A stretch of 64,000 nucleotides of DNA, from NCBI RefSeq assembly GCF_900113225.1, contig NZ_FOZE01000001.1:496001-560000 (forward strand), given 5' to 3'. The first letter of the stretch is position 1. Each line of letters starts with the position of its first letter. The translations under genes and the position numbers were made by a program. The notes beneath the pieces are model-generated. The model saw nothing but the letters and a program-made list of their open reading frames with translations. It searched no databases and was not told the origin of the DNA. Source of the DNA: Mitsuaria sp. PDC51 (GTDB lineage Bacteria > Pseudomonadota > Gammaproteobacteria > Burkholderiales > Burkholderiaceae_C). Shown here piece by piece: positions 1 through 64,000 of the stretch.

Positions 1-1606
1 CGACCCGCTTGACCGAGCCCGAGCGCACATCGCCGACCGCGAAGACGCCCGGGATGCTCGACTCGAGCAGCTCCGGCTTGTACTGCGACAGCGGGCAGGC
101 GCAGGCGCGGCCGGTGATGATGAAGCCGGCCTGGTCCAGTTCGAGGCCGCACTGCGAGATCAGGCCGGTCTCGGGTTCCGCGCCGATGAACATGAACAGG
201 TGCTGCAGTGCCAGCCGGCGCTGCTGGCCGTTGCGACGGTCGCGCCAGCAGACGGCCTCCAGCGAGTCGCCGCCTTCGAGCTCGCACAGCTCCTGGTGCG
301 GCAGCAGCTCGATGTTGGCGGTGCCCTGGATGCGGTCGATCAGGTAGCGCGACATCGTCGCCGCCAGCCCCGGGCCGCGGACCAGCATGATCACCTTGGC
401 CGCGTGGTTGGCCAGGAACACCGCCGCCTGGCCCGCCGAGTTGCCGCCGCCGACGATCACGACCGTCTGCCGGCTGCAGATGCGGGCCTCGATCGGCGAG
501 GCCCAGTACCAGACGCCCCGGCCCTCGAAGCGCGCCAGCGCGTCGAGGTCGGGCCGGCGGTAGCGCGCGCCGGTGGCGATCACCGCGGTGCGCGCCCGCA
601 CCGTGCGGCCGTCCTCCAGCGCCAGGCGCAGCTCGTCGTCCTCGCCGTGGCGCTCGCAGCTCATCTCGGTGACCTTGGCCGGGATCAGCATGTCGGCGCC
701 GAACTTCTGGGCCTGGACGAAGGCCCGGCCCGCCAGCGCCTGGCCCGAGATGCCGGTCGGGAAGCCGAGGTAGTTCTCGATGCGCGAGCTCGCGCCGGCC
801 TGGCCGCCGAACGAGCGGCAGTCCATCACCAGCACCGACAGCCCCTCCGACGCCGCGTACACCGCGGCCGACAGGCCCGCCGGGCCGGCGCCGACGATGG
901 CCACGTCGTAGAGCTCGGGGCGCTCGCGCATGTCGACGATGCCCATGCAGCGGGCGACCTCCTCGTCGGTCGGGTCGACCAGCACGTCGCCGCCGGGGCA
1001 GATGACCAGCATCTGCACGCCCTCGGTCATGTACTGGTCGGCGAGCGCCTTGGCGTCGTCGTTCTGGTCGGGCTCGAGCTGCTGGTGCGGATAGCCGTTG
1101 CGGCCGAGGAAGCTGCGCAGCCGCATCACCGGCGCGGCCTTGGCCCGTCCGATCAGCGTCGCGCCGCTGGCGCCGGCCTCGATCAGGCCGACACGGCGCA
1201 GGATGAAGGCGCGGGTGAGGCGCTCGCCCAGGTCGGCCTCGGCGATCAGCAGCGCGCGCAGCTGCGGCGGGCTGACCTCGACCGCCTCGACCTCGGTTTC
1301 CGCGATCGCGTCGATGAACGAGGGCCGGCCGCTGAGCTGGCCAACCTCGCCCAGGAAACCGCCCGGGCCGTGCCGGTGGATCGGCGTCACGTGGCCGAGG
1401 CTGTCACGCTGGGAGACGGTGATCTCGCCGCTGAGGATCAGGGTCATGCCCATGCCGGCATCGCCGGCACGCACGACCCACTCGCCTTGGGAATAGCGCC
1501 GGAACCGGCCGAAGCGCGCGACGCGCGCGATGTCGGCGACGCCGAGCGTGGGAAACATCTGGGCACCGCGCGTGTCGGCGATGCTGGGCTGCTGGACCTG
1601 GGCCAT
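1..1606 (-). CDS. Cyclic nucleotide-binding FAD/NAD(P) oxidoreductase, thioredoxin reductase-like (3' end beyond window)
   Basis: About 535 codons are present and the frame runs off the left edge. Residues about 20-135 form a cNMP-binding (CAP-like) domain. A FAD Rossmann motif VAIVGAGPAG follows near residue 234, and an NAD(P) motif VVIVGGGNSAG near residue 379. The late motif FAVGDVR is the usual thioredoxin-reductase-type FAD signature. Where thioredoxin reductases carry the redox CxxC (after the RxxPDLD segment, about residue 362) this protein reads WYWASPIEA, with no cysteine pair. It is therefore unlikely to reduce thioredoxin through a disulfide; its acceptor is unknown. The ATG at 1606 is preceded by AGGAGG-like purines. 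It is divergent from the thioesterase gene. The fold is certain, the substrate is not. Confidence 0.85.
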   Translation of the reverse strand, partial: MAQVQQPSIADTRGAQMFPTLGVADIARVARFGRFRRYSQGEWVVRAGDAGMGMTLILSGEITVSQRDSLGHVTPIHRHGPGGFLGEVGQLSGRPSFIDAIAETEVEAVEVSPPQLRALLIAEADLGERLTRAFILRRVGLIEAGASGATLIGRAKAAPVMRLRSFLGRNGYPHQQLEPDQNDDAKALADQYMTEGVQMLVICPGGDVLVDPTDEEVARCMGIVDMRERPELYDVAIVGAGPAGLSAAVYAASEGLSVLVMDCRSFGGQAGASSRIENYLGFPTGISGQALAGRAFVQAQKFGADMLIPAKVTEMSCERHGEDDELRLALEDGRTVRARTAVIATGARYRRPDLDALARFEGRGVWYWASPIEARICSRQTVVIVGGGNSAGQAAVFLANHAAKVIMLVRGPGLAATMSRYLIDRIQGTANIELLPHQELCELEGGDSLEAVCWRDRRNGQQRRLALQHLFMFIGAEPETGLISQCGLELDQAGFIITGRACACPLSQYKPELLESSIPGVFAVGDVRSGSVKRV

Positions 1607-1791
1607 GGGACCTCCTGGCGCGCACCCTAACCGACGGGCGGGCCAGCGGCAAGCGCCGGACGGGAGAGCGCGGCGCGCGGCGCCGGGCGGGGGACGGACG
1701 GCCGCTGCGCGTCCGGGGGAGGGTGGCGGTGGCCGACTCTGGCACCATGGCGGCCGCGCCTTCCTTCACGATCCGTTCCGGAGCCTTCGCC

Positions 1792-2283
1792 ATGGACCTG
1801 CCTTCCCACCAACTGACGATGACCGTGCTGATGACGCCGGACATGGCCAACTTCTCCGGCAACGTGCACGGCGGGACCATCCTGAAGCTGCTCGACCAGG
1901 TCGCCTACGCCTGCGCCAGCCGCTTCGCCGGCCGCTACACGGTGACGCTGTCGGTGGACCAGGTGATGTTCCGCCAGCCGATCCATGTCGGCGAGCTGGT
2001 CAGCTTCCTGGCCTCGGTGAACTACACCGGCACCTCGTCGATGGAGATCGGCATCAAGGTCGTCACCGAGAACATCCGCGACCAGGTGGTGCGGCATGCC
2101 AACAGCTGCTTCTTCACGATGGTGGCCGTCGGCGAGGACGGCCGGCCGGTGCCGGTGCCGCCGCTGTCGCCGAGTTCCCCCGACGAGAAGCGCCGCTGGG
2201 AAGCCGCGATCGAGCGCAAGAAGCTGCGCCAGGAACTGCAGCGCCGGCACGACGAGCTGCGCAGCTCCACCCTGCCGGGCTGA
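1792..2283 (+). CDS. Acyl-CoA thioesterase, hotdog fold (YciA/BACH-like)
   Basis: A 163-residue hotdog-fold thioesterase that should hydrolyse acyl-CoA esters in the cytoplasm. It shows the family stretch MANFSGNVHGG followed by the central helix (LKLLDQVAYACASRFAG) and the VTLSVDQVMFRQPI strand. The C-terminal tail is charged (DEKRRWEAAIERKKLRQEL). I chose the ATG at 1792, which follows a GGAG at about -12 and matches the usual start (MDLPSHQLTMTV). An upstream ATG at 1747 and a GTG at 1723 are in frame but would add low-complexity residues. It is a single gene between two minus-strand genes. Physiological substrate chain length cannot be told from sequence. Confidence 0.88.
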   Translation: MDLPSHQLTMTVLMTPDMANFSGNVHGGTILKLLDQVAYACASRFAGRYTVTLSVDQVMFRQPIHVGELVSFLASVNYTGTSSMEIGIKVVTENIRDQVVRHANSCFFTMVAVGEDGRPVPVPPLSPSSPDEKRRWEAAIERKKLRQELQRRHDELRSSTLPG

Positions 2284-2293
2284 GCCGGCGGCC

Positions 2294-3814
2294 TCAGCCG
2301 CGCAGCTGCGCCGGATCGAGGTACTGCTGGCGGAAGGTCTCGAAGTCGACCGTGTCGGCCGCCTCGATCGCCGCCTGCGTCTCCAGCGAGGCCCGCGCCG
2401 ACTGTTCGAAGCGGGCCATCAGGCCCTCGGGCATCGGCTGCGCCAGCACATGGGCGCGGGCGGCCTCGGAGCGGGCCGCGACGAAGTCCAGGTGCGAGCA
2501 CCGGTGTCCGGCGCTCATCGCCGCCAGCACCCGCGCCGACGGCAGCTCGTCCGGCCGCTCCCAGCGCTCGACGGCCTGGGCGAGCGCCTCGCGGTAGAGC
2601 GAGCCACCCAGCGCCTCGTCGATCTTGCGGGCGATCGGCGCGAAGTCGGTCAGCAGCTCGCGGCCCCAGTCGCGCAGCGCGATCTCGCCGCCGCGGCGCT
2701 CCAGCTTCAGGCCGGGTTCGCGTCCGGCCGAGGCGGTGCGGTGCTGGTTGCGGGCCAGCGCGCCGAGTTCGTCCGGCGTGTCGTTGGGGCTGTCGGTCAG
2801 CCAGCAGTGCAGCAGGAAGATGTCCAGGAAACGCATCGTGCTGGCGGCGATGCCGACCGGCTCGAACGGGTCCAGGTCCATGCAGCGGACCTCGATGTAT
2901 TCGACGCCGCGCTCGCGCAGCGCATGCAGGGGACGCTCACCCGAGCGGATGGTGCGCTTGGGGCGGATCGTGCCGTAGAACTCGTTCTCGATCTGCAGCA
3001 GCGTGGTCGACAGCTGGTTGTATTCGCCGCCCGGATTGACCACGCCGACCTTCTCGTAGGCGGGGTAGGGGCGGGTCAGCGCGTCCTGCAGCGAGGCGGC
3101 GTAGCCGTCCAGGCTGTTGTAGCTGACCGCCAGCGAGGCCTGCGCGTCGCTCTGGTAGCCGAGGCGGCCCATGCGCAGCGAGGTGCCGTGGGGCATGTGC
3201 AGCGTGCCGTCGGTCAGCGGCTGCAGGCCGTGCTCGCGGCCGGCGACGAAGCTGGCGCACAGCGCCGGCGACGCGCCGAACAGCGTCAGCAGCAGGAAGG
3301 AATGGCGGCGGAAGTTGCGGATCAGCGCGAAGTGGTCGGCGTTGTCCAGGCCCGGCATCGACCAGTTGTAGTGGATGCCGGAGATGGTCTGCATGCGCCG
3401 CCCGTAGCGGTGGCCCAGGCCCATGCGGTAGACGCTCTTGGCGCGGCCGATGTTGGAGGCGCCGTAGCGGCCGATGGGGATGGTTTCATCGGCGGGCAGC
3501 AGGCAGGGCATGCTCGACGCCCACATCAGCTCCTCGCCCAGGCTGCGGTAGACGGCCTGGTGGATCTCGGTCAGCTGCGCCAGGCAGGCCTCGGCGGAGG
3601 CATGCACGCCGGTGATCAGCTCCAGCTGCGACTCGCTGAAGTCGGTGGTGACCGTCTCATGGGTCAGCGCGGAGCCGAGCGCGGTCGGATGCGGCGTCAG
3701 CGCCAGCGAGGCGGCGGTCGGCAGCGCGCGCAGGCTTTCCTTCTCCACGCCGCGGCGCATGCCCGCCAGACGGGCCGGATCCAGGGCCTCCAGTCGCTTC
3801 AGCCAATCGCTCAA
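2294..3814 (-). CDS. gshA: Glutamate-cysteine ligase
   Basis: This is the first enzyme of glutathione synthesis, joining L-glutamate and L-cysteine with ATP in the cytoplasm. At 506 residues it is close to the E. coli-type (518 aa) rather than the plant/alphaproteobacterial type. Family stretches seen are RRGVEKESLR near the N-terminus, THETVTTDFSESQLELIT, the SSMPCLLP segment, IGRYGASNIGR and SGIHYNWSMP. The start is a TTG at 3814, supported by a strong GAGGAG nine bases upstream. No ATG lies near. It is transcribed alone: the next minus-strand gene upstream ends about 245 bases away. gshB is not in the window. Confidence 0.96.
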   Translation of the reverse strand: MSDWLKRLEALDPARLAGMRRGVEKESLRALPTAASLALTPHPTALGSALTHETVTTDFSESQLELITGVHASAEACLAQLTEIHQAVYRSLGEELMWASSMPCLLPADETIPIGRYGASNIGRAKSVYRMGLGHRYGRRMQTISGIHYNWSMPGLDNADHFALIRNFRRHSFLLLTLFGASPALCASFVAGREHGLQPLTDGTLHMPHGTSLRMGRLGYQSDAQASLAVSYNSLDGYAASLQDALTRPYPAYEKVGVVNPGGEYNQLSTTLLQIENEFYGTIRPKRTIRSGERPLHALRERGVEYIEVRCMDLDPFEPVGIAASTMRFLDIFLLHCWLTDSPNDTPDELGALARNQHRTASAGREPGLKLERRGGEIALRDWGRELLTDFAPIARKIDEALGGSLYREALAQAVERWERPDELPSARVLAAMSAGHRCSHLDFVAARSEAARAHVLAQPMPEGLMARFEQSARASLETQAAIEAADTVDFETFRQQYLDPAQLRG

Positions 3815-4058
3815 AACCCGCTCCTCGTTCGATGTGGGCGCGCAAGTTAACAGATGTGCACGAATCCCGCTTGACTTGGCTTTCTCGGGTTTGTGCTAAG
3901 CGGGGTGAGGCGATCGACCGGCCTTCAGCGGGTCAACGGCCGGCAATCCCTCGCAACTTGCGGGCAATCCGCAGGCCGGAGGGGGCCTCGGGGGCCCGCC
4001 CTGGGCCGGACTCGCAGCGGGCCGGCGCGGGACCCGCTCCGGTGGGGAACGCAGCGGC

Positions 4059-5075
4059 TCAGGCCGGCGCGCTCATCCGTCGTCGCGTGCGCCGGAGCTG
4101 CTGGTCCGAGCTGAAGCCGGCAGCCAGTGCCGCCTGCGCCGGCCGCTGGCCCCGCGCCAGCTCACGCCGGGCCAGTTCAAGCCGGATCGCGCGCAGGTAG
4201 TCCAGCGGCGTGGTGCCGCCGTGCTGGGTGAAGAGCCGGGTGAGGTGGCGCGGCGTGACATGGGCGACCTCGGCCATCCGAGCCAGGCTCCAGTCCGCGC
4301 GCGGGTCGCCGCAGATCGCGTCCTGCACCCGGTGCAGCGCGGGATGCAGGTGGTGGCGGTGCGCCAGCATCGGCGACAGCTCCGGGTCCTGCGCGCCGCG
4401 CCGCAGGTAGACCACCATCACCTGCGCCACCGACGCGGCCAGCGCCTCGCCGCAGTGCTCGGCGATGAGGGCCAGCACCAGGTCGATGCCGGCCGTGATG
4501 CCGGCGCTGCTGGCCAGCGGGCCGTCGAGCACGAACACCCGGTTGGCCTGCACGTCCGCGCCGGGCGCGGCGGCGCGCAGCGCGTCGAGCGATTCATGGT
4601 GCGTGGTGCAGCGCCGGCCCTCGAGCAGCCCGGCCCGGGCCGCGAGCAGGGCGCCGGCGCAGATGCTCAGCAGCCGGCCTTCGCCGCCGGCCAGCAGCGC
4701 CGTGCCCTCGCGATGCAGCCAGCGCTCGATGCGCAGTTCCTCCTCGCGCTCGACGGCGCCCGGCGCCGGGTCGTCCGGATGCGCATGCCGGCGGCCGCTC
4801 AGGATCAGCCAGTCGCGCGGCCCCAGCGCCGGCAGCGGCTCCAGCGCGGCCAGCGTCAGGCCGACCGAGCTCGAGGCCGTCGGCGACGCGGCGCAGTAGC
4901 GCAGCCGGAAGGCTTCCGGCTCGCCGCGGCGGCGCAAGGCCTGGTTGGCGAGCCGCAGCGCCTCGGCCGCGCCGGCCAGGTCCAGCAGCAGCGTGTGGCG
5001 CTCGACCAGGATCCAGACGTCGACCGGGTTGTCGTCCGGTCGGCGCCCGGCCAGGGGAGAGTCAGGAAAGGACAT
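4059..5075 (-). CDS. GlxA-family transcriptional regulator (DJ-1/PfpI-like domain plus AraC HTH)
   Basis: A 338-residue regulator. Residues about 10-190 resemble a class I glutamine amidotransferase/DJ-1 domain, including the nucleophile-elbow region LLSICAGALLAARAG and the following THHESLDALR. The C-terminal 100 residues form two AraC-type helix-turn-helices (SLARMAEVAHVTPRHLTRLF ... RPAQAALAAGFSSDQQL). Family members usually control amine, amino-acid or nucleophile-hydrolase genes next door; here the isochorismatase-like gene lies directly upstream on the same strand with about 96 bases between. I use the ATG at 5075; an in-frame ATG at 5099 lies inside a palindrome and adds eight atypical residues. 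Confidence 0.9.
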   Translation of the reverse strand: MSFPDSPLAGRRPDDNPVDVWILVERHTLLLDLAGAAEALRLANQALRRRGEPEAFRLRYCAASPTASSSVGLTLAALEPLPALGPRDWLILSGRRHAHPDDPAPGAVEREEELRIERWLHREGTALLAGGEGRLLSICAGALLAARAGLLEGRRCTTHHESLDALRAAAPGADVQANRVFVLDGPLASSAGITAGIDLVLALIAEHCGEALAASVAQVMVVYLRRGAQDPELSPMLAHRHHLHPALHRVQDAICGDPRADWSLARMAEVAHVTPRHLTRLFTQHGGTTPLDYLRAIRLELARRELARGQRPAQAALAAGFSSDQQLRRTRRRMSAPA

Positions 5076-5084
5076 CGCGGCAGT

Positions 5085-5099
5085 ATGCCCCCGGGGCAT
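5085..5099. promoter_or_regulatory. 15-bp perfect palindrome upstream of the GlxA-type regulator
   Basis: ATGCCCC-C-GGGGCAT has perfect 7-base arms around one central base and ends 10 bases before the regulator's ATG. It could be an operator for the regulator itself or a small hairpin in its leader. No experimental or comparative support is visible here. Confidence 0.4.
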
Positions 5100-5171
5100 T
5101 CGGGAATGGGGCTCAAGGGAGAGCGGGCTCCCGGCGCGGGCGAGCGCGCCGCGCCGTGGACCCCCCGACCA

Positions 5172-5780
5172 TCAGGCCGCGACGGCGCTGCGCTGGGTGG
5201 CGCGATCGAGCGCCGCCTCGACGTCGACGATCTGCGCGAACCGGTCCTGCAGCGCCACCTCGGTGCGCAGCTTGAGCTCGTCCACGCCGACGACCACGCC
5301 GCTGGCATGCCGGATGGGGAAGGTGAGCGTCGCCTCGGTCACGTAGTCGACGGTCCAGCCCTCGTCGCTGGCGTGGCGCGTCGTCGTCTCGCAGCACTGC
5401 TCGGTGCGGATGCCCGCGACGATCAGGCGGCGGATGCCGTGCTCGGTCAGCCAGATCGACAGGCCGGTGCCGGCCAGCGCGCTGTGGCGGCGCTTGAGGA
5501 ACTCGGCGGCGATGGGCACGTTGGCCAGCTCGGCCATTGGACGCACATGGCCGCTGACGAGCGAGAAGGGGTTGTCCGGCGTGGCCGGGCCGTCGGTGTG
5601 GAGGATGCGCACGATCGGCAGGCCGCGCGCGGCGGCGCCGGTCAGCAGCGCGCTGGTGCGGGCCATGTAGGGCTCGAAGCCGGCCGGGTCCCAGTAGGGG
5701 CGGTGGCGGAAGGATTCCTGGACGTCGATCAGCAGGACGGCGGTGTCGGCGTCGGGGCGGAAGGCGGTGGCGGCGGTCAT
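5172..5780 (-). CDS. Isochorismatase-family cysteine hydrolase
   Basis: A 202-residue isochorismatase-fold enzyme. It has the catalytic triad pattern of the family: Asp19 in LLIDVQ, a lysine in EFLKRRHSAL (about residue 98), and the nucleophilic cysteine in RTEQCCETT (about residue 130). The run GIRTEQCCETTTRHASD is typical of nicotinamidase/N-carbamoylsarcosine-amidase-like members. The ATG at 5780 is chosen because GGAG lies 8-11 bases upstream; the longer in-frame start at 5816 adds 12 unlikely residues. It lies just upstream of the GlxA-type regulator on the same strand, a pairing that suggests regulation by a small amine or amide. The substrate is not identifiable. Confidence 0.88.
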   Translation of the reverse strand: MTAATAFRPDADTAVLLIDVQESFRHRPYWDPAGFEPYMARTSALLTGAAARGLPIVRILHTDGPATPDNPFSLVSGHVRPMAELANVPIAAEFLKRRHSALAGTGLSIWLTEHGIRRLIVAGIRTEQCCETTTRHASDEGWTVDYVTEATLTFPIRHASGVVVGVDELKLRTEVALQDRFAQIVDVEAALDRATQRSAVAA

Positions 5781-5898
5781 CGAGGGCTCCATCGAGCAGT
5801 GGGTGATGGACGCCATCGTGCCGGCGCAGGTGCGCGGCGTCGCGCCGTCGCAGGACCAGTCGCGGTCAAATCAGGACATCGGACGTGCCACGATCGCA

Positions 5899-5936
5899 GC
5901 CCTCACCCCCGCCCCTCTCCCGCAAGCGGGAGAGGG
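5899..5936. repeat. REP-like palindromic repeat, copy 1
   Basis: An 11-base perfect stem (CCCTCTCCCGC / GCGGGAGAGGG, loop AA) is preceded by the conserved block GCCCTCACCCC. The same arrangement occurs inverted at 44348-44384. It sits between the isochorismatase gene and the 3' end of the DUF1415 gene, so it is extragenic like classic REP elements. Confidence 0.75.
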
Positions 5937-5970
5937 AGCAAGGCGGCGCGGCGCCTCGCCACTCGACCGG

Positions 5971-6570
5971 TCAGTCCTCGCGCGTGGTGCGCTGGGCCAG
6001 CGGCAGCTTGGCCTCGAGGTCCAGCGCGTCCCAGCCCTTGCGGCCGATGCGCCGCAGCGTGTCGATGTTGGCCTCGTAGATCGCGTCGGTGTCCGGCATG
6101 GTCTCGACGGCCCGCTCGATGCTCTCCTCGCGCAGCAGGTGCAGCGTCGGGTAGGGCGAGCGGTTGCTGAAGTTGTCGACGTCGTCCGCGTCGGTGCCCT
6201 CGAACTGGTAGTCGGGGTGGAAGCTGGCGACCTGCAGCACGCCGTCCAGGTCCAGGTCCTCGACCAGCGCGTCGGCCGCGCCCAGGAAGTCGTTGAAGTC
6301 CAGGAAGTCGTTGAGCACCCACGGATGGACCAGCAGCGTCGTCTCCGTCTCCTCCGGATCGGCGCGGTTGAGCGCCAGCAGCTCGCGCGCCAGGTCCTTG
6401 AGCAGTTCCTCCGGCGTGTGCGCCGCGCTGACCACGGTGCGCAGCCGCTGGTTGACCTCCACGCTCTTGGCGAACGGGCACAGGTTCAGGCCGATCACGG
6501 CCCGCTGCAGCCAGCGCTGGGTGTCCTCGCGGACGGTCTTCTCTTGGTCGGGCGCGATCGGGGCGGTCAT
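5971..6570 (-). CDS. DUF1415 domain-containing protein
   Basis: A 199-residue soluble protein of the DUF1415 family, whose biochemical role is unknown. The start region (residues 14-35) carries the family pattern TQRWLQRAVIGLNLCPFAK with a conserved cysteine at about residue 31, then a strand-rich middle with LLVHPWVLNDFLDFNDFL and the conserved QVASFHPDYQFEGT and NRSPYPTLHLLREESI stretches. The ATG at 6570 follows immediately after the 3' end of the M20 amidohydrolase gene (57 bases downstream), so the two may be co-transcribed. Length and motifs fit the family throughout, with no sign of damage. Confidence 0.9.
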   Translation of the reverse strand: MTAPIAPDQEKTVREDTQRWLQRAVIGLNLCPFAKSVEVNQRLRTVVSAAHTPEELLKDLARELLALNRADPEETETTLLVHPWVLNDFLDFNDFLGAADALVEDLDLDGVLQVASFHPDYQFEGTDADDVDNFSNRSPYPTLHLLREESIERAVETMPDTDAIYEANIDTLRRIGRKGWDALDLEAKLPLAQRTTRED

Positions 6571-6626
6571 CGGGCGTGGGGCTGGAGTCGAAGAAGAGGG
6601 CGGGGCGCGGAGGGCGGCGGCTGCCC

Positions 6627-7841
6627 TCAGGCCAGGGCCGGGCGCGGCCGCTTGAACCAGGCGTCGACCAGTCGGACCCACATCGAGCCGCCCAGCGGGA
6701 TCAGCTCGTCGTTGAAGTCGTAGCTCGGGTTGTGCAGCATGCAGGGCCCCAGGCCGTGGCCGCCCTCGCGGTGGCTGCCGTCGCCGTTGCCGATCAGGAA
6801 GTAGCAGCCCGGCACTTCCTGCAGGTAGTAGCTGAAGTCCTCGGCGCCCATGGTGGGCTCGAACTCCTGCACGTTGGCCGCGCCCAGCATCTCGGTCAGC
6901 ACGCCGCGGGCGAATTCGGTCTCGGCCGGGTGGTTGATCGTCGGCGGGTAGTTGCGGTGGAAGCCGAACTCGCACTCGACCTCGAAGGCGGTGCCCGTGG
7001 CCTCGGTCAGTTGCCGCATGCGGCGCTCGATCAGGTCCAGCGTCTCCAGCGTGAAGGTCCGCACCGTGCCCTGCAGCTCGCAGCGCTCGGGGATCACGTT
7101 GGTCGCCTCGCCGGCGTGGATCATCGTCACCGAGATCACGCCCGCGTCGATCGGCCGCTTGTTGCGGGTGATGATGGTCTGGAAGGCCTGCACCAGGTGC
7201 GCGGCCACGACCACCGGGTCGGTGCCCAGGTGCGGCATCGCGCCGTGCGCGCCCTTGCCCTTGATCACGATCTTGAATTCGTTGCTCGAGGCGAAGACCG
7301 GTCCGGTCTTGAGCGCGAACTGCCCGGCGGCCATGCCCGGCCAGTTGTGGACGCCGAACATGGCCTCCATCGGGAACTTGCGGAACAGGCCGTCCTTGAT
7401 CATCTCGCGGGCGCCGCCGCCGCCCTCCTCGGCGGGCTGGAAGACGACATAGACGGTGCCGTCGAAGTCGCGATGCGCGGCCAGGTGCTTGGCCGCGGCC
7501 AGCAGCATCGCGGTGTGGCCGTCATGGCCGCACGCATGCATCTTGCCGGGATGCTTGCTCGCGTGCGCGAAGGTGTTGTGCTCGGTGATGGGCAGCGCGT
7601 CGATGTCGGCGCGCAGGCCCAGCGTGCGGCCGCTCCTGCCGCCGTCGCGGCCCGGGATGATGCCGACCACGCCGGTCTTGCCCAGGCCGCGGTGGACCTC
7701 GATGCCCCAGTCGGTCAGCGCTTTCGCGACCACGTCCGAGGTGCGGTCTTCATGGAAGCAGAGTTCAGGATGCGCGTGCAGGTCTCGTCGCAGCTTGGCG
7801 ATGGCCGGCGCGTCGGCCAGGATGGGTTCGATCAGCTTCAT
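6627..7841 (-). CDS. M20-family amidohydrolase (hippurate hydrolase-like)
   Basis: A 404-residue zinc metallohydrolase of the M20D/amidohydrolase family that cleaves N-acyl amino acids or similar amides in the cytoplasm. Visible metal-site stretches are MHACGHDGHTAMLL (about residues 99-112), the acidic pair in QPAEEGGGGA (about 135), GVHNWPG, and the C-terminal histidine in GLGPCMLHNPSYDFND. The dimerisation ('lid') domain begins near SSNEFKIVIKGKGAHGAMPH. ATG 7841 is chosen for the GGAG 8 bases upstream; the in-frame ATG at 7862 is a poorer fit. It lies downstream of a binding-protein gene but a strong terminator hairpin separates them. Confidence 0.92.
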   Translation of the reverse strand: MKLIEPILADAPAIAKLRRDLHAHPELCFHEDRTSDVVAKALTDWGIEVHRGLGKTGVVGIIPGRDGGRSGRTLGLRADIDALPITEHNTFAHASKHPGKMHACGHDGHTAMLLAAAKHLAAHRDFDGTVYVVFQPAEEGGGGAREMIKDGLFRKFPMEAMFGVHNWPGMAAGQFALKTGPVFASSNEFKIVIKGKGAHGAMPHLGTDPVVVAAHLVQAFQTIITRNKRPIDAGVISVTMIHAGEATNVIPERCELQGTVRTFTLETLDLIERRMRQLTEATGTAFEVECEFGFHRNYPPTINHPAETEFARGVLTEMLGAANVQEFEPTMGAEDFSYYLQEVPGCYFLIGNGDGSHREGGHGLGPCMLHNPSYDFNDELIPLGGSMWVRLVDAWFKRPRPALA

Positions 7842-7901
7842 GGGCGGGCACTCCGATGTCATCGCGACAGCGCGTCGGGCTTGCCGCGAGCCAGAAAGAC
7901 G

Positions 7902-7926
7902 GCGGCGCCGCTCAGGGCGGCGCCGC
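7902..7926 (-). terminator. Hairpin terminator after the ABC binding-protein gene
   Basis: A perfect 10-base stem, GCGGCGCCGC, encloses a 5-base loop. On the minus strand it is followed by CGTCTTTCT. It lies between the stop of the binding protein and the start of the M20 hydrolase gene, so it probably separates their transcripts. Confidence 0.65.
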
Positions 7927-8024
7927 TGTGTCGGGCCAGTGTACCCGCCGCACCGCGAAGGTGCCCGACGCCGCCGCGCCCGTCCGGGCGATCAGCGCCG
8001 CGTCACTGCCGGATCAAGGCCGGA

Positions 8025-9158
8025 TCAACGCTTCACGCGTCCGTCGCTGGTCAGCAGGGTCATCTCGACGAAGCTCGAGCCGACATGCTTGTTGGGCCGG
8101 AAGTTCACGTTGAAGCCGCCGAGGTTGTAGTTCTGCAGGCTGTCCAGCCCGGCGACCAGGCCCTCGCGGGTCGGGCGGGTCGCGCGGCGGATGCCCTCGC
8201 TGATGACCTTGGCGCCGATGTAGCCCTCGATGGCGGTGTAGTTGAACTTCTGGCCGGCCTTGGTGGCGGCCTGCTGGTATTCGTGGACCACGCCGACCTG
8301 CGTGCCGAACGGGTAAGGCATGACCTGGCTGACCACCACGCCCATCGCGTCCTTGCCCAGTTCCTCCAGCAGCGCCTGGGTGCCGACGAAGGAGACGTTG
8401 TAGAACACGCCGCCGTAGCCGGCCTTGCGCGCGGCGCGGATGAAGGCGGCGCAGCTCTTGTAGGCGCTGATCATGACGATGGCCTCGGGTGGCGCGCCGT
8501 TCTGCACCAGGTCCTTGACCGCCTTGGCGACGTCGACGCTGTTGCGCTCGACGGTGGAGGTGGCCAGCGGCTGGATCGACAGCGGCTTCATCGCGCGCAG
8601 CACGCCGTCCAGGCCGGCCTTGCCGTAGGCGTCGTTCTGGTGGAAGACGGAGATCCGCATCAGGCCCAGGTGGGCCAGCTGCTTCACGATCAGGGCGGTC
8701 TCGTCGTAATACGAGGCGCGCACGTGATAGACCCAGGGGCTGAACGGATCGCGCAGCGCCTCGGCGCCGGTGAAGGGCGCCACGAACGGGATCTTGGCCT
8801 GGTTGACCAGCGGCAGCGCGGCCAGCGAGGTCGGCGTGCCGACATAGCCGAACAGCGCGAAGACGTCGTCGGCGATCAGCTTCTCGGTGTTGGCCTTGCA
8901 GCGGTCCGGCTCGTAGCCGTCGTCCAGCGTGCGCAGCTCGATCAGGGTGCCGTTGATGCCGCCGGCGGCGTTCTGCGCGTCGAAGAAGAGTTTCGCGCCG
9001 GCCTGCATCTGCAGGCCCAGCTGCGAGGCCGCGCCCGTCAGCGGCGCCGACTGGCCCAGCACGAGGCGTTTGCCTTGCGCGCGGACGGCCGTCGGGATGG
9101 GCAGGGTGGCGAGCGCGCCCAGGGCGCTGGCGGAGGCGAGGAGTTGGCGGCGATCCAA
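8025..9158 (-). CDS. ABC transporter substrate-binding protein, branched-chain amino acid (LivJ) type
   Basis: A 377-residue periplasmic binding protein of the type I (Leu/Ile/Val-like, Peripla_BP_6) fold. The N-terminus MDRRQLLASASALGALATLP looks like a twin-arginine leader, with cleavage probably after AVRAQ. Fold markers include VLGQSAPLTGAASQLG, GGINGTLIELRTLDDGYEP, and IAYV-like strands around FALFGYVGTPTS. The start is a TTG at 9158 with GGGAG seven bases upstream; longer in-frame starts place the leader internally and are wrong. No permease or ATPase genes are adjacent, so it is an orphan component. The ligand could be an amino acid, urea, amide or aromatic acid. Confidence 0.9.
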   Translation of the reverse strand: MDRRQLLASASALGALATLPIPTAVRAQGKRLVLGQSAPLTGAASQLGLQMQAGAKLFFDAQNAAGGINGTLIELRTLDDGYEPDRCKANTEKLIADDVFALFGYVGTPTSLAALPLVNQAKIPFVAPFTGAEALRDPFSPWVYHVRASYYDETALIVKQLAHLGLMRISVFHQNDAYGKAGLDGVLRAMKPLSIQPLATSTVERNSVDVAKAVKDLVQNGAPPEAIVMISAYKSCAAFIRAARKAGYGGVFYNVSFVGTQALLEELGKDAMGVVVSQVMPYPFGTQVGVVHEYQQAATKAGQKFNYTAIEGYIGAKVISEGIRRATRPTREGLVAGLDSLQNYNLGGFNVNFRPNKHVGSSFVEMTLLTSDGRVKR

Positions 9159-9364
9159 GAGAGGCTCCCAGGGGGTGCGATAGATGTTGTGGCGCCTGCC
9201 TGAGCGACTGACGCCAGGAGGCTCGACACGACCTATTTCGGCCCCCAACAAGCGAGCTTAGCGGTTCGTGCGCCAAGCGTCGTCACCATGTTCGGTAAGA
9301 AAGCGAAAGCGTGTGGCGCCTGTGCAATAGTTGACGTTCCTCGCCCGCTCTCCAAGAACCGACC

Positions 9365-11443
9365 GTGAATCTTCCGCCACCGGCCCATCACCACGACGAT
9401 CCGGCCCTCGCCCGGACGCCCGCACCGCCGTCGCGGGTGGTGAAGGGCGCCTGCCCGCACGACTGCCCCGACACCTGCGCCCTGCGCATCACCGTCGAGG
9501 ACGGCAAGGTCGTCAAGGTGCAGGGCCAGCCGGACCATCCCAGCACCCACGGCGCGCTGTGCACCAAGGTGTCGCGCTACCCGGAGCGGACCTACCACGC
9601 GGAGCGCGTGCTGCACCCGCTCAAGCGCGTCAACGCCAAGCACGAGCCGCCGCGCTTCGAGCGCATCGGCTGGGACCAGGCGATCGCCGAGATCGCCGGC
9701 CGCCTGAAGGCGATCGCGGCGCGCGACCCGCAGGCCATCCTGCCCTACAGCTATGCCGGCACCATGGGCCTGCTGCAGGGCGAGGCCATGGCGGGTCGCT
9801 TCTTCAACCGGCTGGGCGCGTCCTGCCTGGACCGCACCATCTGCGCTTCGGCCGGCGGCGCGGCGCTGGCCGCGACCTACGGCCACAAGGTCGGCATGCA
9901 CCTGCCGCACTTCGCCGAATCGAAGCTGATCCTCATCTGGGGCAGCAACTCGATCGCCTCCAACCTGCATTTCTGGACCTTCGCCAACCAGGCCAAGCGC
10001 GAGGGCGCGAAGCTGGTCTGCATCGACCCGCGCAAGACCGAGACCGCGGACAAGTGCCACCAGCATCTGGCGCTGCTGCCCGGCACCGACGGCGCGCTGG
10101 CGCTGGGCCTGATGCACGAGCTGATCGCCCAGGACTGGCTGGACCACGACTACATCGCCCGGCATGTCGACGGCTGGGACGAACTGCGGGCCAAGGCGCT
10201 GGCCTGGCCCCCCGAGCGCACGGCCGCCGAATGCGGCCTGAGCGCGGACGAGGTGCGCGGCCTGGCGCGCGACTACGCGACGCTGGCGCCGGCGGCGATC
10301 CGGCTGAACTACGGCATGCAGCGCGTGCGCGGCGGCGGCAACGCGGTGCGCCTGATCGCGCTGCTGCCCTGCCTGACCGGCGCCTGGCGCCATCGCGCGG
10401 GCGGGCTGCTGCTGTCGAGCTCGGGCTGGTTCGCGCCCTTCAAGAACCCGGCGCTGGAGCGTCCCGAGCTGCGCGCCGGCCGGCCCTCCCGCACGATCAA
10501 CATGAGCACCATCGGCGACGACCTGCTGCGCGAGGCCTCGCCCGACTTCGGGCCGCGGATCGAGGCGCTGGTCGTCTACAACAGCAACCCGGTGGCGGTG
10601 GCGCCGGAGTCGCCGAAGGTGGTGGCGGGCTTCCAGCGGCCCGACCTGTTCACCGTGGTGCTGGAACACTTCCTGACCGACACCGCCGACCTGGCCGACT
10701 ACGTGCTGCCGGCGACCACGCAGCTCGAGCACCTGGACATCCACACCAGCTACGGCCACACCGACGTGCTGGTCAACGAGCCGGCGGTCGCGCCGCTGGG
10801 CGAGTCGCGGTCCAACACGCGGATCTTCCGCGAGCTCGCCGCGGCGATGGGCTTCGACGAGCCCGCCTTCCACGATGACGACGAGGCGCTGCTGCGCCAG
10901 GCCTTCCGCGACGACATCGACCTGGCCCAGCTGCGCGAGCGCGGCTGGTTCAAGCTGCCGCTCAAGGAGGCGCCGTTCGCCGAGGGCGGCTTCCCGTCGG
11001 CCAGCGGCAAGGCCGATGCGCGCGGCGCGGACTACGTGGCCAACTACGAGAGCCGGTCCAGCGCGCCGGCGCTGGCGGCGCGGTATCCGCTGGCGATGAT
11101 CTCGCCGCCGGCGCGCAACCACCTGAACAGCACCTTCGTGAACGTGAAGAGCCTGCGCGACATCGAAGGCGAGCAGGTGCTCGAGATGAGCGCCGGTGAC
11201 GCCGCCGCGCGCGGCCTGGCCGATGGACAGCTGGTGCGGGTCTTCAACGACCGCGGCAGCTATGCCTGCCGGCTGGACGTCAGCGCCCGCGCGCGCGAGG
11301 GCGTCGTGCACGGACTGGGCATCTGGTGGCGCAAGCTCGGCGCCGACGGCCGCAATGTCAACGAGGTGACGCACCAGCGGCTCACCGACATGGGCCGCGC
11401 GCCGTGCTTCTACGACTGCCTGGTCGAGGTCGCCGCGGCCTGA
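9365..11443 (+). CDS. Molybdopterin-dependent oxidoreductase with 4Fe-4S site
   Basis: A 692-residue DMSO-reductase-family protein. The N-terminal Molybdop_Fe4S4 domain has Cys30, Cys34, Cys38 and Cys66 (CPHDCPDTC ... HGALC). The large molybdopterin domain follows, and the C-terminal molydopterin dinucleotide-binding domain is seen in YPLAMISPPARNHLNSTF and the last 100 residues. No Tat leader is present, so it is likely cytoplasmic. The start is a GTG at 9365. No partner electron-transfer subunits are adjacent, as is usual for this single-subunit BisC-like subfamily. The substrate cannot be named; a role in oxidising or reducing a small organic molecule is the family expectation. Confidence 0.9.
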   Translation: MNLPPPAHHHDDPALARTPAPPSRVVKGACPHDCPDTCALRITVEDGKVVKVQGQPDHPSTHGALCTKVSRYPERTYHAERVLHPLKRVNAKHEPPRFERIGWDQAIAEIAGRLKAIAARDPQAILPYSYAGTMGLLQGEAMAGRFFNRLGASCLDRTICASAGGAALAATYGHKVGMHLPHFAESKLILIWGSNSIASNLHFWTFANQAKREGAKLVCIDPRKTETADKCHQHLALLPGTDGALALGLMHELIAQDWLDHDYIARHVDGWDELRAKALAWPPERTAAECGLSADEVRGLARDYATLAPAAIRLNYGMQRVRGGGNAVRLIALLPCLTGAWRHRAGGLLLSSSGWFAPFKNPALERPELRAGRPSRTINMSTIGDDLLREASPDFGPRIEALVVYNSNPVAVAPESPKVVAGFQRPDLFTVVLEHFLTDTADLADYVLPATTQLEHLDIHTSYGHTDVLVNEPAVAPLGESRSNTRIFRELAAAMGFDEPAFHDDDEALLRQAFRDDIDLAQLRERGWFKLPLKEAPFAEGGFPSASGKADARGADYVANYESRSSAPALAARYPLAMISPPARNHLNSTFVNVKSLRDIEGEQVLEMSAGDAAARGLADGQLVRVFNDRGSYACRLDVSARAREGVVHGLGIWWRKLGADGRNVNEVTHQRLTDMGRAPCFYDCLVEVAAA

Positions 11444-11468
11444 GCGCCGCGCACGGACGGCGACGCCG

Positions 11469-12560
11469 ATGACGACGCGGATCACGACGCCGATCGCGAC
11501 GCGGATCCCTCGCGGACTGAAGGCGCTGTGCCTCGCGCCGCTGCTGCTGGCGCTGTTCGCGCTGGGCGGTTGCGCGCAGCTGTCCTATTACGGGCAGTCG
11601 CTGTCGGGCCATCTGTCGCTGGTGCGCGCGGCCAAGCCGGTCGACGACTGGCTCGCGCAGCCCGACCTGGATCCGGAAGTCCGCCAGCAGCTGGTGCTGT
11701 CGCAGGCGCTGCGCGCCTATGCGTCGTCGGAGCTGAAGCTGCCGGACAACGACAGCTACCGCCGCTACGCCGACCTCAAGCGCGGCGCCGCGGTGTGGAA
11801 CGTCGTCGCGACGCCGGAGCTGAGCCTGCAGCTGAAGACCTGGTGCTACCCGATCATGGGCTGCGCCGGCTACCGCGGCTACTTCGATCCGCAGGCCGCG
11901 CGCGCGCTCGCGCAGCAGCTGCGCCAGGACGGCTACGAGCCCTATGTGTACGGCGTGCCGGCCTATTCCTCGCTGGGCTGGAGCAACTGGCTGGGCGGCG
12001 ATCCGCTGCTCAACACCTTCATCCGGTATCCGGAGGGGCAGCTCGCGCGGATGATCTTCCACGAGCTCGCGCACCAGGTGGCCTACGCGAATGACGACAC
12101 CACCTTCAACGAGAGCTTCGCGACCGCGGTCGAGCAGATCGGCGTCGCGCGCTGGCTGAAGGACCGTCCGGACGCATTGCGGGTGGACGAGCAGTCGCGC
12201 AGCCGGCAGGACGAGGTCCAGGCGCTGCTCAAGGCGACACGCGAGCAGTTGCGCGAGGTCTTCCGCAGCGCCGCCAGCGACGACGAGAAGCGCGCCGGCA
12301 AGGCCGCGGCCTTCGCGCGGCTGCGCGCCGACTACGAGGCGATGAAGCGGGACCGCTGGGGCGGCGACACGCGCTTCGATCGCTGGGTCTCGGGCCTGAA
12401 CACGCCGGCGCTGGCGATCCAGGGCAGCTACACGGACCTGGTGCCGGACTTCCTCCGGTTGTTCGAGCGCCTGGACGGGGACTGGCCGCGCTTCTACGCG
12501 GAAGTCCAGCGACTGGCCAAGCTGCCCAAGGACGAGCGCCGGGCGGCGCTGTCCCGCTGA
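11469..12560 (+). CDS. Lipoprotein zinc aminopeptidase-like protein (PF10023 type)
   Basis: A 363-residue putative metallopeptidase. The N-terminus has a hydrophobic signal ending in a lipobox-like LGGC (Cys about 35), so it should be a membrane-anchored lipoprotein facing the periplasm. The zinc motif HELAH is at about residue 198 within ARMIFHELAHQVAYANDD, followed by NESFATAVEQIG, a pattern shared by the uncharacterised 'predicted aminopeptidase' family. It starts 25 bases after the molybdoenzyme stop and may be co-transcribed with it. Two further in-frame methionines are not nearby, so the ATG at 11469 is kept. Peptidase activity is inferred from the motif only. Confidence 0.85.
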   Translation: MTTRITTPIATRIPRGLKALCLAPLLLALFALGGCAQLSYYGQSLSGHLSLVRAAKPVDDWLAQPDLDPEVRQQLVLSQALRAYASSELKLPDNDSYRRYADLKRGAAVWNVVATPELSLQLKTWCYPIMGCAGYRGYFDPQAARALAQQLRQDGYEPYVYGVPAYSSLGWSNWLGGDPLLNTFIRYPEGQLARMIFHELAHQVAYANDDTTFNESFATAVEQIGVARWLKDRPDALRVDEQSRSRQDEVQALLKATREQLREVFRSAASDDEKRAGKAAAFARLRADYEAMKRDRWGGDTRFDRWVSGLNTPALAIQGSYTDLVPDFLRLFERLDGDWPRFYAEVQRLAKLPKDERRAALSR

Positions 12561-12596
12561 GGCCGAAGCCGCTTGGAGAGCCGCTTGCGAGGCTGC

Positions 12597-12848
12597 TTAC
12601 TTCAGGCCTTCGACCAGGTCGATGTAGTCCTGCATCGCCTCGTCGCTGGTCTTGCCTTCCAGCGTCTTCCAGGCGTCCCACTTGGCGCGGTTGACGAAGT
12701 CCGTCATGCCGGGGCGATCGCCCTCGACATCGCCGGCGGTGGCCTGCTTGAACAGCGCGTACAGCTTCAGCAGGGTCTGGTTGTCCGGCCGCTCGGGCAG
12801 GGTCTTGGAATCGGCGACGGCCGCGTCGAACTGGTCCTTGAGGCTCAT
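12597..12848 (-). CDS. Acyl-CoA-binding protein (ACBP)
   Basis: An 83-residue, four-helix acyl-CoA-binding protein that buffers long-chain acyl-CoA in the cytoplasm. The family residues are present: FDAAVADSKTLPERPDNQTLLKLYALFKQAT, then the GDRPGM and AKWDAWKTLEGKTSDEAM stretches, including the Tyr, Lys and Trp positions that contact the CoA. The ATG at 12848 is preceded by GGAGA. It lies beside the divergently transcribed wax ester synthase/DGAT gene, which uses acyl-CoA, a plausible functional pairing. Confidence 0.93.
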   Translation of the reverse strand: MSLKDQFDAAVADSKTLPERPDNQTLLKLYALFKQATAGDVEGDRPGMTDFVNRAKWDAWKTLEGKTSDEAMQDYIDLVEGLK

Positions 12849-12957
12849 GTGTGTCTCCCATGGCGATGAGCAGGGCGTCCCGTTGGCGACAATCGGGACG
12901 GACGGCCGCGATGTTACCCAGCCCACCTCCCGGCGCGGACTGGGGCCGCCTCTCTAG

Positions 12958-14601
12958 ATGACGCATCATCGGGAGCGCATCGCCCGCCGCCAGAACCCCT
13001 TCCGCCAGGAGACCGCATTGCCCACTTCCGCCGCGTCGCGCCCGTCGCCCTCCCGCCGGAGCGCCAAGTCCACGCCGTCGAAGACGGCCGCACCGCCCGC
13101 GCGGTCGGCGTCGTCCGCGAGGGCCGCGAAGCCTGCCGGCCTCCCGCGTGACGCGGAGCCGATGTCCAAGGTCGACACCGCCTGGCTGCGCCTGGACACC
13201 GAGGCCAACCGCATGGTCATCCACGGGGTGCTGCTGCTGAAGCCGACCATCGCGCTCGAGGACCTGCGTCGCCGCGTCGCCGAGCGGCTGCTGCGCTTCC
13301 CGCGCTTCCGGCAGCGCGTCGTCGAAACCGGCGACAGCGCCTGGTGGGTGGAGGACGCCGAGGTCGACATCGCCCGCCACGTGGTGCCCGAGACGCTGCC
13401 GCGCCGCCGCGGCCGACCGCTGGAAGGCGCGCTGCAGGACCGCCTGGCCGAGCTGGCCGCCGAGCCGCTCGATCCGTCGCGGCCGCTGTGGCAGCTGCAC
13501 CTGATCGAGCATTACGACGGCAGCAGCGCGCTGATCGCGCGCGTGCATCACTGCATCGCCGACGGCATCGCGCTGATCGCGGTGCTGCTGTCGATCACCG
13601 ATGGCGGCGCGGTGCCGCCGGCGCAGGCGGCGGCACCGAAGAAGACCCCGGCGGGGAAGGCGGCGAAGGCGGCGAAGGCGAAGGCCGGCTCGGTCGCGAG
13701 CGCCGAGGACGCCGAGCCCGAATGGCTCGCCGACGCGATGGTCAAACCGATCCATGCCTGGACGGTGCGCGAGATCCAGGAACGCGCCGGCTCGGACCGC
13801 TCGGGCGCCGCGGCCGCCTCGCCGGCCGAGCGGCTCGGCCGCCAGGTGCTGGAGGACGCGGCGGCGCTGACCGAGGCGCCCGATGACGCCAAGACCCGCC
13901 TCAAGGGCAAGGCCGGCCGCGCCAAGCGGGTGGCCTGGGGCGCGCCTCTGGCGCTGGACGCCGTCAAGGCGGTGGGCAAGTCGATGAACGTGTCGGTGAA
14001 CGACGTGCTGCTGAGCTGCGTCGCCGGCGCGATCGGGCTCTACCTGCGCGGCCACGGCGACGACACCGAGGGCCAGGAGATCCGCGCGCTGGTGCCGGTC
14101 AACCTGCGGCCGCTGGAGACGGCCTGGCAACTGGGCAACCGCTTCGGCATGGTGCCGCTGCCGATGCCGGTGGGCATCACGAATCCGGTCAAGCGGCTCT
14201 ACGCGGTGCACGCGCAGACGCAGGCGCTCAAGAACAGCCTGCAGCCGGCGCTGTCGCTGGGGCTGATGGCGACCTCCGGCACGGTGGAGAAGGCGGCGCA
14301 GCGGGCGATGCTCAAGACCCTGTCGCGCAAGGCGACGGCGCTGATGACCCACGTGCCGGGCCCGGCGCAGACGCTGCGGCTGTGCGACTCGGCGGTCGAG
14401 CGCGTCATGTTCTGGGCGCCGCAGGCCGGCGACATGAGCCTGGGCATCAGCATCCTGACCTACGCCGGCCAAGTGCAGTTCGGCCTCATCGCCGACGCCG
14501 GGCTGTGCCCCGATCCGCAGGCCATCGTGGCCCACTTCGAGCCCGAGTTCCAGCACCTGCTCACGCTGGCGCTGATGCTCCCGTGGGAGACGAAGGACTG
14601 A
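12958..14601 (+). CDS. Wax ester synthase / diacylglycerol acyltransferase (WS/DGAT family)
   Basis: A 547-residue acyltransferase that would esterify fatty alcohols or diacylglycerol with acyl-CoA to make neutral storage lipid. The catalytic HHxxxDG motif is HHCIADG at about residues 198-204, and the second family block NLRPL...GNRFGMVPLP is present, as is THVPGP in place of the usual SNVPGP. The first 60-70 residues are a Ser/Ala/Arg/Lys-rich low-complexity tail. The ATG at 12958 has no clear ribosome-binding site, whereas an in-frame TTG at 13018 has AGGAGA five bases upstream and may be the true start. The linker at about residues 220-245 is Ala/Lys-rich. Confidence 0.9.
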   Translation: MTHHRERIARRQNPFRQETALPTSAASRPSPSRRSAKSTPSKTAAPPARSASSARAAKPAGLPRDAEPMSKVDTAWLRLDTEANRMVIHGVLLLKPTIALEDLRRRVAERLLRFPRFRQRVVETGDSAWWVEDAEVDIARHVVPETLPRRRGRPLEGALQDRLAELAAEPLDPSRPLWQLHLIEHYDGSSALIARVHHCIADGIALIAVLLSITDGGAVPPAQAAAPKKTPAGKAAKAAKAKAGSVASAEDAEPEWLADAMVKPIHAWTVREIQERAGSDRSGAAAASPAERLGRQVLEDAAALTEAPDDAKTRLKGKAGRAKRVAWGAPLALDAVKAVGKSMNVSVNDVLLSCVAGAIGLYLRGHGDDTEGQEIRALVPVNLRPLETAWQLGNRFGMVPLPMPVGITNPVKRLYAVHAQTQALKNSLQPALSLGLMATSGTVEKAAQRAMLKTLSRKATALMTHVPGPAQTLRLCDSAVERVMFWAPQAGDMSLGISILTYAGQVQFGLIADAGLCPDPQAIVAHFEPEFQHLLTLALMLPWETKD

Positions 14602-14628
14602 GCGCCGGCCCGCCGTCCGCGCCATGCA

Positions 14629-14652
14629 GAACGCCGCCCGGGGGCGGCGTTC
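14629..14652. terminator. Bidirectional hairpin terminator between convergent genes
   Basis: GAACGCCGCC / GGCGGCGTTC makes a perfect 10-base stem with a CGGG tetraloop, placed between the convergent WS/DGAT gene and the small secreted-protein gene. There is no long T-run, so efficiency is uncertain. Confidence 0.6.
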
Positions 14653-14671
14653 GTCGCTGGGGCAGGACGCC

Positions 14672-15007
14672 TTATTTGGCGGCCTTCTTCGCCGGCTGCG
14701 GACGGCCGGCGGCGGTCGGGTAGGCGGACATCACCTTGACCGGGTCGGCGCTGGCCAGGTACTCGGCGTACTGCGTCTGGGCGCAGGCGACCGGCTGACC
14801 GGAAGTGGCCTCGCCGCGGTACTCGCCGCGGTTGTAGACGAAGCGGTACTCGTTGGCGGCGGCCGGCTGCTCGAAGCGCACCGCGTGCTGGCTGGCGCAC
14901 TCGGCGCGCAGGGCCTTGGCGTCGGCATTCTCGGCAGAGGCGGCGGCGGCATGCGCCATCGGGGCGGCCAGGGCCAGCAGGGCGGCGGAGATCAGGATGC
15001 GCGTCAT
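14672..15007 (-). CDS. Small secreted protein of unknown function
   Basis: A 111-residue protein with a clear Sec signal peptide (MTRILISAALLALAAPMAHA, cleavage near residue 20-22). The mature part has two cysteines (AECASQH and VACAQT) that could form one disulfide, and ends in a Lys/Ala-rich tail. I do not recognise a family. The ATG at 15007 follows a GGGACCGACTCC leader, weak as a ribosome site. Upstream lies an AT-rich CCCTATAAATTAGGG imperfect palindrome (about 15042-15056) that may contain its promoter. Confidence 0.7.
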   Translation of the reverse strand: MTRILISAALLALAAPMAHAAAASAENADAKALRAECASQHAVRFEQPAAANEYRFVYNRGEYRGEATSGQPVACAQTQYAEYLASADPVKVMSAYPTAAGRPQPAKKAAK

Positions 15008-15179
15008 GGAGTCGGTCCCTAGAGGTCGTTGAATGCGATATCCCTAATTTATAGGGTGTCGTTTTTCGACGCCAACCGCGACCAGGGGGGGCTGGCCGCG
15101 CACGATGCCAGGGTTTCCTCGGAGGCCCGCCGCGGGACCGGATGCTAGTCCGCCGAAGCGCTAGGGCGGCTCCCGGGGG

Positions 15180-15851
15180 TCAGGCCGTGCCGTCCGCGGG
15201 CGCCTGGTACTTGCCCGCCAGCTGGAACAGGTGGTCCCGCGAGGTCGGCTCCAGGTAGGGCAGCAGCAGCCCCAGCACGTGGAAGGCGCCGCGCATCAGC
15301 GCCTCGCCGGCGCGGTCGGGCTCCAGCGCGTTGCGCGGATCGCGCACGTATTCATAGCTCAGCCAGTAGCTCAGCAGCACCACCATCGCGTTGGCGGTGG
15401 GCACGGCCTCGCGCACCTGCATGGTCAGCGCGCCGCTGGCCTGCAGCCCGCCCAGCAGGCCCACCATCGCCTGCGTCTTCTGCTCCAGCACATGCTGGAA
15501 GTGCGTCTCCAGCTTGCGGTTCTTGGACAGCAGGTCGTTGAGGTCGCGGTACAGGAAGCGGTGCTGCCAGATCAGCTCGAACAGCATGTGGAAGAACAGC
15601 CAGGCATCCTCCACGTTCCGCACATTGCCCACCGCGCCCAGCAGCTCCGACAGCGACTTGTCGTAGCGGTTGAACAGCGCGTTGATCAACTCGTCCTTGG
15701 CCGGGTAGTGGTAGTACAGGTTGCCGGGCGAGATGCCGAGCTCCGCCGAAATCAGCGTGGTCGAGACGTTCGGCTCGCCGAAGCGATTGAAGAGGTCCAG
15801 CGTGACTTCGAGGATGCGTTCGGCGGTGCGGCGCGGCTTCTTGGTGGCCAT
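15180..15851 (-). CDS. TetR-family transcriptional regulator
   Basis: A 223-residue one-component regulator. The DNA-binding helix-turn-helix occupies residues about 8-55 (RILEVTLDLFNRFG ... ISAELGISPGNLYYHYPAKDEL), which is the typical TetR_N pattern. The C-terminal ligand domain resembles those of regulators grouped with PhaD/YcdC-like proteins (FELIWQHRFLYRDLNDLLSKN). It is divergent from the ABC exporter genes with 90 bases between, so it is a candidate regulator of that exporter. The ligand is not predictable. Confidence 0.92.
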   Translation of the reverse strand: MATKKPRRTAERILEVTLDLFNRFGEPNVSTTLISAELGISPGNLYYHYPAKDELINALFNRYDKSLSELLGAVGNVRNVEDAWLFFHMLFELIWQHRFLYRDLNDLLSKNRKLETHFQHVLEQKTQAMVGLLGGLQASGALTMQVREAVPTANAMVVLLSYWLSYEYVRDPRNALEPDRAGEALMRGAFHVLGLLLPYLEPTSRDHLFQLAGKYQAPADGTA

Positions 15852-15941
15852 GGGCCCGTGGGCGTGGTGGGGGGAGGTGGGCGCATTCTGTCATGACCCC
15901 AGGCGGGCACGGGACGGCCCCGCTCCCTACAATCCGCGCCC

Positions 15942-16894
<953 letters not shown>

Positions 16895-16898
<4 letters not shown>

Positions 16899-17677
16899 GC
16901 GCCAGCCATTTCCCGATCCGCCTCGAGGGCGCCCGTCCGCTCTTCTACAAGGAGGTGCTGCGCTTCTGGAAGGTCGGCTTCCAGACCGTGGGCGCGCCGG
17001 TGCTGACCGCGGTGCTCTACCTGCTGGTCTTCGGCCACGTGCTGGAGGACCACGTCAAGGTCTACGGCACCGTGGGCTACACCAGCTTCCTGATCCCGGG
17101 CCTGGTGATGATGAGCGTGCTGCAGAACGCCTTCGCCAACAGCAGCTCCTCGCTGATCCAGAGCAAGATCACCGGCAACCTGGTGTTCCTGCTGGTCACG
17201 CCGCTGTCGCACTGGGCCTGGTTCCTGGCCTACGTCGGCGCGTCGGTGATCCGCGGGCTGATGGTCGGCGCGGGCGTGTTCGTCGCCACCGTGTGGTTCG
17301 CGCCGCCGGGCATGGCCAAGCCGCTGTGGGTGCTGGCCTTCGCGATCCTGGGCGCGGGGCTGATGGGCTCGCTCGGCCTGATCGCCGGCCTGTGGGCGGA
17401 GAAGTTCGACCAGATGGCCGCCTTCCAGAACTTCATCGTGATGCCGATGACCTTCCTGTCGGGCGTGTTCTATTCGGTGCATTCGCTGCCCGCGTTCTGG
17501 CAGGGCGTCAGCCACCTGAACCCGTTCTTCTACATGATCGACGGCTTCCGCCACGGCTTCTTCGGCGTCAGCGACGCCTCGCCGTGGGTGAGCCTGGGCG
17601 TCGTGGCGATCGCCTTCGCCGCGGTGGCCGCCGTCGCGCTGGAGCTGCTGCGCCGCGGCTACAAGATCCGCCACTGA
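16895..17677 (+). CDS. ABC-2 type transporter permease (YadH-like)
   Basis: A 260-residue inner-membrane permease with six predicted membrane spans, starting with a cytoplasmic segment (RPLFYKEVLRFWKVGFQTVGAP) and including the ABC-2 family block YTSFLIPGLVMMSVLQNAFANSSSS and the later MTFLSGVFYSVHSLPAFWQ...NPFFYMIDGFRHGFFG. It pairs with the ATPase gene upstream by a four-base overlap. A GC-rich hairpin follows within 20 bases of the stop. Confidence 0.93.
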
Positions 17678-17697
17678 ACCGTCGCGACGACCGCGCC

Positions 17698-17721
17698 GGC
17701 CCGGCCCTCGCAAGCCGGGCC
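17698..17721 (+). terminator. Hairpin after the ABC exporter operon
   Basis: GGCCCGG / CCGGGCC forms a 7-base stem with a 10-base loop, 20 bases after the permease stop. It is followed by TCTCC rather than a T-run, so it is a weak or Rho-assisted terminator at best. Confidence 0.4.
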
Positions 17722-17775
17722 TCTCCAAGCACGAAAGCGCCCGCGCGAGGCGCCCGAGTAGAATCCCGCCCCATC

Positions 17776-18039
17776 ATGGCCGATCCGACCCCCGCAGAAG
17801 TCCAGAGCTACATCGCCCAGGGTCTCGCTTGCAGCGAGCTCCAGGTCGAGGGCGATGGACGCCATTTCTTCGCGACGATCGTGTCGGCCGAGTTCGAGGG
17901 CCTGAGCCGGATCAAGCGCCACCAGCGCGTGTACCAGGCACTGGGCGATCGCATGCGCGAGCAGATCCACGCGCTGTCGATGAAGACGCTGACCCCCGCC
18001 GAGTTCGCGCAGCAAGGCAGCGCGCATCACCATCACTGA
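17776..18039 (+). CDS. BolA-family protein (IbaG-like)
   Basis: An 87-residue BolA-domain protein. BolA/IbaG proteins pair with monothiol glutaredoxins in Fe-S cluster handling and acid or envelope stress. The class II KH-like pattern is present (LQVEGDGRHFFATIVSAEFEGLSRIKRHQRVYQALGDRM), with the conserved histidines in HQRVY. It ends in four histidines (AHHHH), an unusual tail that could bind metal. In many Burkholderiales bolA is followed by murA then hisG; here hisG follows directly after about 115 bases. Confidence 0.93.
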   Translation: MADPTPAEVQSYIAQGLACSELQVEGDGRHFFATIVSAEFEGLSRIKRHQRVYQALGDRMREQIHALSMKTLTPAEFAQQGSAHHHH

Positions 18040-18041
18040 AA

Positions 18042-18066
18042 GCCACCCGGCTGCGAGGCGGGTGGC
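18042..18066 (+). terminator. Hairpin after bolA
   Basis: GCCACCCG / CGGGTGGC gives an 8-base perfect stem with a 9-base loop, starting two bases after the bolA stop. No T-run follows. It could partly separate bolA from the his genes. Confidence 0.45.
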
Positions 18067-18154
18067 GGTGTGGCCCGTCCGGTGAACCCGCTGCCGTCCC
18101 GCTGAACAGCCCGAAGCGCTTCCGCGTGGAGCGCGCGTTCACCGAGGACACCGC

Positions 18155-18796
18155 ATGATCACCCTGGCACTTTCCAAGGGCCGCATCTTCGAAGAGACCC
18201 TGCCGCTGCTGGCGGCCGCGGGCATCTCCGTGCTGGAAGACCCGGACAGCTCCCGCAAGCTGATCCTCCCGACCAACCAGGCCGAGGTGCGCGTGGTGCT
18301 CGTGCGCGCGACCGACGTGCCGACCTACGTCGAATACGGCGGCGCTGACCTGGGCGTGGCCGGCCGCGACGTGCTGATCGAGCACGGCGGCCAGGGCCTG
18401 TACCAGCCGCTGGACCTGCGCATCGCGCAGTGCCGCATGAGCGTCGCGGTGCGGGACGACTTCGACTACGAGAACGCCGTGCACCAGGGCTCGCGGCTGC
18501 GCGTGGCGACCAAGTACACCTCGATCGCGCGCCAGCACTTCGCCGACAAGGGCGTGCACGTGGACCTCATCAAGCTCTACGGCTCGATGGAACTGGCGCC
18601 GCTGACCGGCCTGGCCGACGCCATCGTCGACCTGGTCTCCACCGGCAGCACGCTCAAGGCCAACCGGCTGGTCGAGGTGGAGCGGATCATGGACATCTCC
18701 TCGCGCCTGGTCGTCAACCAGGCGGCGCTCAAGCTCAAGCGCGAGGCGCTCAAGCCGCTGATCGACGCGATCGGGTCGGCCGTCCCGAACGCCTGA
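18155..18796 (+). CDS. hisG: ATP phosphoribosyltransferase, short form
   Basis: The first enzyme of histidine synthesis, joining ATP and PRPP. At 213 residues it is the short HisG form, which lacks the C-terminal histidine-sensing domain and needs HisZ as a regulatory subunit; no hisZ is in the window. The PRPP loop [11 protein letters not shown] (about residues 160-170) and [10 protein letters not shown] start are typical, along with [11 protein letters not shown]. The ATG at 18155 has GAGGACACC upstream. hisD follows after 58 bases. Confidence 0.97.
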
Positions 18797-18854
18797 TCGA
18801 ACGCCTGATCGACCGTCCGACCGACCGCCCCCGACGCCTGCCCGGAGCCCCGCC

Positions 18855-20174
18855 ATGAGCCCAGCCCTTCAACTTCGCACCCTCTTCACCACCGACGTCG
18901 ACTTCGACGCGCAGTTCCAGCGCGTGCTGCACTGGTCCGCCGAGACCGATGCCGCGATCGAGTCGCGCGTCGCCGAGATCCTGGCCGACGTGCGCGCCCG
19001 TGGCGATGCCGCGGTGCTGGCGTACACCGCCCGCTTCGACCACCTGGACGCCGCGACGCTCGGCGCGCTGGAGCTGACGCGCGAGGAGCTGAGGGCCGCC
19101 TTCGACGGCCTGCCCGCGGAGCAGGCGAAAGCCCTGACCCAGGCCGCCGAGCGGGTGCGCCGCTATCACGAGCGCCAGAAGCAGGCCTGCGGCGAGAGCT
19201 GGAGCTATCGCGACGAGGACGGCACGCTGCTGGGCCAGAAGGTCACGCCGCTGGATCGTGTCGGCATCTACGTGCCGGGCGGCAAGGCCGCGTATCCCTC
19301 GAGCGTGCTGATGAACGCGATCCCCGCGCAGGTCGCCGGCGTGCCGGAGATCGTCATGGTCGTGCCCACGCCGCGCGGCGAGAAGAATCCGCTGGTGCTG
19401 GCGGCGGCCTACGTGGCGGGCGTGCACCGCGCCTTCACCATCGGCGGTGCGCAGGCGGTGGCGGCGCTGGCCTACGGCACGGCCACCGTGCCGCGCGTGG
19501 ACAAGATCACCGGACCGGGCAACGCCTACGTCGCCAGCGCGAAGAAACATGTCTTCGGCCAAGTCGGCATCGACATGATCGCGGGGCCGAGCGAGATCCT
19601 CGTGCTCGCCGACGGCACCACGCCGCCGGACTGGGTCGCGATGGACCTGTTCAGCCAGGCCGAGCACGACGAGCTCGCGCAGAGCATCCTGCTGTGCCCG
19701 GACGCCGCCTACATCGCGCAGGTGCGTGAGGCCATCGAGCGCCTGCTGCCCGGCATGCCGCGGCGTGACGTGATCCGCGCGTCGCTGGAAGGGCGGGGCG
19801 CGCTGATCCACACGCGCTCGATGGAGGAGGCCTGCGAGATCAGCAACCGCATCGCGCCGGAACACCTCGAGGTCTCCAGCGCCGACCCGCATCGCTGGGA
19901 GCCGCTGCTGCGCCACGCCGGCGCGATCTTCCTGGGCGCCTACACCAGCGAGTCGCTGGGCGACTACTGCGCCGGCCCCAATCACGTGCTGCCGACCTCG
20001 GGCACGGCGCGTTTCTCCTCGCCGCTGGGCGTCTACGACTTCCAGAAGCGCTCCAGCCTGATCGAGGTCAGCGAGGCCGGCGCGCAGGTGCTGGGCCCGA
20101 TCGCCGCGACGCTGGCCTACGGCGAAGGACTGCAGGCGCATGCGCAGGCGGCGGAGTTCCGGCTCAAGCGCTGA
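18855..20174 (+). CDS. hisD: Histidinol dehydrogenase
   Basis: Catalyses the last two steps, L-histidinol to L-histidine with two NAD+. The 439 residues match the family length. The catalytic pair lies in [10 protein letters not shown] (about residue 335), the zinc-site region in [11 protein letters not shown] (about residue 270), and the nucleotide-binding stretch in [17 protein letters not shown]. The ATG at 18855 is preceded by a GGAG. The next histidine gene, hisC, is 2.5 kb away because a chemotaxis receptor and a toxin-antitoxin pair intervene. Confidence 0.97.
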
Positions 20175-20321
20175 GGCCGCCGCCTGCGCAGATTTCACGC
20201 GGCGGCGCCGGGCAAACCCTGGCTCGCGGATAAGCCGCCACTTTTGACGCTGTTTTGAGGTTCGCCCGCCGGGGCGGACGTTCTAGGATTCGCCGACATC
20301 TCCACAAGAGGACGGCGAAGC

Positions 20322-21872
20322 ATGAAGGTCTCCGATCTGCGCGTCGGTGTGCGCATCTCCCTGGGGTTTGCAGCGGTGCTGCTGGCCACGGTGCTCGTGG
20401 GCATCGTGGCCATCAACCGCATGCAGGCGATTCAGAAGAACGTCGAGGACATGGGCGGGGACTGGATCCCGTCGATCAACGCCATCAACGCGCTGCGCGG
20501 GCAGCTCAACGAGCTGCGGCGCGCCGAGATGTCGATGTGCCTGAAGGAAGTGGTCCTCGAGGTCGAGGAGCAGCAGGAGCGCATCAAGACGCTGCGCGAG
20601 AAGACGCTGCCCGAGCTGGCCAAGACCTACGAGACGATGGTCAGCACGCCGCAGGAGTCCGAGCAGTGGAAGGACGCCAAGGCGCAGTACGCCGCCTACC
20701 TGGGCATCCAGGACCGGCTGATCGCCGCGCGCAAGGCCGGCAATCGCGGCGAGTACCTGGCCACCGTCTCCGGCGAGTCCGGCGCCGCCTTCGCCGAGGT
20801 GGTCGGCGCGGTGCAGAAGCTGGTCGACATCAACACCGAAGGCGGCCGGCAGAGCGTCGAGGAATCGCGCCTGGCCTACAAGGCGGTGCTGACGACGATG
20901 ACGGTGCTGATCGTCAGCGCGCTGGCCGCCGGCATCGCCATCGCGATCTACCTGACGCGCAGCACGGTGAAGCCGCTCACCGACATGGTCGGCGTCGCGA
21001 GTCGCGTCGCCGAGGGCGACCTGACCGTCGACATCGACACCTCGCGCCGCGACGAGCTGGGCCAGCTGGCGCAGGCGCTCTCGGCGATGCAGGGGGCGCT
21101 CAACCGCTCGCTGTCGACGGTGCGCACCAGCGCGGAGAGCATCGCGATGTCCAGCGGCGAGGTGGCCGCGGGCAGCAGCGACCTGTCGGCGCGGACCGAG
21201 CAGATGGCCTCCAGCCTGGAGGAGACCTCGGCCACGATGCAGGCGCTGACCGACACGGTGCGCATGAACGCGGACGCCACGCGCCAGGCCAGCCAGCTCG
21301 CGCTCAACGCCAGCCAGGTCGCCGACCGCGGCGGCGTGGTGGTGTCCGAGGTGGTCAGCACGATGGACCAGATCAATGCGTCCTCGCGCAAGATCGCTGA
21401 CATCATCGGCACCATCGACGGCATCGCCTTCCAGACCAACATCCTGGCGCTGAACGCGGCGGTGGAAGCCGCCCGCGCCGGCGAGCAAGGCCGCGGCTTC
21501 GCGGTGGTGGCGGGCGAGGTGCGCTCGCTGGCGCAGCGCAGCGCCGAAGCGGCGCGCGAGATCAAAGGCCTGATCGGTTCCTCGGTCGAGCGCGTCGAGG
21601 CGGGCGCCCGCCTGGTCGGCGACGCCGGCGAGACGATGCGCGAGATCGTCGCCGCCGTGCAGCGGGTGACCGACATCATCCAGGAGATCTCCTCGGCCAC
21701 GCAGGAGCAGAGCACCAGCCTGATCGAAGTCGGCCAGGCCGTGCGGCGCCTGGACGAGGTCACCCAGCAGAACGCGGCGCTGGTCGAGGAATCCTCGGCC
21801 GCCTCGGAATCGCTGCGCGAGCAGGCGGGCAGCCTGCAGCACGTGGTCGCGCAATTCCGTCTGCACGGCTGA
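20322..21872 (+). CDS. Methyl-accepting chemotaxis protein
   Basis: A 516-residue chemoreceptor. Its layout is membrane span 1 (residues about 12-32), a periplasmic four-helix bundle sensor (about 33-190), span 2 (about 192-212), HAMP (about 214-268), then the cytoplasmic signalling coiled coil. The hairpin tip that contacts CheA/CheW is seen at [21 protein letters not shown]. No C-terminal CheR/CheB-binding pentapeptide is present: the protein ends VAQFRLHG. Start ATG 20322 has AAGAGGAC upstream. It interrupts the his gene run between hisD and hisC. No che genes are near. The attractant is unknown. Confidence 0.95.
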
Positions 21873-21925
21873 ATCCCGCCCCATCCGGGCGACGGCCGAG
21901 CATCAAGTCCCGAAGGCTGACGAGG

Positions 21926-21956
21926 ACACGAAGTTCGTGGAACACGAACTTCGTGT
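21926..21956. promoter_or_regulatory. Double-palindrome operator upstream of the antitoxin gene
   Basis: ACACGAAGTTCGTG and its perfect reverse complement CACGAACTTCGTGT are separated by GAA, giving a 31-base inverted repeat. Each arm is itself a 13-base palindrome (CACGAA-N-TTCGTG), so two operator-like sites lie in tandem 16 bases apart. The element ends 15 bases before the antitoxin ATG. Ribbon-helix-helix antitoxins normally bind exactly such repeats to repress their own operon. Binding is inferred. Confidence 0.75.
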
Positions 21957-21971
21957 TACCCTGCGGCCTTC

Positions 21972-22190
21972 ATGAAGAACGTCACCGTCACCATGGAAGA
22001 CAGCGTCGCCGAGTGGGCGAGGCTGGAGGCGGCGCGGCGCAACACCAGCGTCTCGCGGCTGGTCGGCGAGCTCCTCGCCGAGAAGATGCGTCACGACGAC
22101 GCCTATGAGCGCGCCCTGCAGGACTGGCTGCACCGCGAGCGCACCTGGTCCTCCGACGGCCAGCCCTATCCGGGCCGGGAGCTGCTGTGA
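21972..22190 (+). CDS. Ribbon-helix-helix antitoxin (VapB-like)
   Basis: A 72-residue protein whose first 40 residues fit the CopG/Arc ribbon-helix-helix fold: a basic-polar beta strand (MKNVTVTMEDSVAEWARLEA) followed by helices around NTSVSRLVGELLAEKM. The C-terminal half (YERALQDWLHRERTWSSDG) would wrap the toxin. It is followed by the PIN-domain gene with a four-base GTGA overlap, the classic toxin-antitoxin arrangement, and is preceded by a strong palindromic operator. The gene pair sits inside the histidine operon. Confidence 0.85.
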   Translation: MKNVTVTMEDSVAEWARLEAARRNTSVSRLVGELLAEKMRHDDAYERALQDWLHRERTWSSDGQPYPGRELL

Positions 22191-22696
22191 GCGCGGGCCT
22201 GGAGCTGACCGCCCCGGTGTTCGTGGACACCTCGGTGCTGATCCTGAGCGAGGACGGCGCCGACCCAGGCCGCCGCGCGCAGGCCATGCGCTGGCTGCGC
22301 GTGCTGTGGCAGCAGCGTCTGGGCCGCACCTCCAGCCAGGTGCTCAACGACTTCTACCGCGCCGTCACCACGCGCATCGCGCCCGCCATGCCCAATGGCG
22401 ACGCCCGGGCCGAGGTGCGCCGCTACCAGCGCTGGGCGCCGTGGTCGACCGACCACGCCACCGTCGAGTCCGCCTGGTCGCTGGAAAGCCGCTTCGCGCT
22501 GCCCTATGCCGATGCGCTGATCGTCGCCGCCGCCAAGGCGCAGGGCTGCGAGACGCTGCTCAGCCTGGCGCTGCCGCACGGCCAGCTCTACGACAGCGTC
22601 CTGATCGTCGACCCGCTGCGCGCGCTGCCGGCGGGCGCGGCCTTCGATCCCGATCCCCTCTCCGATACCCCGCCGCCGCTGGCGGTCGCCCCATGA
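22187..22696 (+). CDS. PIN-domain toxin (VapC-like), one acidic site altered
   Basis: A 169-residue PIN-domain ribonuclease-like protein. The first acidic residue is Asp14 in VFVDTSVLI, a second candidate is Asp55 in SQVLNDFYRAV (Glu is usual), and a third is Asp109 in YADALIVAAA. In relatives the following strand reads roughly LLSEDL; here residues 124-129 read LLSLAL, so the expected fourth acidic residue is missing. Activity may be weakened. The last 25 residues are a Pro/Asp-rich tail. It starts with GTG overlapping the antitoxin stop, and its own stop overlaps the hisC ATG by four bases (ATGA). Confidence 0.82.
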   Translation: MSAGLELTAPVFVDTSVLILSEDGADPGRRAQAMRWLRVLWQQRLGRTSSQVLNDFYRAVTTRIAPAMPNGDARAEVRRYQRWAPWSTDHATVESAWSLESRFALPYADALIVAAAKAQGCETLLSLALPHGQLYDSVLIVDPLRALPAGAAFDPDPLSDTPPPLAVAP

Positions 22697-23793
22697 AAGC
22701 TGCCCTCGATCGAGCCCTCGGTGTCCTGCGCGACGACCTGCGCGCCATGCACGCCTACGCGGTGCATCCGTCCGCCGGCCTGATCAAGCTGGACGCGATG
22801 GAGAACCCCTTCCGGCTGCCCGCCGAGCTGCAGCGGGCGCTGGGCGAGCGCCTGGGCGCGGTCGCGATCAACCGCTATCCCGGCGAGCGCACGCAGGACC
22901 TGGCGCGCGCGCTGGCGGCGCACGCCGGCCTGCCGGAGGGCAAGGCGCTGATGCTGGGCAATGGCTCGGACGAACTGATCTCGCTGCTGGCGATGGCCGT
23001 CAGCAAGCCGGGCCAGCGCGTCGCCGTGCTGGCGCCTCTGCCCGGTTTCGTCATGTACGGACTGTCCTCGGCCTACCAGCACCTGGACTTCGTCGGCGTG
23101 CCGCTGACGGCGGACTTCGAGCTCGACGAAGCGGCGATGCTGGCCGCCATCGCCGAGCACCGGCCCGCCATCGTCTACCTGGCCTATCCGAACAACCCCA
23201 CCGCCAACCTTTGGGACGACGCCGTCATCGAGCGCATCGCCGAGGCTGCGCCGGGGCTGGTCGTGATCGACGAGGCCTACCAGCCCTTTGCCGCGCGCGA
23301 CGCGATGGCGCTGATGGCGCGTCATCCGCAGGTGCTGATCATGCGCACGATGAGCAAGTTCGGGCTGGCCGGCGTGCGCATCGGCTACCTGATGGGCCAT
23401 GCCGAGCTGATCCATCACATCGACAAGCTGCGCCCGCCCTACAACGTCAGCGTGCTGAACGCGGAAGCCGGCCTGTTCGCGCTCGAGCATGCGCAGGTCT
23501 ACGAGCGCCAGGCCGCCGCGCTGCGCGACGGGCGCGCCGCGCTGCAGGCCGCGCTGGCCCGGCTGCCGGGTGTGCGGGCCTACCCGAGCGAGGCCAACAT
23601 GATCCTGGTGCGCGTGCCCGAGGCCGACCGGCTGCATGCCGACATGAAGGCGCGCGGCGTGCTGGTCAAGAATGTCTCGGGCATGCATCCGCTGCTGGCG
23701 GGCTGCCTGCGGCTGACGGTCGGCACGGCCGACGAGAACGCGGCGATGCTGGCGGCGCTCGAAGCCTCGCTCGCCGCGCTGGTTTCCGGCTGA
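22693..23793 (+). CDS. hisC: Histidinol-phosphate aminotransferase
   Basis: A 366-residue PLP-dependent class I/II aminotransferase converting imidazole acetol phosphate to histidinol phosphate. The Schiff-base lysine is in RTMSKFGLAGVRIGYLMG (about residue 224), with the YPNNPTANLWD and DEAYQPFA cofactor-site stretches. A downstream ATG is not needed: the ATG at 22693 overlaps the toxin stop and gives the expected N-terminus (residues 12-27: RDDLRAMHAYAVHPSAG). Context between VapC and hisB, and an Asn at the substrate pocket typical of HisC, favour this over CobC. A distinct CobC-like paralogue lies at 41.6-42.7 kb. Confidence 0.95.
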   Translation: MKAALDRALGVLRDDLRAMHAYAVHPSAGLIKLDAMENPFRLPAELQRALGERLGAVAINRYPGERTQDLARALAAHAGLPEGKALMLGNGSDELISLLAMAVSKPGQRVAVLAPLPGFVMYGLSSAYQHLDFVGVPLTADFELDEAAMLAAIAEHRPAIVYLAYPNNPTANLWDDAVIERIAEAAPGLVVIDEAYQPFAARDAMALMARHPQVLIMRTMSKFGLAGVRIGYLMGHAELIHHIDKLRPPYNVSVLNAEAGLFALEHAQVYERQAAALRDGRAALQAALARLPGVRAYPSEANMILVRVPEADRLHADMKARGVLVKNVSGMHPLLAGCLRLTVGTADENAAMLAALEASLAALVSG

Positions 23794-23850
23794 TGCCAGA
23801 CTGGCGCCTGCCGGCAGGTCCCCTGTTTTCCTGATCCCTGTGGAATCCCC

Positions 23851-24447
23851 ATGAGCTCCGAACGCATCGCCGAAGTCCGCCGCGACACCAAGGAAACCCA
23901 GATCCGCGTGCGCGTCAACCTGGACGGCACCGGCCAGGCCACGCTGAACACCGGCATCGGCTTCTTCGACCACATGCTCGACCAGATCGCCCGCCACGGG
24001 CTGATCGACCTGGACATCGAGGCCAAGGGCGACCTGCACATCGACGGCCACCACACCGTCGAGGACGTCGGCATCACGCTGGGCATGGCGGTAGCGCAGG
24101 CGATCGGCGACAAGAAGGGCATCACCCGCTACGGCCACAGCTACGTGCCGCTGGACGAGGCGCTGTCGCGCGTGGTGGTGGACTTCTCCGGCCGTCCGGG
24201 GCTGGCGATGGACGTCAAGTTCACCGCCGGATCGGTCGGCGCCTTCGACACGCAGCTGACCTACGAGTTCTTCCAGGGCTTCGTGAATCACGCGCTGGTG
24301 TCGCTGCACGTGGACAACCTCAAGGGTCACAACGCGCATCACCAGTGCGAGACGATCTTCAAGGCCTTCGGCCGCGCACTGCGCATGGCGATGACGCCGG
24401 ATCCGCGCTCGGCCGGCGTGATCCCGTCGACGAAGGGCACGCTGTGA
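23851..24447 (+). CDS. hisB: Imidazoleglycerol-phosphate dehydratase
   Basis: A 198-residue monofunctional IGP dehydratase (no phosphatase domain, as usual in betaproteobacteria). The two manganese-binding motif regions are [14 protein letters not shown] (about residues 37-50) and [15 protein letters not shown] (about 66-80), with the repeat in the second half ([36 protein letters not shown]). The 57-base gap from hisC has no terminator. Its stop overlaps the GTG start of hisH. Confidence 0.97.
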
Positions 24448-25100
24448 GCGTCATGCCCAGGACGGTCGCCGTCGTCGATTACGGCATGGGCAACCTGCGC
24501 TCGGTGTCGCAGGCGGTGATGGCCGCGGCCCAGGACCAGGGCGTGCGGGTGCTCATCACCGCCGAGCCCGACGAGGTCTACGCCGCCGAGCGCATCGTGC
24601 TGCCCGGCCAGGGCGCGATGCGCGACTGCATGCGCGAGCTGGAGGGCAGCGGCTTGAAGGAAGCCGTGCTGGACGCCGCCGCGCGCAAGCCGCTGATGGG
24701 CGTGTGCGTCGGCATGCAGATGCTGCTGGACCACAGCGAGGAGCAGGACACGCCCGGCCTCGGGCTGATCCCCGGCCGCGTGAAGCGCTTCCGGCTCGAG
24801 GGCCGGCTGCAGCCCGACGGCAGCCGCTACAAGGTGCCGCAGATGGGCTGGAACCGCGTGCACCAGACGCGGGCGCATCCGGTCTGGGGCGAGGTGCCGG
24901 ACGAGAGCTGGTTCTACTTCGTCCACAGCTTCTATGCCGAGACGTCGGACCCGCGCGACAGCGCCGGCCAGAGCGACTACGGCCTGCGCTTTACCTGTGC
25001 GGTGGCGCGGGATAACATTTTTGCCACCCAATTCCACCCCGAGAAAAGTGCCGCGTCCGGGCTCGCCCTGTACCGCAATTTCCTGCACTGGACGCCCTGA
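24444..25100 (+). CDS. hisH: Imidazole glycerol phosphate synthase, glutaminase subunit
   Basis: Supplies ammonia to HisF. It is a class I glutamine amidotransferase with the nucleophile in [10 protein letters not shown] (about residue 89) and the His/Glu pair in TQFHPEKS near the C-terminus. I chose GTG 24444, which overlaps the hisB stop (GTGA) and has AAGGG about 8 bases upstream. An ATG at 24453 is in frame and would shorten the protein by three residues (215 versus 218). hisA follows after 87 bases. Confidence 0.95.
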
Positions 25101-25187
25101 GGCCTGGCCTCCGGTCCTGCGTCGCACGACACCTTCTCGAGCGTCCCTCCCTCTCTTCCCCTTCCTCCACCCCTAGCTCCCCGGGCC

Positions 25188-25931
25188 ATGCTGCTGATTC
25201 CCGCGATCGACCTGAAAGACGGCAAGTGCGTCCGCCTCAAGCAAGGCGACATGAACGACTCCACGACCTTCGGTGAAGACCCGGCGCAGATGGCGCGACG
25301 ATGGGTCGACGCCGGCGCGCGTCGCCTGCACCTGGTGGACCTGAACGGCGCCTTCGCCGGCAAGCCGGTCAACGAGGCCGCGATCAAGGCCATCCTGCGC
25401 GAGGTCGGCGACGACATCCCGGTGCAGCTGGGCGGCGGCATCCGCGACCTGGACACGATCGAGCGCTACCTGGACGACGGTCTCTCGTACGTGATCATCG
25501 GCACCGCGGCGGTGAAGAACCCGGGCTTCCTGAAGGACGCGGCCTCGGCCTTCGGCGGCCACATCATCGTGGGCCTGGACGCCAAGGACGGCAAGGTCGC
25601 CACCGACGGCTGGAGCAAGCTGACCGGCCACGAGGTCATCGACCTGGCGAAGAAATTCGAGGATTACGGCATCGAAGGCGTGATCTACACCGACATCGGC
25701 CGCGACGGCATGCTCACCGGCATCAACATCGACGCGACGGTGAAGCTGGCGCAGGCGCTGTCCATCCCGGTGATCGCCTCGGGCGGGCTGTCCAACATCG
25801 CCGACATCGAGGCGCTGTGCGCGGTCGAGTCCGACGGCGTGGGCGGCGTGATCTGCGGCCGCGCGATCTACACCGGCGACCTCGACTTCGCCGCGGCGCA
25901 GCGTCGCGCCGACGAGCTGAACGGGGGCTGA
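25188..25931 (+). CDS. hisA: Phosphoribosylformimino-5-aminoimidazole carboxamide ribotide isomerase
   Basis: A 247-residue (beta/alpha)8 isomerase of the histidine pathway. The first catalytic Asp is in [19 protein letters not shown] (about residue 8), the second half-barrel Asp in [12 protein letters not shown] (about residue 170), and phosphate sites in QLGGGIRD and IASGGLSN. It ends two codons before hisF. The 87-base upstream spacer is CT-rich and holds no obvious site beyond a weak GG-poor ribosome-binding region. Confidence 0.97.
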
Positions 25932-25934
25932 GCG

Positions 25935-26705
25935 GTGCTGGCCAAGCGGATCATCCCGTGCCTGGACGTGACCGGCGGTCGCGTCGTGAAGGGCGTCAAC
26001 TTCGTCGAGCTGCGCGATGCGGGCGATCCGGTCGAGATCGCCGCCCGCTACAACGAGCAGGGCGCGGACGAGCTGACCTTCCTGGACATCACCGCCACCA
26101 GCGACGGCCGCGACCTGATCCTGCCCATCATCGAGCGCGTGGCCTCGCAGGTCTTCATCCCGCTGACGGTGGGCGGCGGCGTGCGCTCGGTCGCCGATGT
26201 GCGGCGGCTGCTGAACGCGGGCGCGGACAAGGTCAGCTTCAACTCCGCCGCGGTGGCCGATCCCGAGCTGATCCGCGCCGCGTCCGACAAGTACGGCGCG
26301 CAGTGCATCGTCGTGGCGATCGACGCCAAGCGGCGCCAGAACGCCGACGGCAGTACCGGCTGGGACGTGTACACGCATGGCGGCCGCAAGAACACCGGCC
26401 TGGACGCGATCGAGTGGGCCACGAAGATGGCCGAGCTCGGCGCCGGCGAGATCCTGCTGACCAGCATGGACCGCGACGGCACCCGCAACGGTTTCGACCT
26501 GGCGCTGACGCGCGCGGTGTCGGACGCGGTGAGCGTGCCGGTGATCGCCTCGGGCGGCGTGGGCTCGCTGCAGGACCTGGCCGACGGCATCACGCAGGGC
26601 GGCGCCGATGCGGTGCTGGCCGCGAGCATCTTCCATTACGGCGATCACACCGTCGGCGAGGCCAAGGCGCTGATGGCGTCGCAGGGCATCCCGGTGCGTC
26701 AATGA
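25935..26705 (+). CDS. hisF: Imidazole glycerol phosphate synthase, cyclase subunit
   Basis: A 256-residue barrel enzyme that closes the imidazole ring and releases AICAR, with HisH as partner. The first catalytic Asp is in [16 protein letters not shown] (about residue 11), the second in [13 protein letters not shown] (about residue 132). Phosphate loops VGGGVRS and IASGGVGS are intact. It starts with GTG at 25935, three bases after the hisA stop. The stop overlaps the rsmD ATG by four bases. hisI and hisE, which often follow, are absent in this window. Confidence 0.97.
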
Positions 26706-27370
26706 GCGCCGCCAAGGCGACTGCGCCCGACGGCCTGCGCCGCGCCGGCCGTCCCGGTCCCCGCGTGACGGTGGGCGAAGGCGCGGTGAAGCCGCGTCCG
26801 CCCAAGGCCGCCGGTCCGGGCGAGGTGCGCATCGTCGGCGGCGTCTGGAAGCGCTCCAAGCTGCCGGTGCCCTTCAGCCCGGGGCTGCGGCCCACGCCCG
26901 ACCGGGTGCGTGAGACGCTGTTCAATTGGCTGGGCCAGGACCTGGCCGGCTGGCGCGTGCTGGATGCCTTCGCCGGCAGCGGGGCGCTGGGCTTCGAGGC
27001 CGCCTCGCGCGGCGCGGCGCAGGTCACGCTGCTGGAGCGCGATGCGACGCTGGCCAGCGCGCTGCGCGCCAACCTGAAGCGGCTGGACAAGGACGGCACC
27101 GTGCCGATGGTGATCGAGAACGCCGATGCGCTGGCCTGGATGCGGCGCGCGGCGCCGGCGTCGCTGGACCTGGTGTTCCTGGATCCGCCGTTCGCGCAGG
27201 ACCTGTTCCTCCCCGCGCTGGCCGCCGCGGTGCCGCTGCTGGCGCAGGGCGGGCTGATCTATCTGGAATCGCCGCATCCGGTGGAAGCGCCCGCGGCGCT
27301 GGGCTTGTCCGTGTGGAAGGAAGGGCGGGCCGGGGCGGTGCATTACCGCCTGTTGCGACGCGGCGGATAA
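26702..27370 (+). CDS. rsmD: 16S rRNA (guanine(966)-N(2))-methyltransferase
   Basis: A 222-residue SAM-dependent methyltransferase modifying G966 of 16S rRNA. After a 38-residue Pro/Arg/Lys-rich N-terminal extension, the core begins at [15 protein letters not shown], followed by [15 protein letters not shown], the SAM motif [19 protein letters not shown] (about residues 84-102) and the catalytic DPPF in [10 protein letters not shown] (about residue 160). It overlaps hisF by four bases, so its translation is tied to the histidine operon; coaD follows 9 bases later. Confidence 0.95.
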
Positions 27371-27379
27371 TCCGCGCCC

Positions 27380-28148
<769 letters not shown>

Positions 28149-28172
28149 GCCCGCGTTGACCGGCCGCGGCGC

Positions 28173-28802
28173 TCAGAGCGCCCAGCGCTCGCCGTAGGCC
28201 GGCGGTCGTGGCCATTGATCGGCACGCGGCAGTGCTCCGGGATGCGCCATGGACCAGCGCCGCGCCAGCATCCAGCCACCATGGCTGACGACCAGCGCGC
28301 CGCCCGACCAGCCCGACGCGCGCGCCAGCAGCGCGACCAGCGTCTCGCCGCCTGCCGGCGCGTAGCGCGCGAAGTCCGCGACCCAGGTGTCGATCTCCGC
28401 CTTCGGGATCCCGGCCCACGGCCGGCCATCCCATTCACCGAAGTCGAGTTCCGCGAGCGCCGCATCCACCCGATGCCGCCAGCCCCAGCGCTTCAGCCAT
28501 CGACCGACGTCGGCACAGCGCCGCAGCGGCGAGGTCCACACCTCATGCGGCAACCGGTGTCGCCGCGCATGGGCCTGGATGCGCCGCGCGAGGCGCTTGG
28601 CCCGGCGCCGCGCCACGGGCAGGTCGCAGCGCGCGCCGACGCACAGGCCGCTCGCGCCTTCCGGACGGGGATGCCGCCAGACAACGACGGCCCCGTCGGC
28701 GCGGGCCTGGGCATGGGAATAGGCATCGGAATAGGCATGGGCTTGCGCCTGCGCACGCGCCTGGACGCCAGCACGGGCGTTGGCGTCGACACCGCCGCCC
28801 AT
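28173..28802 (-). CDS. Histidine phosphatase family protein, probable alpha-ribazole phosphatase
   Basis: A 209-residue branch-1 histidine phosphatase. The phosphohistidine motif is VVWRHPRPEG (about residue 37), a C-terminal SHGGW carries the second catalytic histidine, and LDFGEWDGRPW is the conserved acidic stretch. The first 30 residues are Ala/Gln/Tyr-rich from a 12-base repeat and have no known role. It starts two bases after the cobS stop; the last-step nucleotide-loop phosphatase (CobC in enteric naming) is expected beside cobS, which supports the assignment. The protein should act on alpha-ribazole phosphate or cobalamin phosphate. Confidence 0.82.
   Translation of the reverse strand: MGGGVDANARAGVQARAQAQAHAYSDAYSHAQARADGAVVVWRHPRPEGASGLCVGARCDLPVARRRAKRLARRIQAHARRHRLPHEVWTSPLRRCADVGRWLKRWGWRHRVDAALAELDFGEWDGRPWAGIPKAEIDTWVADFARYAPAGGETLVALLARASGWSGGALVVSHGGWMLARRWSMAHPGALPRADQWPRPPAYGERWAL
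28711..28746. repeat. Imperfect 12-base tandem repeat inside the phosphatase gene
   Basis: Units GCATGGGAATAG, GCATCGGAATAG and GCATGGGCTTGC stand in tandem, with one mismatch between the first two. On the minus strand they encode the Ala/Tyr/Ser/His-rich N-terminal stretch of the phosphatase, so unit gain or loss would stay in frame. Confidence 0.6.
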
Positions 28803-28804
28803 CG

Positions 28805-29599
28805 TCAGTCCACCGGGAACAGCGGCGCCAGCGCCAGGAAGGCCAGCAGCGCGCCCAGCTCCACGACCTGCTGCGTCGCGCCCAGCGTGTCGCCGGTGTA
28901 GCCGTGCAGGCGGCGCTCGAGCATCGACTGCATGTAGAAGGTCAGCCCCGCCGCCACCACCACCGCGCCCAGCATCAGCGGCACGTTCTCCGGCGTCAGC
29001 CAGGCGCCGACGGCCGTCGCCAGCACCACCAGGCCCAGCGCGATGCCCAGTCCCGGGCCGCTGATCTGCGTCGCCAGCGGCTTGGCCTTGGCATGGTCGG
29101 CATCGCCGGCATAGGGCAGCGCATGCAGCAGCCAGACCGGCGCCGCGCGCGACGCCACATGCGCCCACACGATCGCCAGCGCCGCCAGCGCCGGATCGGT
29201 GTCCGCCAGGCCCAGCAGCACCGCCGCCTTCAGGCCCAGCACCAGGATCAGCCCCAGCGCGCCATAGCTGCCGATGCGCGAGTCCTTCATGATGGCCAGC
29301 GCCTTCTCCCGCGACACCGCGCCGCCGAGCGCGTCGCAGCTGTCGGCGAGCCCGTCCTCATGGAAACCGCCGGTCAGCCAGACGCTGGCGGCCATCGCCA
29401 GCCCCACCGCCACCGTGGCCGGGAACAGCTGCATCGCGCCCCACAGCACCAGCGCCGAGCAGCCGCCCACCACCGCGCCGACCAGCGGGAAGTAGCGCGC
29501 GCACTGCTGCAGCCAGGCCGGCTCGAAGCCGACCCAGCGCGGCACCGGCACGCGGGTGAAGAACTGCAGGGCGATGAAGAAGAGGCGAAGCTGATGCAT
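28805..29599 (-). CDS. cobS: Adenosylcobinamide-GDP ribazoletransferase (cobalamin synthase)
   Basis: A 264-residue inner-membrane enzyme joining adenosylcobinamide-GDP to alpha-ribazole in the last part of cobalamin assembly. Family stretches are LRLFFIALQFFTRVPVPRW at the start, GGFHEDGLADSCDALGG (about residues 78-94) with the acidic residues, and DSRIGSYGALGLIL; several membrane spans follow. The ATG at 29599 is preceded by AGAGGCG. It overlaps nothing upstream: 58 bases separate it from the REC-DUF3369 gene. It is apart from the main cobalamin cluster at 38.9-59 kb. Confidence 0.95.
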   Translation of the reverse strand: MHQLRLFFIALQFFTRVPVPRWVGFEPAWLQQCARYFPLVGAVVGGCSALVLWGAMQLFPATVAVGLAMAASVWLTGGFHEDGLADSCDALGGAVSREKALAIMKDSRIGSYGALGLILVLGLKAAVLLGLADTDPALAALAIVWAHVASRAAPVWLLHALPYAGDADHAKAKPLATQISGPGLGIALGLVVLATAVGAWLTPENVPLMLGAVVVAAGLTFYMQSMLERRLHGYTGDTLGATQQVVELGALLAFLALAPLFPVD

Positions 29600-29657
29600 G
29601 GACACGGAACCGCGGACCCCCGGAATGCCGGGAAAGCGGCCGCGATGATAGGCCGCT

Positions 29658-30608
29658 TCAGCGCGCGCCATCCCGTGCCAGCAGCCCCTCGTAGGCGATC
29701 GCGACGTTGGCGCAGAAGATGTCCAGCATCTCGCGCCCTTCGTCGTCGATGGGATCCGACAGCACCATGTACAGCAGGCTCTCGTTGCCCGAGTGCGTCT
29801 GGTAGTAGCCGATGAAGCGCCCGTCCTCGAAGCGGCTCTCGCGCGTGACCAGCGCCTGGTCCAGCGCGTCGCGCACGTCGGGCGGCAGGTCGGTGAGGCG
29901 GTTGCCGGCCAGCAGCCCCTGGTACTCGGAGGTGGCGGCCAGCACCTGCAGCCGGCCCTCGGCATGCGAGGCCGCGTACATGCGGCTCGCGCACAGGCCC
30001 TGCGCCTGGTAACCCAGCATGTGGCCGACCTGCTCCAGCAGCGCCGATGCGAAGTGGCGCAGGTTGCTCGAGTCGTGGATCTGCGTGATCGCATCGATCG
30101 AGCGCCGCAGCGCCGCGCGCGACTGCGACAGGATCACGATGTCCCGGTAGGAACGCAGCGCCGAGTAGAAGACGGTGATCAGCTTGCGCTTGGTCAGCTC
30201 CGTCTTCTCCTTGTAGTCGTTGATGTCGTAGGTCTTGATGACATGCTCTTCGGGCGCCTGGCCCGGCTGTCCGGTGCGCAGCACGATGCGCACCTGCGTG
30301 TTGCGCAGCTCCTCGCGGATGAAGCGCGCGACGTCCAGCCCGGCGTGCTCCGACTCCATCACCACGTCCAGCAGGATCAGCGCGATGTCGTGGCGGTCGC
30401 GCAGCACGTCGCGCGCCTCGCTGCCGCTGTAGGCATTCAGGAACTGGAGCCGGCGCCCGGCGAACTCGAAGTCCGCCATCACCAGCTGCGTGACCTGGTG
30501 CACGGCGGGATCGTCGTCGACGATCATCACCACCCACGGATCGAGCACGCGGGTCCGGCTCTCCTCCCCCGGTTCCGGCAGCTCGTCGGCGAACACCATG
30601 TCGGTCAT
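29658..30608 (-). CDS. Response regulator with DUF3369 domain, no output domain
   Basis: A 316-residue protein. An N-terminal receiver (residues about 26-150) has the acidic pocket (IVDDDP), phospho-acceptor Asp81 in ILLDVVMES, and Lys near the end in KTELTK. The remainder is a DUF3369 domain (about 160-310), a GAF-like sensor. Relatives usually continue into an HD-GYP or GGDEF output domain, but here the frame stops after DUF3369. The GAF-GGDEF gene lies 147 bases upstream on the same strand, a likely functional partner. A cognate kinase is not in the window. A role in c-di-GMP or phosphorelay signalling is inferred. Confidence 0.9.
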   Translation of the reverse strand: MTDMVFADELPEPGEESRTRVLDPWVVMIVDDDPAVHQVTQLVMADFEFAGRRLQFLNAYSGSEARDVLRDRHDIALILLDVVMESEHAGLDVARFIREELRNTQVRIVLRTGQPGQAPEEHVIKTYDINDYKEKTELTKRKLITVFYSALRSYRDIVILSQSRAALRRSIDAITQIHDSSNLRHFASALLEQVGHMLGYQAQGLCASRMYAASHAEGRLQVLAATSEYQGLLAGNRLTDLPPDVRDALDQALVTRESRFEDGRFIGYYQTHSGNESLLYMVLSDPIDDEGREMLDIFCANVAIAYEGLLARDGAR

Positions 30609-30755
30609 CGGTCCCTCCCTGCGGGCTCTTGATGTGCCGGCATTATCAGCAGCGGCCGCGACAAGGGAATGCGGACATGCACGCGGGCGCGGCGCGCCGC
30701 GTGACCGCCCGCACGGTTTCGGCGCTCGACGCGGCGCCCCGCCGCCAGCGCGCGG

Positions 30756-31778
30756 TCAGCAGGGCGGGTCCAGCGGCACGGGCCCGGTGCGGTCGCGGCC
30801 CTGGCGGGTGCGCTTGGCCTCGTACATCCGCATGTCGGCGCACTCCATCAGCGCCGTCGCATCGCGCCAGTCCTCCGGGCAGCGCGAGGCCCCCATGCTG
30901 GCGCGCAGCCGCAGCACGCGGTCCAGGTAGGCGAAGGGCCCCTCGACGGCCGTCTGGATGCGGTCCAGCGTGGTCGCCAGCGTCGTGGCCGAGCCCGCGT
31001 GGGTCAGCAGCACGGCGAACTCGTCGCCGCCCAGCCGCGCGACCGTGTCCGACTCCCGCGTGGCCATGGCCAGACGGCGGCTGAACTCGATCAGCGCGGC
31101 GTCGCCGGCGGCATGGCCGAGGCTGTCGTTGATGAGCTTCAGGCCGTCCATGTCCAGCAGCAGCACGGCGATCGGCGGATCGCCGCGCTCGACCTCCGCG
31201 GTCGCGTGCCGCAGCCGGTCCATGAACAGGGAGCGGTTGGCCAGGCCGGTCATGTCGTCGTGGGTGGCGCGGTGGAAGAGGTCGTCGCGGCCGTAGCGCG
31301 TGGCCCAGTACATCGCGGCGCCCAGCACCTTGGACATCAGCGAGAGCACCTCCACCTCGCGGTTGCCGAAGTTACGGGTGCGGGCGGAGAAGGCCTTGAG
31401 CACGCCCACCGGCGTGCCCTGGTGCGACAGCGGCAGCACGACCATCGAGCGCAGGCCGACGCGGCGGCAGGCCTCGAGGTCGACCCGGCTGTCGGATTCG
31501 ACGTCCTCGCAGATCAGCGGGATGCCCTGGCGCAGGCAGGTGCCGGAGAGGCTGCCGTCGCGCCGCACCCGCACGCCCAGCTGGTGGGAGGCGGCGCCCG
31601 CGACGGCGCGGTAGACCAGGTCCTCGCCCTCGGCCAGTTCGATCGCGGCGCCGTCGGCGTCGACGAGCTCCAGCGTGCCGTGGACCGACAGCGACATCAC
31701 GCCCGCCAGGTCCAGTCCCAGCTGGGCGACCTGGCTGTGGATCTCGATGATGCGGAGAAGCGCTTCCCGGCTCGGCAT
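30756..31778 (-). CDS. Diguanylate cyclase with GAF sensor
   Basis: A 340-residue cytoplasmic protein. Residues about 30-160 look like a GAF sensor, with the segment LRQGIPLICEDVESDSRVD. The GGDEF domain (about 170-335) has the active-site motif GGDEF near residue 247 and an intact inhibitory I-site (RESD five residues before it), so feedback by c-di-GMP is likely. It should make c-di-GMP from GTP. ATG 31778 has no strong ribosome site. It is followed downstream by the REC-DUF3369 gene on the same strand and is divergent from an MFS transporter. Confidence 0.93.
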   Translation of the reverse strand: MPSREALLRIIEIHSQVAQLGLDLAGVMSLSVHGTLELVDADGAAIELAEGEDLVYRAVAGAASHQLGVRVRRDGSLSGTCLRQGIPLICEDVESDSRVDLEACRRVGLRSMVVLPLSHQGTPVGVLKAFSARTRNFGNREVEVLSLMSKVLGAAMYWATRYGRDDLFHRATHDDMTGLANRSLFMDRLRHATAEVERGDPPIAVLLLDMDGLKLINDSLGHAAGDAALIEFSRRLAMATRESDTVARLGGDEFAVLLTHAGSATTLATTLDRIQTAVEGPFAYLDRVLRLRASMGASRCPEDWRDATALMECADMRMYEAKRTRQGRDRTGPVPLDPPC

Positions 31779-31967
31779 CGAACGCCCCGAAGAGAACCGC
31801 TCCCTGGCCCTGCCGGCCGCCGCGCGCGCACTGTCGTGCGTCGATGCGCGGCACCACCTTGCCGGCGTGGCGCCAGTCTAGACCTCGTGCCGCCGCGATT
31901 CATCCCCTGTTTCTGGTGAAAAGGGGGTTGACGTCCGCCCGCCCGCGGCAATCTCCGGATGCCGGCG

Positions 31968-31993
31968 ATGTCTTTACGCCATGTCTTTACGCA
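31968..31993. repeat. 13-base direct tandem repeat upstream of the MFS gene
   Basis: ATGTCTTTACGC(C/A) occurs twice back to back, ending 32 bases before the MFS start in the divergent intergenic region. It may be a regulator-binding site or a small duplication. Confidence 0.5.
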
Positions 31994-32025
31994 GTCGGGA
32001 CAGGCGGTGCGCAGAATCGCGCCCC

Positions 32026-33342
32026 ATGCCTGACCACCAATCCGCTCCCGCCGGCACACCCGCCGCGACATCCACGGCGACATCCACGGCCCCACCCGCC
32101 GCGATGCAGCCCTTCACGCCCTACCAGCGCCTGGCCGCCGGCCTGATGGCGCTGCTGCAATTCGCCGTCGTGCTGGACTTCATGATCATGTCCCCGCTGG
32201 GCGTGATGATCATGCCGGCACTGCGGATGAGCGCCGGCGAGTTCGGCACGGCCGTCTCGGCCTACGCCTTCAGCGCCGGCATCGCCGGCCTGCTGACCGC
32301 CGGCTTCGCCGACCGCTTCGACCGCAAGCGGCTGCTGCTGTTCTTCTTCGGCGGCTTCCTGCTGGGCACGCTGTGGTGCGGGCTGGCCACCAGCTTCGTG
32401 TCGCTGCTGGCGGCGCGCATCGTCACCGGCCTGTTCGGCGGCGTCATCGGCTCCATCGTCATGGCCATCACCGCCGACCTGTTCCCGCCCGCGCAGCGCG
32501 GCCGCGTGATGGGCCTGCTGCAGGGCGGCTTCGCGGCCAGCCAGGTGCTGGGGCTGCCGTTCTCGATCTTCCTGGCCTCGCGCTTCGACTGGCATGCGCC
32601 GTTCATCGCGATCGTGCTGTTCGGGCTGCTCGCCGCGCTGGTGATCGCGACCCGGCTGCAGCCGGTCAATGCGCACCTCGGCGCGGCCGGCACCGGCCGG
32701 CACAGCGCCGGGCGGCACCTGCTGCAGACGGTGCGGGTGTCGCGCCAGCAGCTGGCCTTCGCGCTGACCGCGCTGCTGACGACGGGCGGCTTCATGCTGA
32801 TGCCCTTCGCCAGCGCCTTCGTGGTGCACAACGTCGGCATCCCGCTGGACCACCTGCCGGTGATCTACCTGGTGACCGGCCTGTGCACGCTGGTGTTCTC
32901 GCCGCTGATCGGCCGCATGGCCGACCGCGTCGGCACGATGCCGGTGTTCTACGCCGGCTGCGCCATCACCATCGCCACCGTCGCGGTCTACACCCACCTG
33001 GGCCCGTCGCCGCTGTGGCTGCTGATCCTGGTGAACGTGGTGATGTTCGTGGGCATCTTCTCGCGCATGATCCCGGCCCAGGCGACCCTCGCCGGCGTGC
33101 CCGCGCCGGAGCAGCGCGGCTCGTTCAACGCGATCAATTCGGCGCTGCAGCAGCTCGCCGGCGGGGTGGCCTCGCTGGTGGCGGGCCACATCGTCCACAT
33201 CGGGCCGGACGGCCACGTCCAGGACTTCGGCCAGGTGGGCTACGTCGTGATCGGATCGACGCTGGTGGCCGCGCTGCTGATGCGCCAGCTGGTGCGCGGC
33301 CAGCCGGCAGGCGGCGCGCCCTTGACGGCGCCTTCACGGTGA
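32026..33342 (+). CDS. Major facilitator superfamily transporter
   Basis: A 438-residue protein with about 12 membrane spans of the MFS drug/sugar-efflux type. The loop 2-3 signature is seen as AGFADRFDRKRLLLFFF, and ITADLFPPAQRGRVMGLLQGGFAAS and LIGRMADRVGTMPVFY are the corresponding later loops. A Pro/Ala/Thr-rich stretch of about 25 residues leads it. Of several in-frame ATGs I use 32026, after GCGCCCC; the ATG at 31981 lies in the tandem repeat. It is a single gene with the GAF-GGDEF gene divergent. The substrate is not predictable. Confidence 0.9.
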   Translation: MPDHQSAPAGTPAATSTATSTAPPAAMQPFTPYQRLAAGLMALLQFAVVLDFMIMSPLGVMIMPALRMSAGEFGTAVSAYAFSAGIAGLLTAGFADRFDRKRLLLFFFGGFLLGTLWCGLATSFVSLLAARIVTGLFGGVIGSIVMAITADLFPPAQRGRVMGLLQGGFAASQVLGLPFSIFLASRFDWHAPFIAIVLFGLLAALVIATRLQPVNAHLGAAGTGRHSAGRHLLQTVRVSRQQLAFALTALLTTGGFMLMPFASAFVVHNVGIPLDHLPVIYLVTGLCTLVFSPLIGRMADRVGTMPVFYAGCAITIATVAVYTHLGPSPLWLLILVNVVMFVGIFSRMIPAQATLAGVPAPEQRGSFNAINSALQQLAGGVASLVAGHIVHIGPDGHVQDFGQVGYVVIGSTLVAALLMRQLVRGQPAGGAPLTAPSR

Positions 33343-33492
33343 GTCCGGTTATCGACCCGTGATTGATTTCACGGAAGGGTTCGGCTTGCGCCTGGGCGGT
33401 AGGGAACCGGTGGTCGAGCGGCGGTGGCTGGTGACGCTTCGGTGAGGACGTATCCCTAGAATTCAGGGTTTTCACCGACCCGAACTTCGACC

Positions 33493-34410
33493 ATGTCCTC
33501 CGCGATCCGGCGCCTGAGCGGCGTCCTTGTCATGTCCGCCGCCGCGCTGACGTCGCTGTCGGCCACCGCCGCCGGCTCCACCATCGACACGATGGCCCGC
33601 ATCAAGGAGACCCGCACGATCACGCTGGGCGTGCGCGAGACGTCCCGTCCGTTCTCCTTCGTCAACGAGCAGAAGCAGGGCCAGGGCTACACCGTCGAGC
33701 TGTGCCTGGCGGCCGTCGACGAGATCAAGAAGGAACTCAAGCTGCCCGAGCTGAAGGTCGAGTACGTCGTCGTCTCGGGCGCCGACCGCATCCCCAAGCT
33801 GCAGAAGGGCGACATCGACCTGGAGTGCGGCTCCACGACCAACACCAAGGCGCGGCAGGAGCAGGTCGACTTCAGCTACACCGTCTTCGTCGCCGGCATG
33901 CGGGTGCTGCTGCCCAACGGCACCCGGGTCGAGACGACCAAGGACCTGGACGGCATGACGATCGCGCTGACCAAGGGCACGACGTCGGAGAAGCTGTTCA
34001 ACCAGCTGAACAAGTCGGGCGAAGCCAAGATGCAGCTGGTGCAGTACGCCAGCAACGGCGACGCCTTCAAGGCGCTGCGCGAGGGCAAGGCCCGCGCGTT
34101 CGCGCAGGACGACGCGCTGCTGCTGGGCCTGACCTCGAAGGAGAAGGCGCAGGACAGCCTGAGCCTGGGCGGCATGGCGTTCTCGGTCGAGCCCTACGGG
34201 ATCATGATGCGCAAGGGCGACACCCGCCTCGGCTCGATCGTGGACCGCGTGCTGAGCCGCATCTACGCCAGCGGCGAGATCGACCAGCTCTACGCCAAGT
34301 GGTTCCAGACCTCGTCGCTGTCGATCCCGATGAACCGCCTGACCCGCGACGGCTTCAAGCGTCCCAACAAGGAAGCCGGCGTGGCGATGCTGCTGGGTTA
34401 CTCCATCTGA
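33493..34410 (+). CDS. Amino-acid-type ABC substrate-binding protein (GltI-like)
   Basis: A 305-residue periplasmic binding protein of the glutamate/aspartate (SBP_bac_3) class. The Sec signal ends after SLSATAAG (about residue 27). The fold markers are ITLGVRETSRPFSFV (residues about 43-57), GQGYTVELCLAAVDEIK, DLECGSTTNTKARQEQVDFS and RIYASGEIDQLYAKWFQ. It resembles GltI of the Asp/Glu transporter, but no permease or ATPase gene is adjacent, so it is an orphan or works with components elsewhere. A good terminator follows 28 bases after the stop. Confidence 0.92.
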   Translation: MSSAIRRLSGVLVMSAAALTSLSATAAGSTIDTMARIKETRTITLGVRETSRPFSFVNEQKQGQGYTVELCLAAVDEIKKELKLPELKVEYVVVSGADRIPKLQKGDIDLECGSTTNTKARQEQVDFSYTVFVAGMRVLLPNGTRVETTKDLDGMTIALTKGTTSEKLFNQLNKSGEAKMQLVQYASNGDAFKALREGKARAFAQDDALLLGLTSKEKAQDSLSLGGMAFSVEPYGIMMRKGDTRLGSIVDRVLSRIYASGEIDQLYAKWFQTSSLSIPMNRLTRDGFKRPNKEAGVAMLLGYSI

Positions 34411-34437
34411 TCCGCGAGCGTCGCTCGAGGAACTCCG

Positions 34438-34464
34438 GCGGGCCTGAGGGCCCGCTTTGCATTT
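34438..34464 (+). terminator. Rho-independent terminator after the GltI-like gene
   Basis: Stem GCGGGCC / GGCCCGC with a TGAG loop is followed by TTTGCATTT. It starts 27 bases after the stop and fits an intrinsic terminator well. Confidence 0.8.
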
Positions 34465-34544
34465 CTGGCACTCCCTAGGGCTGGGGAGAGGCGGACGGAC
34501 GCATCGCCGTGACACTGCGCGCTCCTCATTGCCGCAGGATCGTC

Positions 34545-35897
34545 ATGCGCCTGGATGCCTTCCGCCGTTGCCTGATGTCGTGGATGTCGCGGGTGCCGCC
34601 GACGTCGTCGATGCCGTCGATGCGGTCGATGCCGCTGTTGTCATTGGTGGGCCTGATGCTCCTCGTGCTCGCCTCGCCCGCCCGCGCGTACGACGCCCCG
34701 ACCGGCTGGACGATGCGCGTGGTCGATGACGGGCTGCTGCAGCAGCCGGCCGACCTGCCGCCGGGCAAGGTGATGCAGTTGTGGGCGGCGCCGCCGCTGG
34801 AGGTCGGACGCGCCCAGGGCCTGGACGCCTTCGCGCGCATCCGTGAGCCGCTGCGCGGGCTGGGCGCGAGCGGCCAGCCCGCCTGCCGCGCGCCCGAGAC
34901 GTTGACCGCCGGCGTCGTGGTGCAGAGCTGCGTGGTGACGGTGGCGGGCGCCGCCGTCGAGACCCAGGTCTACATGCGCCCGCCGCGCGACGGCAAGGTC
35001 GAATGGCTGCGCATCGCGTTTTCGCAGGAGGAGGCGCTGCTGCAGCGCTACGGCGACGGCCTGAAGTCCATCACGGGCAAGTCCAACGAGCTGTGGTCGA
35101 CGCTGCGCGCGCTGGCCGGTGACGACCGCCGCCGGCGCGAGGAGGCGGAGCGCAGCGCCACGCTGGAGCGCCGCGCCGCCGCCGAGCGCGCGATCCGGGC
35201 CGCGCCGGGCAAGGGCGTCGCGGACAAGGACATCGCCTTCCTGCTCTGGACCTGGTACCAGCCCAGCGGCGAGAGCCTGGTCGAGCACGTGCACCTGCTG
35301 CTCAAGGACGGCACCGGCTACCAACGGCTGGACCTGCCGCCCGACGAGCTCGACATGGCCGGCGCGCGCCGCTTCCAGCCCGAGCGCGTCATCCAATGGC
35401 GCCGCCAGGGCAGCGAGTGGCAGATCCGCGACCACGACGACAAGGACTGGCGCACGGTGCAGGGCCGGCCGGCGCAGCCCGCCGAGGCGGGGCAGCGCGT
35501 GGACGGCACCTTCACCCACTCGTGGTACTCGATCCTGGGCGGCAGCAGCTCGCAGAACCGCTTCCACTTCCATGGCGACGGCCAGTTCGAGCAGAGCGGC
35601 CGCGCGGTGTTCGGCACCGGCTCGATGGCCGCCGCGGCCGGCGTGACCGGCATGGCGACGACGTCCTACTCGCGCGGCGGCAGCACGGGGACCTCGTCGG
35701 TGAGCGCCGTCGGCGCCGGCGCCGGCGGCGGGACGACGCAGCGCCGCAACGGGGCCGATTTCACCGGACGTTACCGGCTCGAGCGCTGGGCCATGGTCGT
35801 CGAGCGCGACAACGGCGAGCAGCAGCGCGTGCTGTTCGCCTTCAGCGGCCCGGAGCGGCGGTCGGTGTTCATCAAGGACACGGGCTACTCGAAGTAG
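34545..35897 (+). CDS. Secreted protein of unknown function
   Basis: A 450-residue protein with no family I recognise. A hydrophobic leader (LLSLVGLMLLVLASPARA, about residues 29-46) should export it. The leader is preceded by a Met/Ser/Pro-rich start in which the codons repeat the unit GTCGATGCN. The mature part has a charged segment DRRRREEAERSATLERRAAAERA (about residues 187-210, coiled-coil like), a beta-rich middle, and a Gly/Ser-rich loop (SRGGSTGTSSVSAVGAGAGGGTTQ). The final 40 residues (GRYRLERWAMVVERDNGEQQRVLFAFSGPERR) are reminiscent of lipocalin-like or DUF-type domains ending many outer-envelope proteins. Several in-frame ATGs precede; 34545 and 34509 are both possible. Confidence 0.72.
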   Translation: MRLDAFRRCLMSWMSRVPPTSSMPSMRSMPLLSLVGLMLLVLASPARAYDAPTGWTMRVVDDGLLQQPADLPPGKVMQLWAAPPLEVGRAQGLDAFARIREPLRGLGASGQPACRAPETLTAGVVVQSCVVTVAGAAVETQVYMRPPRDGKVEWLRIAFSQEEALLQRYGDGLKSITGKSNELWSTLRALAGDDRRRREEAERSATLERRAAAERAIRAAPGKGVADKDIAFLLWTWYQPSGESLVEHVHLLLKDGTGYQRLDLPPDELDMAGARRFQPERVIQWRRQGSEWQIRDHDDKDWRTVQGRPAQPAEAGQRVDGTFTHSWYSILGGSSSQNRFHFHGDGQFEQSGRAVFGTGSMAAAAGVTGMATTSYSRGGSTGTSSVSAVGAGAGGGTTQRRNGADFTGRYRLERWAMVVERDNGEQQRVLFAFSGPERRSVFIKDTGYSK

Positions 35898-35952
35898 CCC
35901 GGCCGTCGGCTGCCGGAAGCCGGCCCCGGCCCCGGCCCGGCCCGGCCCTCAC

Positions 35953-36000
35953 GCCGATGCCGATGCCGATGCCGATGCCGATGCCGATGCCGATGCCGAT
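35953..36000. repeat. Hexanucleotide microsatellite (GCCGAT)8
   Basis: Eight perfect tandem copies of GCCGAT lie in the spacer between two convergent genes, just after a CCCCGGCCC-rich stretch. A ninth imperfect unit (GCCGGT) follows. It is 55 bases downstream of the secreted-protein stop and does not interrupt a gene. Confidence 0.9.
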
Positions 36001-36010
36001 GCCGGTCGCG

Positions 36011-36042
36011 CGCTCATGCGCTCATGCGCTCATGCGCTCATG
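36011..36042. repeat. Octanucleotide tandem repeat (CGCTCATG)4 over the PepSY stop codon
   Basis: Four perfect copies of CGCTCATG are present. On the minus strand they read CATGAGCG, so each contains TGA. The copy nearest the gene supplies the stop codon of the PepSY protein (36038-36040). Octamers shift frame when gained or lost, yet every unit carries a stop, so the C-terminus should be buffered. Confidence 0.9.
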
Positions 36043-37576
36043 CGCCGAGCGCCCATACGCTGTGCGGCGCGCCGTTGCGGGCGCGATGCCGCGTCGCGCG
36101 GGCCAGCAGGAGCAGCAGCGCGGCGCCGAGCAGCGCCGTCAGGTCGACGGTCCACAGCAGCAGGTCGCCGCGCAGCAGGCGCGGGCCGAGCATCGCGGCG
36201 TCGGCCAGCGCGATGCAGCCGGTGAGCGCCGCGGCGGCGACGCACAGCTCGAAGGCTGCCTTCGGCAGCGGGCGGACCAGCGTCCAGAGCACGCACAGGC
36301 CCAGCACCGCGAAGTAGACCGGCTGCACCGCGTCGGCGAAACGGTCCGGCCCCAGCACCCGGGTGCCGACGAACAGCGCCGAGATGCCCGCGATGCAGCC
36401 CAGCGCCACGCCCAGCGTCAGCCGCGCCATCACGCTGGCGCGGCGCGGCTGTGCCGCCTGCCGGTGCTTGCGGCGCGATTCGACCCACAGCAGGTTGCCG
36501 CTGTAGAAGAGGAAGGCGCCGGCGAGCGCGAGCACGAAGTACACCCAGCGCAGCGCCAGTCCGCCGAAGTCGCCGTAATGCAGGGTCTGCAAGCCGCGCA
36601 GCAGGGCGGTGCCGCTGCCGTAGCTCGTGGGCCGCTGGACCGGATGCAGCAGCGCGCCAGTAGTGCCGGACAGCTCCACGCGCGTGGCCCCGCTGAGGTG
36701 GCGTTCGTGCACGACGCCGTCGGCTTCCACCTGCGCGGCGGCGTCGCCGTGATGGCGGATGTGCAGGCGTTCGACTTCCAGTCCGGGCGCCGCCCGGGTG
36801 GCCGCGGCGACCAGTTGCTCCACGTTCAGCGGCGATGCCGGCGTGCCGCTGGCCTGGACCGGCCGCGAGAAGCCGGCCTGCGGGCCGATCAGCGCCAGCA
36901 GCTTGCCCTCGAAGACCAGGAACTGGAACGGCGCCAGCAGCAGCGTGCCGATGCACAGCACCGCGCCGCTCCAGGCGAAGACGATGTGGAAAGGCAGGGA
37001 GAGCAGCCCGACGGCGTTGTGCGCGTCCTGCCAGAGCCGCTTCAGGTTGCGGCCCCAGCGCAGCGCGAAGAGATCGCGCGCCAGCACCGGCAGGTAGATC
37101 ACCAGCCCGCTGACCAGCGCCAGGCCGTAGAGCAGCGACACCACGCCCATCGTGTAGGTGCCCCAGGCGCCGGGAATGCCGACGGTGTAGTGCAGGCGGT
37201 AGATGAACTCGCCGAGCTCGCCGCGCTCCCGCTGCTCGCGGGGCTGGCCATCGGCGCCGAGCTCGAACGACCGCCAGGTCTTCGTCGAGGGATCCTGGCC
37301 GTAGGCGCGCAGGCCGTGGCCGTCGTGGGGCAGCTGCAGGCGGATGTCGGCGGCCATCTTCGGCGCCTGCGCGAGCACGCCGTTCAGCAGCCGCTGCGCG
37401 TCGGCCAGCGTGGGCGGCGGGCCGGCCGGGGGCTCGGCGGCGGCGGACCATTCCTCGATCTCGTGATGGAACAGCGTCAGCGCGCCGGCGTAGAAGGCGA
37501 TGAACAGCAGCAGGCCGGCGGCGATGCCGATGCCGCTGTGCACCGAGAGCCAGGTCTTGAGGGTCTTGGCGTTCAT
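36038..37576 (-). CDS. PepSY-associated membrane protein (iron/siderophore module, FoxB/PiuB-like)
   Basis: A 512-residue inner-membrane protein with PepSY-associated transmembrane helices: the typical start WLSVHSGIGIAAGLLLFIAFYAG (residues about 9-31), an extracytoplasmic region, YRLHYTVGIPGAWGTYTMGVVSLLYGLALVSGLVIYLP, and the histidine-bearing WQDAHNAVGLLSLPFHIVFAWSGA, followed by several more helices near the C-terminus. Family members are thought to reduce or release iron from siderophores in the periplasm. ATG 37576 overlaps the small membrane-protein gene upstream by four bases. It is last in a three-gene group. Confidence 0.88.
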   Translation of the reverse strand: MNAKTLKTWLSVHSGIGIAAGLLLFIAFYAGALTLFHHEIEEWSAAAEPPAGPPPTLADAQRLLNGVLAQAPKMAADIRLQLPHDGHGLRAYGQDPSTKTWRSFELGADGQPREQRERGELGEFIYRLHYTVGIPGAWGTYTMGVVSLLYGLALVSGLVIYLPVLARDLFALRWGRNLKRLWQDAHNAVGLLSLPFHIVFAWSGAVLCIGTLLLAPFQFLVFEGKLLALIGPQAGFSRPVQASGTPASPLNVEQLVAAATRAAPGLEVERLHIRHHGDAAAQVEADGVVHERHLSGATRVELSGTTGALLHPVQRPTSYGSGTALLRGLQTLHYGDFGGLALRWVYFVLALAGAFLFYSGNLLWVESRRKHRQAAQPRRASVMARLTLGVALGCIAGISALFVGTRVLGPDRFADAVQPVYFAVLGLCVLWTLVRPLPKAAFELCVAAAALTGCIALADAAMLGPRLLRGDLLLWTVDLTALLGAALLLLLARATRHRARNGAPHSVWALGA

Positions 37577-37842
37577 GCGATGCGCACCCAGCCGATGAAC
37601 TTGAGTCCGTGGATCGCCGCGAAGCACAGCGCGGTGATCGCGGTCATGACGATCCAGGCGCGCGTCGCGCTGCGCAGCTGGAAGGGCAGGGCCAGCGCGC
37701 CGACCCAGATCGGGCAGGCGCAGACCAGCAGCACCAGCGTGTGGTCGCGCAGCGGGCCGGGCCACAGCAGCGCGGCCAGGCCCACCACGCCGACGGTCAG
37801 CGGCAGGCCGAGCAGGCCGGCTGCCAGGGATCTAGCCCACAT
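37573..37842 (-). CDS. Small membrane protein, DUF3649-like
   Basis: An 89-residue protein with two or three hydrophobic helices. Its layout (ARSLAAGLLGLPLTVGVVGLAALL ... LRSATRAW) resembles DUF3649 proteins, which accompany PepSY proteins in iron-uptake clusters. It overlaps the PepSY start by four bases and the gene upstream by eleven. Function is inferred from company, not from motif. Confidence 0.65.
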   Translation of the reverse strand: MWARSLAAGLLGLPLTVGVVGLAALLWPGPLRDHTLVLLVCACPIWVGALALPFQLRSATRAWIVMTAITALCFAAIHGLKFIGWVRIA

Positions 37843-38248
37843 CGCTGCCTCCCTGGGCGTGGACGCGCCACGCGTTGACGAAAGGCAGGGCGACCGCGCC
37901 GAGCATCGCGGCGCTGAGCGCGACCGAGAACGCGGCGGTGACGCCGAGCGCGGGGACGGCCAGCACCGTGGCGACCACGAGCAGCGCGAGCGCGGCGAAG
38001 CGCCAGCCGCGCGGCCGCGCGCTGCGGGGCCAGAGGCGCTGGTGGCTGCTGGCGCGGTAGAGCGCGATCGCGGCGGCCAGGCCGACGACCGAGGCCAGCA
38101 CGGCCGCCGCGTCCGGCGCGGCGAGCAGGGAATGAGGGAGGGAAAGGGGATCGGCGAGCGCGGTGTCGGCGGCGGCCCACGCGGACGTGCCGGCGAACAG
38201 GCTCAGCGCCAGCGCCCGCGAGGGGCGCGCCAGGGGCGGTCGGGACAT
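37832..38248 (-). CDS. Small membrane protein, DUF3325-like
   Basis: A 138-residue membrane protein with an N-terminal signal-like helix (ALALSLFAGTSAWAAADTALA, residues about 12-32) and three later hydrophobic helices. The helical part (ALYRASSHQRLWPRSARPRGWRFAALALLVVATVLAV) is loosely like DUF3325, a partner of PepSY/DUF3649 in iron modules. It is the first of three overlapping genes. Assignment is tentative. No TonB receptor gene lies immediately upstream, unlike the usual organisation. Confidence 0.55.
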   Translation of the reverse strand: MSRPPLARPSRALALSLFAGTSAWAAADTALADPLSLPHSLLAAPDAAAVLASVVGLAAAIALYRASSHQRLWPRSARPRGWRFAALALLVVATVLAVPALGVTAAFSVALSAAMLGAVALPFVNAWRVHAQGGSDVG

Positions 38249-38441
38249 GAGGAGCGGTCCTTGTGACAGGCGACGGCTGGCTCACTCATGTTGGCTGGCG
38301 GGGCTGGCGATTATTCCATCGCGTCGGGGGAGGTCCGCAATCTCCCTGCGGCCGGCGTGTCGCGCGCGGAAGTTGGCGTCGTCACGAGCCTTCGGGCTTT
38401 GCCGCCTCGGGGTCTCGCGGCCTCGCGGCCAAGTGGCGCCC

Positions 38442-38828
38442 TTACCAGGGCTGCGCCGCCGGCGTGCCCTGGTGGTAGCGCATCTGCCAGCCGTCGGCGG
38501 TCTTCAGCCACAGCGAGGACCGCAGCGTGTGGTGGACCAGCGTCCCGTCCTCCTGGCGATGCGCCGAGCGGTAGGTCAGCAGCGCCGCTTCCGGCGAGAT
38601 CGGCGCGAGGCGGAAGTCGTCGGGCACGACCTTGGGCGGCTCATGGTCGTCGGCCAGCCACGCGATGATCGTCGGCCGGTCGTACTGGCGACCGGAGCGG
38701 CCGACCTCGTGGAAGTCGGGATGCAGCAGCTGAGAGAGCCGCTCGGCGCTGCAGCGCACGCCGGGGTGGTGCAGCTCGACCTCCAGCGCGCGGAGGGTGT
38801 CGAGCAGGGAGCGGTCGGTATCGGGCAT
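38442..38828 (-). CDS. SnoaL/NTF2-like (DUF4440) protein
   Basis: A 128-residue cone-shaped NTF2-fold protein. It starts with an amphipathic helix (LLDTLRALEVELHHPGVRCSAERLSQLLHPDFHEVGRSG), then DRPTIIAWL and the curved sheet ending in LRSSLWLKTADGWQMRYHQGTP, which is typical of DUF4440 members. Such proteins bind small ligands; this one has no clear catalytic residues. It lies 67 bases downstream of cobT on the same strand and might be read through from that cluster. Confidence 0.85.
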   Translation of the reverse strand: MPDTDRSLLDTLRALEVELHHPGVRCSAERLSQLLHPDFHEVGRSGRQYDRPTIIAWLADDHEPPKVVPDDFRLAPISPEAALLTYRSAHRQEDGTLVHHTLRSSLWLKTADGWQMRYHQGTPAAQPW

Positions 38829-38895
38829 GGGCGTCAGGCGTCAGGCGGGATGCGGAGAGGCGAGGATACCGGCCGCGCCGCTCAGGCCCTGTCGC

Positions 38896-39939
38896 TCACG
38901 CCTTGTCACTCACCCCCGCCGAGTCGAAGCTCGCCATCTCGTCGAGCAGGCGGCAGGCCGATGCCAGCAGCGGCCAGGCCAGCGCCGCGCCGGAGCCCTC
39001 GCCCAGGCGCAGGCCCAGGTCCAGCAGCGGCTCGGCCTGCAGCGTGTCCAGCATCAGCCGATGGCCCTGTTCGTTGGAGCGGTGCGCGAAGACGCAGCGC
39101 TCCAGCACCGCCGGCTGCAGCGCCGAGGCCACCAGCACCGCCGCACCGGTGATGAAGCCGTCCACCACGATCACCCGGCGCTCCTGCGCCGCCTGCAGCA
39201 CCGCGCCGACCATCATCGCGATCTCCAGGCCGCCCAGCGCGGCCAGCGCGGCCAGCGGCTCGGTCGCGCGCGGATGCTTGTCCAGGGCGCGCGTCAGCAC
39301 CTCCAGCTTGTGGCGCAGCTGCGCGTCGTCCAGGCCCGTGCCGCGACCGACGCAGGCCGCCAGCGCATGCCCGCCCAGCCGCGACAGCAGCAGCGCCGCC
39401 GACGAGGTGTTGCCGATGCCCATCTCGCCCAGCAGCAGCACATTGCCCGGGCGCTTCTGCAGCAGCGTCTTGCCCGCCGCGATCGCGGTGGCGCATTCGT
39501 CCATCGTCATCGCCGGGCCGTCCAGCATGTCGCGGCTGCCCATGCCGATCTTCGCGATCAGCAGGCCCGGCCGGGGCTCGAAGACATGGCGCACGCCGGC
39601 ATCGACGATGCTCAGCTGCAGCCCGTGCTGGCGCGCCAGCACCGACACCGCCGCGCCGCCCGCCAGGAAGTTCTCCACCATCTGCCAGGTCACGTCCGGC
39701 GGGTAGGCCGAGATGCCGTGCGCCGCCAGCCCGTGGTCGGCCGCGAAGACCATCAGCTGCGGATCGACCAGCCGCGGCTGCTCCGTGCCCAGGATCAGCC
39801 CCAGGCGCAGCATCAGCGCCTCCAGCCGGCCCAGCGAGCCCAGCGGCTTGGTCTTGCGGTCGATGCGGTGGCGCAGCGCCGCGGCCAGCGCGTCGTCGTG
39901 CAGCGAAGGGATCGCGGGGATCAGGTCTTGCGTGGTCAT
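38896..39939 (-). CDS. cobT: Nicotinate-nucleotide--dimethylbenzimidazole phosphoribosyltransferase
   Basis: A 347-residue enzyme that activates 5,6-dimethylbenzimidazole to alpha-ribazole phosphate, supplying the lower ligand of cobalamin. Family stretches: [18 protein letters not shown] (residues about 30-47), [35 protein letters not shown] (about residues 167-184), and [16 protein letters not shown]. This is the nucleotide-loop CobT, not the CobT subunit of cobaltochelatase. The ATG at 39939 is chosen (GAAG upstream) over 39960. It is the last gene of the long cobalamin train, 39 bases after cobQ. Confidence 0.95.
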
Positions 39940-39978
39940 GCGGACTTCTTGTGACGTCAAGGAAGAGGGGTGCGTCGC

Positions 39979-41556
39979 TCAGCGTGAGGCCGCGGGCGAC
40001 GGCGTCGACGGGAGCGACGAGGGCGATGAGGCGGGAGGCGTCGACGACAGCAGCCCCGCCAGCGCGCCGGGTTCGAAGTGGCGATCGACGTAGTCGGCCA
40101 GTTCGTCGAAGACGCGGTCGAGCGGGCGGACCGGCCGGTCGAACAGCGCGGTCAGGACCCGCTCGTCCTCGAAGAGGCCGTGCAGGTAATGGCCGAGCAC
40201 CGGTCCGTGCTGCCAGCCGACCGGTTCGCCGAGGTCGTCGAACAGCACCGGCCGCGCCTCGGGGAGGGCCGGGTGTTGCGCGGTGCGGCCGTGATGGATC
40301 TCGTAGCCGCGCGCCGGCTGTCCGCCAAGCGCCGACCACGGCGCCGCCAGCGCCGGCGCGAAGCGGCAGCGGCTCTCGCGCAGCAGCTTGTCGCGCTCGA
40401 ACAGCGTCACCAGCGGCAGCAGGCCCAGGCCCGGGGCGTTGCCGTCCAGGCCATGCGGGTCGACCAGCGCCTCGCCCAGCATCTGCAGGCCGCCGCAGAT
40501 GCCCAGCACCGGCCGGCCGGCCGCCGCGTGCGCCGAGATCGCCACGTCCAGCCGCTGCGCGCGCAGCCAGGCCAGGTCCGCGGCCACCGCCTTCGAGCCC
40601 GGCAGCACGATCCAGTCCACGCCGTCGAGCTCGGCCGGCGAGCGGGCCCAGCTCAGCCGCACGTCGGCCAGGTTGCGCAGCGGCTGGAACTCGTCCAGGT
40701 TGGACAGGCGCGGATAAACGACCACCGCGATGCGCAGCGCGCGGCCGCCGCCGGTGCCGCCGGTGCCGCCGGTGGCGCGGTCGTCGAAGACGCCGTCCTC
40801 CTCCGGCAGCCCGTGGCCGCGCCACATCGGCAGCGTCGCGAGCGTCGGGACGCCCGTCACCTGCGCCAGCATCTCCGGCCCCGGCGACAGCAGCGACGCA
40901 TCGCCGCGGAAGCGGTTCAGCACGAAGCCGCGGATCAGCGCGCGCTCCTCGGCCGGCAGCAGCTGGTGCGTGCCGTACAGGTGCGCGAAGGCGCCGCCGC
41001 GGTCGATGTCGGTCACCAGCAGGCAGGCCGCGCCGGCCTCGCGGGCGGTACGCATGTTGACGTAGTCGCTGCTGTGCAGGTTGATCTCGGCGGGCGAGCC
41101 GGCGCCTTCGATGACGACCACGTCGTTCTCGTCCAGCAGCGCGTGCAGCGCGCCGCGCGCGCGGACCCAGAGCGCCTCGCTGCGCTCGCGCCAGGGCGCG
41201 CGGCTCAGCGCCTCGTCGACCTCGCCCAGCACCACCACCTGCGAGGCTGTGTCCTTCTCCGGCTTGAGCAGCACCGGATTCATGCGCACCTCGGGCCGGG
41301 CGCAGGCGGCCAGCGCCTGGAAGTACTGCGCGGCGCCGATCTCGCCCTGCCGACCGCCGAGGCCGGGCACGACGCGCGCGTTGTTGCTCATGTTCTGCGC
41401 CTTGTACGGCGCGACGCGCAGCCCCTGGCGCGCATACCAGCGGCACAGCGCCGTGGTGAGGAAGCTCTTGCCGGCGCCGCTGGTGGTGCCCAGCACCATG
41501 ACCGCGCGGCCGCGGCCGGTGGTCGCGCGGGGGCGGTCGTTGTCGCCGCCGCTCAT
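39979..41556 (-). CDS. cobQ: Cobyric acid synthase
   Basis: A 525-residue glutamine-dependent amidotransferase that amidates four side chains of adenosylcobyrinate diamide. The N-terminal ATPase domain has the P-loop LGTTSGAGKSFLTTALCRW (residues about 22-40). The C-terminal class I glutaminase domain has the nucleophilic Cys in LGICGGLQMLG (about residue 352), GYEIHHGRT and GHYLHGLFED with its His. A Gly/Thr-rich GCC repeat adds TGGTGGTGGG between the domains. The Pro/Ser-rich tail is of no obvious role. Its start overlaps the cobC stop (ATGA). Confidence 0.96.
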   Translation of the reverse strand: MSGGDNDRPRATTGRGRAVMVLGTTSGAGKSFLTTALCRWYARQGLRVAPYKAQNMSNNARVVPGLGGRQGEIGAAQYFQALAACARPEVRMNPVLLKPEKDTASQVVVLGEVDEALSRAPWRERSEALWVRARGALHALLDENDVVVIEGAGSPAEINLHSSDYVNMRTAREAGAACLLVTDIDRGGAFAHLYGTHQLLPAEERALIRGFVLNRFRGDASLLSPGPEMLAQVTGVPTLATLPMWRGHGLPEEDGVFDDRATGGTGGTGGGRALRIAVVVYPRLSNLDEFQPLRNLADVRLSWARSPAELDGVDWIVLPGSKAVAADLAWLRAQRLDVAISAHAAAGRPVLGICGGLQMLGEALVDPHGLDGNAPGLGLLPLVTLFERDKLLRESRCRFAPALAAPWSALGGQPARGYEIHHGRTAQHPALPEARPVLFDDLGEPVGWQHGPVLGHYLHGLFEDERVLTALFDRPVRPLDRVFDELADYVDRHFEPGALAGLLSSTPPASSPSSLPSTPSPAASR

Positions 41557-42668
41557 TGCGTGGTCTCCACTGGCACGGTCGTGTCGAACGCGCCATGCAC
41601 CGACGGCGCCGCGGGCAGCGCCCGATGCCCGCCGAAGGTCTGCATCGCCGCCGCCAGCGCGTCGACGGCTTCCGGCGCCTGCACCGACACCCGCACCAGG
41701 CCCGGCAGGCCGAAGGAGCTGGCGTCGCGGAGCTTGATCCCCAGCGCCCGCAGGCCTTCGAGCAGCGGCTCGGGCGTCGCCAGCCAGGGCGCCGGCAGCG
41801 CCGCGAGCCAGAAGTTGGCGACGCCGCCGTCGATCTGGTCGAAGCCCAGCGCCGCCATCCGGTCCCATTGCGCGGCGCGCCACTCGCGCAGCAGCGGCAG
41901 CGAGGCCTCGAGCTCGTCGCGGATCGCCGGCGTGGTCCAGGCCTCGAGCAGCGCCTGGCCCTCGGCCGACAGCACCCAGCTGGGCGCCAGTTCCGCGACG
42001 CGGTCGACCCAGAGGCCGTCGCGCGGCCCGAGCAGGTAGGCGCCGCGCACGCCGGTCATGCCCAGCGCCTTGTTGGGACAGACCAGGCGCCAGGCGCCGT
42101 CGGCGATCGCCTGCGGCAGCGCGCAGCCGCCCCCCAGGCGCAGCGCGCCGTAGGCCTGGTCGACGACGAGCTGCGAGCCGCTGTGGCCGAGCGCGAGCGC
42201 GACGGCGGTCCATTCGGCCGCGCCGAAGCTGGCGCCGGTGGGATTGTTGGGATCGCAGACCCAGACCAGCGACGGCAGGGTCAGCGTGTCGGCGAGCTGG
42301 AAGGCGTCCTCGTAGCCGCACACCTGCAGGCCGAGAGCATGCGCGGCGGCGGCGTAGTCGCCGAAGCCGGGCTGCGGCACGCACACGCGGGTCACGCCGG
42401 ACAGCATCGCGGCCAGCGTCAGGCGGCGGATTGCCTCCGAGCCGCCGGAGGCCGGCAGCACGCGGTCGGCGTCGACGCCGTGCCAGTCGCCCAGGCGCGC
42501 GCGCAGCGCCGCGTAGGCGGGATCGGGATACCGCAGCCGGTCCGCGCGCAGCACCGCGTCGAGCGCGGCCGGCGGCGGGCCGAGCGGATGGGCGTTGGTG
42601 GAGAAGTCGTGGCGCACGGGCGGGCCGGCGTCGGTGCCGCCGTGCAGCGGCAGGGGGAAGCGGCTCAT
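41553..42668 (-). CDS. cobC: L-threonine-O-3-phosphate decarboxylase / CobC-type aminotransferase
   Basis: A 371-residue PLP enzyme of class I/II. The PLP lysine is in CPNKALGMTGVRGAYLLG (about residue 203), and VCDPNNPTGASF is the cofactor loop. In aerobic cobalamin bacteria CobC/CobD-type proteins supply the aminopropanol arm precursor. Sequence alone cannot separate it from HisC, but the start (DFSTNAHPLGPPP) and location between cbiB and cobQ favour the cobalamin role; the real hisC is at 22.7 kb. It overlaps cbiB and cobQ by four bases each. Confidence 0.92.
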   Translation of the reverse strand: MSRFPLPLHGGTDAGPPVRHDFSTNAHPLGPPPAALDAVLRADRLRYPDPAYAALRARLGDWHGVDADRVLPASGGSEAIRRLTLAAMLSGVTRVCVPQPGFGDYAAAAHALGLQVCGYEDAFQLADTLTLPSLVWVCDPNNPTGASFGAAEWTAVALALGHSGSQLVVDQAYGALRLGGGCALPQAIADGAWRLVCPNKALGMTGVRGAYLLGPRDGLWVDRVAELAPSWVLSAEGQALLEAWTTPAIRDELEASLPLLREWRAAQWDRMAALGFDQIDGGVANFWLAALPAPWLATPEPLLEGLRALGIKLRDASSFGLPGLVRVSVQAPEAVDALAAAMQTFGGHRALPAAPSVHGAFDTTVPVETTQ

Positions 42669-43657
42669 CGCGGGCCTCCGAGGATCAGGGCCAGGCCGAG
42701 GCCCGGCGCGAACGCGCCGCGCAGCGCCGCGGCGCCGAGCGCCAGCAGCGCCGCCAGGCCCAGCAGCGCGCCGGCCGCGAGGCGCTGTGCGGCGCCGATG
42801 TCGCCGGCGACCACGGGCGTGCCGGACGGGTTCAGGGTGTAGTGGCCGGGTTTGCTCAGCAGCCGGTCGAGCCGCAAGGCCATCGCGCCCATCGGCCAGC
42901 CGCCGTTGGGCGAGGGCGTGCGGGCGGCTTCGCGCCGCAGGGACGCGAGCAGCGCCGGCCGCAGCGCGATGAGGGCCAGGCCGGTCAGCCGCGCGGGGAT
43001 CCAGGACAGCAGGTCGTCGGCGCGCGCGGCCCATTTGCCGGCCCATTCCCAGCGACCGCGATAACCCCACATCGCATCGGCGGTGTTGGCGAAGCGGTAG
43101 GCGGCCGCGCCGGGCAGTCCAGCGACCATGAACCAGAACAGCGGCGCCACGACCGAATCGTTGAGGTTCTCGGCCAGCGTCTCGATGGCGGTCTCGCGCA
43201 CCTGCACCGGCGAGAGCGCGCGCGTGTCGCGGCTGACGAGGCGGGACAGGCGCGCGCGGCCGTCGTCGAGCGAGCGCGCCAGCGCGGTCTCGACGGCGCC
43301 GACCTCGTCGCGCAGCATGCGCCAGGCCAGCATCGGCTTGAGCGCGAGTCCCACCAGCAGCGCCGCGGCGCCCAGGCGCCAGCCGCCGAGCCACGGTTCC
43401 AGGCCCGCGATGATGGTGTGCTCGATGGCCCAGGCGGTGAGGGCGGCGAGGAGAAGGCCGATCGTCCAGGCGAGTGCGCCGCCGAGGAAGGCGGCCTTGG
43501 CCGACATCGCGCACAGCCGGTCGCCGAAGAGCGCCAGGAAGCGGCCCATGCCGACGACGGGATGCACGGCGGCCGGTGGCTCGCCGAACCAGCGGTCGAC
43601 CAGCAGGGCGATCGGGATCGCGAGAGCGAGCAGCCAGGGCATGGGAAGCGTGGACAT
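42665..43657 (-). CDS. cbiB: Adenosylcobinamide-phosphate synthase
   Basis: A 330-residue inner-membrane enzyme attaching aminopropanol phosphate to adenosylcobyric acid. Typical blocks are LLVDRWFGEPPAAVHPVVGMGR (residues about 18-39), VRETAIETLAENLNDSVVAPLFW (about 152-174) and the AYRFANTADAMWGY motif. There are about five hydrophobic helices. Also called CobD in aerobic nomenclature. Its stop overlaps the cobC start by four bases; 40 bases separate it from cobO upstream. Confidence 0.95.
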   Translation of the reverse strand: MSTLPMPWLLALAIPIALLVDRWFGEPPAAVHPVVGMGRFLALFGDRLCAMSAKAAFLGGALAWTIGLLLAALTAWAIEHTIIAGLEPWLGGWRLGAAALLVGLALKPMLAWRMLRDEVGAVETALARSLDDGRARLSRLVSRDTRALSPVQVRETAIETLAENLNDSVVAPLFWFMVAGLPGAAAYRFANTADAMWGYRGRWEWAGKWAARADDLLSWIPARLTGLALIALRPALLASLRREAARTPSPNGGWPMGAMALRLDRLLSKPGHYTLNPSGTPVVAGDIGAAQRLAAGALLGLAALLALGAAALRGAFAPGLGLALILGGPR

Positions 43658-43697
43658 CTTGGCGCGGGCGGGCGAAATCAGGCGCGCAGCTTAGCCG

Positions 43698-44267
43698 TCA
43701 ATCCTCGATGCCCCGCTGGGCGGGGACACCGGCCTTGAAGTGATGCTTGACCATCGTCATTTCGGTGACGGTGTCGGCCAGGTCGATCAGCTCCTGCGGC
43801 GCGCCGCGACCGGTCAGGCAGACATGCACATGGGGCGGCCGCTCGCGCAGCGCCTGCAGGACCGGCTCCAGCGGCAGCCAGCCGTAGCGCAGCGGATACA
43901 TGATCTCGTCCAGCACGACCAGGAAGTGCTCGCCGCCCAGGATGGTCGCCTTCGCGCGCTCCCAGCCGTCGCGCGCCAGCTGCGCGGAGTGATCCAGGTC
44001 CTTGCTCTTCCACGAGAAGCCGTCGCCGAGTCCCTCGATCGGCACGCCGATCTGCTCGAACAGCCGGTGCTCGCCGAAGCGCGCGCTCGGCACCTTCATG
44101 AACTGGTAGATGTGGACCCGCTTGCCGCGGCCATGCGCCCGCAGCGCCAGGCCGAAGGCGGCCGTGCTCTTGCCCTTGCCGTTGCCGGTGTGGACCAGCA
44201 CCAGGCCGCGGCGCTCGCCGCTGGGGATGATGCGTTCGCGGTCGACGGGCAGTTGTTCGATTTCCAT
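43698..44267 (-). CDS. cobO: Cob(I)yrinic acid a,c-diamide adenosyltransferase
   Basis: A 189-residue BtuR/CobO/CobA-type adenosyltransferase that transfers the adenosyl group from ATP to cob(I)alamin precursors. The P-loop is HTGNGKGKSTAAFGLALRA (about residues 28-46), with the conserved YQFMKV near the N-terminal third, and VVLDEIMYPLRYGWL. It is 153 bases after the second TonB receptor gene, with a REP-like repeat in the gap, and 40 bases before cbiB. Confidence 0.96.
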   Translation of the reverse strand: MEIEQLPVDRERIIPSGERRGLVLVHTGNGKGKSTAAFGLALRAHGRGKRVHIYQFMKVPSARFGEHRLFEQIGVPIEGLGDGFSWKSKDLDHSAQLARDGWERAKATILGGEHFLVVLDEIMYPLRYGWLPLEPVLQALRERPPHVHVCLTGRGAPQELIDLADTVTEMTMVKHHFKAGVPAQRGIED

Positions 44268-44347
44268 GTCGTGCTCCGAAAGAGAGAGACCGTGACCCCA
44301 CTCCCGCTTGCCGGAAACGAGGTCATCGACGATTGACTCGGTGAACC

Positions 44348-44384
44348 CCCTCTCCCGCTTGCGGGAGAGGGAAGGGGTGAGGGC
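44348..44384. repeat. REP-like palindromic repeat, copy 2 (inverted)
   Basis: CCCTCTCCCGC-TT-GCGGGAGAGGG followed by AAGGGGTGAGGGC is the inverted form of the repeat at 5899-5936. Stem and flanking block are identical apart from the four spacer bases. It is in the gap between the second TonB receptor and cobO, so a transcript of the cobalamin train would carry a stable hairpin here. Confidence 0.75.
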
Positions 44385-44420
44385 CAGCGGTGGTGGAAGG
44401 GCGGAGGACTCCTCAAGCGA

Positions 44421-46547
44421 TCAGATCCGCGCCCGCAGGCTGAGGCGGAAGGTGCGCGGCTCCATCGGATGGACGAGCCGGCCGTCGATCCCCGCACCGC
44501 CATTGCAGCCCGCGCCTTCGGCCCGCGTGCAGGCGGCGCCCCAATACTCGATGTCGTTGGCCTTCGTGTTGAAGACGTTCAGCACATCCAGCCCCACCTG
44601 CCAGCGCTCGCTGACCTGGTACCCGAGCCGCCAGTTGGCGGTGAACACCGCCTTGGACTGCTGCGTGCCGGTCTCCTCGAGCGCATAGGCTCCCAGGTAG
44701 CGCAGCTTGACGCCGCTGGACCAGCGTCCCGCCGGCGCCCAGTTGGCCGACAGCGAGGCCGAGACCGGCACCGCATTGGGCACGCGCCGGCCGCTGCCGA
44801 ATTCATTCGAGGTCGCTTCGACGAAGCGCGCCCGCGACCAGGCGAGGTCCGCGTCGATCAGCCAGTCGCGGCCGACCTGCACGTCGTTGGACCACTCCAG
44901 GCCGAGTCGCCGCGACGCGCCGCGTGCCTCGGTCACGCCCTCGTCGCCGACGAAGACCAGCTCCGACGCCAGCCGGGCCTGCCACAGCGCCAGGCTGGTG
45001 GTCCAGCCCGACGCCGGCCGGGTGCGCAGTCCCAGCTCGGTGCTCTGCGTGCGGGCCAGCAGCGGCAGCGTGTCGGCCGGGCTGCCGTCGGCAGGATTGG
45101 TCGTGGTCGTCGCGCCGCGCGCGTCGTTGGAGCGGAAGGCGCGGGCCCAGTGCAGGTAGAGCTCGGTGTCCGAGGCGACCCGCGCGATCAGGCCCAGCTT
45201 CGGGCTGAACTGCGACTGGCTCGCCTTGCCGCCATTGCCGAGGTTGAATTCGCCGCCGGTGGGCGTGACCGTCGCCCGCATCGTGTCCCAGCGCGCGCCG
45301 ACGGTGCTGCGCAGCCAGCCGGTCCAGCGGCTGCCCCATTCGACGAAGGCGCCGGCGTTGTCCTGCGTGACGCGGTCCTCGCGCACGGTGTGCGTGCGGA
45401 CCCGGCCGACGGTGTCGTACAGCCCGAGCGTGCCGATCCGGTCATGGCGCCATTGCAGGCCCCAGGTCAGCGTCTGGTCGGCGGGCAGCCAGGCGGCCGG
45501 CAACTGGTGCTTGAGCGATCCGCCCCAGAGCCGGCGGTGGTCCGCCTGCTCGTGCTGATCGCCGTCCGGGCCGTTGATGAAACCCGACGGCGCGGAGAAC
45601 AGGTTGAGCGCGTAATCGATCACCCAGGCCTGCGCGGTCCACTGGCCGCCGCCCTGGTTGTAGGCGAGCGCGCCGCTCAGGCTGTGGCGGTGGGTGCGGC
45701 CGCCGTCGTCGGGCGAGAGCGTGCCGTAGCGGCCGATCTCGCCGCTGTCGATGGCGCGCTCGGGCACGTGCTCGCTGGCGCGCCAGCCGGCGCTGTAGCT
45801 CAGCAGGTCGACCTGCGCGCCGTTGCGCTCGTCGCCGCGCGTCAGCCGCAGCACCGCGTTGCGGCGGTGCAGGTCCTCGGGCTGGTCCCAGGGGCCGTCG
45901 TACCGGCTGCCCTCGACGGCACCCAGCAGCGTCCAGCCGCCGCCCGCCCGCGCGCTGCCGGCGGCCAGCGCGCGCTGGTAGCCGTAGGGGCCGGCGGTGA
46001 GCTGCGCATAGGGGCGCTCGATCTCGCCCAGGTAGCCGATGCGCGAGGCGCCGGTGGTGGCGAAGTCGCCGTCCTCGGCGGCGAAGGCGCCCTTGCGGTA
46101 GCGCAGGCTCTCGACCAGCTCGGGGATCAGGAAGTTCAGGTCCATGTAGCCCTGGCCGTGCGCGTGGCTGGCCATGTTCACCGGCATGCCCAGGACGAAG
46201 GTCGCGAAGTCGCTGCCGTGGTCGAGGTTGTAGCCGCGCAGGAAGTACTGGTTGGCCTTGCCGTCGCCGCTGTGCTGGGTGACGGTCATGCCGGGCATCG
46301 CCTCCAGCAGCTCGGCCGGGCGCAGCAGCGGGCGCAGCGCCAGGCGCTCGACGCCGACCTCGCCCTCGGAGGCGCTGCCCGCTTCGCCGAGCTGCGCGCG
46401 GCTGCTGATGCGGACGGTGTCCAGCGTGCCCGATGGGTCGGCCTGCGCGGCGGCGCCCGTCGCCGTTGTTGCGATCGCGATGGCGATGGCAATGGCCACG
46501 GCGGTCGGGCGATGTGCCCGCAGTGTGTGGGAGTCGTTGGCGTTCAT
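44421..46547 (-). CDS. TonB-dependent outer-membrane receptor of the CobN-like module
   Basis: A 708-residue receptor: Sec signal (Ala/Ile alternating, cleaved about residue 35), a plug domain (AELLEAMPGMTVTQHSGDG ... VLGMPVNMASHAHGQGYMDLNFLIPELVE), and a 22-strand barrel ending in RTFRLSLRARI with the usual C-terminal amphipathic strand. This type of receptor, with the HAHGQGYMD stretch in the plug, occurs next to CobN-like/ExbB-like genes in other proteobacteria. Its ATG overlaps the CobN-like stop by four bases. The substrate is unknown: a corrinoid, a metal chelate or another tetrapyrrole is plausible. Confidence 0.9.
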   Translation of the reverse strand: MNANDSHTLRAHRPTAVAIAIAIAIATTATGAAAQADPSGTLDTVRISSRAQLGEAGSASEGEVGVERLALRPLLRPAELLEAMPGMTVTQHSGDGKANQYFLRGYNLDHGSDFATFVLGMPVNMASHAHGQGYMDLNFLIPELVESLRYRKGAFAAEDGDFATTGASRIGYLGEIERPYAQLTAGPYGYQRALAAGSARAGGGWTLLGAVEGSRYDGPWDQPEDLHRRNAVLRLTRGDERNGAQVDLLSYSAGWRASEHVPERAIDSGEIGRYGTLSPDDGGRTHRHSLSGALAYNQGGGQWTAQAWVIDYALNLFSAPSGFINGPDGDQHEQADHRRLWGGSLKHQLPAAWLPADQTLTWGLQWRHDRIGTLGLYDTVGRVRTHTVREDRVTQDNAGAFVEWGSRWTGWLRSTVGARWDTMRATVTPTGGEFNLGNGGKASQSQFSPKLGLIARVASDTELYLHWARAFRSNDARGATTTTNPADGSPADTLPLLARTQSTELGLRTRPASGWTTSLALWQARLASELVFVGDEGVTEARGASRRLGLEWSNDVQVGRDWLIDADLAWSRARFVEATSNEFGSGRRVPNAVPVSASLSANWAPAGRWSSGVKLRYLGAYALEETGTQQSKAVFTANWRLGYQVSERWQVGLDVLNVFNTKANDIEYWGAACTRAEGAGCNGGAGIDGRLVHPMEPRTFRLSLRARI

Positions 46548-49500
46548 GCAGTCCCCTGTGGGCTCAAGTTGTTGTCGTTGTTCGTCGCCCGTCGCGCCTG
46601 CCACATCGCGCCGGCGCTCATCAGCAGCGCCATCGCGACCCACGCGAGCGCCTGCTCGAGCGAGCGCTGCGTCGCCGCACGCGGCTCGGGCTTCGGCGCG
46701 TCGGGCACGCGCTGCAGCGCGAGGCCGCGCACGGTCGGCACTGGCGGCGTCGGCGGCACGGCCGCGGGGGCGCGCTCGGGCGCCTTCGCCGCGGGGCGAG
46801 GCGCGGCCGCCGGCGCGACCGGCAGCGCGGGCACCGCCTGCGGCAGTTGATCCGCCGTCCAGCGCCGCACGGCCGCCAGCTCGTTGCTCAGCGGCGCGTC
46901 CTTCGTGAGCTCGCGGTACAGCGCGGCGAGCCCCTGCTTCGTCTGCGCGTCCGGCTGCCAGTAGCCCATGCGCTCGGCCTGCACCAGCCGCTCCAGCGCC
47001 TGCGCGTAGGCCTGCGGGTTCTGCTTGAGCCACGCGGGCACGCCGATCTGGTGCTTGTCCTTCACCAGCACGTCGTAGAAGCTCTGCCAGTGGTCGGCGC
47101 GCACCGTGCCCGGCGCGATGCTCTGCCAGCCGAAGCTGTACTGCACCGCCTTGAGCACCTGCAGCGCGCCCGCCCAGCCCTCGGCCTGCTGCGCCTTCAG
47201 CCAGCCGGGATGCAGGTAGCGGCTCTGCATCTCCAGTGCGATCGCCTGTGTGGCGGTCTCGGTGTGCGCCTCGGCGGCGTCCTGCAGCTGGCTCACGTGC
47301 AGGGCCAGGCCCTTCGTGTTGCCGGCGACCCGCGCGGCCGCGGCCAGCCCGCCGAGGTACTGGAACGGATCGTCGCTGCTGACCATCGCGTAGAGGTGGC
47401 TGCTGCGCGACATCAGCGCCGCGTCGGTGTGACGCAGGTGCGCGCCCAGCGCCTGGCGCGCCTGCCCCGCGGGCACGGCGAGCGGCTCGCCGTCGACATA
47501 GGGTTGGCTCATCGTCGAGAGGAACAGCTGGCCCAGTCGCGGATCGGGTCGGCCATCGCCGCCCTGCAGGCCGTTGTCCTGCACCGCGTCGGCGATGCCG
47601 GTGCCGTAGTCGCCGGCCGGGTTGCCGAAGACGCGGGCCTGCGCCAGCGTCCGCGCCTGCGCCGCCGGCACGCCGGCCTGGCGCAGCTCGGCCGCGATGA
47701 CGCGGTTGTTGGCGGCGATGGCGTTGTCCGCCTCGGCCTCGCCGGCCGCGGCGACCGCCTGGTCCACCAGCTTCATCAGCGCCGGGAACTGGTCGCGGTA
47801 GGAGCCGGTGATCGACAGCAGCACGTCCACCCGAGGCCGGCCCAGCTCGGCGAGGCTCAGCAGCCGGATCGAGGTCGGACGGCCGGTGGCGTCCCACACC
47901 GGCGTCGCGCCCAGCGCCACCAGCGCCTGCGCCTCCATCACGCCCTGATGGCGCAAGGTCTCGCCGGCCCACAGCGACAGCGCCAGCCGCGTCGGCGCCG
48001 CGCCGGCCCGGGCCTGCTCCTCGTACCAGCGCTTGAACAGCGCCTGCGCCGCCTCGAAGGCCTGGCGCGTGGGCAGCCGCGCGGGGTCGAGGCCGGTGAG
48101 GTTGCGGCCGGTCGGCAGGCTCTCCGGATTGCGCAGCAGGTCGCCGCCGTAGGCCGCGGGGATGAAGCGGCCATCGAGCGCGCGCAGCAGGCCGGGCATC
48201 TCGCCTTCGGTCGACAGCCGCGCGGCCATCTCCTGCGCCCGCAGCGCGAGCTGGTACAGCGCCGCCTGGTCGATCGGCTTGCGCGCCGCGCGGTTGGGCA
48301 CGAAGCCGTCGCCGCAGGTCACCGGCAGCGCGTGCGCGGCGCTGGCGCTGCCCGCCGGTGTCGACGCCGCAGCCGACGCCGCGTGTTTCGCCTCGGCCGC
48401 CACGGCCGATGCCGCCGATGCCGCCGCCGGCGTGCCGACGGCCACGCAGGCGGAGGGCCGCAGGTCGAGCTGGCTCGCCGCCTGCGCGTCCTTGAGCGCG
48501 ACATCGAGCCAGCGGGCCGGTCGCGCCTTCGCGACGCCCTCGTGGTTGATGAGGAAGGCCTCGTCGATGTCCTCGCCCAGCGCCTCGATCAAGGGCACGC
48601 GCAGCAGCTGCAGGATCGAGCCGCGGCGCTGGTCCTCGTCGGGGACCACGCCGAAGACCGCCAGCCCCTTGGGCTGCGAGCTCTGCGCCAGGCGGTCCAG
48701 GTAGGGATGCAGCAGCTCCAGGAAGCCGCTGAAGTCGGCCGCGATCCGCTCGGCGCTCCAGCCCAGGTCGCGGTGCAGGTTGTGCTCGACGAACTGCTGC
48801 AGCATGCGGCGCTCCAGCCCCTGGCGCGTCGGGCCGGGATCGACCGTCTCCCACTCGTGCATCAGCTCATGCATGTGGGCCATGCCCGCGTTGAAGCCCG
48901 CCGGCGCGAAGCTCGGCGTGCGGTGGCTCACCATCAGCGCGCGGCCGCGGCGCTTGGCCGTGAGCGCCTCGCCGAGGTTGTCGACGATGTAGGGATAGAT
49001 CACCGGCGTGTCGCCCAGCGGCAGCCAGACCGGGTCCCACACGTCGGGACCGCGCAGCTTGCCCGGCGCCCACTCCTGCGTGCCGTGCGTGCCGAAATGG
49101 AGGATCGCGTCGGCCTGCCGCGCCCACAGGTAGGTGGCGAGGTAGTGATGCGACAGCGGCGTGCGGCTGCGATGCATGAAAGGATCCTGGCCGTTGCGCA
49201 GGGTCTCCTCGCGCGGCGGCTGCGGCAGCACGGTCAGCGCGCCGAGCTTCAGGCGCGGGATGACGAAGACCGGCTCGCCGCGCTGCCGCACGACATAGCG
49301 GCTGCTCGCGGGCGGGCCCCACTTGGCGACGATGGGATCGCGCACCGCGGCGGGCAGCGCGTCGAACCAGGCGGTGTAGCGCGCGAGCGGCAAGGCTTCG
49401 GCCTGGTCGGCGTCGAGCAGGGCCTGCAGGTCGGTGCCGGGGTAGTAGGCCGAGAGCAGCGGCTTGAGGCCGGCGATCCAGTCCGCCTCCGCCTTCGGCG

Positions 49501-50749
49501 TGACGGCGTAGCCGGCGTCCTTCAGCCCCTCGCTGACGCGCGCGAGGCTGCGCGGCACGTTGAGGAAGGACGCGCCGAAGTTGCTGCCGCCGGGCGGATA
49601 GTTGTAGACGAAGGCCACCAGTCGCTTGTCGGCGTTGGCCCGGGTCTGCAGCGCGATCCAGCGCGCGGCCTTGCCGGCGACGCTGGCGGCCTGGCGGTCG
49701 ATGAGTTCAGGCTCGCCGCGTTTCGGATGGGCGACCACGACGACCGGATCGATCAGGCCCGCCGCCTCCGGCTGCGCGAAGTAGAACGGAATGTCGGCTT
49801 GCGAGAGGCCGGTCTCGCTGCCTTCCCAGGCCGCGGCCTGGTCCTGCCGGTAGGGCTGCGTCTGCAGCACCGGCACGCCCCAGCGCTCGAAGGTGGGCTG
49901 CAGGCTGGCGCCCTGCGGCAGCAGGCTGTGGTTGACGATCACGCGGGCCTGGACCTGGCCGTCGCGCTCCAGCAGCGCCGACAGCGGCTGGTCGCTGAGC
50001 TGGCCGCTGAAGGCGGCGTAGGCGAGCAGGCCGCGCTCGCGGAACATCGCGAGCCAGCGGTCCAGCCAGGCGGTGTTGCCTTGGACGAAGTGGTAGCGGT
50101 GCAGCAGCAGCGCCACGGGCTCGCCGCGCAGGCCCTGCTGCGCGGCCCAGGCGCGGAACTCGGCGGCGTCGGCGAAGAGCCGCGGCGCGCCGGGGTAGTG
50201 GATGCCGCGCTGCGGGATCAACTGCGGTGGGCCGAGGTCGGGTGCGGGCGCGCCCGCGAGCTGCGCCCGCGCGAGCGCGAAGGCGGTGCGCGTGTTGCTC
50301 GGTCCGCCGGCCTGCAGGTAGGCGCGCAGGCTGCGGTCGCTAGGGGTGGGTTCGCCGGCGGGGATCCACAGCACCTGCGCCTCCGGCTTGCCGACGCGCC
50401 GCAGCGCGGCATCGACGATCGGGCGCAGCCGCGCCTCGGCGGTCGCATGCGGGATGTCGACCCAGACCAGCGCGGCCTCGCGCAGCGCGCGGTCGAGCGC
50501 GGGATCCTGCTCGATGGGCGCGCCGCGCAGCGGGTATTCGATCTGCCGGACTGCGAAGCCGGCGGCCTTTCCCTCGCGCTCGAGCAGCGCATGCTTGGCC
50601 GCGGGCGTGATGTCGACGCTGAGGAAGAGCACCGGGGTGCCCGCGGCCGCGCTGCCCGCGGTCGCGGGCGCGCACGACGCCGCCGCGCAGAAGCTCAGGG
50701 CCGCGGCCGCGGCCGCGAGGCAGCGGGCCAGCAGGGCGCGGACGCTCAT
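46544..50749 (-). CDS. CobN-like chelatase, exported and membrane-anchored
   Basis: A 1401-residue CobN/magnesium-chelatase large-subunit homologue. The CobN core runs from about residue 40 to 1290; characteristic stretches are ILHFGTHGTQEWAPGK, GFNAGMAHMHELMHEWETV and ANNRVIAAELRQAGVP. Two features are atypical for cytoplasmic CobN: an N-terminal signal (residues about 1-30, Ala-rich with an arginine start), and a Pro/Ala stalk followed by one membrane helix at about 1367-1383 with arginines after it. It should be a periplasmic protein anchored by its C-terminus. No cobS/cobT AAA+ subunits are near. Neighbours are ExbB- and ExbD-like genes and a TonB receptor, overlapping by four bases on each side. 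An Ala-rich loop is inserted around residues 730-780. Confidence 0.88.
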   Translation of the reverse strand: MSVRALLARCLAAAAAALSFCAAASCAPATAGSAAAGTPVLFLSVDITPAAKHALLEREGKAAGFAVRQIEYPLRGAPIEQDPALDRALREAALVWVDIPHATAEARLRPIVDAALRRVGKPEAQVLWIPAGEPTPSDRSLRAYLQAGGPSNTRTAFALARAQLAGAPAPDLGPPQLIPQRGIHYPGAPRLFADAAEFRAWAAQQGLRGEPVALLLHRYHFVQGNTAWLDRWLAMFRERGLLAYAAFSGQLSDQPLSALLERDGQVQARVIVNHSLLPQGASLQPTFERWGVPVLQTQPYRQDQAAAWEGSETGLSQADIPFYFAQPEAAGLIDPVVVVAHPKRGEPELIDRQAASVAGKAARWIALQTRANADKRLVAFVYNYPPGGSNFGASFLNVPRSLARVSEGLKDAGYAVTPKAEADWIAGLKPLLSAYYPGTDLQALLDADQAEALPLARYTAWFDALPAAVRDPIVAKWGPPASSRYVVRQRGEPVFVIPRLKLGALTVLPQPPREETLRNGQDPFMHRSRTPLSHHYLATYLWARQADAILHFGTHGTQEWAPGKLRGPDVWDPVWLPLGDTPVIYPYIVDNLGEALTAKRRGRALMVSHRTPSFAPAGFNAGMAHMHELMHEWETVDPGPTRQGLERRMLQQFVEHNLHRDLGWSAERIAADFSGFLELLHPYLDRLAQSSQPKGLAVFGVVPDEDQRRGSILQLLRVPLIEALGEDIDEAFLINHEGVAKARPARWLDVALKDAQAASQLDLRPSACVAVGTPAAASAASAVAAEAKHAASAAASTPAGSASAAHALPVTCGDGFVPNRAARKPIDQAALYQLALRAQEMAARLSTEGEMPGLLRALDGRFIPAAYGGDLLRNPESLPTGRNLTGLDPARLPTRQAFEAAQALFKRWYEEQARAGAAPTRLALSLWAGETLRHQGVMEAQALVALGATPVWDATGRPTSIRLLSLAELGRPRVDVLLSITGSYRDQFPALMKLVDQAVAAAGEAEADNAIAANNRVIAAELRQAGVPAAQARTLAQARVFGNPAGDYGTGIADAVQDNGLQGGDGRPDPRLGQLFLSTMSQPYVDGEPLAVPAGQARQALGAHLRHTDAALMSRSSHLYAMVSSDDPFQYLGGLAAAARVAGNTKGLALHVSQLQDAAEAHTETATQAIALEMQSRYLHPGWLKAQQAEGWAGALQVLKAVQYSFGWQSIAPGTVRADHWQSFYDVLVKDKHQIGVPAWLKQNPQAYAQALERLVQAERMGYWQPDAQTKQGLAALYRELTKDAPLSNELAAVRRWTADQLPQAVPALPVAPAAAPRPAAKAPERAPAAVPPTPPVPTVRGLALQRVPDAPKPEPRAATQRSLEQALAWVAMALLMSAGAMWQARRATNNDNNLSPQGTA

Positions 50750-51195
50750 GGCTGAGGCGTTCCGGCCGTCGTCGGCGCGGGGGCCGCCGCGGCGCCGCGA
50801 CCGCCGCCCGCAGCAGGGCCCGTGGGACCGGCCGGCGTGGCCGCGGGCGAGCCGCCCGGCGTTCCGGCCGCGCCAGCCTCACCGGCTTCGGGCACGTAGA
50901 TGATGGAGCCGTCCTTCATCTTGTAGGCGACGCCGGCGCGCTCCCCCTGGCCTTCGGCGCTGCCGCCGTTGCCGCGGTACTTGATCTCCTGCCCGTCCTT
51001 GCGGACGACGATCTCCATGCCCGGTTGACCGGGGTTGCGGATCACCGTTTCGTTCGCATGCGATTGCTGCTGCAGCGCGACCGCCGTCAGCAGCGCGACG
51101 ACCAGCACCAGGAACACGTCCACCAGGTTCACCGCGGACAGCATCGGGTCGTCGTCCTCCTCGGCGAGGATGGACAGGCGGCGGCCGGTGCTCAT
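50746..51195 (-). CDS. DUF2149 (ExbD-like) membrane protein
   Basis: A 149-residue protein with one N-terminal membrane helix (MLSAVNLVDVFLVLVVALLTAVALQQ, residues about 19-43) and a periplasmic domain of about 70 residues followed by an Ala/Gly/Pro tail. The Asp in VNLVDVFLVL is at the position of the proton-carrying Asp of ExbD/TolR. This suggests a proton-driven partner of the ExbB-like protein. It overlaps the ExbB-like gene and the CobN-like gene by four bases each. Confidence 0.85.
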   Translation of the reverse strand: MSTGRRLSILAEEDDDPMLSAVNLVDVFLVLVVALLTAVALQQQSHANETVIRNPGQPGMEIVVRKDGQEIKYRGNGGSAEGQGERAGVAYKMKDGSIIYVPEAGEAGAAGTPGGSPAATPAGPTGPAAGGGRGAAAAPAPTTAGTPQP

Positions 51196-51653
51196 GCCCA
51201 GCCCTGTTCGGTCTTGATCGCCAGCAGCTCGGCCAGCAGCCAGCGGCGGCGGATCGAGTACACGACCAGCGCGATCGCCGCCGCGGCCAGCGCGAGCACG
51301 ACGCCCGAGAAGGCCGAGCTGAACACCGCCAGCGCCTGCTGGCCCTGGCCGGCCGCGACGCTCTGCAGCGCCGGGCCCAGCGGGACCATGGTCGCGATCA
51401 GGCCCAGCAGCGGGGCGACGCGGCCCAGCAGGCGCGGTGCCTCCAGGCGACGCACGACCTGCAGCTCCAGCGTCTCGAGCGAGCTGCCGGCCGGCACCTG
51501 CAGCAGCCGGTAGCCGGGACGGCGCCGCTGCACGGCTTCCATCAGCGTGGCGCCGGCGCTCCACAGCGCATAGACGAAGCCCAGGGCGACGAGGATCAGC
51601 ACCGGCCACAGCAGGGCCTGCGCGATGTGGGCGAATCCGGATTCGAGCAGCAT
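51192..51653 (-). CDS. MotA/TolQ/ExbB-type proton channel protein
   Basis: A 153-residue short ExbB-like membrane protein with three hydrophobic segments (about residues 10-30, 85-110 and 115-135). The TolQ/ExbB core is seen as RVAPLLGLIATMVPLGPALQSVAAGQGQQALAVFSSAF. It should form a proton-motive-force-driven complex with the DUF2149 protein. It lies seven bases after the cobB stop and overlaps the DUF2149 start by four bases. It is not a generic ExbB for TonB; it is dedicated to the CobN-like module. Confidence 0.88.
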   Translation of the reverse strand: MLLESGFAHIAQALLWPVLILVALGFVYALWSAGATLMEAVQRRRPGYRLLQVPAGSSLETLELQVVRRLEAPRLLGRVAPLLGLIATMVPLGPALQSVAAGQGQQALAVFSSAFSGVVLALAAAAIALVVYSIRRRWLLAELLAIKTEQGWA

Positions 51654-51660
51654 GGGGAAC

Positions 51661-53202
51661 TCAGTTCGTGGCAAGAGGATGGGGGTGGGCGGGGGCCGCC
51701 TCGGCGGTGGCGGCGGTCGTGGCAGCGGCCGCGGTGGCGCCGCCGAAGAACGCGGCGACCGCGGCCGGGTTCGAAGGGAAGTAGTGATGCACGTAGCTCG
51801 CGCGCAGCGAGCCCGCGATGTAGAGCGCCTCGGCCGCGCGACCCGCGTTGGGATTGCGCGCGGTGGCCACCGGCGACCACGGCGTCGCCATCGTCGAGTA
51901 GTGGAAGGTGTGTCCCCGCAACTCGCCCTCCGGCCAGTCGAGCGACTGCAAGCCCAGCGCAGCCAGCCGCTTCTGCATCGAGGCACGGCCCGGCATCAGG
52001 CCCGCCATCGGATGGGCTACGCCGTCGGCATCGGCCAGCTCATCCAGCAGCACCAGCATCCCGCCGCATTCGGCGAGCAGCGGCTTGCCCGCCGCCAGGT
52101 GCGCGGCCAGGTCGCTGAAGAAGCCAGCATGCGCACGCAGCGCCGCGGCGTGCAGCTCGGGGTAACCGCCCGGCAGCCACACGGCCTCGCACGCGGGCAA
52201 GGGCTCGCCGGCGATCGGGCTGAACGTCAGGACCTCCGCGCCAAGCGCGCGAAGGAGGTCGAGATTGGCGGGGTAGATGAAGGAGAAACACGCGTCGCTC
52301 GCCACGGCGATGCGTCGGCCGGTGAGCGGCAGTCCGGGCTGCACGGGATCGAGCGACGGACAGGCAACCGGGGGCCCCTTTTCTCCATCTCCTACCTTTG
52401 CTTGCCTACCGGCAAGCAAATTCCTCCCTTGAGTTCCGAAAAGGGGCCCCCGGTCGCCCGTCCCACCACCATCGAGGACTTCGCCGGTCAACGTGGCAGG
52501 CGCGTGGGCCGGTGCGGCGACGGGCAGGGATGTCGATGTGCGGGCGGCAGCCGCGGGGGCAGCCAGGACGGTGCCTGCGTCCCAGGCATCGGCCCAGGTG
52601 TCCAGTTGCGCGTCGATGTCGGGGAGCTCCAGCGCCTGCACCAGGCCCAGGTGGCGCTCGGGGAGCGAGAGCGACGCGTCGCGCTTGAGCGCGGCAATCA
52701 GCGGCAGGTCGGCAGGCAGGGACTCGCCGACCATGCGCGCGTGCGCGTCGCTGCCCACCCGGTTGGCGATCACGCCCACGACCTGGATGTCGTCGCGGAA
52801 GCGCGCCAGGCCCGTGGCCAGCGCGCCGAAGGTCTGCGCCATCGCGGAGGCATCCATCACCGCGATCACCGGCAGGCCGAAGGCCGCCGCCAGGTCCGCG
52901 CTGCTGGGCTTGCCGTCGAACAGGCCCATCACGCCCTCGACCAGTACCAGGTCCGATTCGCGCGACGCCTGCGCCAGCAACTCGCGGCAGTGCGCCTCGC
53001 CGCCCATGAAGAGGTCGAGCTGGTAGACGGTGTGGCCGCTGGCGCGGGCGAGCACCATCGGGTCCAGGTAGTCCGGGCCGGTCTTGAAGACGCGCACGCG
53101 CAGGCCGCGCCGGCGCGCCGAGCGCGCAATGGCCGCAGTGACGCTGGTCTTGCCCTGGCCAGAAGCCGGCGCGCTGATCAGGAAGGCGGGGCAGTCGGTC
53201 AT
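51661..53202 (-). CDS. cobB: Cobyrinic acid a,c-diamide synthase, with inserted palindromic element
   Basis: A 513-residue glutamine-dependent enzyme amidating the a and c side chains of (hydrogeno)cobyrinate. The N-terminal ATPase domain starts LISAPASGQGKTSVTAAIA (P-loop about residues 8-20). The glutaminase domain has Cys in LLAECGGMLVLLDEL (about residue 385). Residues about 247-282, between the two domains, are encoded by a 106-base palindromic element that stays open in frame and looks foreign (DRGPLFGTQGRNLLAGRQ). The ATG at 53202 gives the better N-terminus; 53241 is an in-frame alternative overlapping the btuD stop. The Ala-rich tail (about residues 480-513) has no known role. Confidence 0.93.
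   Translation of the reverse strand: MTDCPAFLISAPASGQGKTSVTAAIARSARRRGLRVRVFKTGPDYLDPMVLARASGHTVYQLDLFMGGEAHCRELLAQASRESDLVLVEGVMGLFDGKPSSADLAAAFGLPVIAVMDASAMAQTFGALATGLARFRDDIQVVGVIANRVGSDAHARMVGESLPADLPLIAALKRDASLSLPERHLGLVQALELPDIDAQLDTWADAWDAGTVLAAPAAAARTSTSLPVAAPAHAPATLTGEVLDGGGTGDRGPLFGTQGRNLLAGRQAKVGDGEKGPPVACPSLDPVQPGLPLTGRRIAVASDACFSFIYPANLDLLRALGAEVLTFSPIAGEPLPACEAVWLPGGYPELHAAALRAHAGFFSDLAAHLAAGKPLLAECGGMLVLLDELADADGVAHPMAGLMPGRASMQKRLAALGLQSLDWPEGELRGHTFHYSTMATPWSPVATARNPNAGRAAEALYIAGSLRASYVHHYFPSNPAAVAAFFGGATAAAATTAATAEAAPAHPHPLATN
52358..52463. repeat. Nested palindromic element inside cobB
   Basis: Outer arms CCGGGGGCCCCTTTTC (52368-52383) and GAAAAGGGGCCCCCGG (52438-52453) are perfect 16-base inverses. 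Inside is a second perfect 10-base inverted repeat, TTTGCTTGCC-TACC-GGCAAGCAAA (52397-52420). Similarity extends outward for another 10 bases at 8/10. The element is AT-richer than its surroundings, is read in frame through cobB, and falls in the interdomain linker. It resembles a small mobile palindrome of the REP/MITE/RPE kind. Confidence 0.85.
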
Positions 53203-53233
53203 CGCGGCATCGGCTCCGTCGTTGTCGCGTCGT

Positions 53234-54187
53234 TCATGCATTGAGCGCCACCCATCGGCCTTGCACCTGCAGGATCAGCAGGCGGTGGTGGAAGACGCGC
53301 TGCAGCGCGTCGTGCGTGGCGGGGTCGTGGGGCGGGCCCTGGTGGACGATGCGGCCGCCATCCATGACGACCAGCGTGTCCGCCTGCAGCGCGACATTGA
53401 GTTCATGCAGCACGCTGACCACCGCGCCGCCCGCCGCGACGCGGCCGCGCACGATGCGCGCCCAGTCGCTCTGGTGCGGCGGATCCAGGTGGGCCAGCGG
53501 CTCGTCCATCAGCAGCACGCCGGAATGCACCGCCAGCGCCCGCGCCAGCAGCACCCGCTGGCGCTCGCCGCCGGAGAGGCTGCCCAGCGCGCGGTCCCGC
53601 CAGTCCCAGCTCTGCGTCTGGCGCATCGCATGCTCGACCGCGGCATGGTCGGCCGCGCTCGCCGGCGCCAGCCAGGGCTGGTGGGGCAGGCGGCCGAGCA
53701 TCGCGATGTCGTAGGCGGTCAGGTCCTCGGACGCGGTCTCGTTCTGGCCCAGCCACGCGACCTGGCGCGCACGCGCCTTCGCCGGCCAGGTCGGCCACGG
53801 CTTGCCGTCCAGCGTCAGCGTGCCGTCGAAGGGCAGCAGGCCGGCGATCGCGCGCAGCAGCGTGGACTTGCCGGCGCCGTTCGGGCCGACGATGGCCGTC
53901 CACGCGCGCGGCGCGGGCGCCAGCGACAGCGGGTGCAGGACCTGGCGGTGGCCCAGCGACAGCGCGCGGAGCTCGATGCGCAGCGCGGGCACGTGGCCGA
54001 GCGTCACGGCGTCGGGCGCCGTCGCGGCACCGCCGGTGAGGCCAGCATCCATGGCGACGGTGGCGGACGCGACATCGGCCGCGGTCGCGGACGTGCTCGC
54101 GTCCCCGGTCGCGAAGGATGCGCCAGAGCTTGTGGGCACGCCGCCAGCGCCTGGCCGGCCGCCGTCGTCGAATCGGGCGGCGCTCAT
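53234..54187 (-). CDS. btuD: Vitamin B12 ABC transporter ATP-binding protein
   Basis: A 317-residue ABC ATPase with Walker A IVGPNGAGKSTLLRAIAG (about residues 98-115), signature SLSGGERQR (about 200) and Walker B GVLLMDEPLAHLD (about 220), plus the His switch in SVLHELN. The first 60 residues are an Ala/Gly/Thr/Ser-rich extension of no known role. It is followed downstream by cobB and overlaps the btuC stop by four bases. Context with BtuF, BtuC and the riboswitch identifies the corrinoid substrate. Confidence 0.94.
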   Translation of the reverse strand: MSAARFDDGGRPGAGGVPTSSGASFATGDASTSATAADVASATVAMDAGLTGGAATAPDAVTLGHVPALRIELRALSLGHRQVLHPLSLAPAPRAWTAIVGPNGAGKSTLLRAIAGLLPFDGTLTLDGKPWPTWPAKARARQVAWLGQNETASEDLTAYDIAMLGRLPHQPWLAPASAADHAAVEHAMRQTQSWDWRDRALGSLSGGERQRVLLARALAVHSGVLLMDEPLAHLDPPHQSDWARIVRGRVAAGGAVVSVLHELNVALQADTLVVMDGGRIVHQGPPHDPATHDALQRVFHHRLLILQVQGRWVALNA

Positions 54188-55233
54188 TGGCCGCCTCCCG
54201 CGCCGCCGAAATGCGCCTTGCGTCTATGCATCAGCCACAGCAGGTAGCTGCCGCCCAGCAGCGCGGTGATGATGCCCACCGGCAGTTCCTGCGGCGCGAT
54301 GACCCAGCGGGCGGCGATGTCGGCCGCCAGCAGCAGCGCGCCGCCGGTCAGCGCGGACAGCAGCAGCAGCGCGCCATGCGTCGTCGGTCCCCAGCTGCGC
54401 ACCAGGTGCGGCGCGACCAGGCCGACGAAGGCGATCAGCCCGCACTGCGCGACCGCCGCGCCCGTCGCCAGCGAGAGCGCCGCGATCAGCAGCAGCCGGA
54501 TGAGCGTGAGGCGCTGGCCCAGCGAGCGGGCGGTGTCCTCGCCCAGCGTCAGCGCGTCCAGCGTGCGGCTGCAGCCGAGCGCCGTCAGCAGGCACAGGCC
54601 CAGGGCGACGGCCATGACCTGCACCGCGCTCCAGCCGACATAACCGGTGCTGCCCAGCATGAAGGCCTGCATCGCGCGCAGGATGTCGGGGTTCATGAGC
54701 GTCAGCAGCGCGGCGCCTGAGCCCAGCACCACGCCGACGACGACCCCGGCCAGCAGCAGGCGCAGGCTCTGCGTGACGCCGCGCGCCAGCACCAGCGTGA
54801 GCAGCACCGCGCCGATGGCGCCGACGAAGGCCGCGCCGGTCATGCCGACGCGCAGCGCCAGCGCCGCCGCCGCCGGCGAGATGCCCATGACGAAGAGCAG
54901 CGCGGCCACGCCCAGCGATGCGCCGGCGGAGCAGCCGAGCAGGTAGGGATCGGCCAGCGGGTTGCGGAACAGGCCCTGCGCGACCGCGCCGGCCAGCGCC
55001 AGCAGCGCGCCCGCCAGCCAGGCGCCGAGGGAGCGCGGCGCGCGGATGTCCCAGAGGATCAGCCGCATCGTGTCGCCGGCCTCGGTCCAGGGACTCCAGC
55101 CCAGGCTGCCGATCGCCAGGCCCAGCGCGAGCAGCACCGCGCCCAGCACGAGCAGCGCGACGAACTGCGCGGCGGTCCTGGCGGACGCGGCCGATGCGGC
55201 CGATGCAGCCGACGGAGCGGACTTGGCGCGCAT
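54184..55233 (-). CDS. btuC: Vitamin B12 ABC transporter permease
   Basis: A 349-residue FecCD-type inner-membrane permease with about 10 spans. Characteristic blocks are RAPRSLGAWLAGALLALAGAVAQGLFRNPLADPYLLGCSAGA (residues about 66-107), LAGVVVGVVLGSGAALLTL and CGLIAFVGLVAPHLVRSWGPTTH near the C-terminal third. The start overlaps the btuF stop by one base (TGATG), and the stop overlaps btuD by four bases. The N-terminus has a run of SAASAASAASA from a short repeat. Confidence 0.95.
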   Translation of the reverse strand: MRAKSAPSAASAASAASARTAAQFVALLVLGAVLLALGLAIGSLGWSPWTEAGDTMRLILWDIRAPRSLGAWLAGALLALAGAVAQGLFRNPLADPYLLGCSAGASLGVAALLFVMGISPAAAALALRVGMTGAAFVGAIGAVLLTLVLARGVTQSLRLLLAGVVVGVVLGSGAALLTLMNPDILRAMQAFMLGSTGYVGWSAVQVMAVALGLCLLTALGCSRTLDALTLGEDTARSLGQRLTLIRLLLIAALSLATGAAVAQCGLIAFVGLVAPHLVRSWGPTTHGALLLLSALTGGALLLAADIAARWVIAPQELPVGIITALLGGSYLLWLMHRRKAHFGGAGGGQ

Positions 55234-56171
55234 CAGCGCATGCCTCCGGGCGGGGCGTTGAAGGGCGTGGTCGGCCAGGCCACCGGCCCCTGCGCCGCCT
55301 CGCGCAGGCAGCGCGCCATCAGCGCCGCGGCTTCCGACATGCGCGGGCCGGGGCGCACCAGCACGTCGGACTCGGCCGGCACCCAGACGCAGATGCGCTG
55401 CTGCTTGACGGCGCGGATCGCGGACCAGCCCGGCCGCTGCGGCAGGCCCGCGGCGTTGCGCTGGCCGACCATGATCACCTGCGGGTCGGCGCGGACGATG
55501 AACTCGGGATTGAGCTTGGGGAAGGGCCCGAGCTCGGCCGGGATGATGTTCTTCGCGCCGAGCCGGGCCAGGATCTCGCCCATGAAGGAGGCGGTGCCGG
55601 CGCCATAGGGTCCGGCGTCGACCTCGTAATAGACGCTCAGCCCGCGCGCGGCCGGCGGCAGCGTGGCGGCGCTCTGCGCGATGTGGCCGTCGACCCGGTT
55701 CCACAGGCGGCGCGCGTCGTCCTCCTTGCCGAGCAGCCGGCCCATCTTGCCCAGCACCCGCTGGACGTCGTTCATGCTCTTGGGCTCCAGCGCCAGGACA
55801 CGCAGGCCCAAGCCCTCCAGGCGATCGATGACGCGCGCCGAGACGCCGGCCACGACGACGTCGGGCTTGAGCGCGACCAGGGCCTCGATGCTGGTGTCGT
55901 CCAGGCCGCCGAGCCGGGGCAGCTTCTGCACGCTGGCGGGGAAGTTGGAGAAGCGGTCGACGCCCACGACCTTGGCGCAATCGCCCAGCTCGCAGATGGT
56001 CTCGGTCAGCGAAGGCAGCAGGCTGACGATGCGCCGCGGCACGTCCGGCAAGGTCACCGTGTGCCCGCGGTCGTCCTGGATCGTGATCGGCGCGGCGACC
56101 GCCGAGGTCGCGGTCAGCACCAGCGTGGCCAGCGACAACGCGGCGCGGCTCAGGGGTCCCATCGACTTCAT
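55233..56171 (-). CDS. btuF: Vitamin B12-binding periplasmic protein
   Basis: A 312-residue class III periplasmic binding protein. The Sec signal ends near residue 27 (TSAVAAP). The corrinoid-binding fold shows RIVSLLPSLTETICELG (residues about 47-63) and VVVAGVSARVIDRLEGLGLRVLAL. It delivers corrinoid from BtuB to BtuCD. ATG 56171 overlaps the cobU stop by four bases; its stop overlaps btuC by one base. Confidence 0.94.
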   Translation of the reverse strand: MKSMGPLSRAALSLATLVLTATSAVAAPITIQDDRGHTVTLPDVPRRIVSLLPSLTETICELGDCAKVVGVDRFSNFPASVQKLPRLGGLDDTSIEALVALKPDVVVAGVSARVIDRLEGLGLRVLALEPKSMNDVQRVLGKMGRLLGKEDDARRLWNRVDGHIAQSAATLPPAARGLSVYYEVDAGPYGAGTASFMGEILARLGAKNIIPAELGPFPKLNPEFIVRADPQVIMVGQRNAAGLPQRPGWSAIRAVKQQRICVWVPAESDVLVRPGPRMSEAAALMARCLREAAQGPVAWPTTPFNAPPGGMR

Positions 56172-56794
56172 CGCTTGTTCTCCTCGTTGTCCGTGGCGTC
56201 GACGCGCTCGCGGGCGGCGGCCTCGTTGTCGTCCTGGTCCTCGTCGAGCGGCTCGACCGGACGCGTCCACGGTTGGCCGGCCACCATCAGCGTCAGCTCG
56301 CCGCACTGCCGCGCGACCTGCTGGTTGAGCCGGCCGAGTTCGTCCACATAGGCGCGCACCTCGCGGCCCATCGGCATCACGCCCCATCCGACCTCGTTGG
56401 ACACGAAGATCACCGGCGAGGCCAGCGTCGGCAGCAGGCGCCGCAGTCCGGAGCACTCGGCGCGCCAGTCGTCCAGGCGCGGCGCGCCGGCCATCGGCAT
56501 CAGCCAGTTGGTGAGCCACAGCGTCAGGCAGTCGACGACCAGCAGCCGCTGGGGCGATGCCGCCGCCCGCAGCGCCTCGCACAGCCGCAGCGGCGCCTCG
56601 ACGGTGTCGAAGCCGGCCGGACGGTCGGCGCGGTGGCGGGCGATGCGCTCGCGCATCTCGTCGTCATGGGCCTCGGCGGTCGCGACCACCGTGACCCGAT
56701 GGCCCGGCGTGCGCGCCCAGCGCAGCGCGAGGCGCTCCGCATGGCGCGACTTGCCGCTGCGCTGGCCGCCGACGATCAGGTGATGAGCAGGCAT
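56168..56794 (-). CDS. cobU: Adenosylcobinamide kinase / adenosylcobinamide-phosphate guanylyltransferase
   Basis: A 208-residue bifunctional enzyme (called CobP in aerobic bacteria) that phosphorylates adenosylcobinamide and transfers GMP. The P-loop VGGQRSGKSRHAERLA is at residues 8-23. Other blocks: VVATAEAHDDEMRERIARHRADRP and VVDCLTLWLTNWLM, and IFVSNEVGWGVMP. The C-terminal 35 residues are acidic/Glu-rich and unusual. It follows btuB by 83 bases on the same strand and overlaps btuF. Confidence 0.95.
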   Translation of the reverse strand: MPAHHLIVGGQRSGKSRHAERLALRWARTPGHRVTVVATAEAHDDEMRERIARHRADRPAGFDTVEAPLRLCEALRAAASPQRLLVVDCLTLWLTNWLMPMAGAPRLDDWRAECSGLRRLLPTLASPVIFVSNEVGWGVMPMGREVRAYVDELGRLNQQVARQCGELTLMVAGQPWTRPVEPLDEDQDDNEAAARERVDATDNEENKR

Positions 56795-56877
56795 CCGAGG
56801 CTCCGGGGCGAAGGGGAAGTGCGGACCTTACCGCGAGGGTCCGCGTGGCGGGGAACGACGGTCGAGGCGGGCAGCGT

Positions 56878-58797
<1,920 letters not shown>

Positions 58798-58917
58798 GAG
58801 AACGGACCAACGACGGGTTCAGGGCCCTGCTCACCCGCAGGACGTCTGAGGAACGATGCCGCCGGCTGCGTCGTCGATCCACCGGGTGGGCGGGTCGGGA
58901 TCGGCTGGCGGGCACCA

Positions 58918-59150
58918 CCTGTTGGCCGGTATCCGGGCTGGTGGCCGCTGCCTGTGTCCTTCCCAGCGCGGGCGCGCCAGTGGACATGGGGACAGGCAGT
59001 GCCGGCGGCGCGCCGGGTCCTTCGTCAGGATCCGGGGCGCGCGGCCGGCGGCCACTTACCGTTGCGGGGACAGCTCAGGTTGGCTCGCGCATCGGCGATG
59101 CGCCCGCTTCCTGATTCCCGTTTAACTGCACGGACGCAATGTCCGCGCGA
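58918..59150 (-). ncRNA. Cobalamin riboswitch
   Basis: On the minus strand the conserved core is seen in order: TTAAACGGGAATC, then CTGTCCCCGCAACGGTAAG (variant of the GCTGCCCCCGCAACTGTAAG core), a variable GC-rich arm, CCACTGG...CTGGGAAGG, and the B12-box AGCCCGGATACCGGCC (58924-58939). It lies between the Pro/Lys-rich gene and btuB, with about 120 bases to the btuB ATG. The final stretch includes a hairpin (CCTGC/GCAGG) that could form the expression platform. It should repress btuB and the genes downstream when adenosylcobalamin is plentiful. Confidence 0.92.
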
Positions 59151-59168
59151 GCACCAACGGCGCGCATT

Positions 59169-59747
59169 CTAGCGAGGTGTTTCCGCCTCGCCGCGTCTGG
59201 GCAGTGGCTGGAGCGCGCCATCGCCGACCATCGCGGGCGCCTTCTTGCCGGGCTTGGTCGTCGGCTTGGGCGGCAGCGACGGGTCGGGCGACTTCGGCAG
59301 CTTGGGCTTCTTCCTGGGCGGCTGCTTCGGATCCTTGGGCTTGGGCTTCTTCGGATCGGCGGGCTTGGAGGGGCGCGTCGACGCCTTCGGCGGCCGGGGT
59401 TCGATGGAGCCGTCGATGCCGGCGGCGGCGGGCGCGGGCGATTGCGCCGCGAGGCGTTCGCGTTCGCGCTGCCGCGTTGCGAGCTCGCGGGACTCGTCGG
59501 CGGCGCGCTTTCGGGCGGCGGCGGCCTCCTTCGGATCGACGCGGTCCTGCGGCAGGTCCAGCGCCTGCGACGGGCCGTCGGGGCAGGGGCTGTCGCGCAG
59601 GTCCAGGCCCTGCGGGCCGCAGCGGTAGTAGCCGAAGGTGCGTTCCTGCGCGGGCTTGGGCTTGGCGCTCTCGGGCTGCGCGTGCGCCGCGCCGAACATG
59701 AGGACCAGCACAACAGTCATCAGGATCGAGGGGGCGCGCGTCGGCAT
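59169..59747 (-). CDS. Secreted Pro/Lys-rich protein of unknown function
   Basis: A 192-residue exported protein: signal MPTRAPSILMTVVLVLMFGAA (cleaved near QPES, residue about 25), then a small domain YYRCGPQGLDLRDSPCPDG (residues about 40-58) of the 'cysteine-containing, DUF4124-like' kind that precedes charged regions in many Burkholderiales, then a coiled Arg/Glu stretch (AAARKRAADESRELATRQRERERLAAQ), and a Lys/Pro-rich tail (PKKPKPKDPKQPPRKKPKLPK). The tail could bind peptidoglycan or nucleic acid. It starts one base after the pth stop. Confidence 0.78.
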   Translation of the reverse strand: MPTRAPSILMTVVLVLMFGAAHAQPESAKPKPAQERTFGYYRCGPQGLDLRDSPCPDGPSQALDLPQDRVDPKEAAAARKRAADESRELATRQRERERLAAQSPAPAAAGIDGSIEPRPPKASTRPSKPADPKKPKPKDPKQPPRKKPKLPKSPDPSLPPKPTTKPGKKAPAMVGDGALQPLPRRGEAETPR

Positions 59748-59748
59748 G

Positions 59749-60489
59749 TCAGGCTCCGGAGGTCGGGGGAACGGGATCGGGAACGGGGGGAGTGGACGTC
59801 GCCGGCGTGGCGGCGGCCGACGCCCCCATCGGTGGGGCGTCCGCCGGGGCGCCTGTCGGGGCGCCCGGTTTCGGCGGCAGGTGGGCGGGGCGGGGGGGCT
59901 TGGGTCTGGGCGGCTTGGCATGCAGCAGCGCCACGGCCTTGGCCATGTCGCCGGCGGTCATCAGCTTGAAGGCCTCGAAGGACTTGGCGATGCTGTCCTC
60001 CACCGCCTGGCGCTCCGCCAGCGGCGGCTTGCGCAGCACGTAGCCGGCAACCTCGCCCTTGTGGCCCGGATGGCCGATGCCCAGCCGCAAGCGCCAGAAG
60101 TTCGCGCTGCCCAGCTGGGCCTGCATGTCCTTCAGGCCGTTGTGGCCGGCGTTGCCGCCGCCCTGCTTGAGCTTGAGCTCGCCCGGCGCGATCTCGAGCT
60201 CGTCGTGGATCGCCAGGATCTCCTCCGGCGCGATCTTGAAGAAACGCGCCAGCGCCGCCACCGACTTGCCGGAGAGATTCATGTAGGTCATGGGCTGCAG
60301 CAGCCAGATCGGACCGGCGGCGCCCGGCGCATCGTTGACGCGCGCCACCAGGCCGAAGTACTTGGTGTCCAGCTGCGGCGTGACCTTGAGGCCGCGCGCC
60401 AGCGCGTCGATCCACCAGAACCCGGCGTTGTGCCGCGTGTCCTCATATTCCGGGCCGGGATTGCCCAAGCCGACAAAGAGACGAATCAT
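59749..60489 (-). CDS. pth: Peptidyl-tRNA hydrolase with C-terminal extension
   Basis: A 246-residue enzyme recycling peptidyl-tRNA. Catalytic residues: Asn10, His20 and Asp in [19 protein letters not shown] and the [10 protein letters not shown] stretch (about residues 93-102). The typical Pth is about 190 residues; the last 55 here are Pro/Ala-rich ([20 protein letters not shown]), an extension with no known role. The start follows GGAGG-like purines. A terminator hairpin separates it from rplY upstream; a secreted-protein gene follows one base after the stop. Confidence 0.95.
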
Positions 60490-60522
60490 GGGGAGGAATT
60501 ATCAGCGTCGAGCCCAAATGCA

Positions 60523-60546
60523 GAAGGCCCCGCAAGCGGGGCCTTC
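60523..60546 (-). terminator. Hairpin terminator between rplY and pth
   Basis: GAAGGCCCCGC-AA-GCGGGGCCTTC forms an 11-base stem (loop GCAAGC if the tip is open). On the minus strand, which carries rplY upstream, it lies about 55 bases after the rplY stop and is followed by TGCATTTGG. It partly separates rplY from pth. Confidence 0.7.
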
Positions 60547-60601
60547 TTCGGGGCGATGGACACGTGCCTCGTCAGCTGCATGCCCGTCGCAGAGGAAGAA
60601 A

Positions 60602-61219
60602 TTACTTCTTCTTCTTTTTCTTGTCGTCCGCGGCCGGAGCGGCGGCCACCACGATCTCTTCCACGACCGGGGGCACCGGGGTGGCGACGACCGGGTTCGG
60701 CTTGCCGTGCGTCACGACCTTGATGTGATCGGCCAGCTTCAGGTCGTTCACATGGATCGAGTGACCCATCGTCAGGTTGCTCAGGTCCACTTCGATGAAC
60801 TCGGGCAGCTGTTGCGCCAGGCAGGTGATTTCCAGCTGGGTCAGCACGTGGTTCACGGTGCCCTTGTCGGTCTTGACGGCCGGCGACTCGGCTTCACCGA
60901 CGAAGTGCAGCGGCACCTTCTTGGTGATGCGGGTCGTGGCGTCGACGCGCTGGAAGTCCACGTGCAGCACTTGCTGCTTGTACGGGTGCATCTGGAAGTC
61001 ACGCAGCAGCACTTGCGTGGTCTTGCCGTCCACTTCCATGTCGAGGATGGAGCTGTGGAAAGCTTCCTTCTTCATGGCGTGGTACAGCGCGTTGTGGTCC
61101 AGCTCGACCAGGGCCGGCTCGCCAGCACCGTAGACGATGCCGGGCACCTTGCCGGCGAAACGCAGGCGGCGGCTCGCTCCGGTCCCCTGCTGCTTACGCT
61201 CGAAAGCGACGAATTTCAT
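60602..61219 (-). CDS. rplY: 50S ribosomal protein L25, general stress protein Ctc form
   Basis: A 205-residue long-form L25 that binds 5S rRNA. The N-terminal domain begins [31 protein letters not shown] (residues 1-31); the second TL5-like domain covers about 100-190. It ends in a short stretch of lysines (DDKKKKKK). ATG 61219 follows TTGGAGTCAGAT with GGAG well placed; the in-frame ATG at 61231 is less likely. It is next to prs, the conserved Burkholderiales order. Confidence 0.96.
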
Positions 61220-61293
61220 ATCTGACTCCAAATTGACGGAGCACCCCCATGGCGCTCCGGTTGAAGGCCCCGCGACCAGGCACCTTCACGAAA

Positions 61294-61321
61294 CGGCCGC
61301 TGTCCTCGCGAACAGCGGCCG
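61294..61321 (-). terminator. Attenuator-like hairpin between prs and rplY
   Basis: CGGCCGCTGT / ACAGCGGCCG is a perfect 10-base stem with an 8-base loop, followed on the minus strand by TTTCG. It lies about 16 bases after the prs stop and could reduce read-through into rplY. Confidence 0.6.
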
Positions 61322-61336
61322 GAACTGGCAACGCGA

Positions 61337-62299
61337 TCAGAAGTTGTTGTTCTGCTCGCTGAAGAGGGAGGTCACCGATTCACCGTCCGAAATGCGGCGG
61401 ATGGTTTCGGCGAACAGGAAGGCAACGGACAGCTGGCGGATCTTGCCGCAGGCCTTGGCGGCTTCCGACAGCGGGATCGTGTTGCTGATGACGACTTCGT
61501 CCAGGTGGGAGCCGGCGATGCGCTCGATCGCCGGGCCCGACAGGATGGGATGGGTGCAGTAGGCGAAGACGCTCTTGGCGCCGCGGTCCTTCAGCACTTC
61601 CGCAGCCTTCACCAGCGTGCCGGCCGTGTCGATCATGTCGTCCATGATCACGCAGTTGCGGCCGTCGATCTCGCCGATGACGTGCATCACTTCCGAGACG
61701 TTGGCCGCCGGACGGCGCTTGTCGATGATCGCCAGGTCGCAGCCCAGCTGCTTGGCCAGCGCGCGGGCGCGCACCACGCCGCCGACGTCGGGGCTGACCA
61801 CCACCAGGTCGCTGTAGTTGCGGGCCTTCAGGTCCGACAGCAGCACCGGCGAGGCGTAGATGTTGTCGACCGGGATGTCGAAGAAGCCCTGGATCTGGTC
61901 CGCGTGCAGGTCCATGGTCAGGACGCGCTCGACGCCGACGGTCTCCAGCAGGTTGGCCACGACCTTGGCCGAGATGGGCACGCGCGTCGAACGCGGACGG
62001 CGGTCCTGGCGGGCATAACCGAAGTAGGGGATCACGGCGGTGATGCGGCGCGCGCTGGCGCGCTTCAACGCATCGACCATGATCAGCAGCTCCATCAGGT
62101 TCTCGTTCGTGGGCGCGCAGGTGGGCTGGATCACGAACACGTCGCGGGCGCGGACGTTCTGCTGGATCTCGACCGTCACTTCACCGTCGGAAAAACGACC
62201 GACCACGGCCTTGCCGAGCTCGAGGCCCAGATGCGAGGCGATTTCCTTGGAGAGGGACGGGTTAGCGTTACCCGTGAAGAGGACGGTATTGAGCAGCAC
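61337..62299 (-). CDS. prs: Ribose-phosphate pyrophosphokinase
   Basis: A 320-residue PRPP synthetase feeding nucleotide, histidine and NAD synthesis. The ATP loop [19 protein letters not shown] (residues about 97-115) and the PRPP-binding [19 protein letters not shown] (about residues 215-233) are intact, as is [15 protein letters not shown] near the start. Start is GTG at 62299 with AAGGA nine bases upstream (a nearby ATG at 62309 is out of frame). tRNA-Gln lies 70 bases upstream on the same strand, so the two may share a transcript. Confidence 0.96.
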
Positions 62300-62366
62300 G
62301 ACGGGCCATCCTTAGATTTATGGCCCGGTGGCCAACCCAGCGGGTCCCGGATTGAAACTGAGAATT

Positions 62367-62443
62367 TGGCAGGGGAGGAAGGACTCGAACCCTCGCATGT
62401 CGGAATCAAAATCCGATGCCTTAACCAACTTGGCGACTCCCCT
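62367..62443 (-). tRNA. tRNA-Gln (anticodon TTG)
   Basis: The minus strand folds into a cloverleaf: acceptor AGGGGAG/CTCCCCT, D-arm with GGTTAAGGC, anticodon stem ATCGGA-TTTTGAT-TCCGAC with anticodon TTG, and T-arm GAGGGTTCGAGTCCTTC. Discriminator G and an encoded CCA (62367-62369) follow. It lies between ispE and prs as is usual in Burkholderiales. Confidence 0.97.
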
Positions 62444-62481
62444 ACACAGGACATTGTTCGAGGAACAACACCCTACAACCT

Positions 62482-63585
62482 TCAGTCTTCCGCCCAGCCC
62501 CGCAAAGGGTGGACCGACAGACTGCGACACATCCTTCCGACCCAACCGTCCGGGAGTTCCTGGAACTCACCTTCCGGTGTCGCCTTGAGATTGCTCTCCA
62601 GGCCGGTGACCGTGTCCTTTTCCTGCACCGCGTTTTGCACTGCTGTTTGCGTTGCAATTCGCGAGGGCCGAACTATAGCAAAAACCGCACTGCCTGAACC
62701 CGTCATCCGAGAATTTTCGTAGCGGGTTTGCAACCATTCAAGCGCTGTCGATACTTCGTGACTGGCAGCTTCCGCGGGCGGTTGCAGATCATTTCTGCCC
62801 CAACCTTCGTACAACTGCTGCACGGGTATTTCTTGCGTTTGGTGATCGCGGCAGATATTGCCTTTGCGTTCACCCGAGCTATTGGCTTCGTCGCTTGGAA
62901 AATCCGCTACCGGGGTAACCAGACTATCTTCGCTGCGTCTGCCGTTCGCTGCAGGAAAGCCCGCTACTATAGCCACGCTTTCCGACCTTTGCAACAGCGG
63001 GCTCGAAAAAATTTCCTTGGTGCCGATGCTGACCGCGGGTTTGACCACCGCCAGGCGCAACTCGGGCACCGCCACCGGGGTGAGGACCTCGCCGATGCCT
63101 TCGACGAAGGCATTGCGCCCGCCGACGAAGAACGGCACGTCTGCGCCCAGTTGGAGCGCGATCGGCAATAGCCGCCGACGGGACCAGTTCAGCCCCCACA
63201 GCCGGTTCAGCGCCAGCAGCGTGCTGGCGGCATCCGAGGATCCGCCGCCCATGCCCGCGCCCGAGGGCAGGCGCTTCTCGATGTGGATGTCGGCGCCGAA
63301 GGCGCAGCCGCTGGCCTGCTGCAGCGCACGCGCGGCGCGCAGGCAGAGGTCGTCCGCCGGCAGCGCGTCGCCGCGGTCGTGGCGGCGCAGCGCGCCGTCC
63401 TCGCGGCGCTCGAAATGCAGCGTGTCAGTCCAGTCGACCAGCACGAACAGCGACTGCAGCAGGTGATAGCCGTCCGCCCGCTTGCCCACCACGTGCAGGA
63501 ACAGGTTGAGTTTGGCCGGCGCCGGCACGTCGTAGAGCGCCTTCAAGGGCGCAGCGGTGGAAATCGGGATCATGGGCGTCGACAT
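62482..63585 (-). CDS. ispE: 4-diphosphocytidyl-2-C-methyl-D-erythritol kinase, with insertion and tail
   Basis: A 367-residue GHMP kinase of isoprenoid (MEP pathway) synthesis. The start APAKLNLFLHVVGKRADGYHLL (residues about 22-43) and ATP loop LPSGAGMGGGSSDAASTLLAL (about 106-126) are typical. The C-terminal motif GSGSAVFA is near 297-304. Relatives have about 285 residues; here residues about 211-258 (62812-62955) are an extra, AT-richer stretch (GRRSEDSLVTPVADFPSDEANSSGERKGNICRDHQ...), and the protein runs 30 residues past the usual end. All frames stay open. ATG 63585 is chosen over upstream candidates. The tRNA-Gln gene lies just downstream. Confidence 0.92.
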   Translation of the reverse strand: MSTPMIPISTAAPLKALYDVPAPAKLNLFLHVVGKRADGYHLLQSLFVLVDWTDTLHFERREDGALRRHDRGDALPADDLCLRAARALQQASGCAFGADIHIEKRLPSGAGMGGGSSDAASTLLALNRLWGLNWSRRRLLPIALQLGADVPFFVGGRNAFVEGIGEVLTPVAVPELRLAVVKPAVSIGTKEIFSSPLLQRSESVAIVAGFPAANGRRSEDSLVTPVADFPSDEANSSGERKGNICRDHQTQEIPVQQLYEGWGRNDLQPPAEAASHEVSTALEWLQTRYENSRMTGSGSAVFAIVRPSRIATQTAVQNAVQEKDTVTGLESNLKATPEGEFQELPDGWVGRMCRSLSVHPLRGWAED

Positions 63586-63676
63586 GGCGGCGCAGTATGC
63601 CGCCGAGTATTCAGGGGCCGTGCGTGCGATTAACGAGCCGCGCGCGATTCCCTCGTGAAAAGTGCTCGAAAAATAC

Positions 63677-63693
63677 CCCGGCGCCACGCCGGG
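63677..63693 (-). terminator. Terminator between lolB and ispE
   Basis: Stem CCCGGCG/CGCCGGG (7 bp) with a TGG loop begins three bases after the lolB stop. On the minus strand it is followed by GTATTTTTCG, a clear T-run. It probably ends the lolB transcript and separates it from ispE. Confidence 0.75.
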
Positions 63694-63696
63694 ATA

Positions 63697-64000
63697 TCAA
63701 GGGCTGACGGGCGCGTCGAGTTTCAGGCGCAGCGTCGCCAGCGGTTCGGATCCATTCGGGTTGAGGCGCTGGGCGGAGATCAGCTGGTCGCCGAAGCGGC
63801 GTAGGTCCACCTGCCAGCCCAGTTGCTGGAAGCCGGTGCCGTCCGCCGCCCGCGACGGCGCCTGCGGCCAGGGCCGCCCGCGCAGCCAGTCGAACAGGGC
63901 CTGCACGGGCAGCGCCTCGCCGAGCAGCTCCTGCGTCAGCGCGTCGATGTCGTCGTAGGCGCGGTCGCCGTCGGGCGTCTTGACCCAGGCGGAGCCCGGC
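63697..64000 (-). CDS. lolB: Outer-membrane lipoprotein LolB (5' part beyond window)
   Basis: The last 100 residues are present; the start lies outside the right edge. Sequence reads ...GSAWVKTPDGDRAYDDIDALTQELLGEALPVQALFDWLRGRPWPQAPS..., with the LolB-like stretch PVQALFDWLRGRPWP and a C-terminal LATLRLKLDAPVSP. LolB anchors lipoproteins in the outer membrane. Its identification rests on this half plus its position beside ispE, the conserved lolB-ispE order. Confidence 0.85.
   Translation of the reverse strand, partial: PGSAWVKTPDGDRAYDDIDALTQELLGEALPVQALFDWLRGRPWPQAPSRAADGTGFQQLGWQVDLRRFGDQLISAQRLNPNGSEPLATLRLKLDAPVSP

Follow-up and report, generated by a model that had tools for sequence, protein, structure and literature searches.

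A membrane-anchored relative of the chelatase subunit CobN is encoded, together with ExbB-like and DUF2149 (ExbD-like) proteins, within a corrinoid salvage operon of the Roseateles-like bacterium Mitsuaria sp. PDC51, and its sequence places it as a branch of the known BtuS/HmuS family of periplasmic CobN relatives. We propose, with a probability of roughly two in five, that it is a periplasmic chelatase linked to the proton-motive force (pmf), which acts on salvaged corrinoids and most likely loads cobalt.

The operon and its host genome

The window (the whole stretch analysed, 64,000 nucleotides) holds four module genes on the minus strand, with 4-nt overlaps between neighbours and exactly the coordinates and lengths given in the original prediction. 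They encode an ExbB/TolQ-like channel protein of 153 aa (51192..51653; PF01618 at 22.2 bits, just below the cut-off of 22.9, together with a family signature), a DUF2149 protein of 149 aa with a membrane Asp (50746..51195; PF09919, 80.4 bits, cut-off 27.1), the CobN-like protein of 1401 aa (46544..50749; PF02514, 843 bits; NF004644, 1498 bits) and a TonB-dependent receptor of 708 aa (44421..46547; PF00593/PF07715, barrel and plug).

Pfam and NCBIfam matches give the gene order btuB-cobU-btuF-btuC-btuD-cobB-[exbB-DUF2149-cobN-TBDR]-cobO-cbiB-cobC-cobQ-cobT, in which the names btuF, btuC, btuD and cobC rest partly on position. At the operon head lies a cobalamin riboswitch (58907..59173, minus strand; RF00174, 41.6 bits, gathering cut-off 31.5), about 110 bp upstream of btuB on the same strand, so that the match and the gene order both bear out the predicted location of the module, within a riboswitch-headed operon and flanked by cobB and cobO. 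All operon genes are on the minus strand. The genes preceding the module encode a btuB-like TonB-dependent receptor (56878..58797; TIGR01779 at 396 bits, below the cut-off of 599.7, with Pfam barrel and plug), the cobinamide kinase/guanylyltransferase CobU (56168..56794; PF02283, 174.7 bits), a btuF-like periplasmic binding protein (55233..56171; PF01497), a btuC-like permease (54184..55233; PF01032, 256 bits), a btuD-like ATPase (53234..54187; PF00005, named by position) and the cobyrinic/hydrogenobyrinic acid a,c-diamide synthase CobB (51661..53241; NF002204, 424 bits, cut-off 254). The module is followed by genes for the corrinoid adenosyltransferase CobO (43698..44267; PF02572, 210 bits), CbiB (42665..43657; PF03186, 258 bits), a cobC/cobD-type aminotransferase-fold protein (41553..42665; PF00155, 89.5 bits, named by position), a cobQ-like amidotransferase (39979..41556; PF07685, 146.5 bits; PF01656, 68.7 bits) and a cobT/cobU-type DMB phosphoribosyltransferase (38896..39960; PF02277, 418.6 bits). 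A scan for promoters and terminators returned no promoter-like site and one terminator-like match, against 3.9 expected.

Cytoplasmic CobN works with the ATP-driven CobST or ChlID. The genome, 5.85 Mb in 6 contigs and 100% complete, encodes a single PF02514 protein, the CobN-like protein of the window, which is thus its only CobN. No match to CobT (TIGR01651) was found, and the TIGR02442 search yielded no ChlI/ChlD pair but a single match of 34.9 bits to the AAA part of a protein that we take to be MoxR-type; the predicted absence of AAA+ partners therefore holds for CobT and ChlI/ChlD. CbiC, a marker of ring synthesis, was likewise not found in this genome, on which ground late cobalt insertion during de novo synthesis was rejected for this organism, and the bacterium appears to salvage B12 rather than make the corrin ring.

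An anchored member of the CobN superfamily

The PF02514 domain and a chelatase fold assign the CobN-like protein to the CobN/ChlH class I chelatase superfamily. Its nearest solved structure is the six-domain CobN of M. tuberculosis (7C6O), whose Z exceeds that of HmuS by a small lead only, which counts against our preferred reading. As predicted earlier, the scan detected a signal-like, hydrophobic N-terminus, a Pro/Ala stalk (residues 1291-1366, with 17 Pro and 19 Ala among 76) and a C-terminal membrane helix (residues 1367-1383, the best uncharged hydrophobic 17-mer of the protein) directly followed by QARR. The C-terminal anchor is present in 68/68 DUF2149-linked or HmuS proteins scanned, versus none of three cytoplasmic CobN and none of four BchH proteins, and the body of the protein probably lies on the periplasmic side. 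A conventional cytoplasmic cobaltochelatase subunit, mistaken for an exported protein and served by an unrecognised AAA+ partner, would suit the NCBIfam name (cobaltochelatase subunit CobN), but the distribution of this helix and the lack of CobT, of a ChlI/ChlD pair and of CbiC among the searched models make it extremely unlikely. CobNST itself has the six-domain fold in common with the window protein, whereas it is soluble and works with CobST/ChlID, partners for which we found no counterpart here.

In a quick tree with long branches, the anchored proteins, including HmuS, form one clade against CobN/BchH (SH-aLRT 97), within which the CobN-like protein falls in a branch B, apart from HmuS and from the sister branch A; B' is the sister of branch B, and branch C is separate. 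The 64 branch-B loci comprise 13 placed in the tree and others assigned by identity (at least 46%), five loci with 35-42% identity (L137, L139, L141-L143) being excluded and 21 further loci dropped for short flanks. Five loci were left out of the tree and residue table: L031 and L034 (no CobN), L035 (frameshifted), L044 (partial) and L067 (no HxGxH motif), of which L044 and L067 were retained in the riboswitch count; L060, with a DUF2149 match under the cut-off and no module genes matched, was dropped from all counts.

A cobalamin riboswitch precedes 7/9 loci of branch B, 2/2 of B' and 12/15 of branch C (21/26 together), versus none within 20 kb upstream of 25 other, branch-A-like or HmuS-like loci, some of them near contig ends, with at most 56 candidates scored per genome. 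B12 control is thus supported and recurs in two non-sister branches (B/B' and C), and in both B and C the module is embedded among corrinoid genes. CbiC is found in 0/11 B/B' genomes. Two features of branch C count against our preferred reading, namely CbiC in 4/15 genomes, which probably make the corrin ring, and the lack of any cobO or cobB match nearby at 3/15 loci. The one CbiC-bearing genome with a CbiD-scanned locus, G196, contains CbiD, which points to the early-cobalt route there.

Comparison with HmuS and other known systems

HmuS of Bacteroides thetaiotaomicron, a membrane-bound CobN relative experimentally shown to de-chelate haem (PMC12583661), resembles the CobN-like protein in its hydrophobic N- and C-terminal segments, in its ExbB-like and ExbD-like partners HmuU/HmuV (PMC10100974) and in a nearby TonB receptor. 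By contrast, it belongs to a haem operon and a different clade. The equivalents of its essential His538 and of Glu577 are invariant among the 74 proteins tabulated, as is H555 of the CobN-like protein, the His of the HxGxH motif in domain III. HmuV is, we assume, a DUF2149 protein. At the places of HmuS His1209/Glu1212 (LSLDHxxEFMGG) the CobN-like protein has Asp1127/Gln1130, as does CobN of CobNST; Asp occurs there in 18/23 and Gln in 17/23 branch-A proteins, so that this pair is no marker of cobalt insertion. The columns of the haem ligands Met79/His254 hold Pro and a gap, in a head/neck region that aligns weakly, and the Met-rich insertion is missing (0 Met in a 175-residue region versus a mean of 17.2 in six HmuS-type proteins). 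Since these HmuS-specific features are lacking and the operon starts with a cobalamin riboswitch, a primary role in the use of haem iron was rejected as our first choice.

A ZrgA-like metal-binding protein is encoded in some branch-B operons. Such a protein, the anchored architecture and single clade in common with HmuS, the demonstrated activity of HmuS and the retained catalytic His would fit an HmuS-like periplasmic de-chelatase that strips metal from an imported tetrapyrrole such as haem, a cobalt porphyrin or a corrinoid carrying the wrong metal, whether to supply cobalt or iron or as clean-up. We consider this rather unlikely, given the missing HmuS-specific features, the riboswitch, and no evident use for freed cobalt where the ring is not made. 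The ZrgA-like protein would also suit a module for zinc or general metal starvation that came under B12 control fortuitously, as would the presumed membership of PA1922-1925-type loci in branch A, likened to it by description. In Pseudomonas aeruginosa, PA1921-PA1925 are described as uniting a TonB receptor with CobN-like and ExbD-annotated genes and, unlike the window set, as being under Zur regulation and zinc-starvation control (PMC4542158). The riboswitch distribution and the corrinoid-gene surroundings in both B and C render such a module very improbable.

The predicted resemblance in type to hmu and to the Zur-regulated Pseudomonas locus agrees with the literature (PMC12583661, PMC4542158), while the statement that no such role had been shown must be narrowed: haem de-chelation by HmuS is established (PMC12583661) and a cobalamin riboswitch had been noted ahead of some hmu-like operons (PMC10100974). 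In the literature searched, part of it seen as excerpts, no study was seen that put a B12-controlled CobN-like protein to the test. BtuS1/BtuS2 of Bacteroides fragilis, compared by description only, are CobN-like and predicted to be periplasmic (PMC6460266); together with the hmu-like operons they differ in belonging to Bacteroidota, in having been studied for haem iron and in an operon with two receptors, as far as these sources describe them (PMC6460266, PMC10100974), the window set instead being part of a corrinoid salvage operon. CbiK-P of Desulfovibrio vulgaris, a periplasmic cobaltochelatase (PMC4063343), sets a precedent for such an enzyme beyond the cytoplasm, although it is a class II chelatase of another family.

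Proposed proton drive and metal transfer, and their implications

Among 43 full-context relatives, exbB and DUF2149 lie upstream of cobN in 40, versus only 8 with the 708-aa receptor type after cobN; these counts are not independent, since many of the loci come from Acidovorax and Roseateles relatives. The receptor as an obligate part is thereby rejected, and of the original prediction, otherwise upheld for the anchor, AAA+ absence, B12 control and kinship, the module's 'own TonB receptor' falls. The membrane Asp of DUF2149 (NLVDVFLV) is invariant in 32/32 aligned sequences, one of them from branch C, and the TM2 Thr of the ExbB-like signature in 46/46. The third helix of ExbB has a conserved acidic residue; TM3 of the ExbB-like protein has none, which counts against our preferred reading, as do two genomes (G052, G054) with the ExbB/DUF2149 pair and without any CobN, which weaken obligate coupling. 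The spare DUF2149 gene of three genomes proves little, because it also occurs in both comparison genomes with their own pair.

The CobN-like body might instead be a corrinoid-binding arm, driven by ExbB/DUF2149, that empties BtuB or feeds BtuF without metal chemistry. The Pro-rich stalk, which we take to resemble TonB, would accord with this (mean of 17.8 Pro within the last 130 residues in branch B), as would the ExbB/ExbD-like partners. For hmu, the authors attribute to HmuU/HmuV the task of powering the receptor in the outer membrane (PMC10100974, PMC12583661). However, the invariant His538/Glu577 equivalents, the lack of conservation of the 708-aa receptor type and the lack of a TonB domain match (Pfam, NCBIfam) in the CobN-like protein make this arm unlikely.

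In the preferred chelatase reading, the core would be exbB-DUF2149-cobN, made under cobalamin shortage via the riboswitch. The class I chelatase body, anchored at the inner membrane and tethered by its stalk, would meet corrinoids that have entered via BtuB before BtuFCD passes them to the cytoplasm, with the ExbB/ExbD-like proton channel standing in for the AAA+ motor of cytoplasmic chelatases. Cobalt would most likely be loaded into metal-free or wrongly metallated corrinoids, from which CobB, CobO, CobQ and the remaining operon enzymes would finish cobalamin. In its strictest form, a pmf-driven periplasmic cobaltochelatase in which ExbB/DUF2149 replaces CobST/ChlID and anchored CobN metallates scavenged metal-free or wrong-metal corrinoids before import in B12-salvaging bacteria, the proposal is tentative and somewhat doubtful. 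Two points weigh against cobalt loading: HmuS, the sole characterised anchored relative in the literature searched, removes metal (PMC12583661), and that literature, in part excerpts, gave no report of metal-free corrinoid uptake by these bacteria.

Even with another exact role, our data split the anchored CobN relatives into several lineages. Databases, where they name these proteins, call them 'cobaltochelatase subunit CobN', a label that could lead to overcounting of B12 producers. Short riboswitch-exbB-DUF2149-cobN units offer a small, directly testable system. If the proposal is true, pmf instead of ATP would be a second energy source, and the periplasm a second place, for tetrapyrrole metallation, and trade in metal-free or wrong-metal corrinoids would belong to the B12 economy.

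A cobalamin operon with a CobN-like module

A cobalamin riboswitch (58907-59173) heads a minus-strand operon with the gene order btuB, cobU, btuF, btuC, btuD, cobB, exbB-like, DUF2149, cobN-like and TonB receptor, followed by cobO, cbiB, cobC, cobQ and cobT. The original prediction placed the four module genes, exbB-like to receptor, at positions that proved exact, and successive module genes overlap by 4 nt each. The ExbB-like protein scored 22.2 against the Pfam model (cut-off 22.9; positions 41-118 of 127 aligned). The nearest named cobN DNA was that of Roseateles chitinivorans (92%), in a comparison that may omit records lying close to the window itself.

The genome is 100% complete and encodes a single CobN, that of the window. 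Among the AAA+ partners of cytoplasmic chelatases (CobST/ChlID), neither a CobT match in the profile search nor a ChlI/ChlD pair was found in this genome, nor was CbiC, which marks synthesis of the corrin ring. Judging by its gene list, the operon could carry a ring from the (hydrogeno)byrinic acid stage towards cobalamin, a ring at that stage being usable because cobB is present. Further cobalamin-riboswitch matches occur on contigs C2 (558782-559056, 35.7 bits) and C6 (2227279-2227354, 31.5 bits, partial). Downstream of the operon, the window also encodes a PepSY-TM protein (36038-37579, minus strand; PF03929, 188 bits); such proteins are often siderophore-system reductases.

Branches, neighbours and riboswitch linkage

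A quick IQ-TREE phylogeny of 74 CobN-like proteins gave seven clean groups: BchH, CobN, HmuS (a membrane-anchored haem de-chelatase), and branches A (presumed PA1922-1925 type), B (the type of the window), B' and C. Branches A, B, B' and C together with HmuS were set apart from CobN and BchH. B and B' were sisters with A next to them, and C was separate; the deep branching order is unsure, because the program warned of long branches and unusual composition. Genomes with DUF2149 numbered 18 of 120 in the family, 20 of 370 in the class sample (19 over the cut-off) and 19 of 397 in the phylum sample, these samples overlapping.

From 69 loci found, 64 were taken as branch B, and 43 of these had enough flank on both sides for a neighbour count, which scores position and not strand. 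The exbB and DUF2149 genes were each present in 40 of the 43, cobO in 38, btuF, btuC, btuD, cobB, cbiB and cobC in 37 each, btuB in 36, and the 708-aa type of TonB receptor in eight. At locus L115, cobB and the btu genes are divergent. BLAST revealed a ZrgA-like protein near the module in L119, L122, L124, L125 and L126, encoded between riboswitch and module in the last four; PF10986 scored 97 bits in both proteins scanned (L122, 8554-9096; L125, 8660-9181).

With up to 56 candidates scored per genome, and counts taken as they stand at contig ends, the strand and contig of cobN carried a riboswitch upstream of the gene in 7/9 B, 2/2 B' and 12/15 C loci, and in none of 25 others (24 branch-A-like, one HmuS-like). 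Of the remaining C loci, two had riboswitches below the cut-off and one, in genome G244, had none. In four C loci the distance to cobN is 85-116 bp. Genomes with two branches (G075 and G077, A and B; G775, A and C) have the riboswitch near B or C, not A. A direct Rfam test of 12 of the 64 named B loci found it upstream in all 12; in the six of these that have few B12 genes around them, it directly precedes the cluster. A cobO or cobB match was nearby in 12/15 C loci, with none near cobN in L049, L050 and L074. By mechanical ORF calls, a PduO-type adenosyltransferase gene in G196 lies just upstream of cobN with slight overlap.

Several loci merit separate mention. L030 (2283-6806), from genome G016 of the window's own family, encodes an HmuS-type protein with HGR and LDHVYEFM motifs that groups with Bacteroides HmuS. 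Branch-A proteins of L046, L047, L066, L068 and L070 have an HmuS-like His at 1209 (DHPFEYL), and the rest of branch A differs. The modules of branches B and A adjoin tail to tail in Azonexus hydrophilus (L125, 9639-20830). L083 has a guanidine-III riboswitch match (5670-5736; 39.1 bits, cut-off 36) inside its btu/cob operon region, possibly by chance. L031 (G052) and L034 (G054) hold an ExbB-DUF2149 pair around 9829-10845 in genomes without a PF02514 protein, adjoining, as read by eye, a secreted repeat protein and two-component-like genes. Such a motor pair may have other clients in the periplasm. Where source names exist, 'cobaltochelatase subunit CobN' is given alike to branch B proteins and Bacteroides HmuS.

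Putative motor partners and membrane topology

PF02514 was present in 20 of 32 genomes, seven of which encode a cytoplasmic-type protein (1069.6-1300.7 bits). All seven had a ChlI-like match (302-467 bits) and a second, ChlD-like match (59-275 bits), none above the model's own cut-off. Of the 13 genomes whose PF02514 proteins are all of anchored or HmuS-like type, 12 gave a ChlI/ChlD match of at most 47 bits; in G016 a ChlI-like stretch was split into three pieces, the best at 122 bits. CobT exceeded its cut-off in none of the 32.

The membrane Asp of DUF2149 was kept in 32/32 proteins, only one of them from branch C because the rest of that branch diverged too far for the BLAST step, and the TM2 Thr of the ExbB-like protein in 46/46; the aligned third ExbB-like helix showed no conserved acidic residue. 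In L110, L126 and L127, a branch B cobN lacks an adjoining exbB-DUF2149 pair and a DUF2149 gene over the cut-off lies elsewhere in the genome, which is only suggestive, since a second DUF2149 gene also occurs in the two comparison genomes (L095, L104) that possess a pair themselves.

Kyte-Doolittle hydropathy was scanned in 75 proteins, with N-termini taken as mechanical ORF starts. All 68 DUF2149-linked or HmuS proteins had a hydrophobic stretch of 17 residues, carrying no more than one charge, 2-36 residues from the C-terminus; the three cytoplasmic CobN and four BchH proteins had none. The branch B stalk is Pro-rich: the C-terminal 130 residues contain 17.8 Pro on average, versus 2.0 in HmuS and 4.3 in CobN. 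According to the excerpt of PMC13227078, Porphyromonas gingivalis HmuS made in E. coli was suggested to be an inner-membrane, periplasm-exposed protein, on evidence its authors grade as supporting, not definitive. The C-terminus is periplasm-exposed in that account, whereas that of the window protein would, from its charges, be cytoplasmic.

Predicted function of the module

Without CbiC, genomes of B and B' should gain nothing from cobalt alone; what they need should be a step directed at corrinoids. Several features agree with the prediction that metal-free or wrong-metal corrinoids are loaded with cobalt: the site is CobN-like, the operon is under B12 control, the module sits between cobB and cobO and, in some operons, a metal-binding protein is encoded nearby. 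Alternatively, the CobN-like protein may remove metal, or may perform a purely mechanical hand-off. The cobalt-loading idea is not wholly new, since similar speculation exists for Chlorobaculum (Eisen 2002, as told in the excerpt of PMC8620254) and cobalamin metabolism was proposed earlier for riboswitch-led hmu-like operons (excerpt of PMC10100974).

The module is real and recurrent, and is a variant of the BtuS/HmuS kind of predicted periplasmic CobN relatives, being neither HmuS itself nor a cytoplasmic cobaltochelatase. What is new here are the Proteobacterial branches and their tree, the residue pattern and the short stand-alone units.
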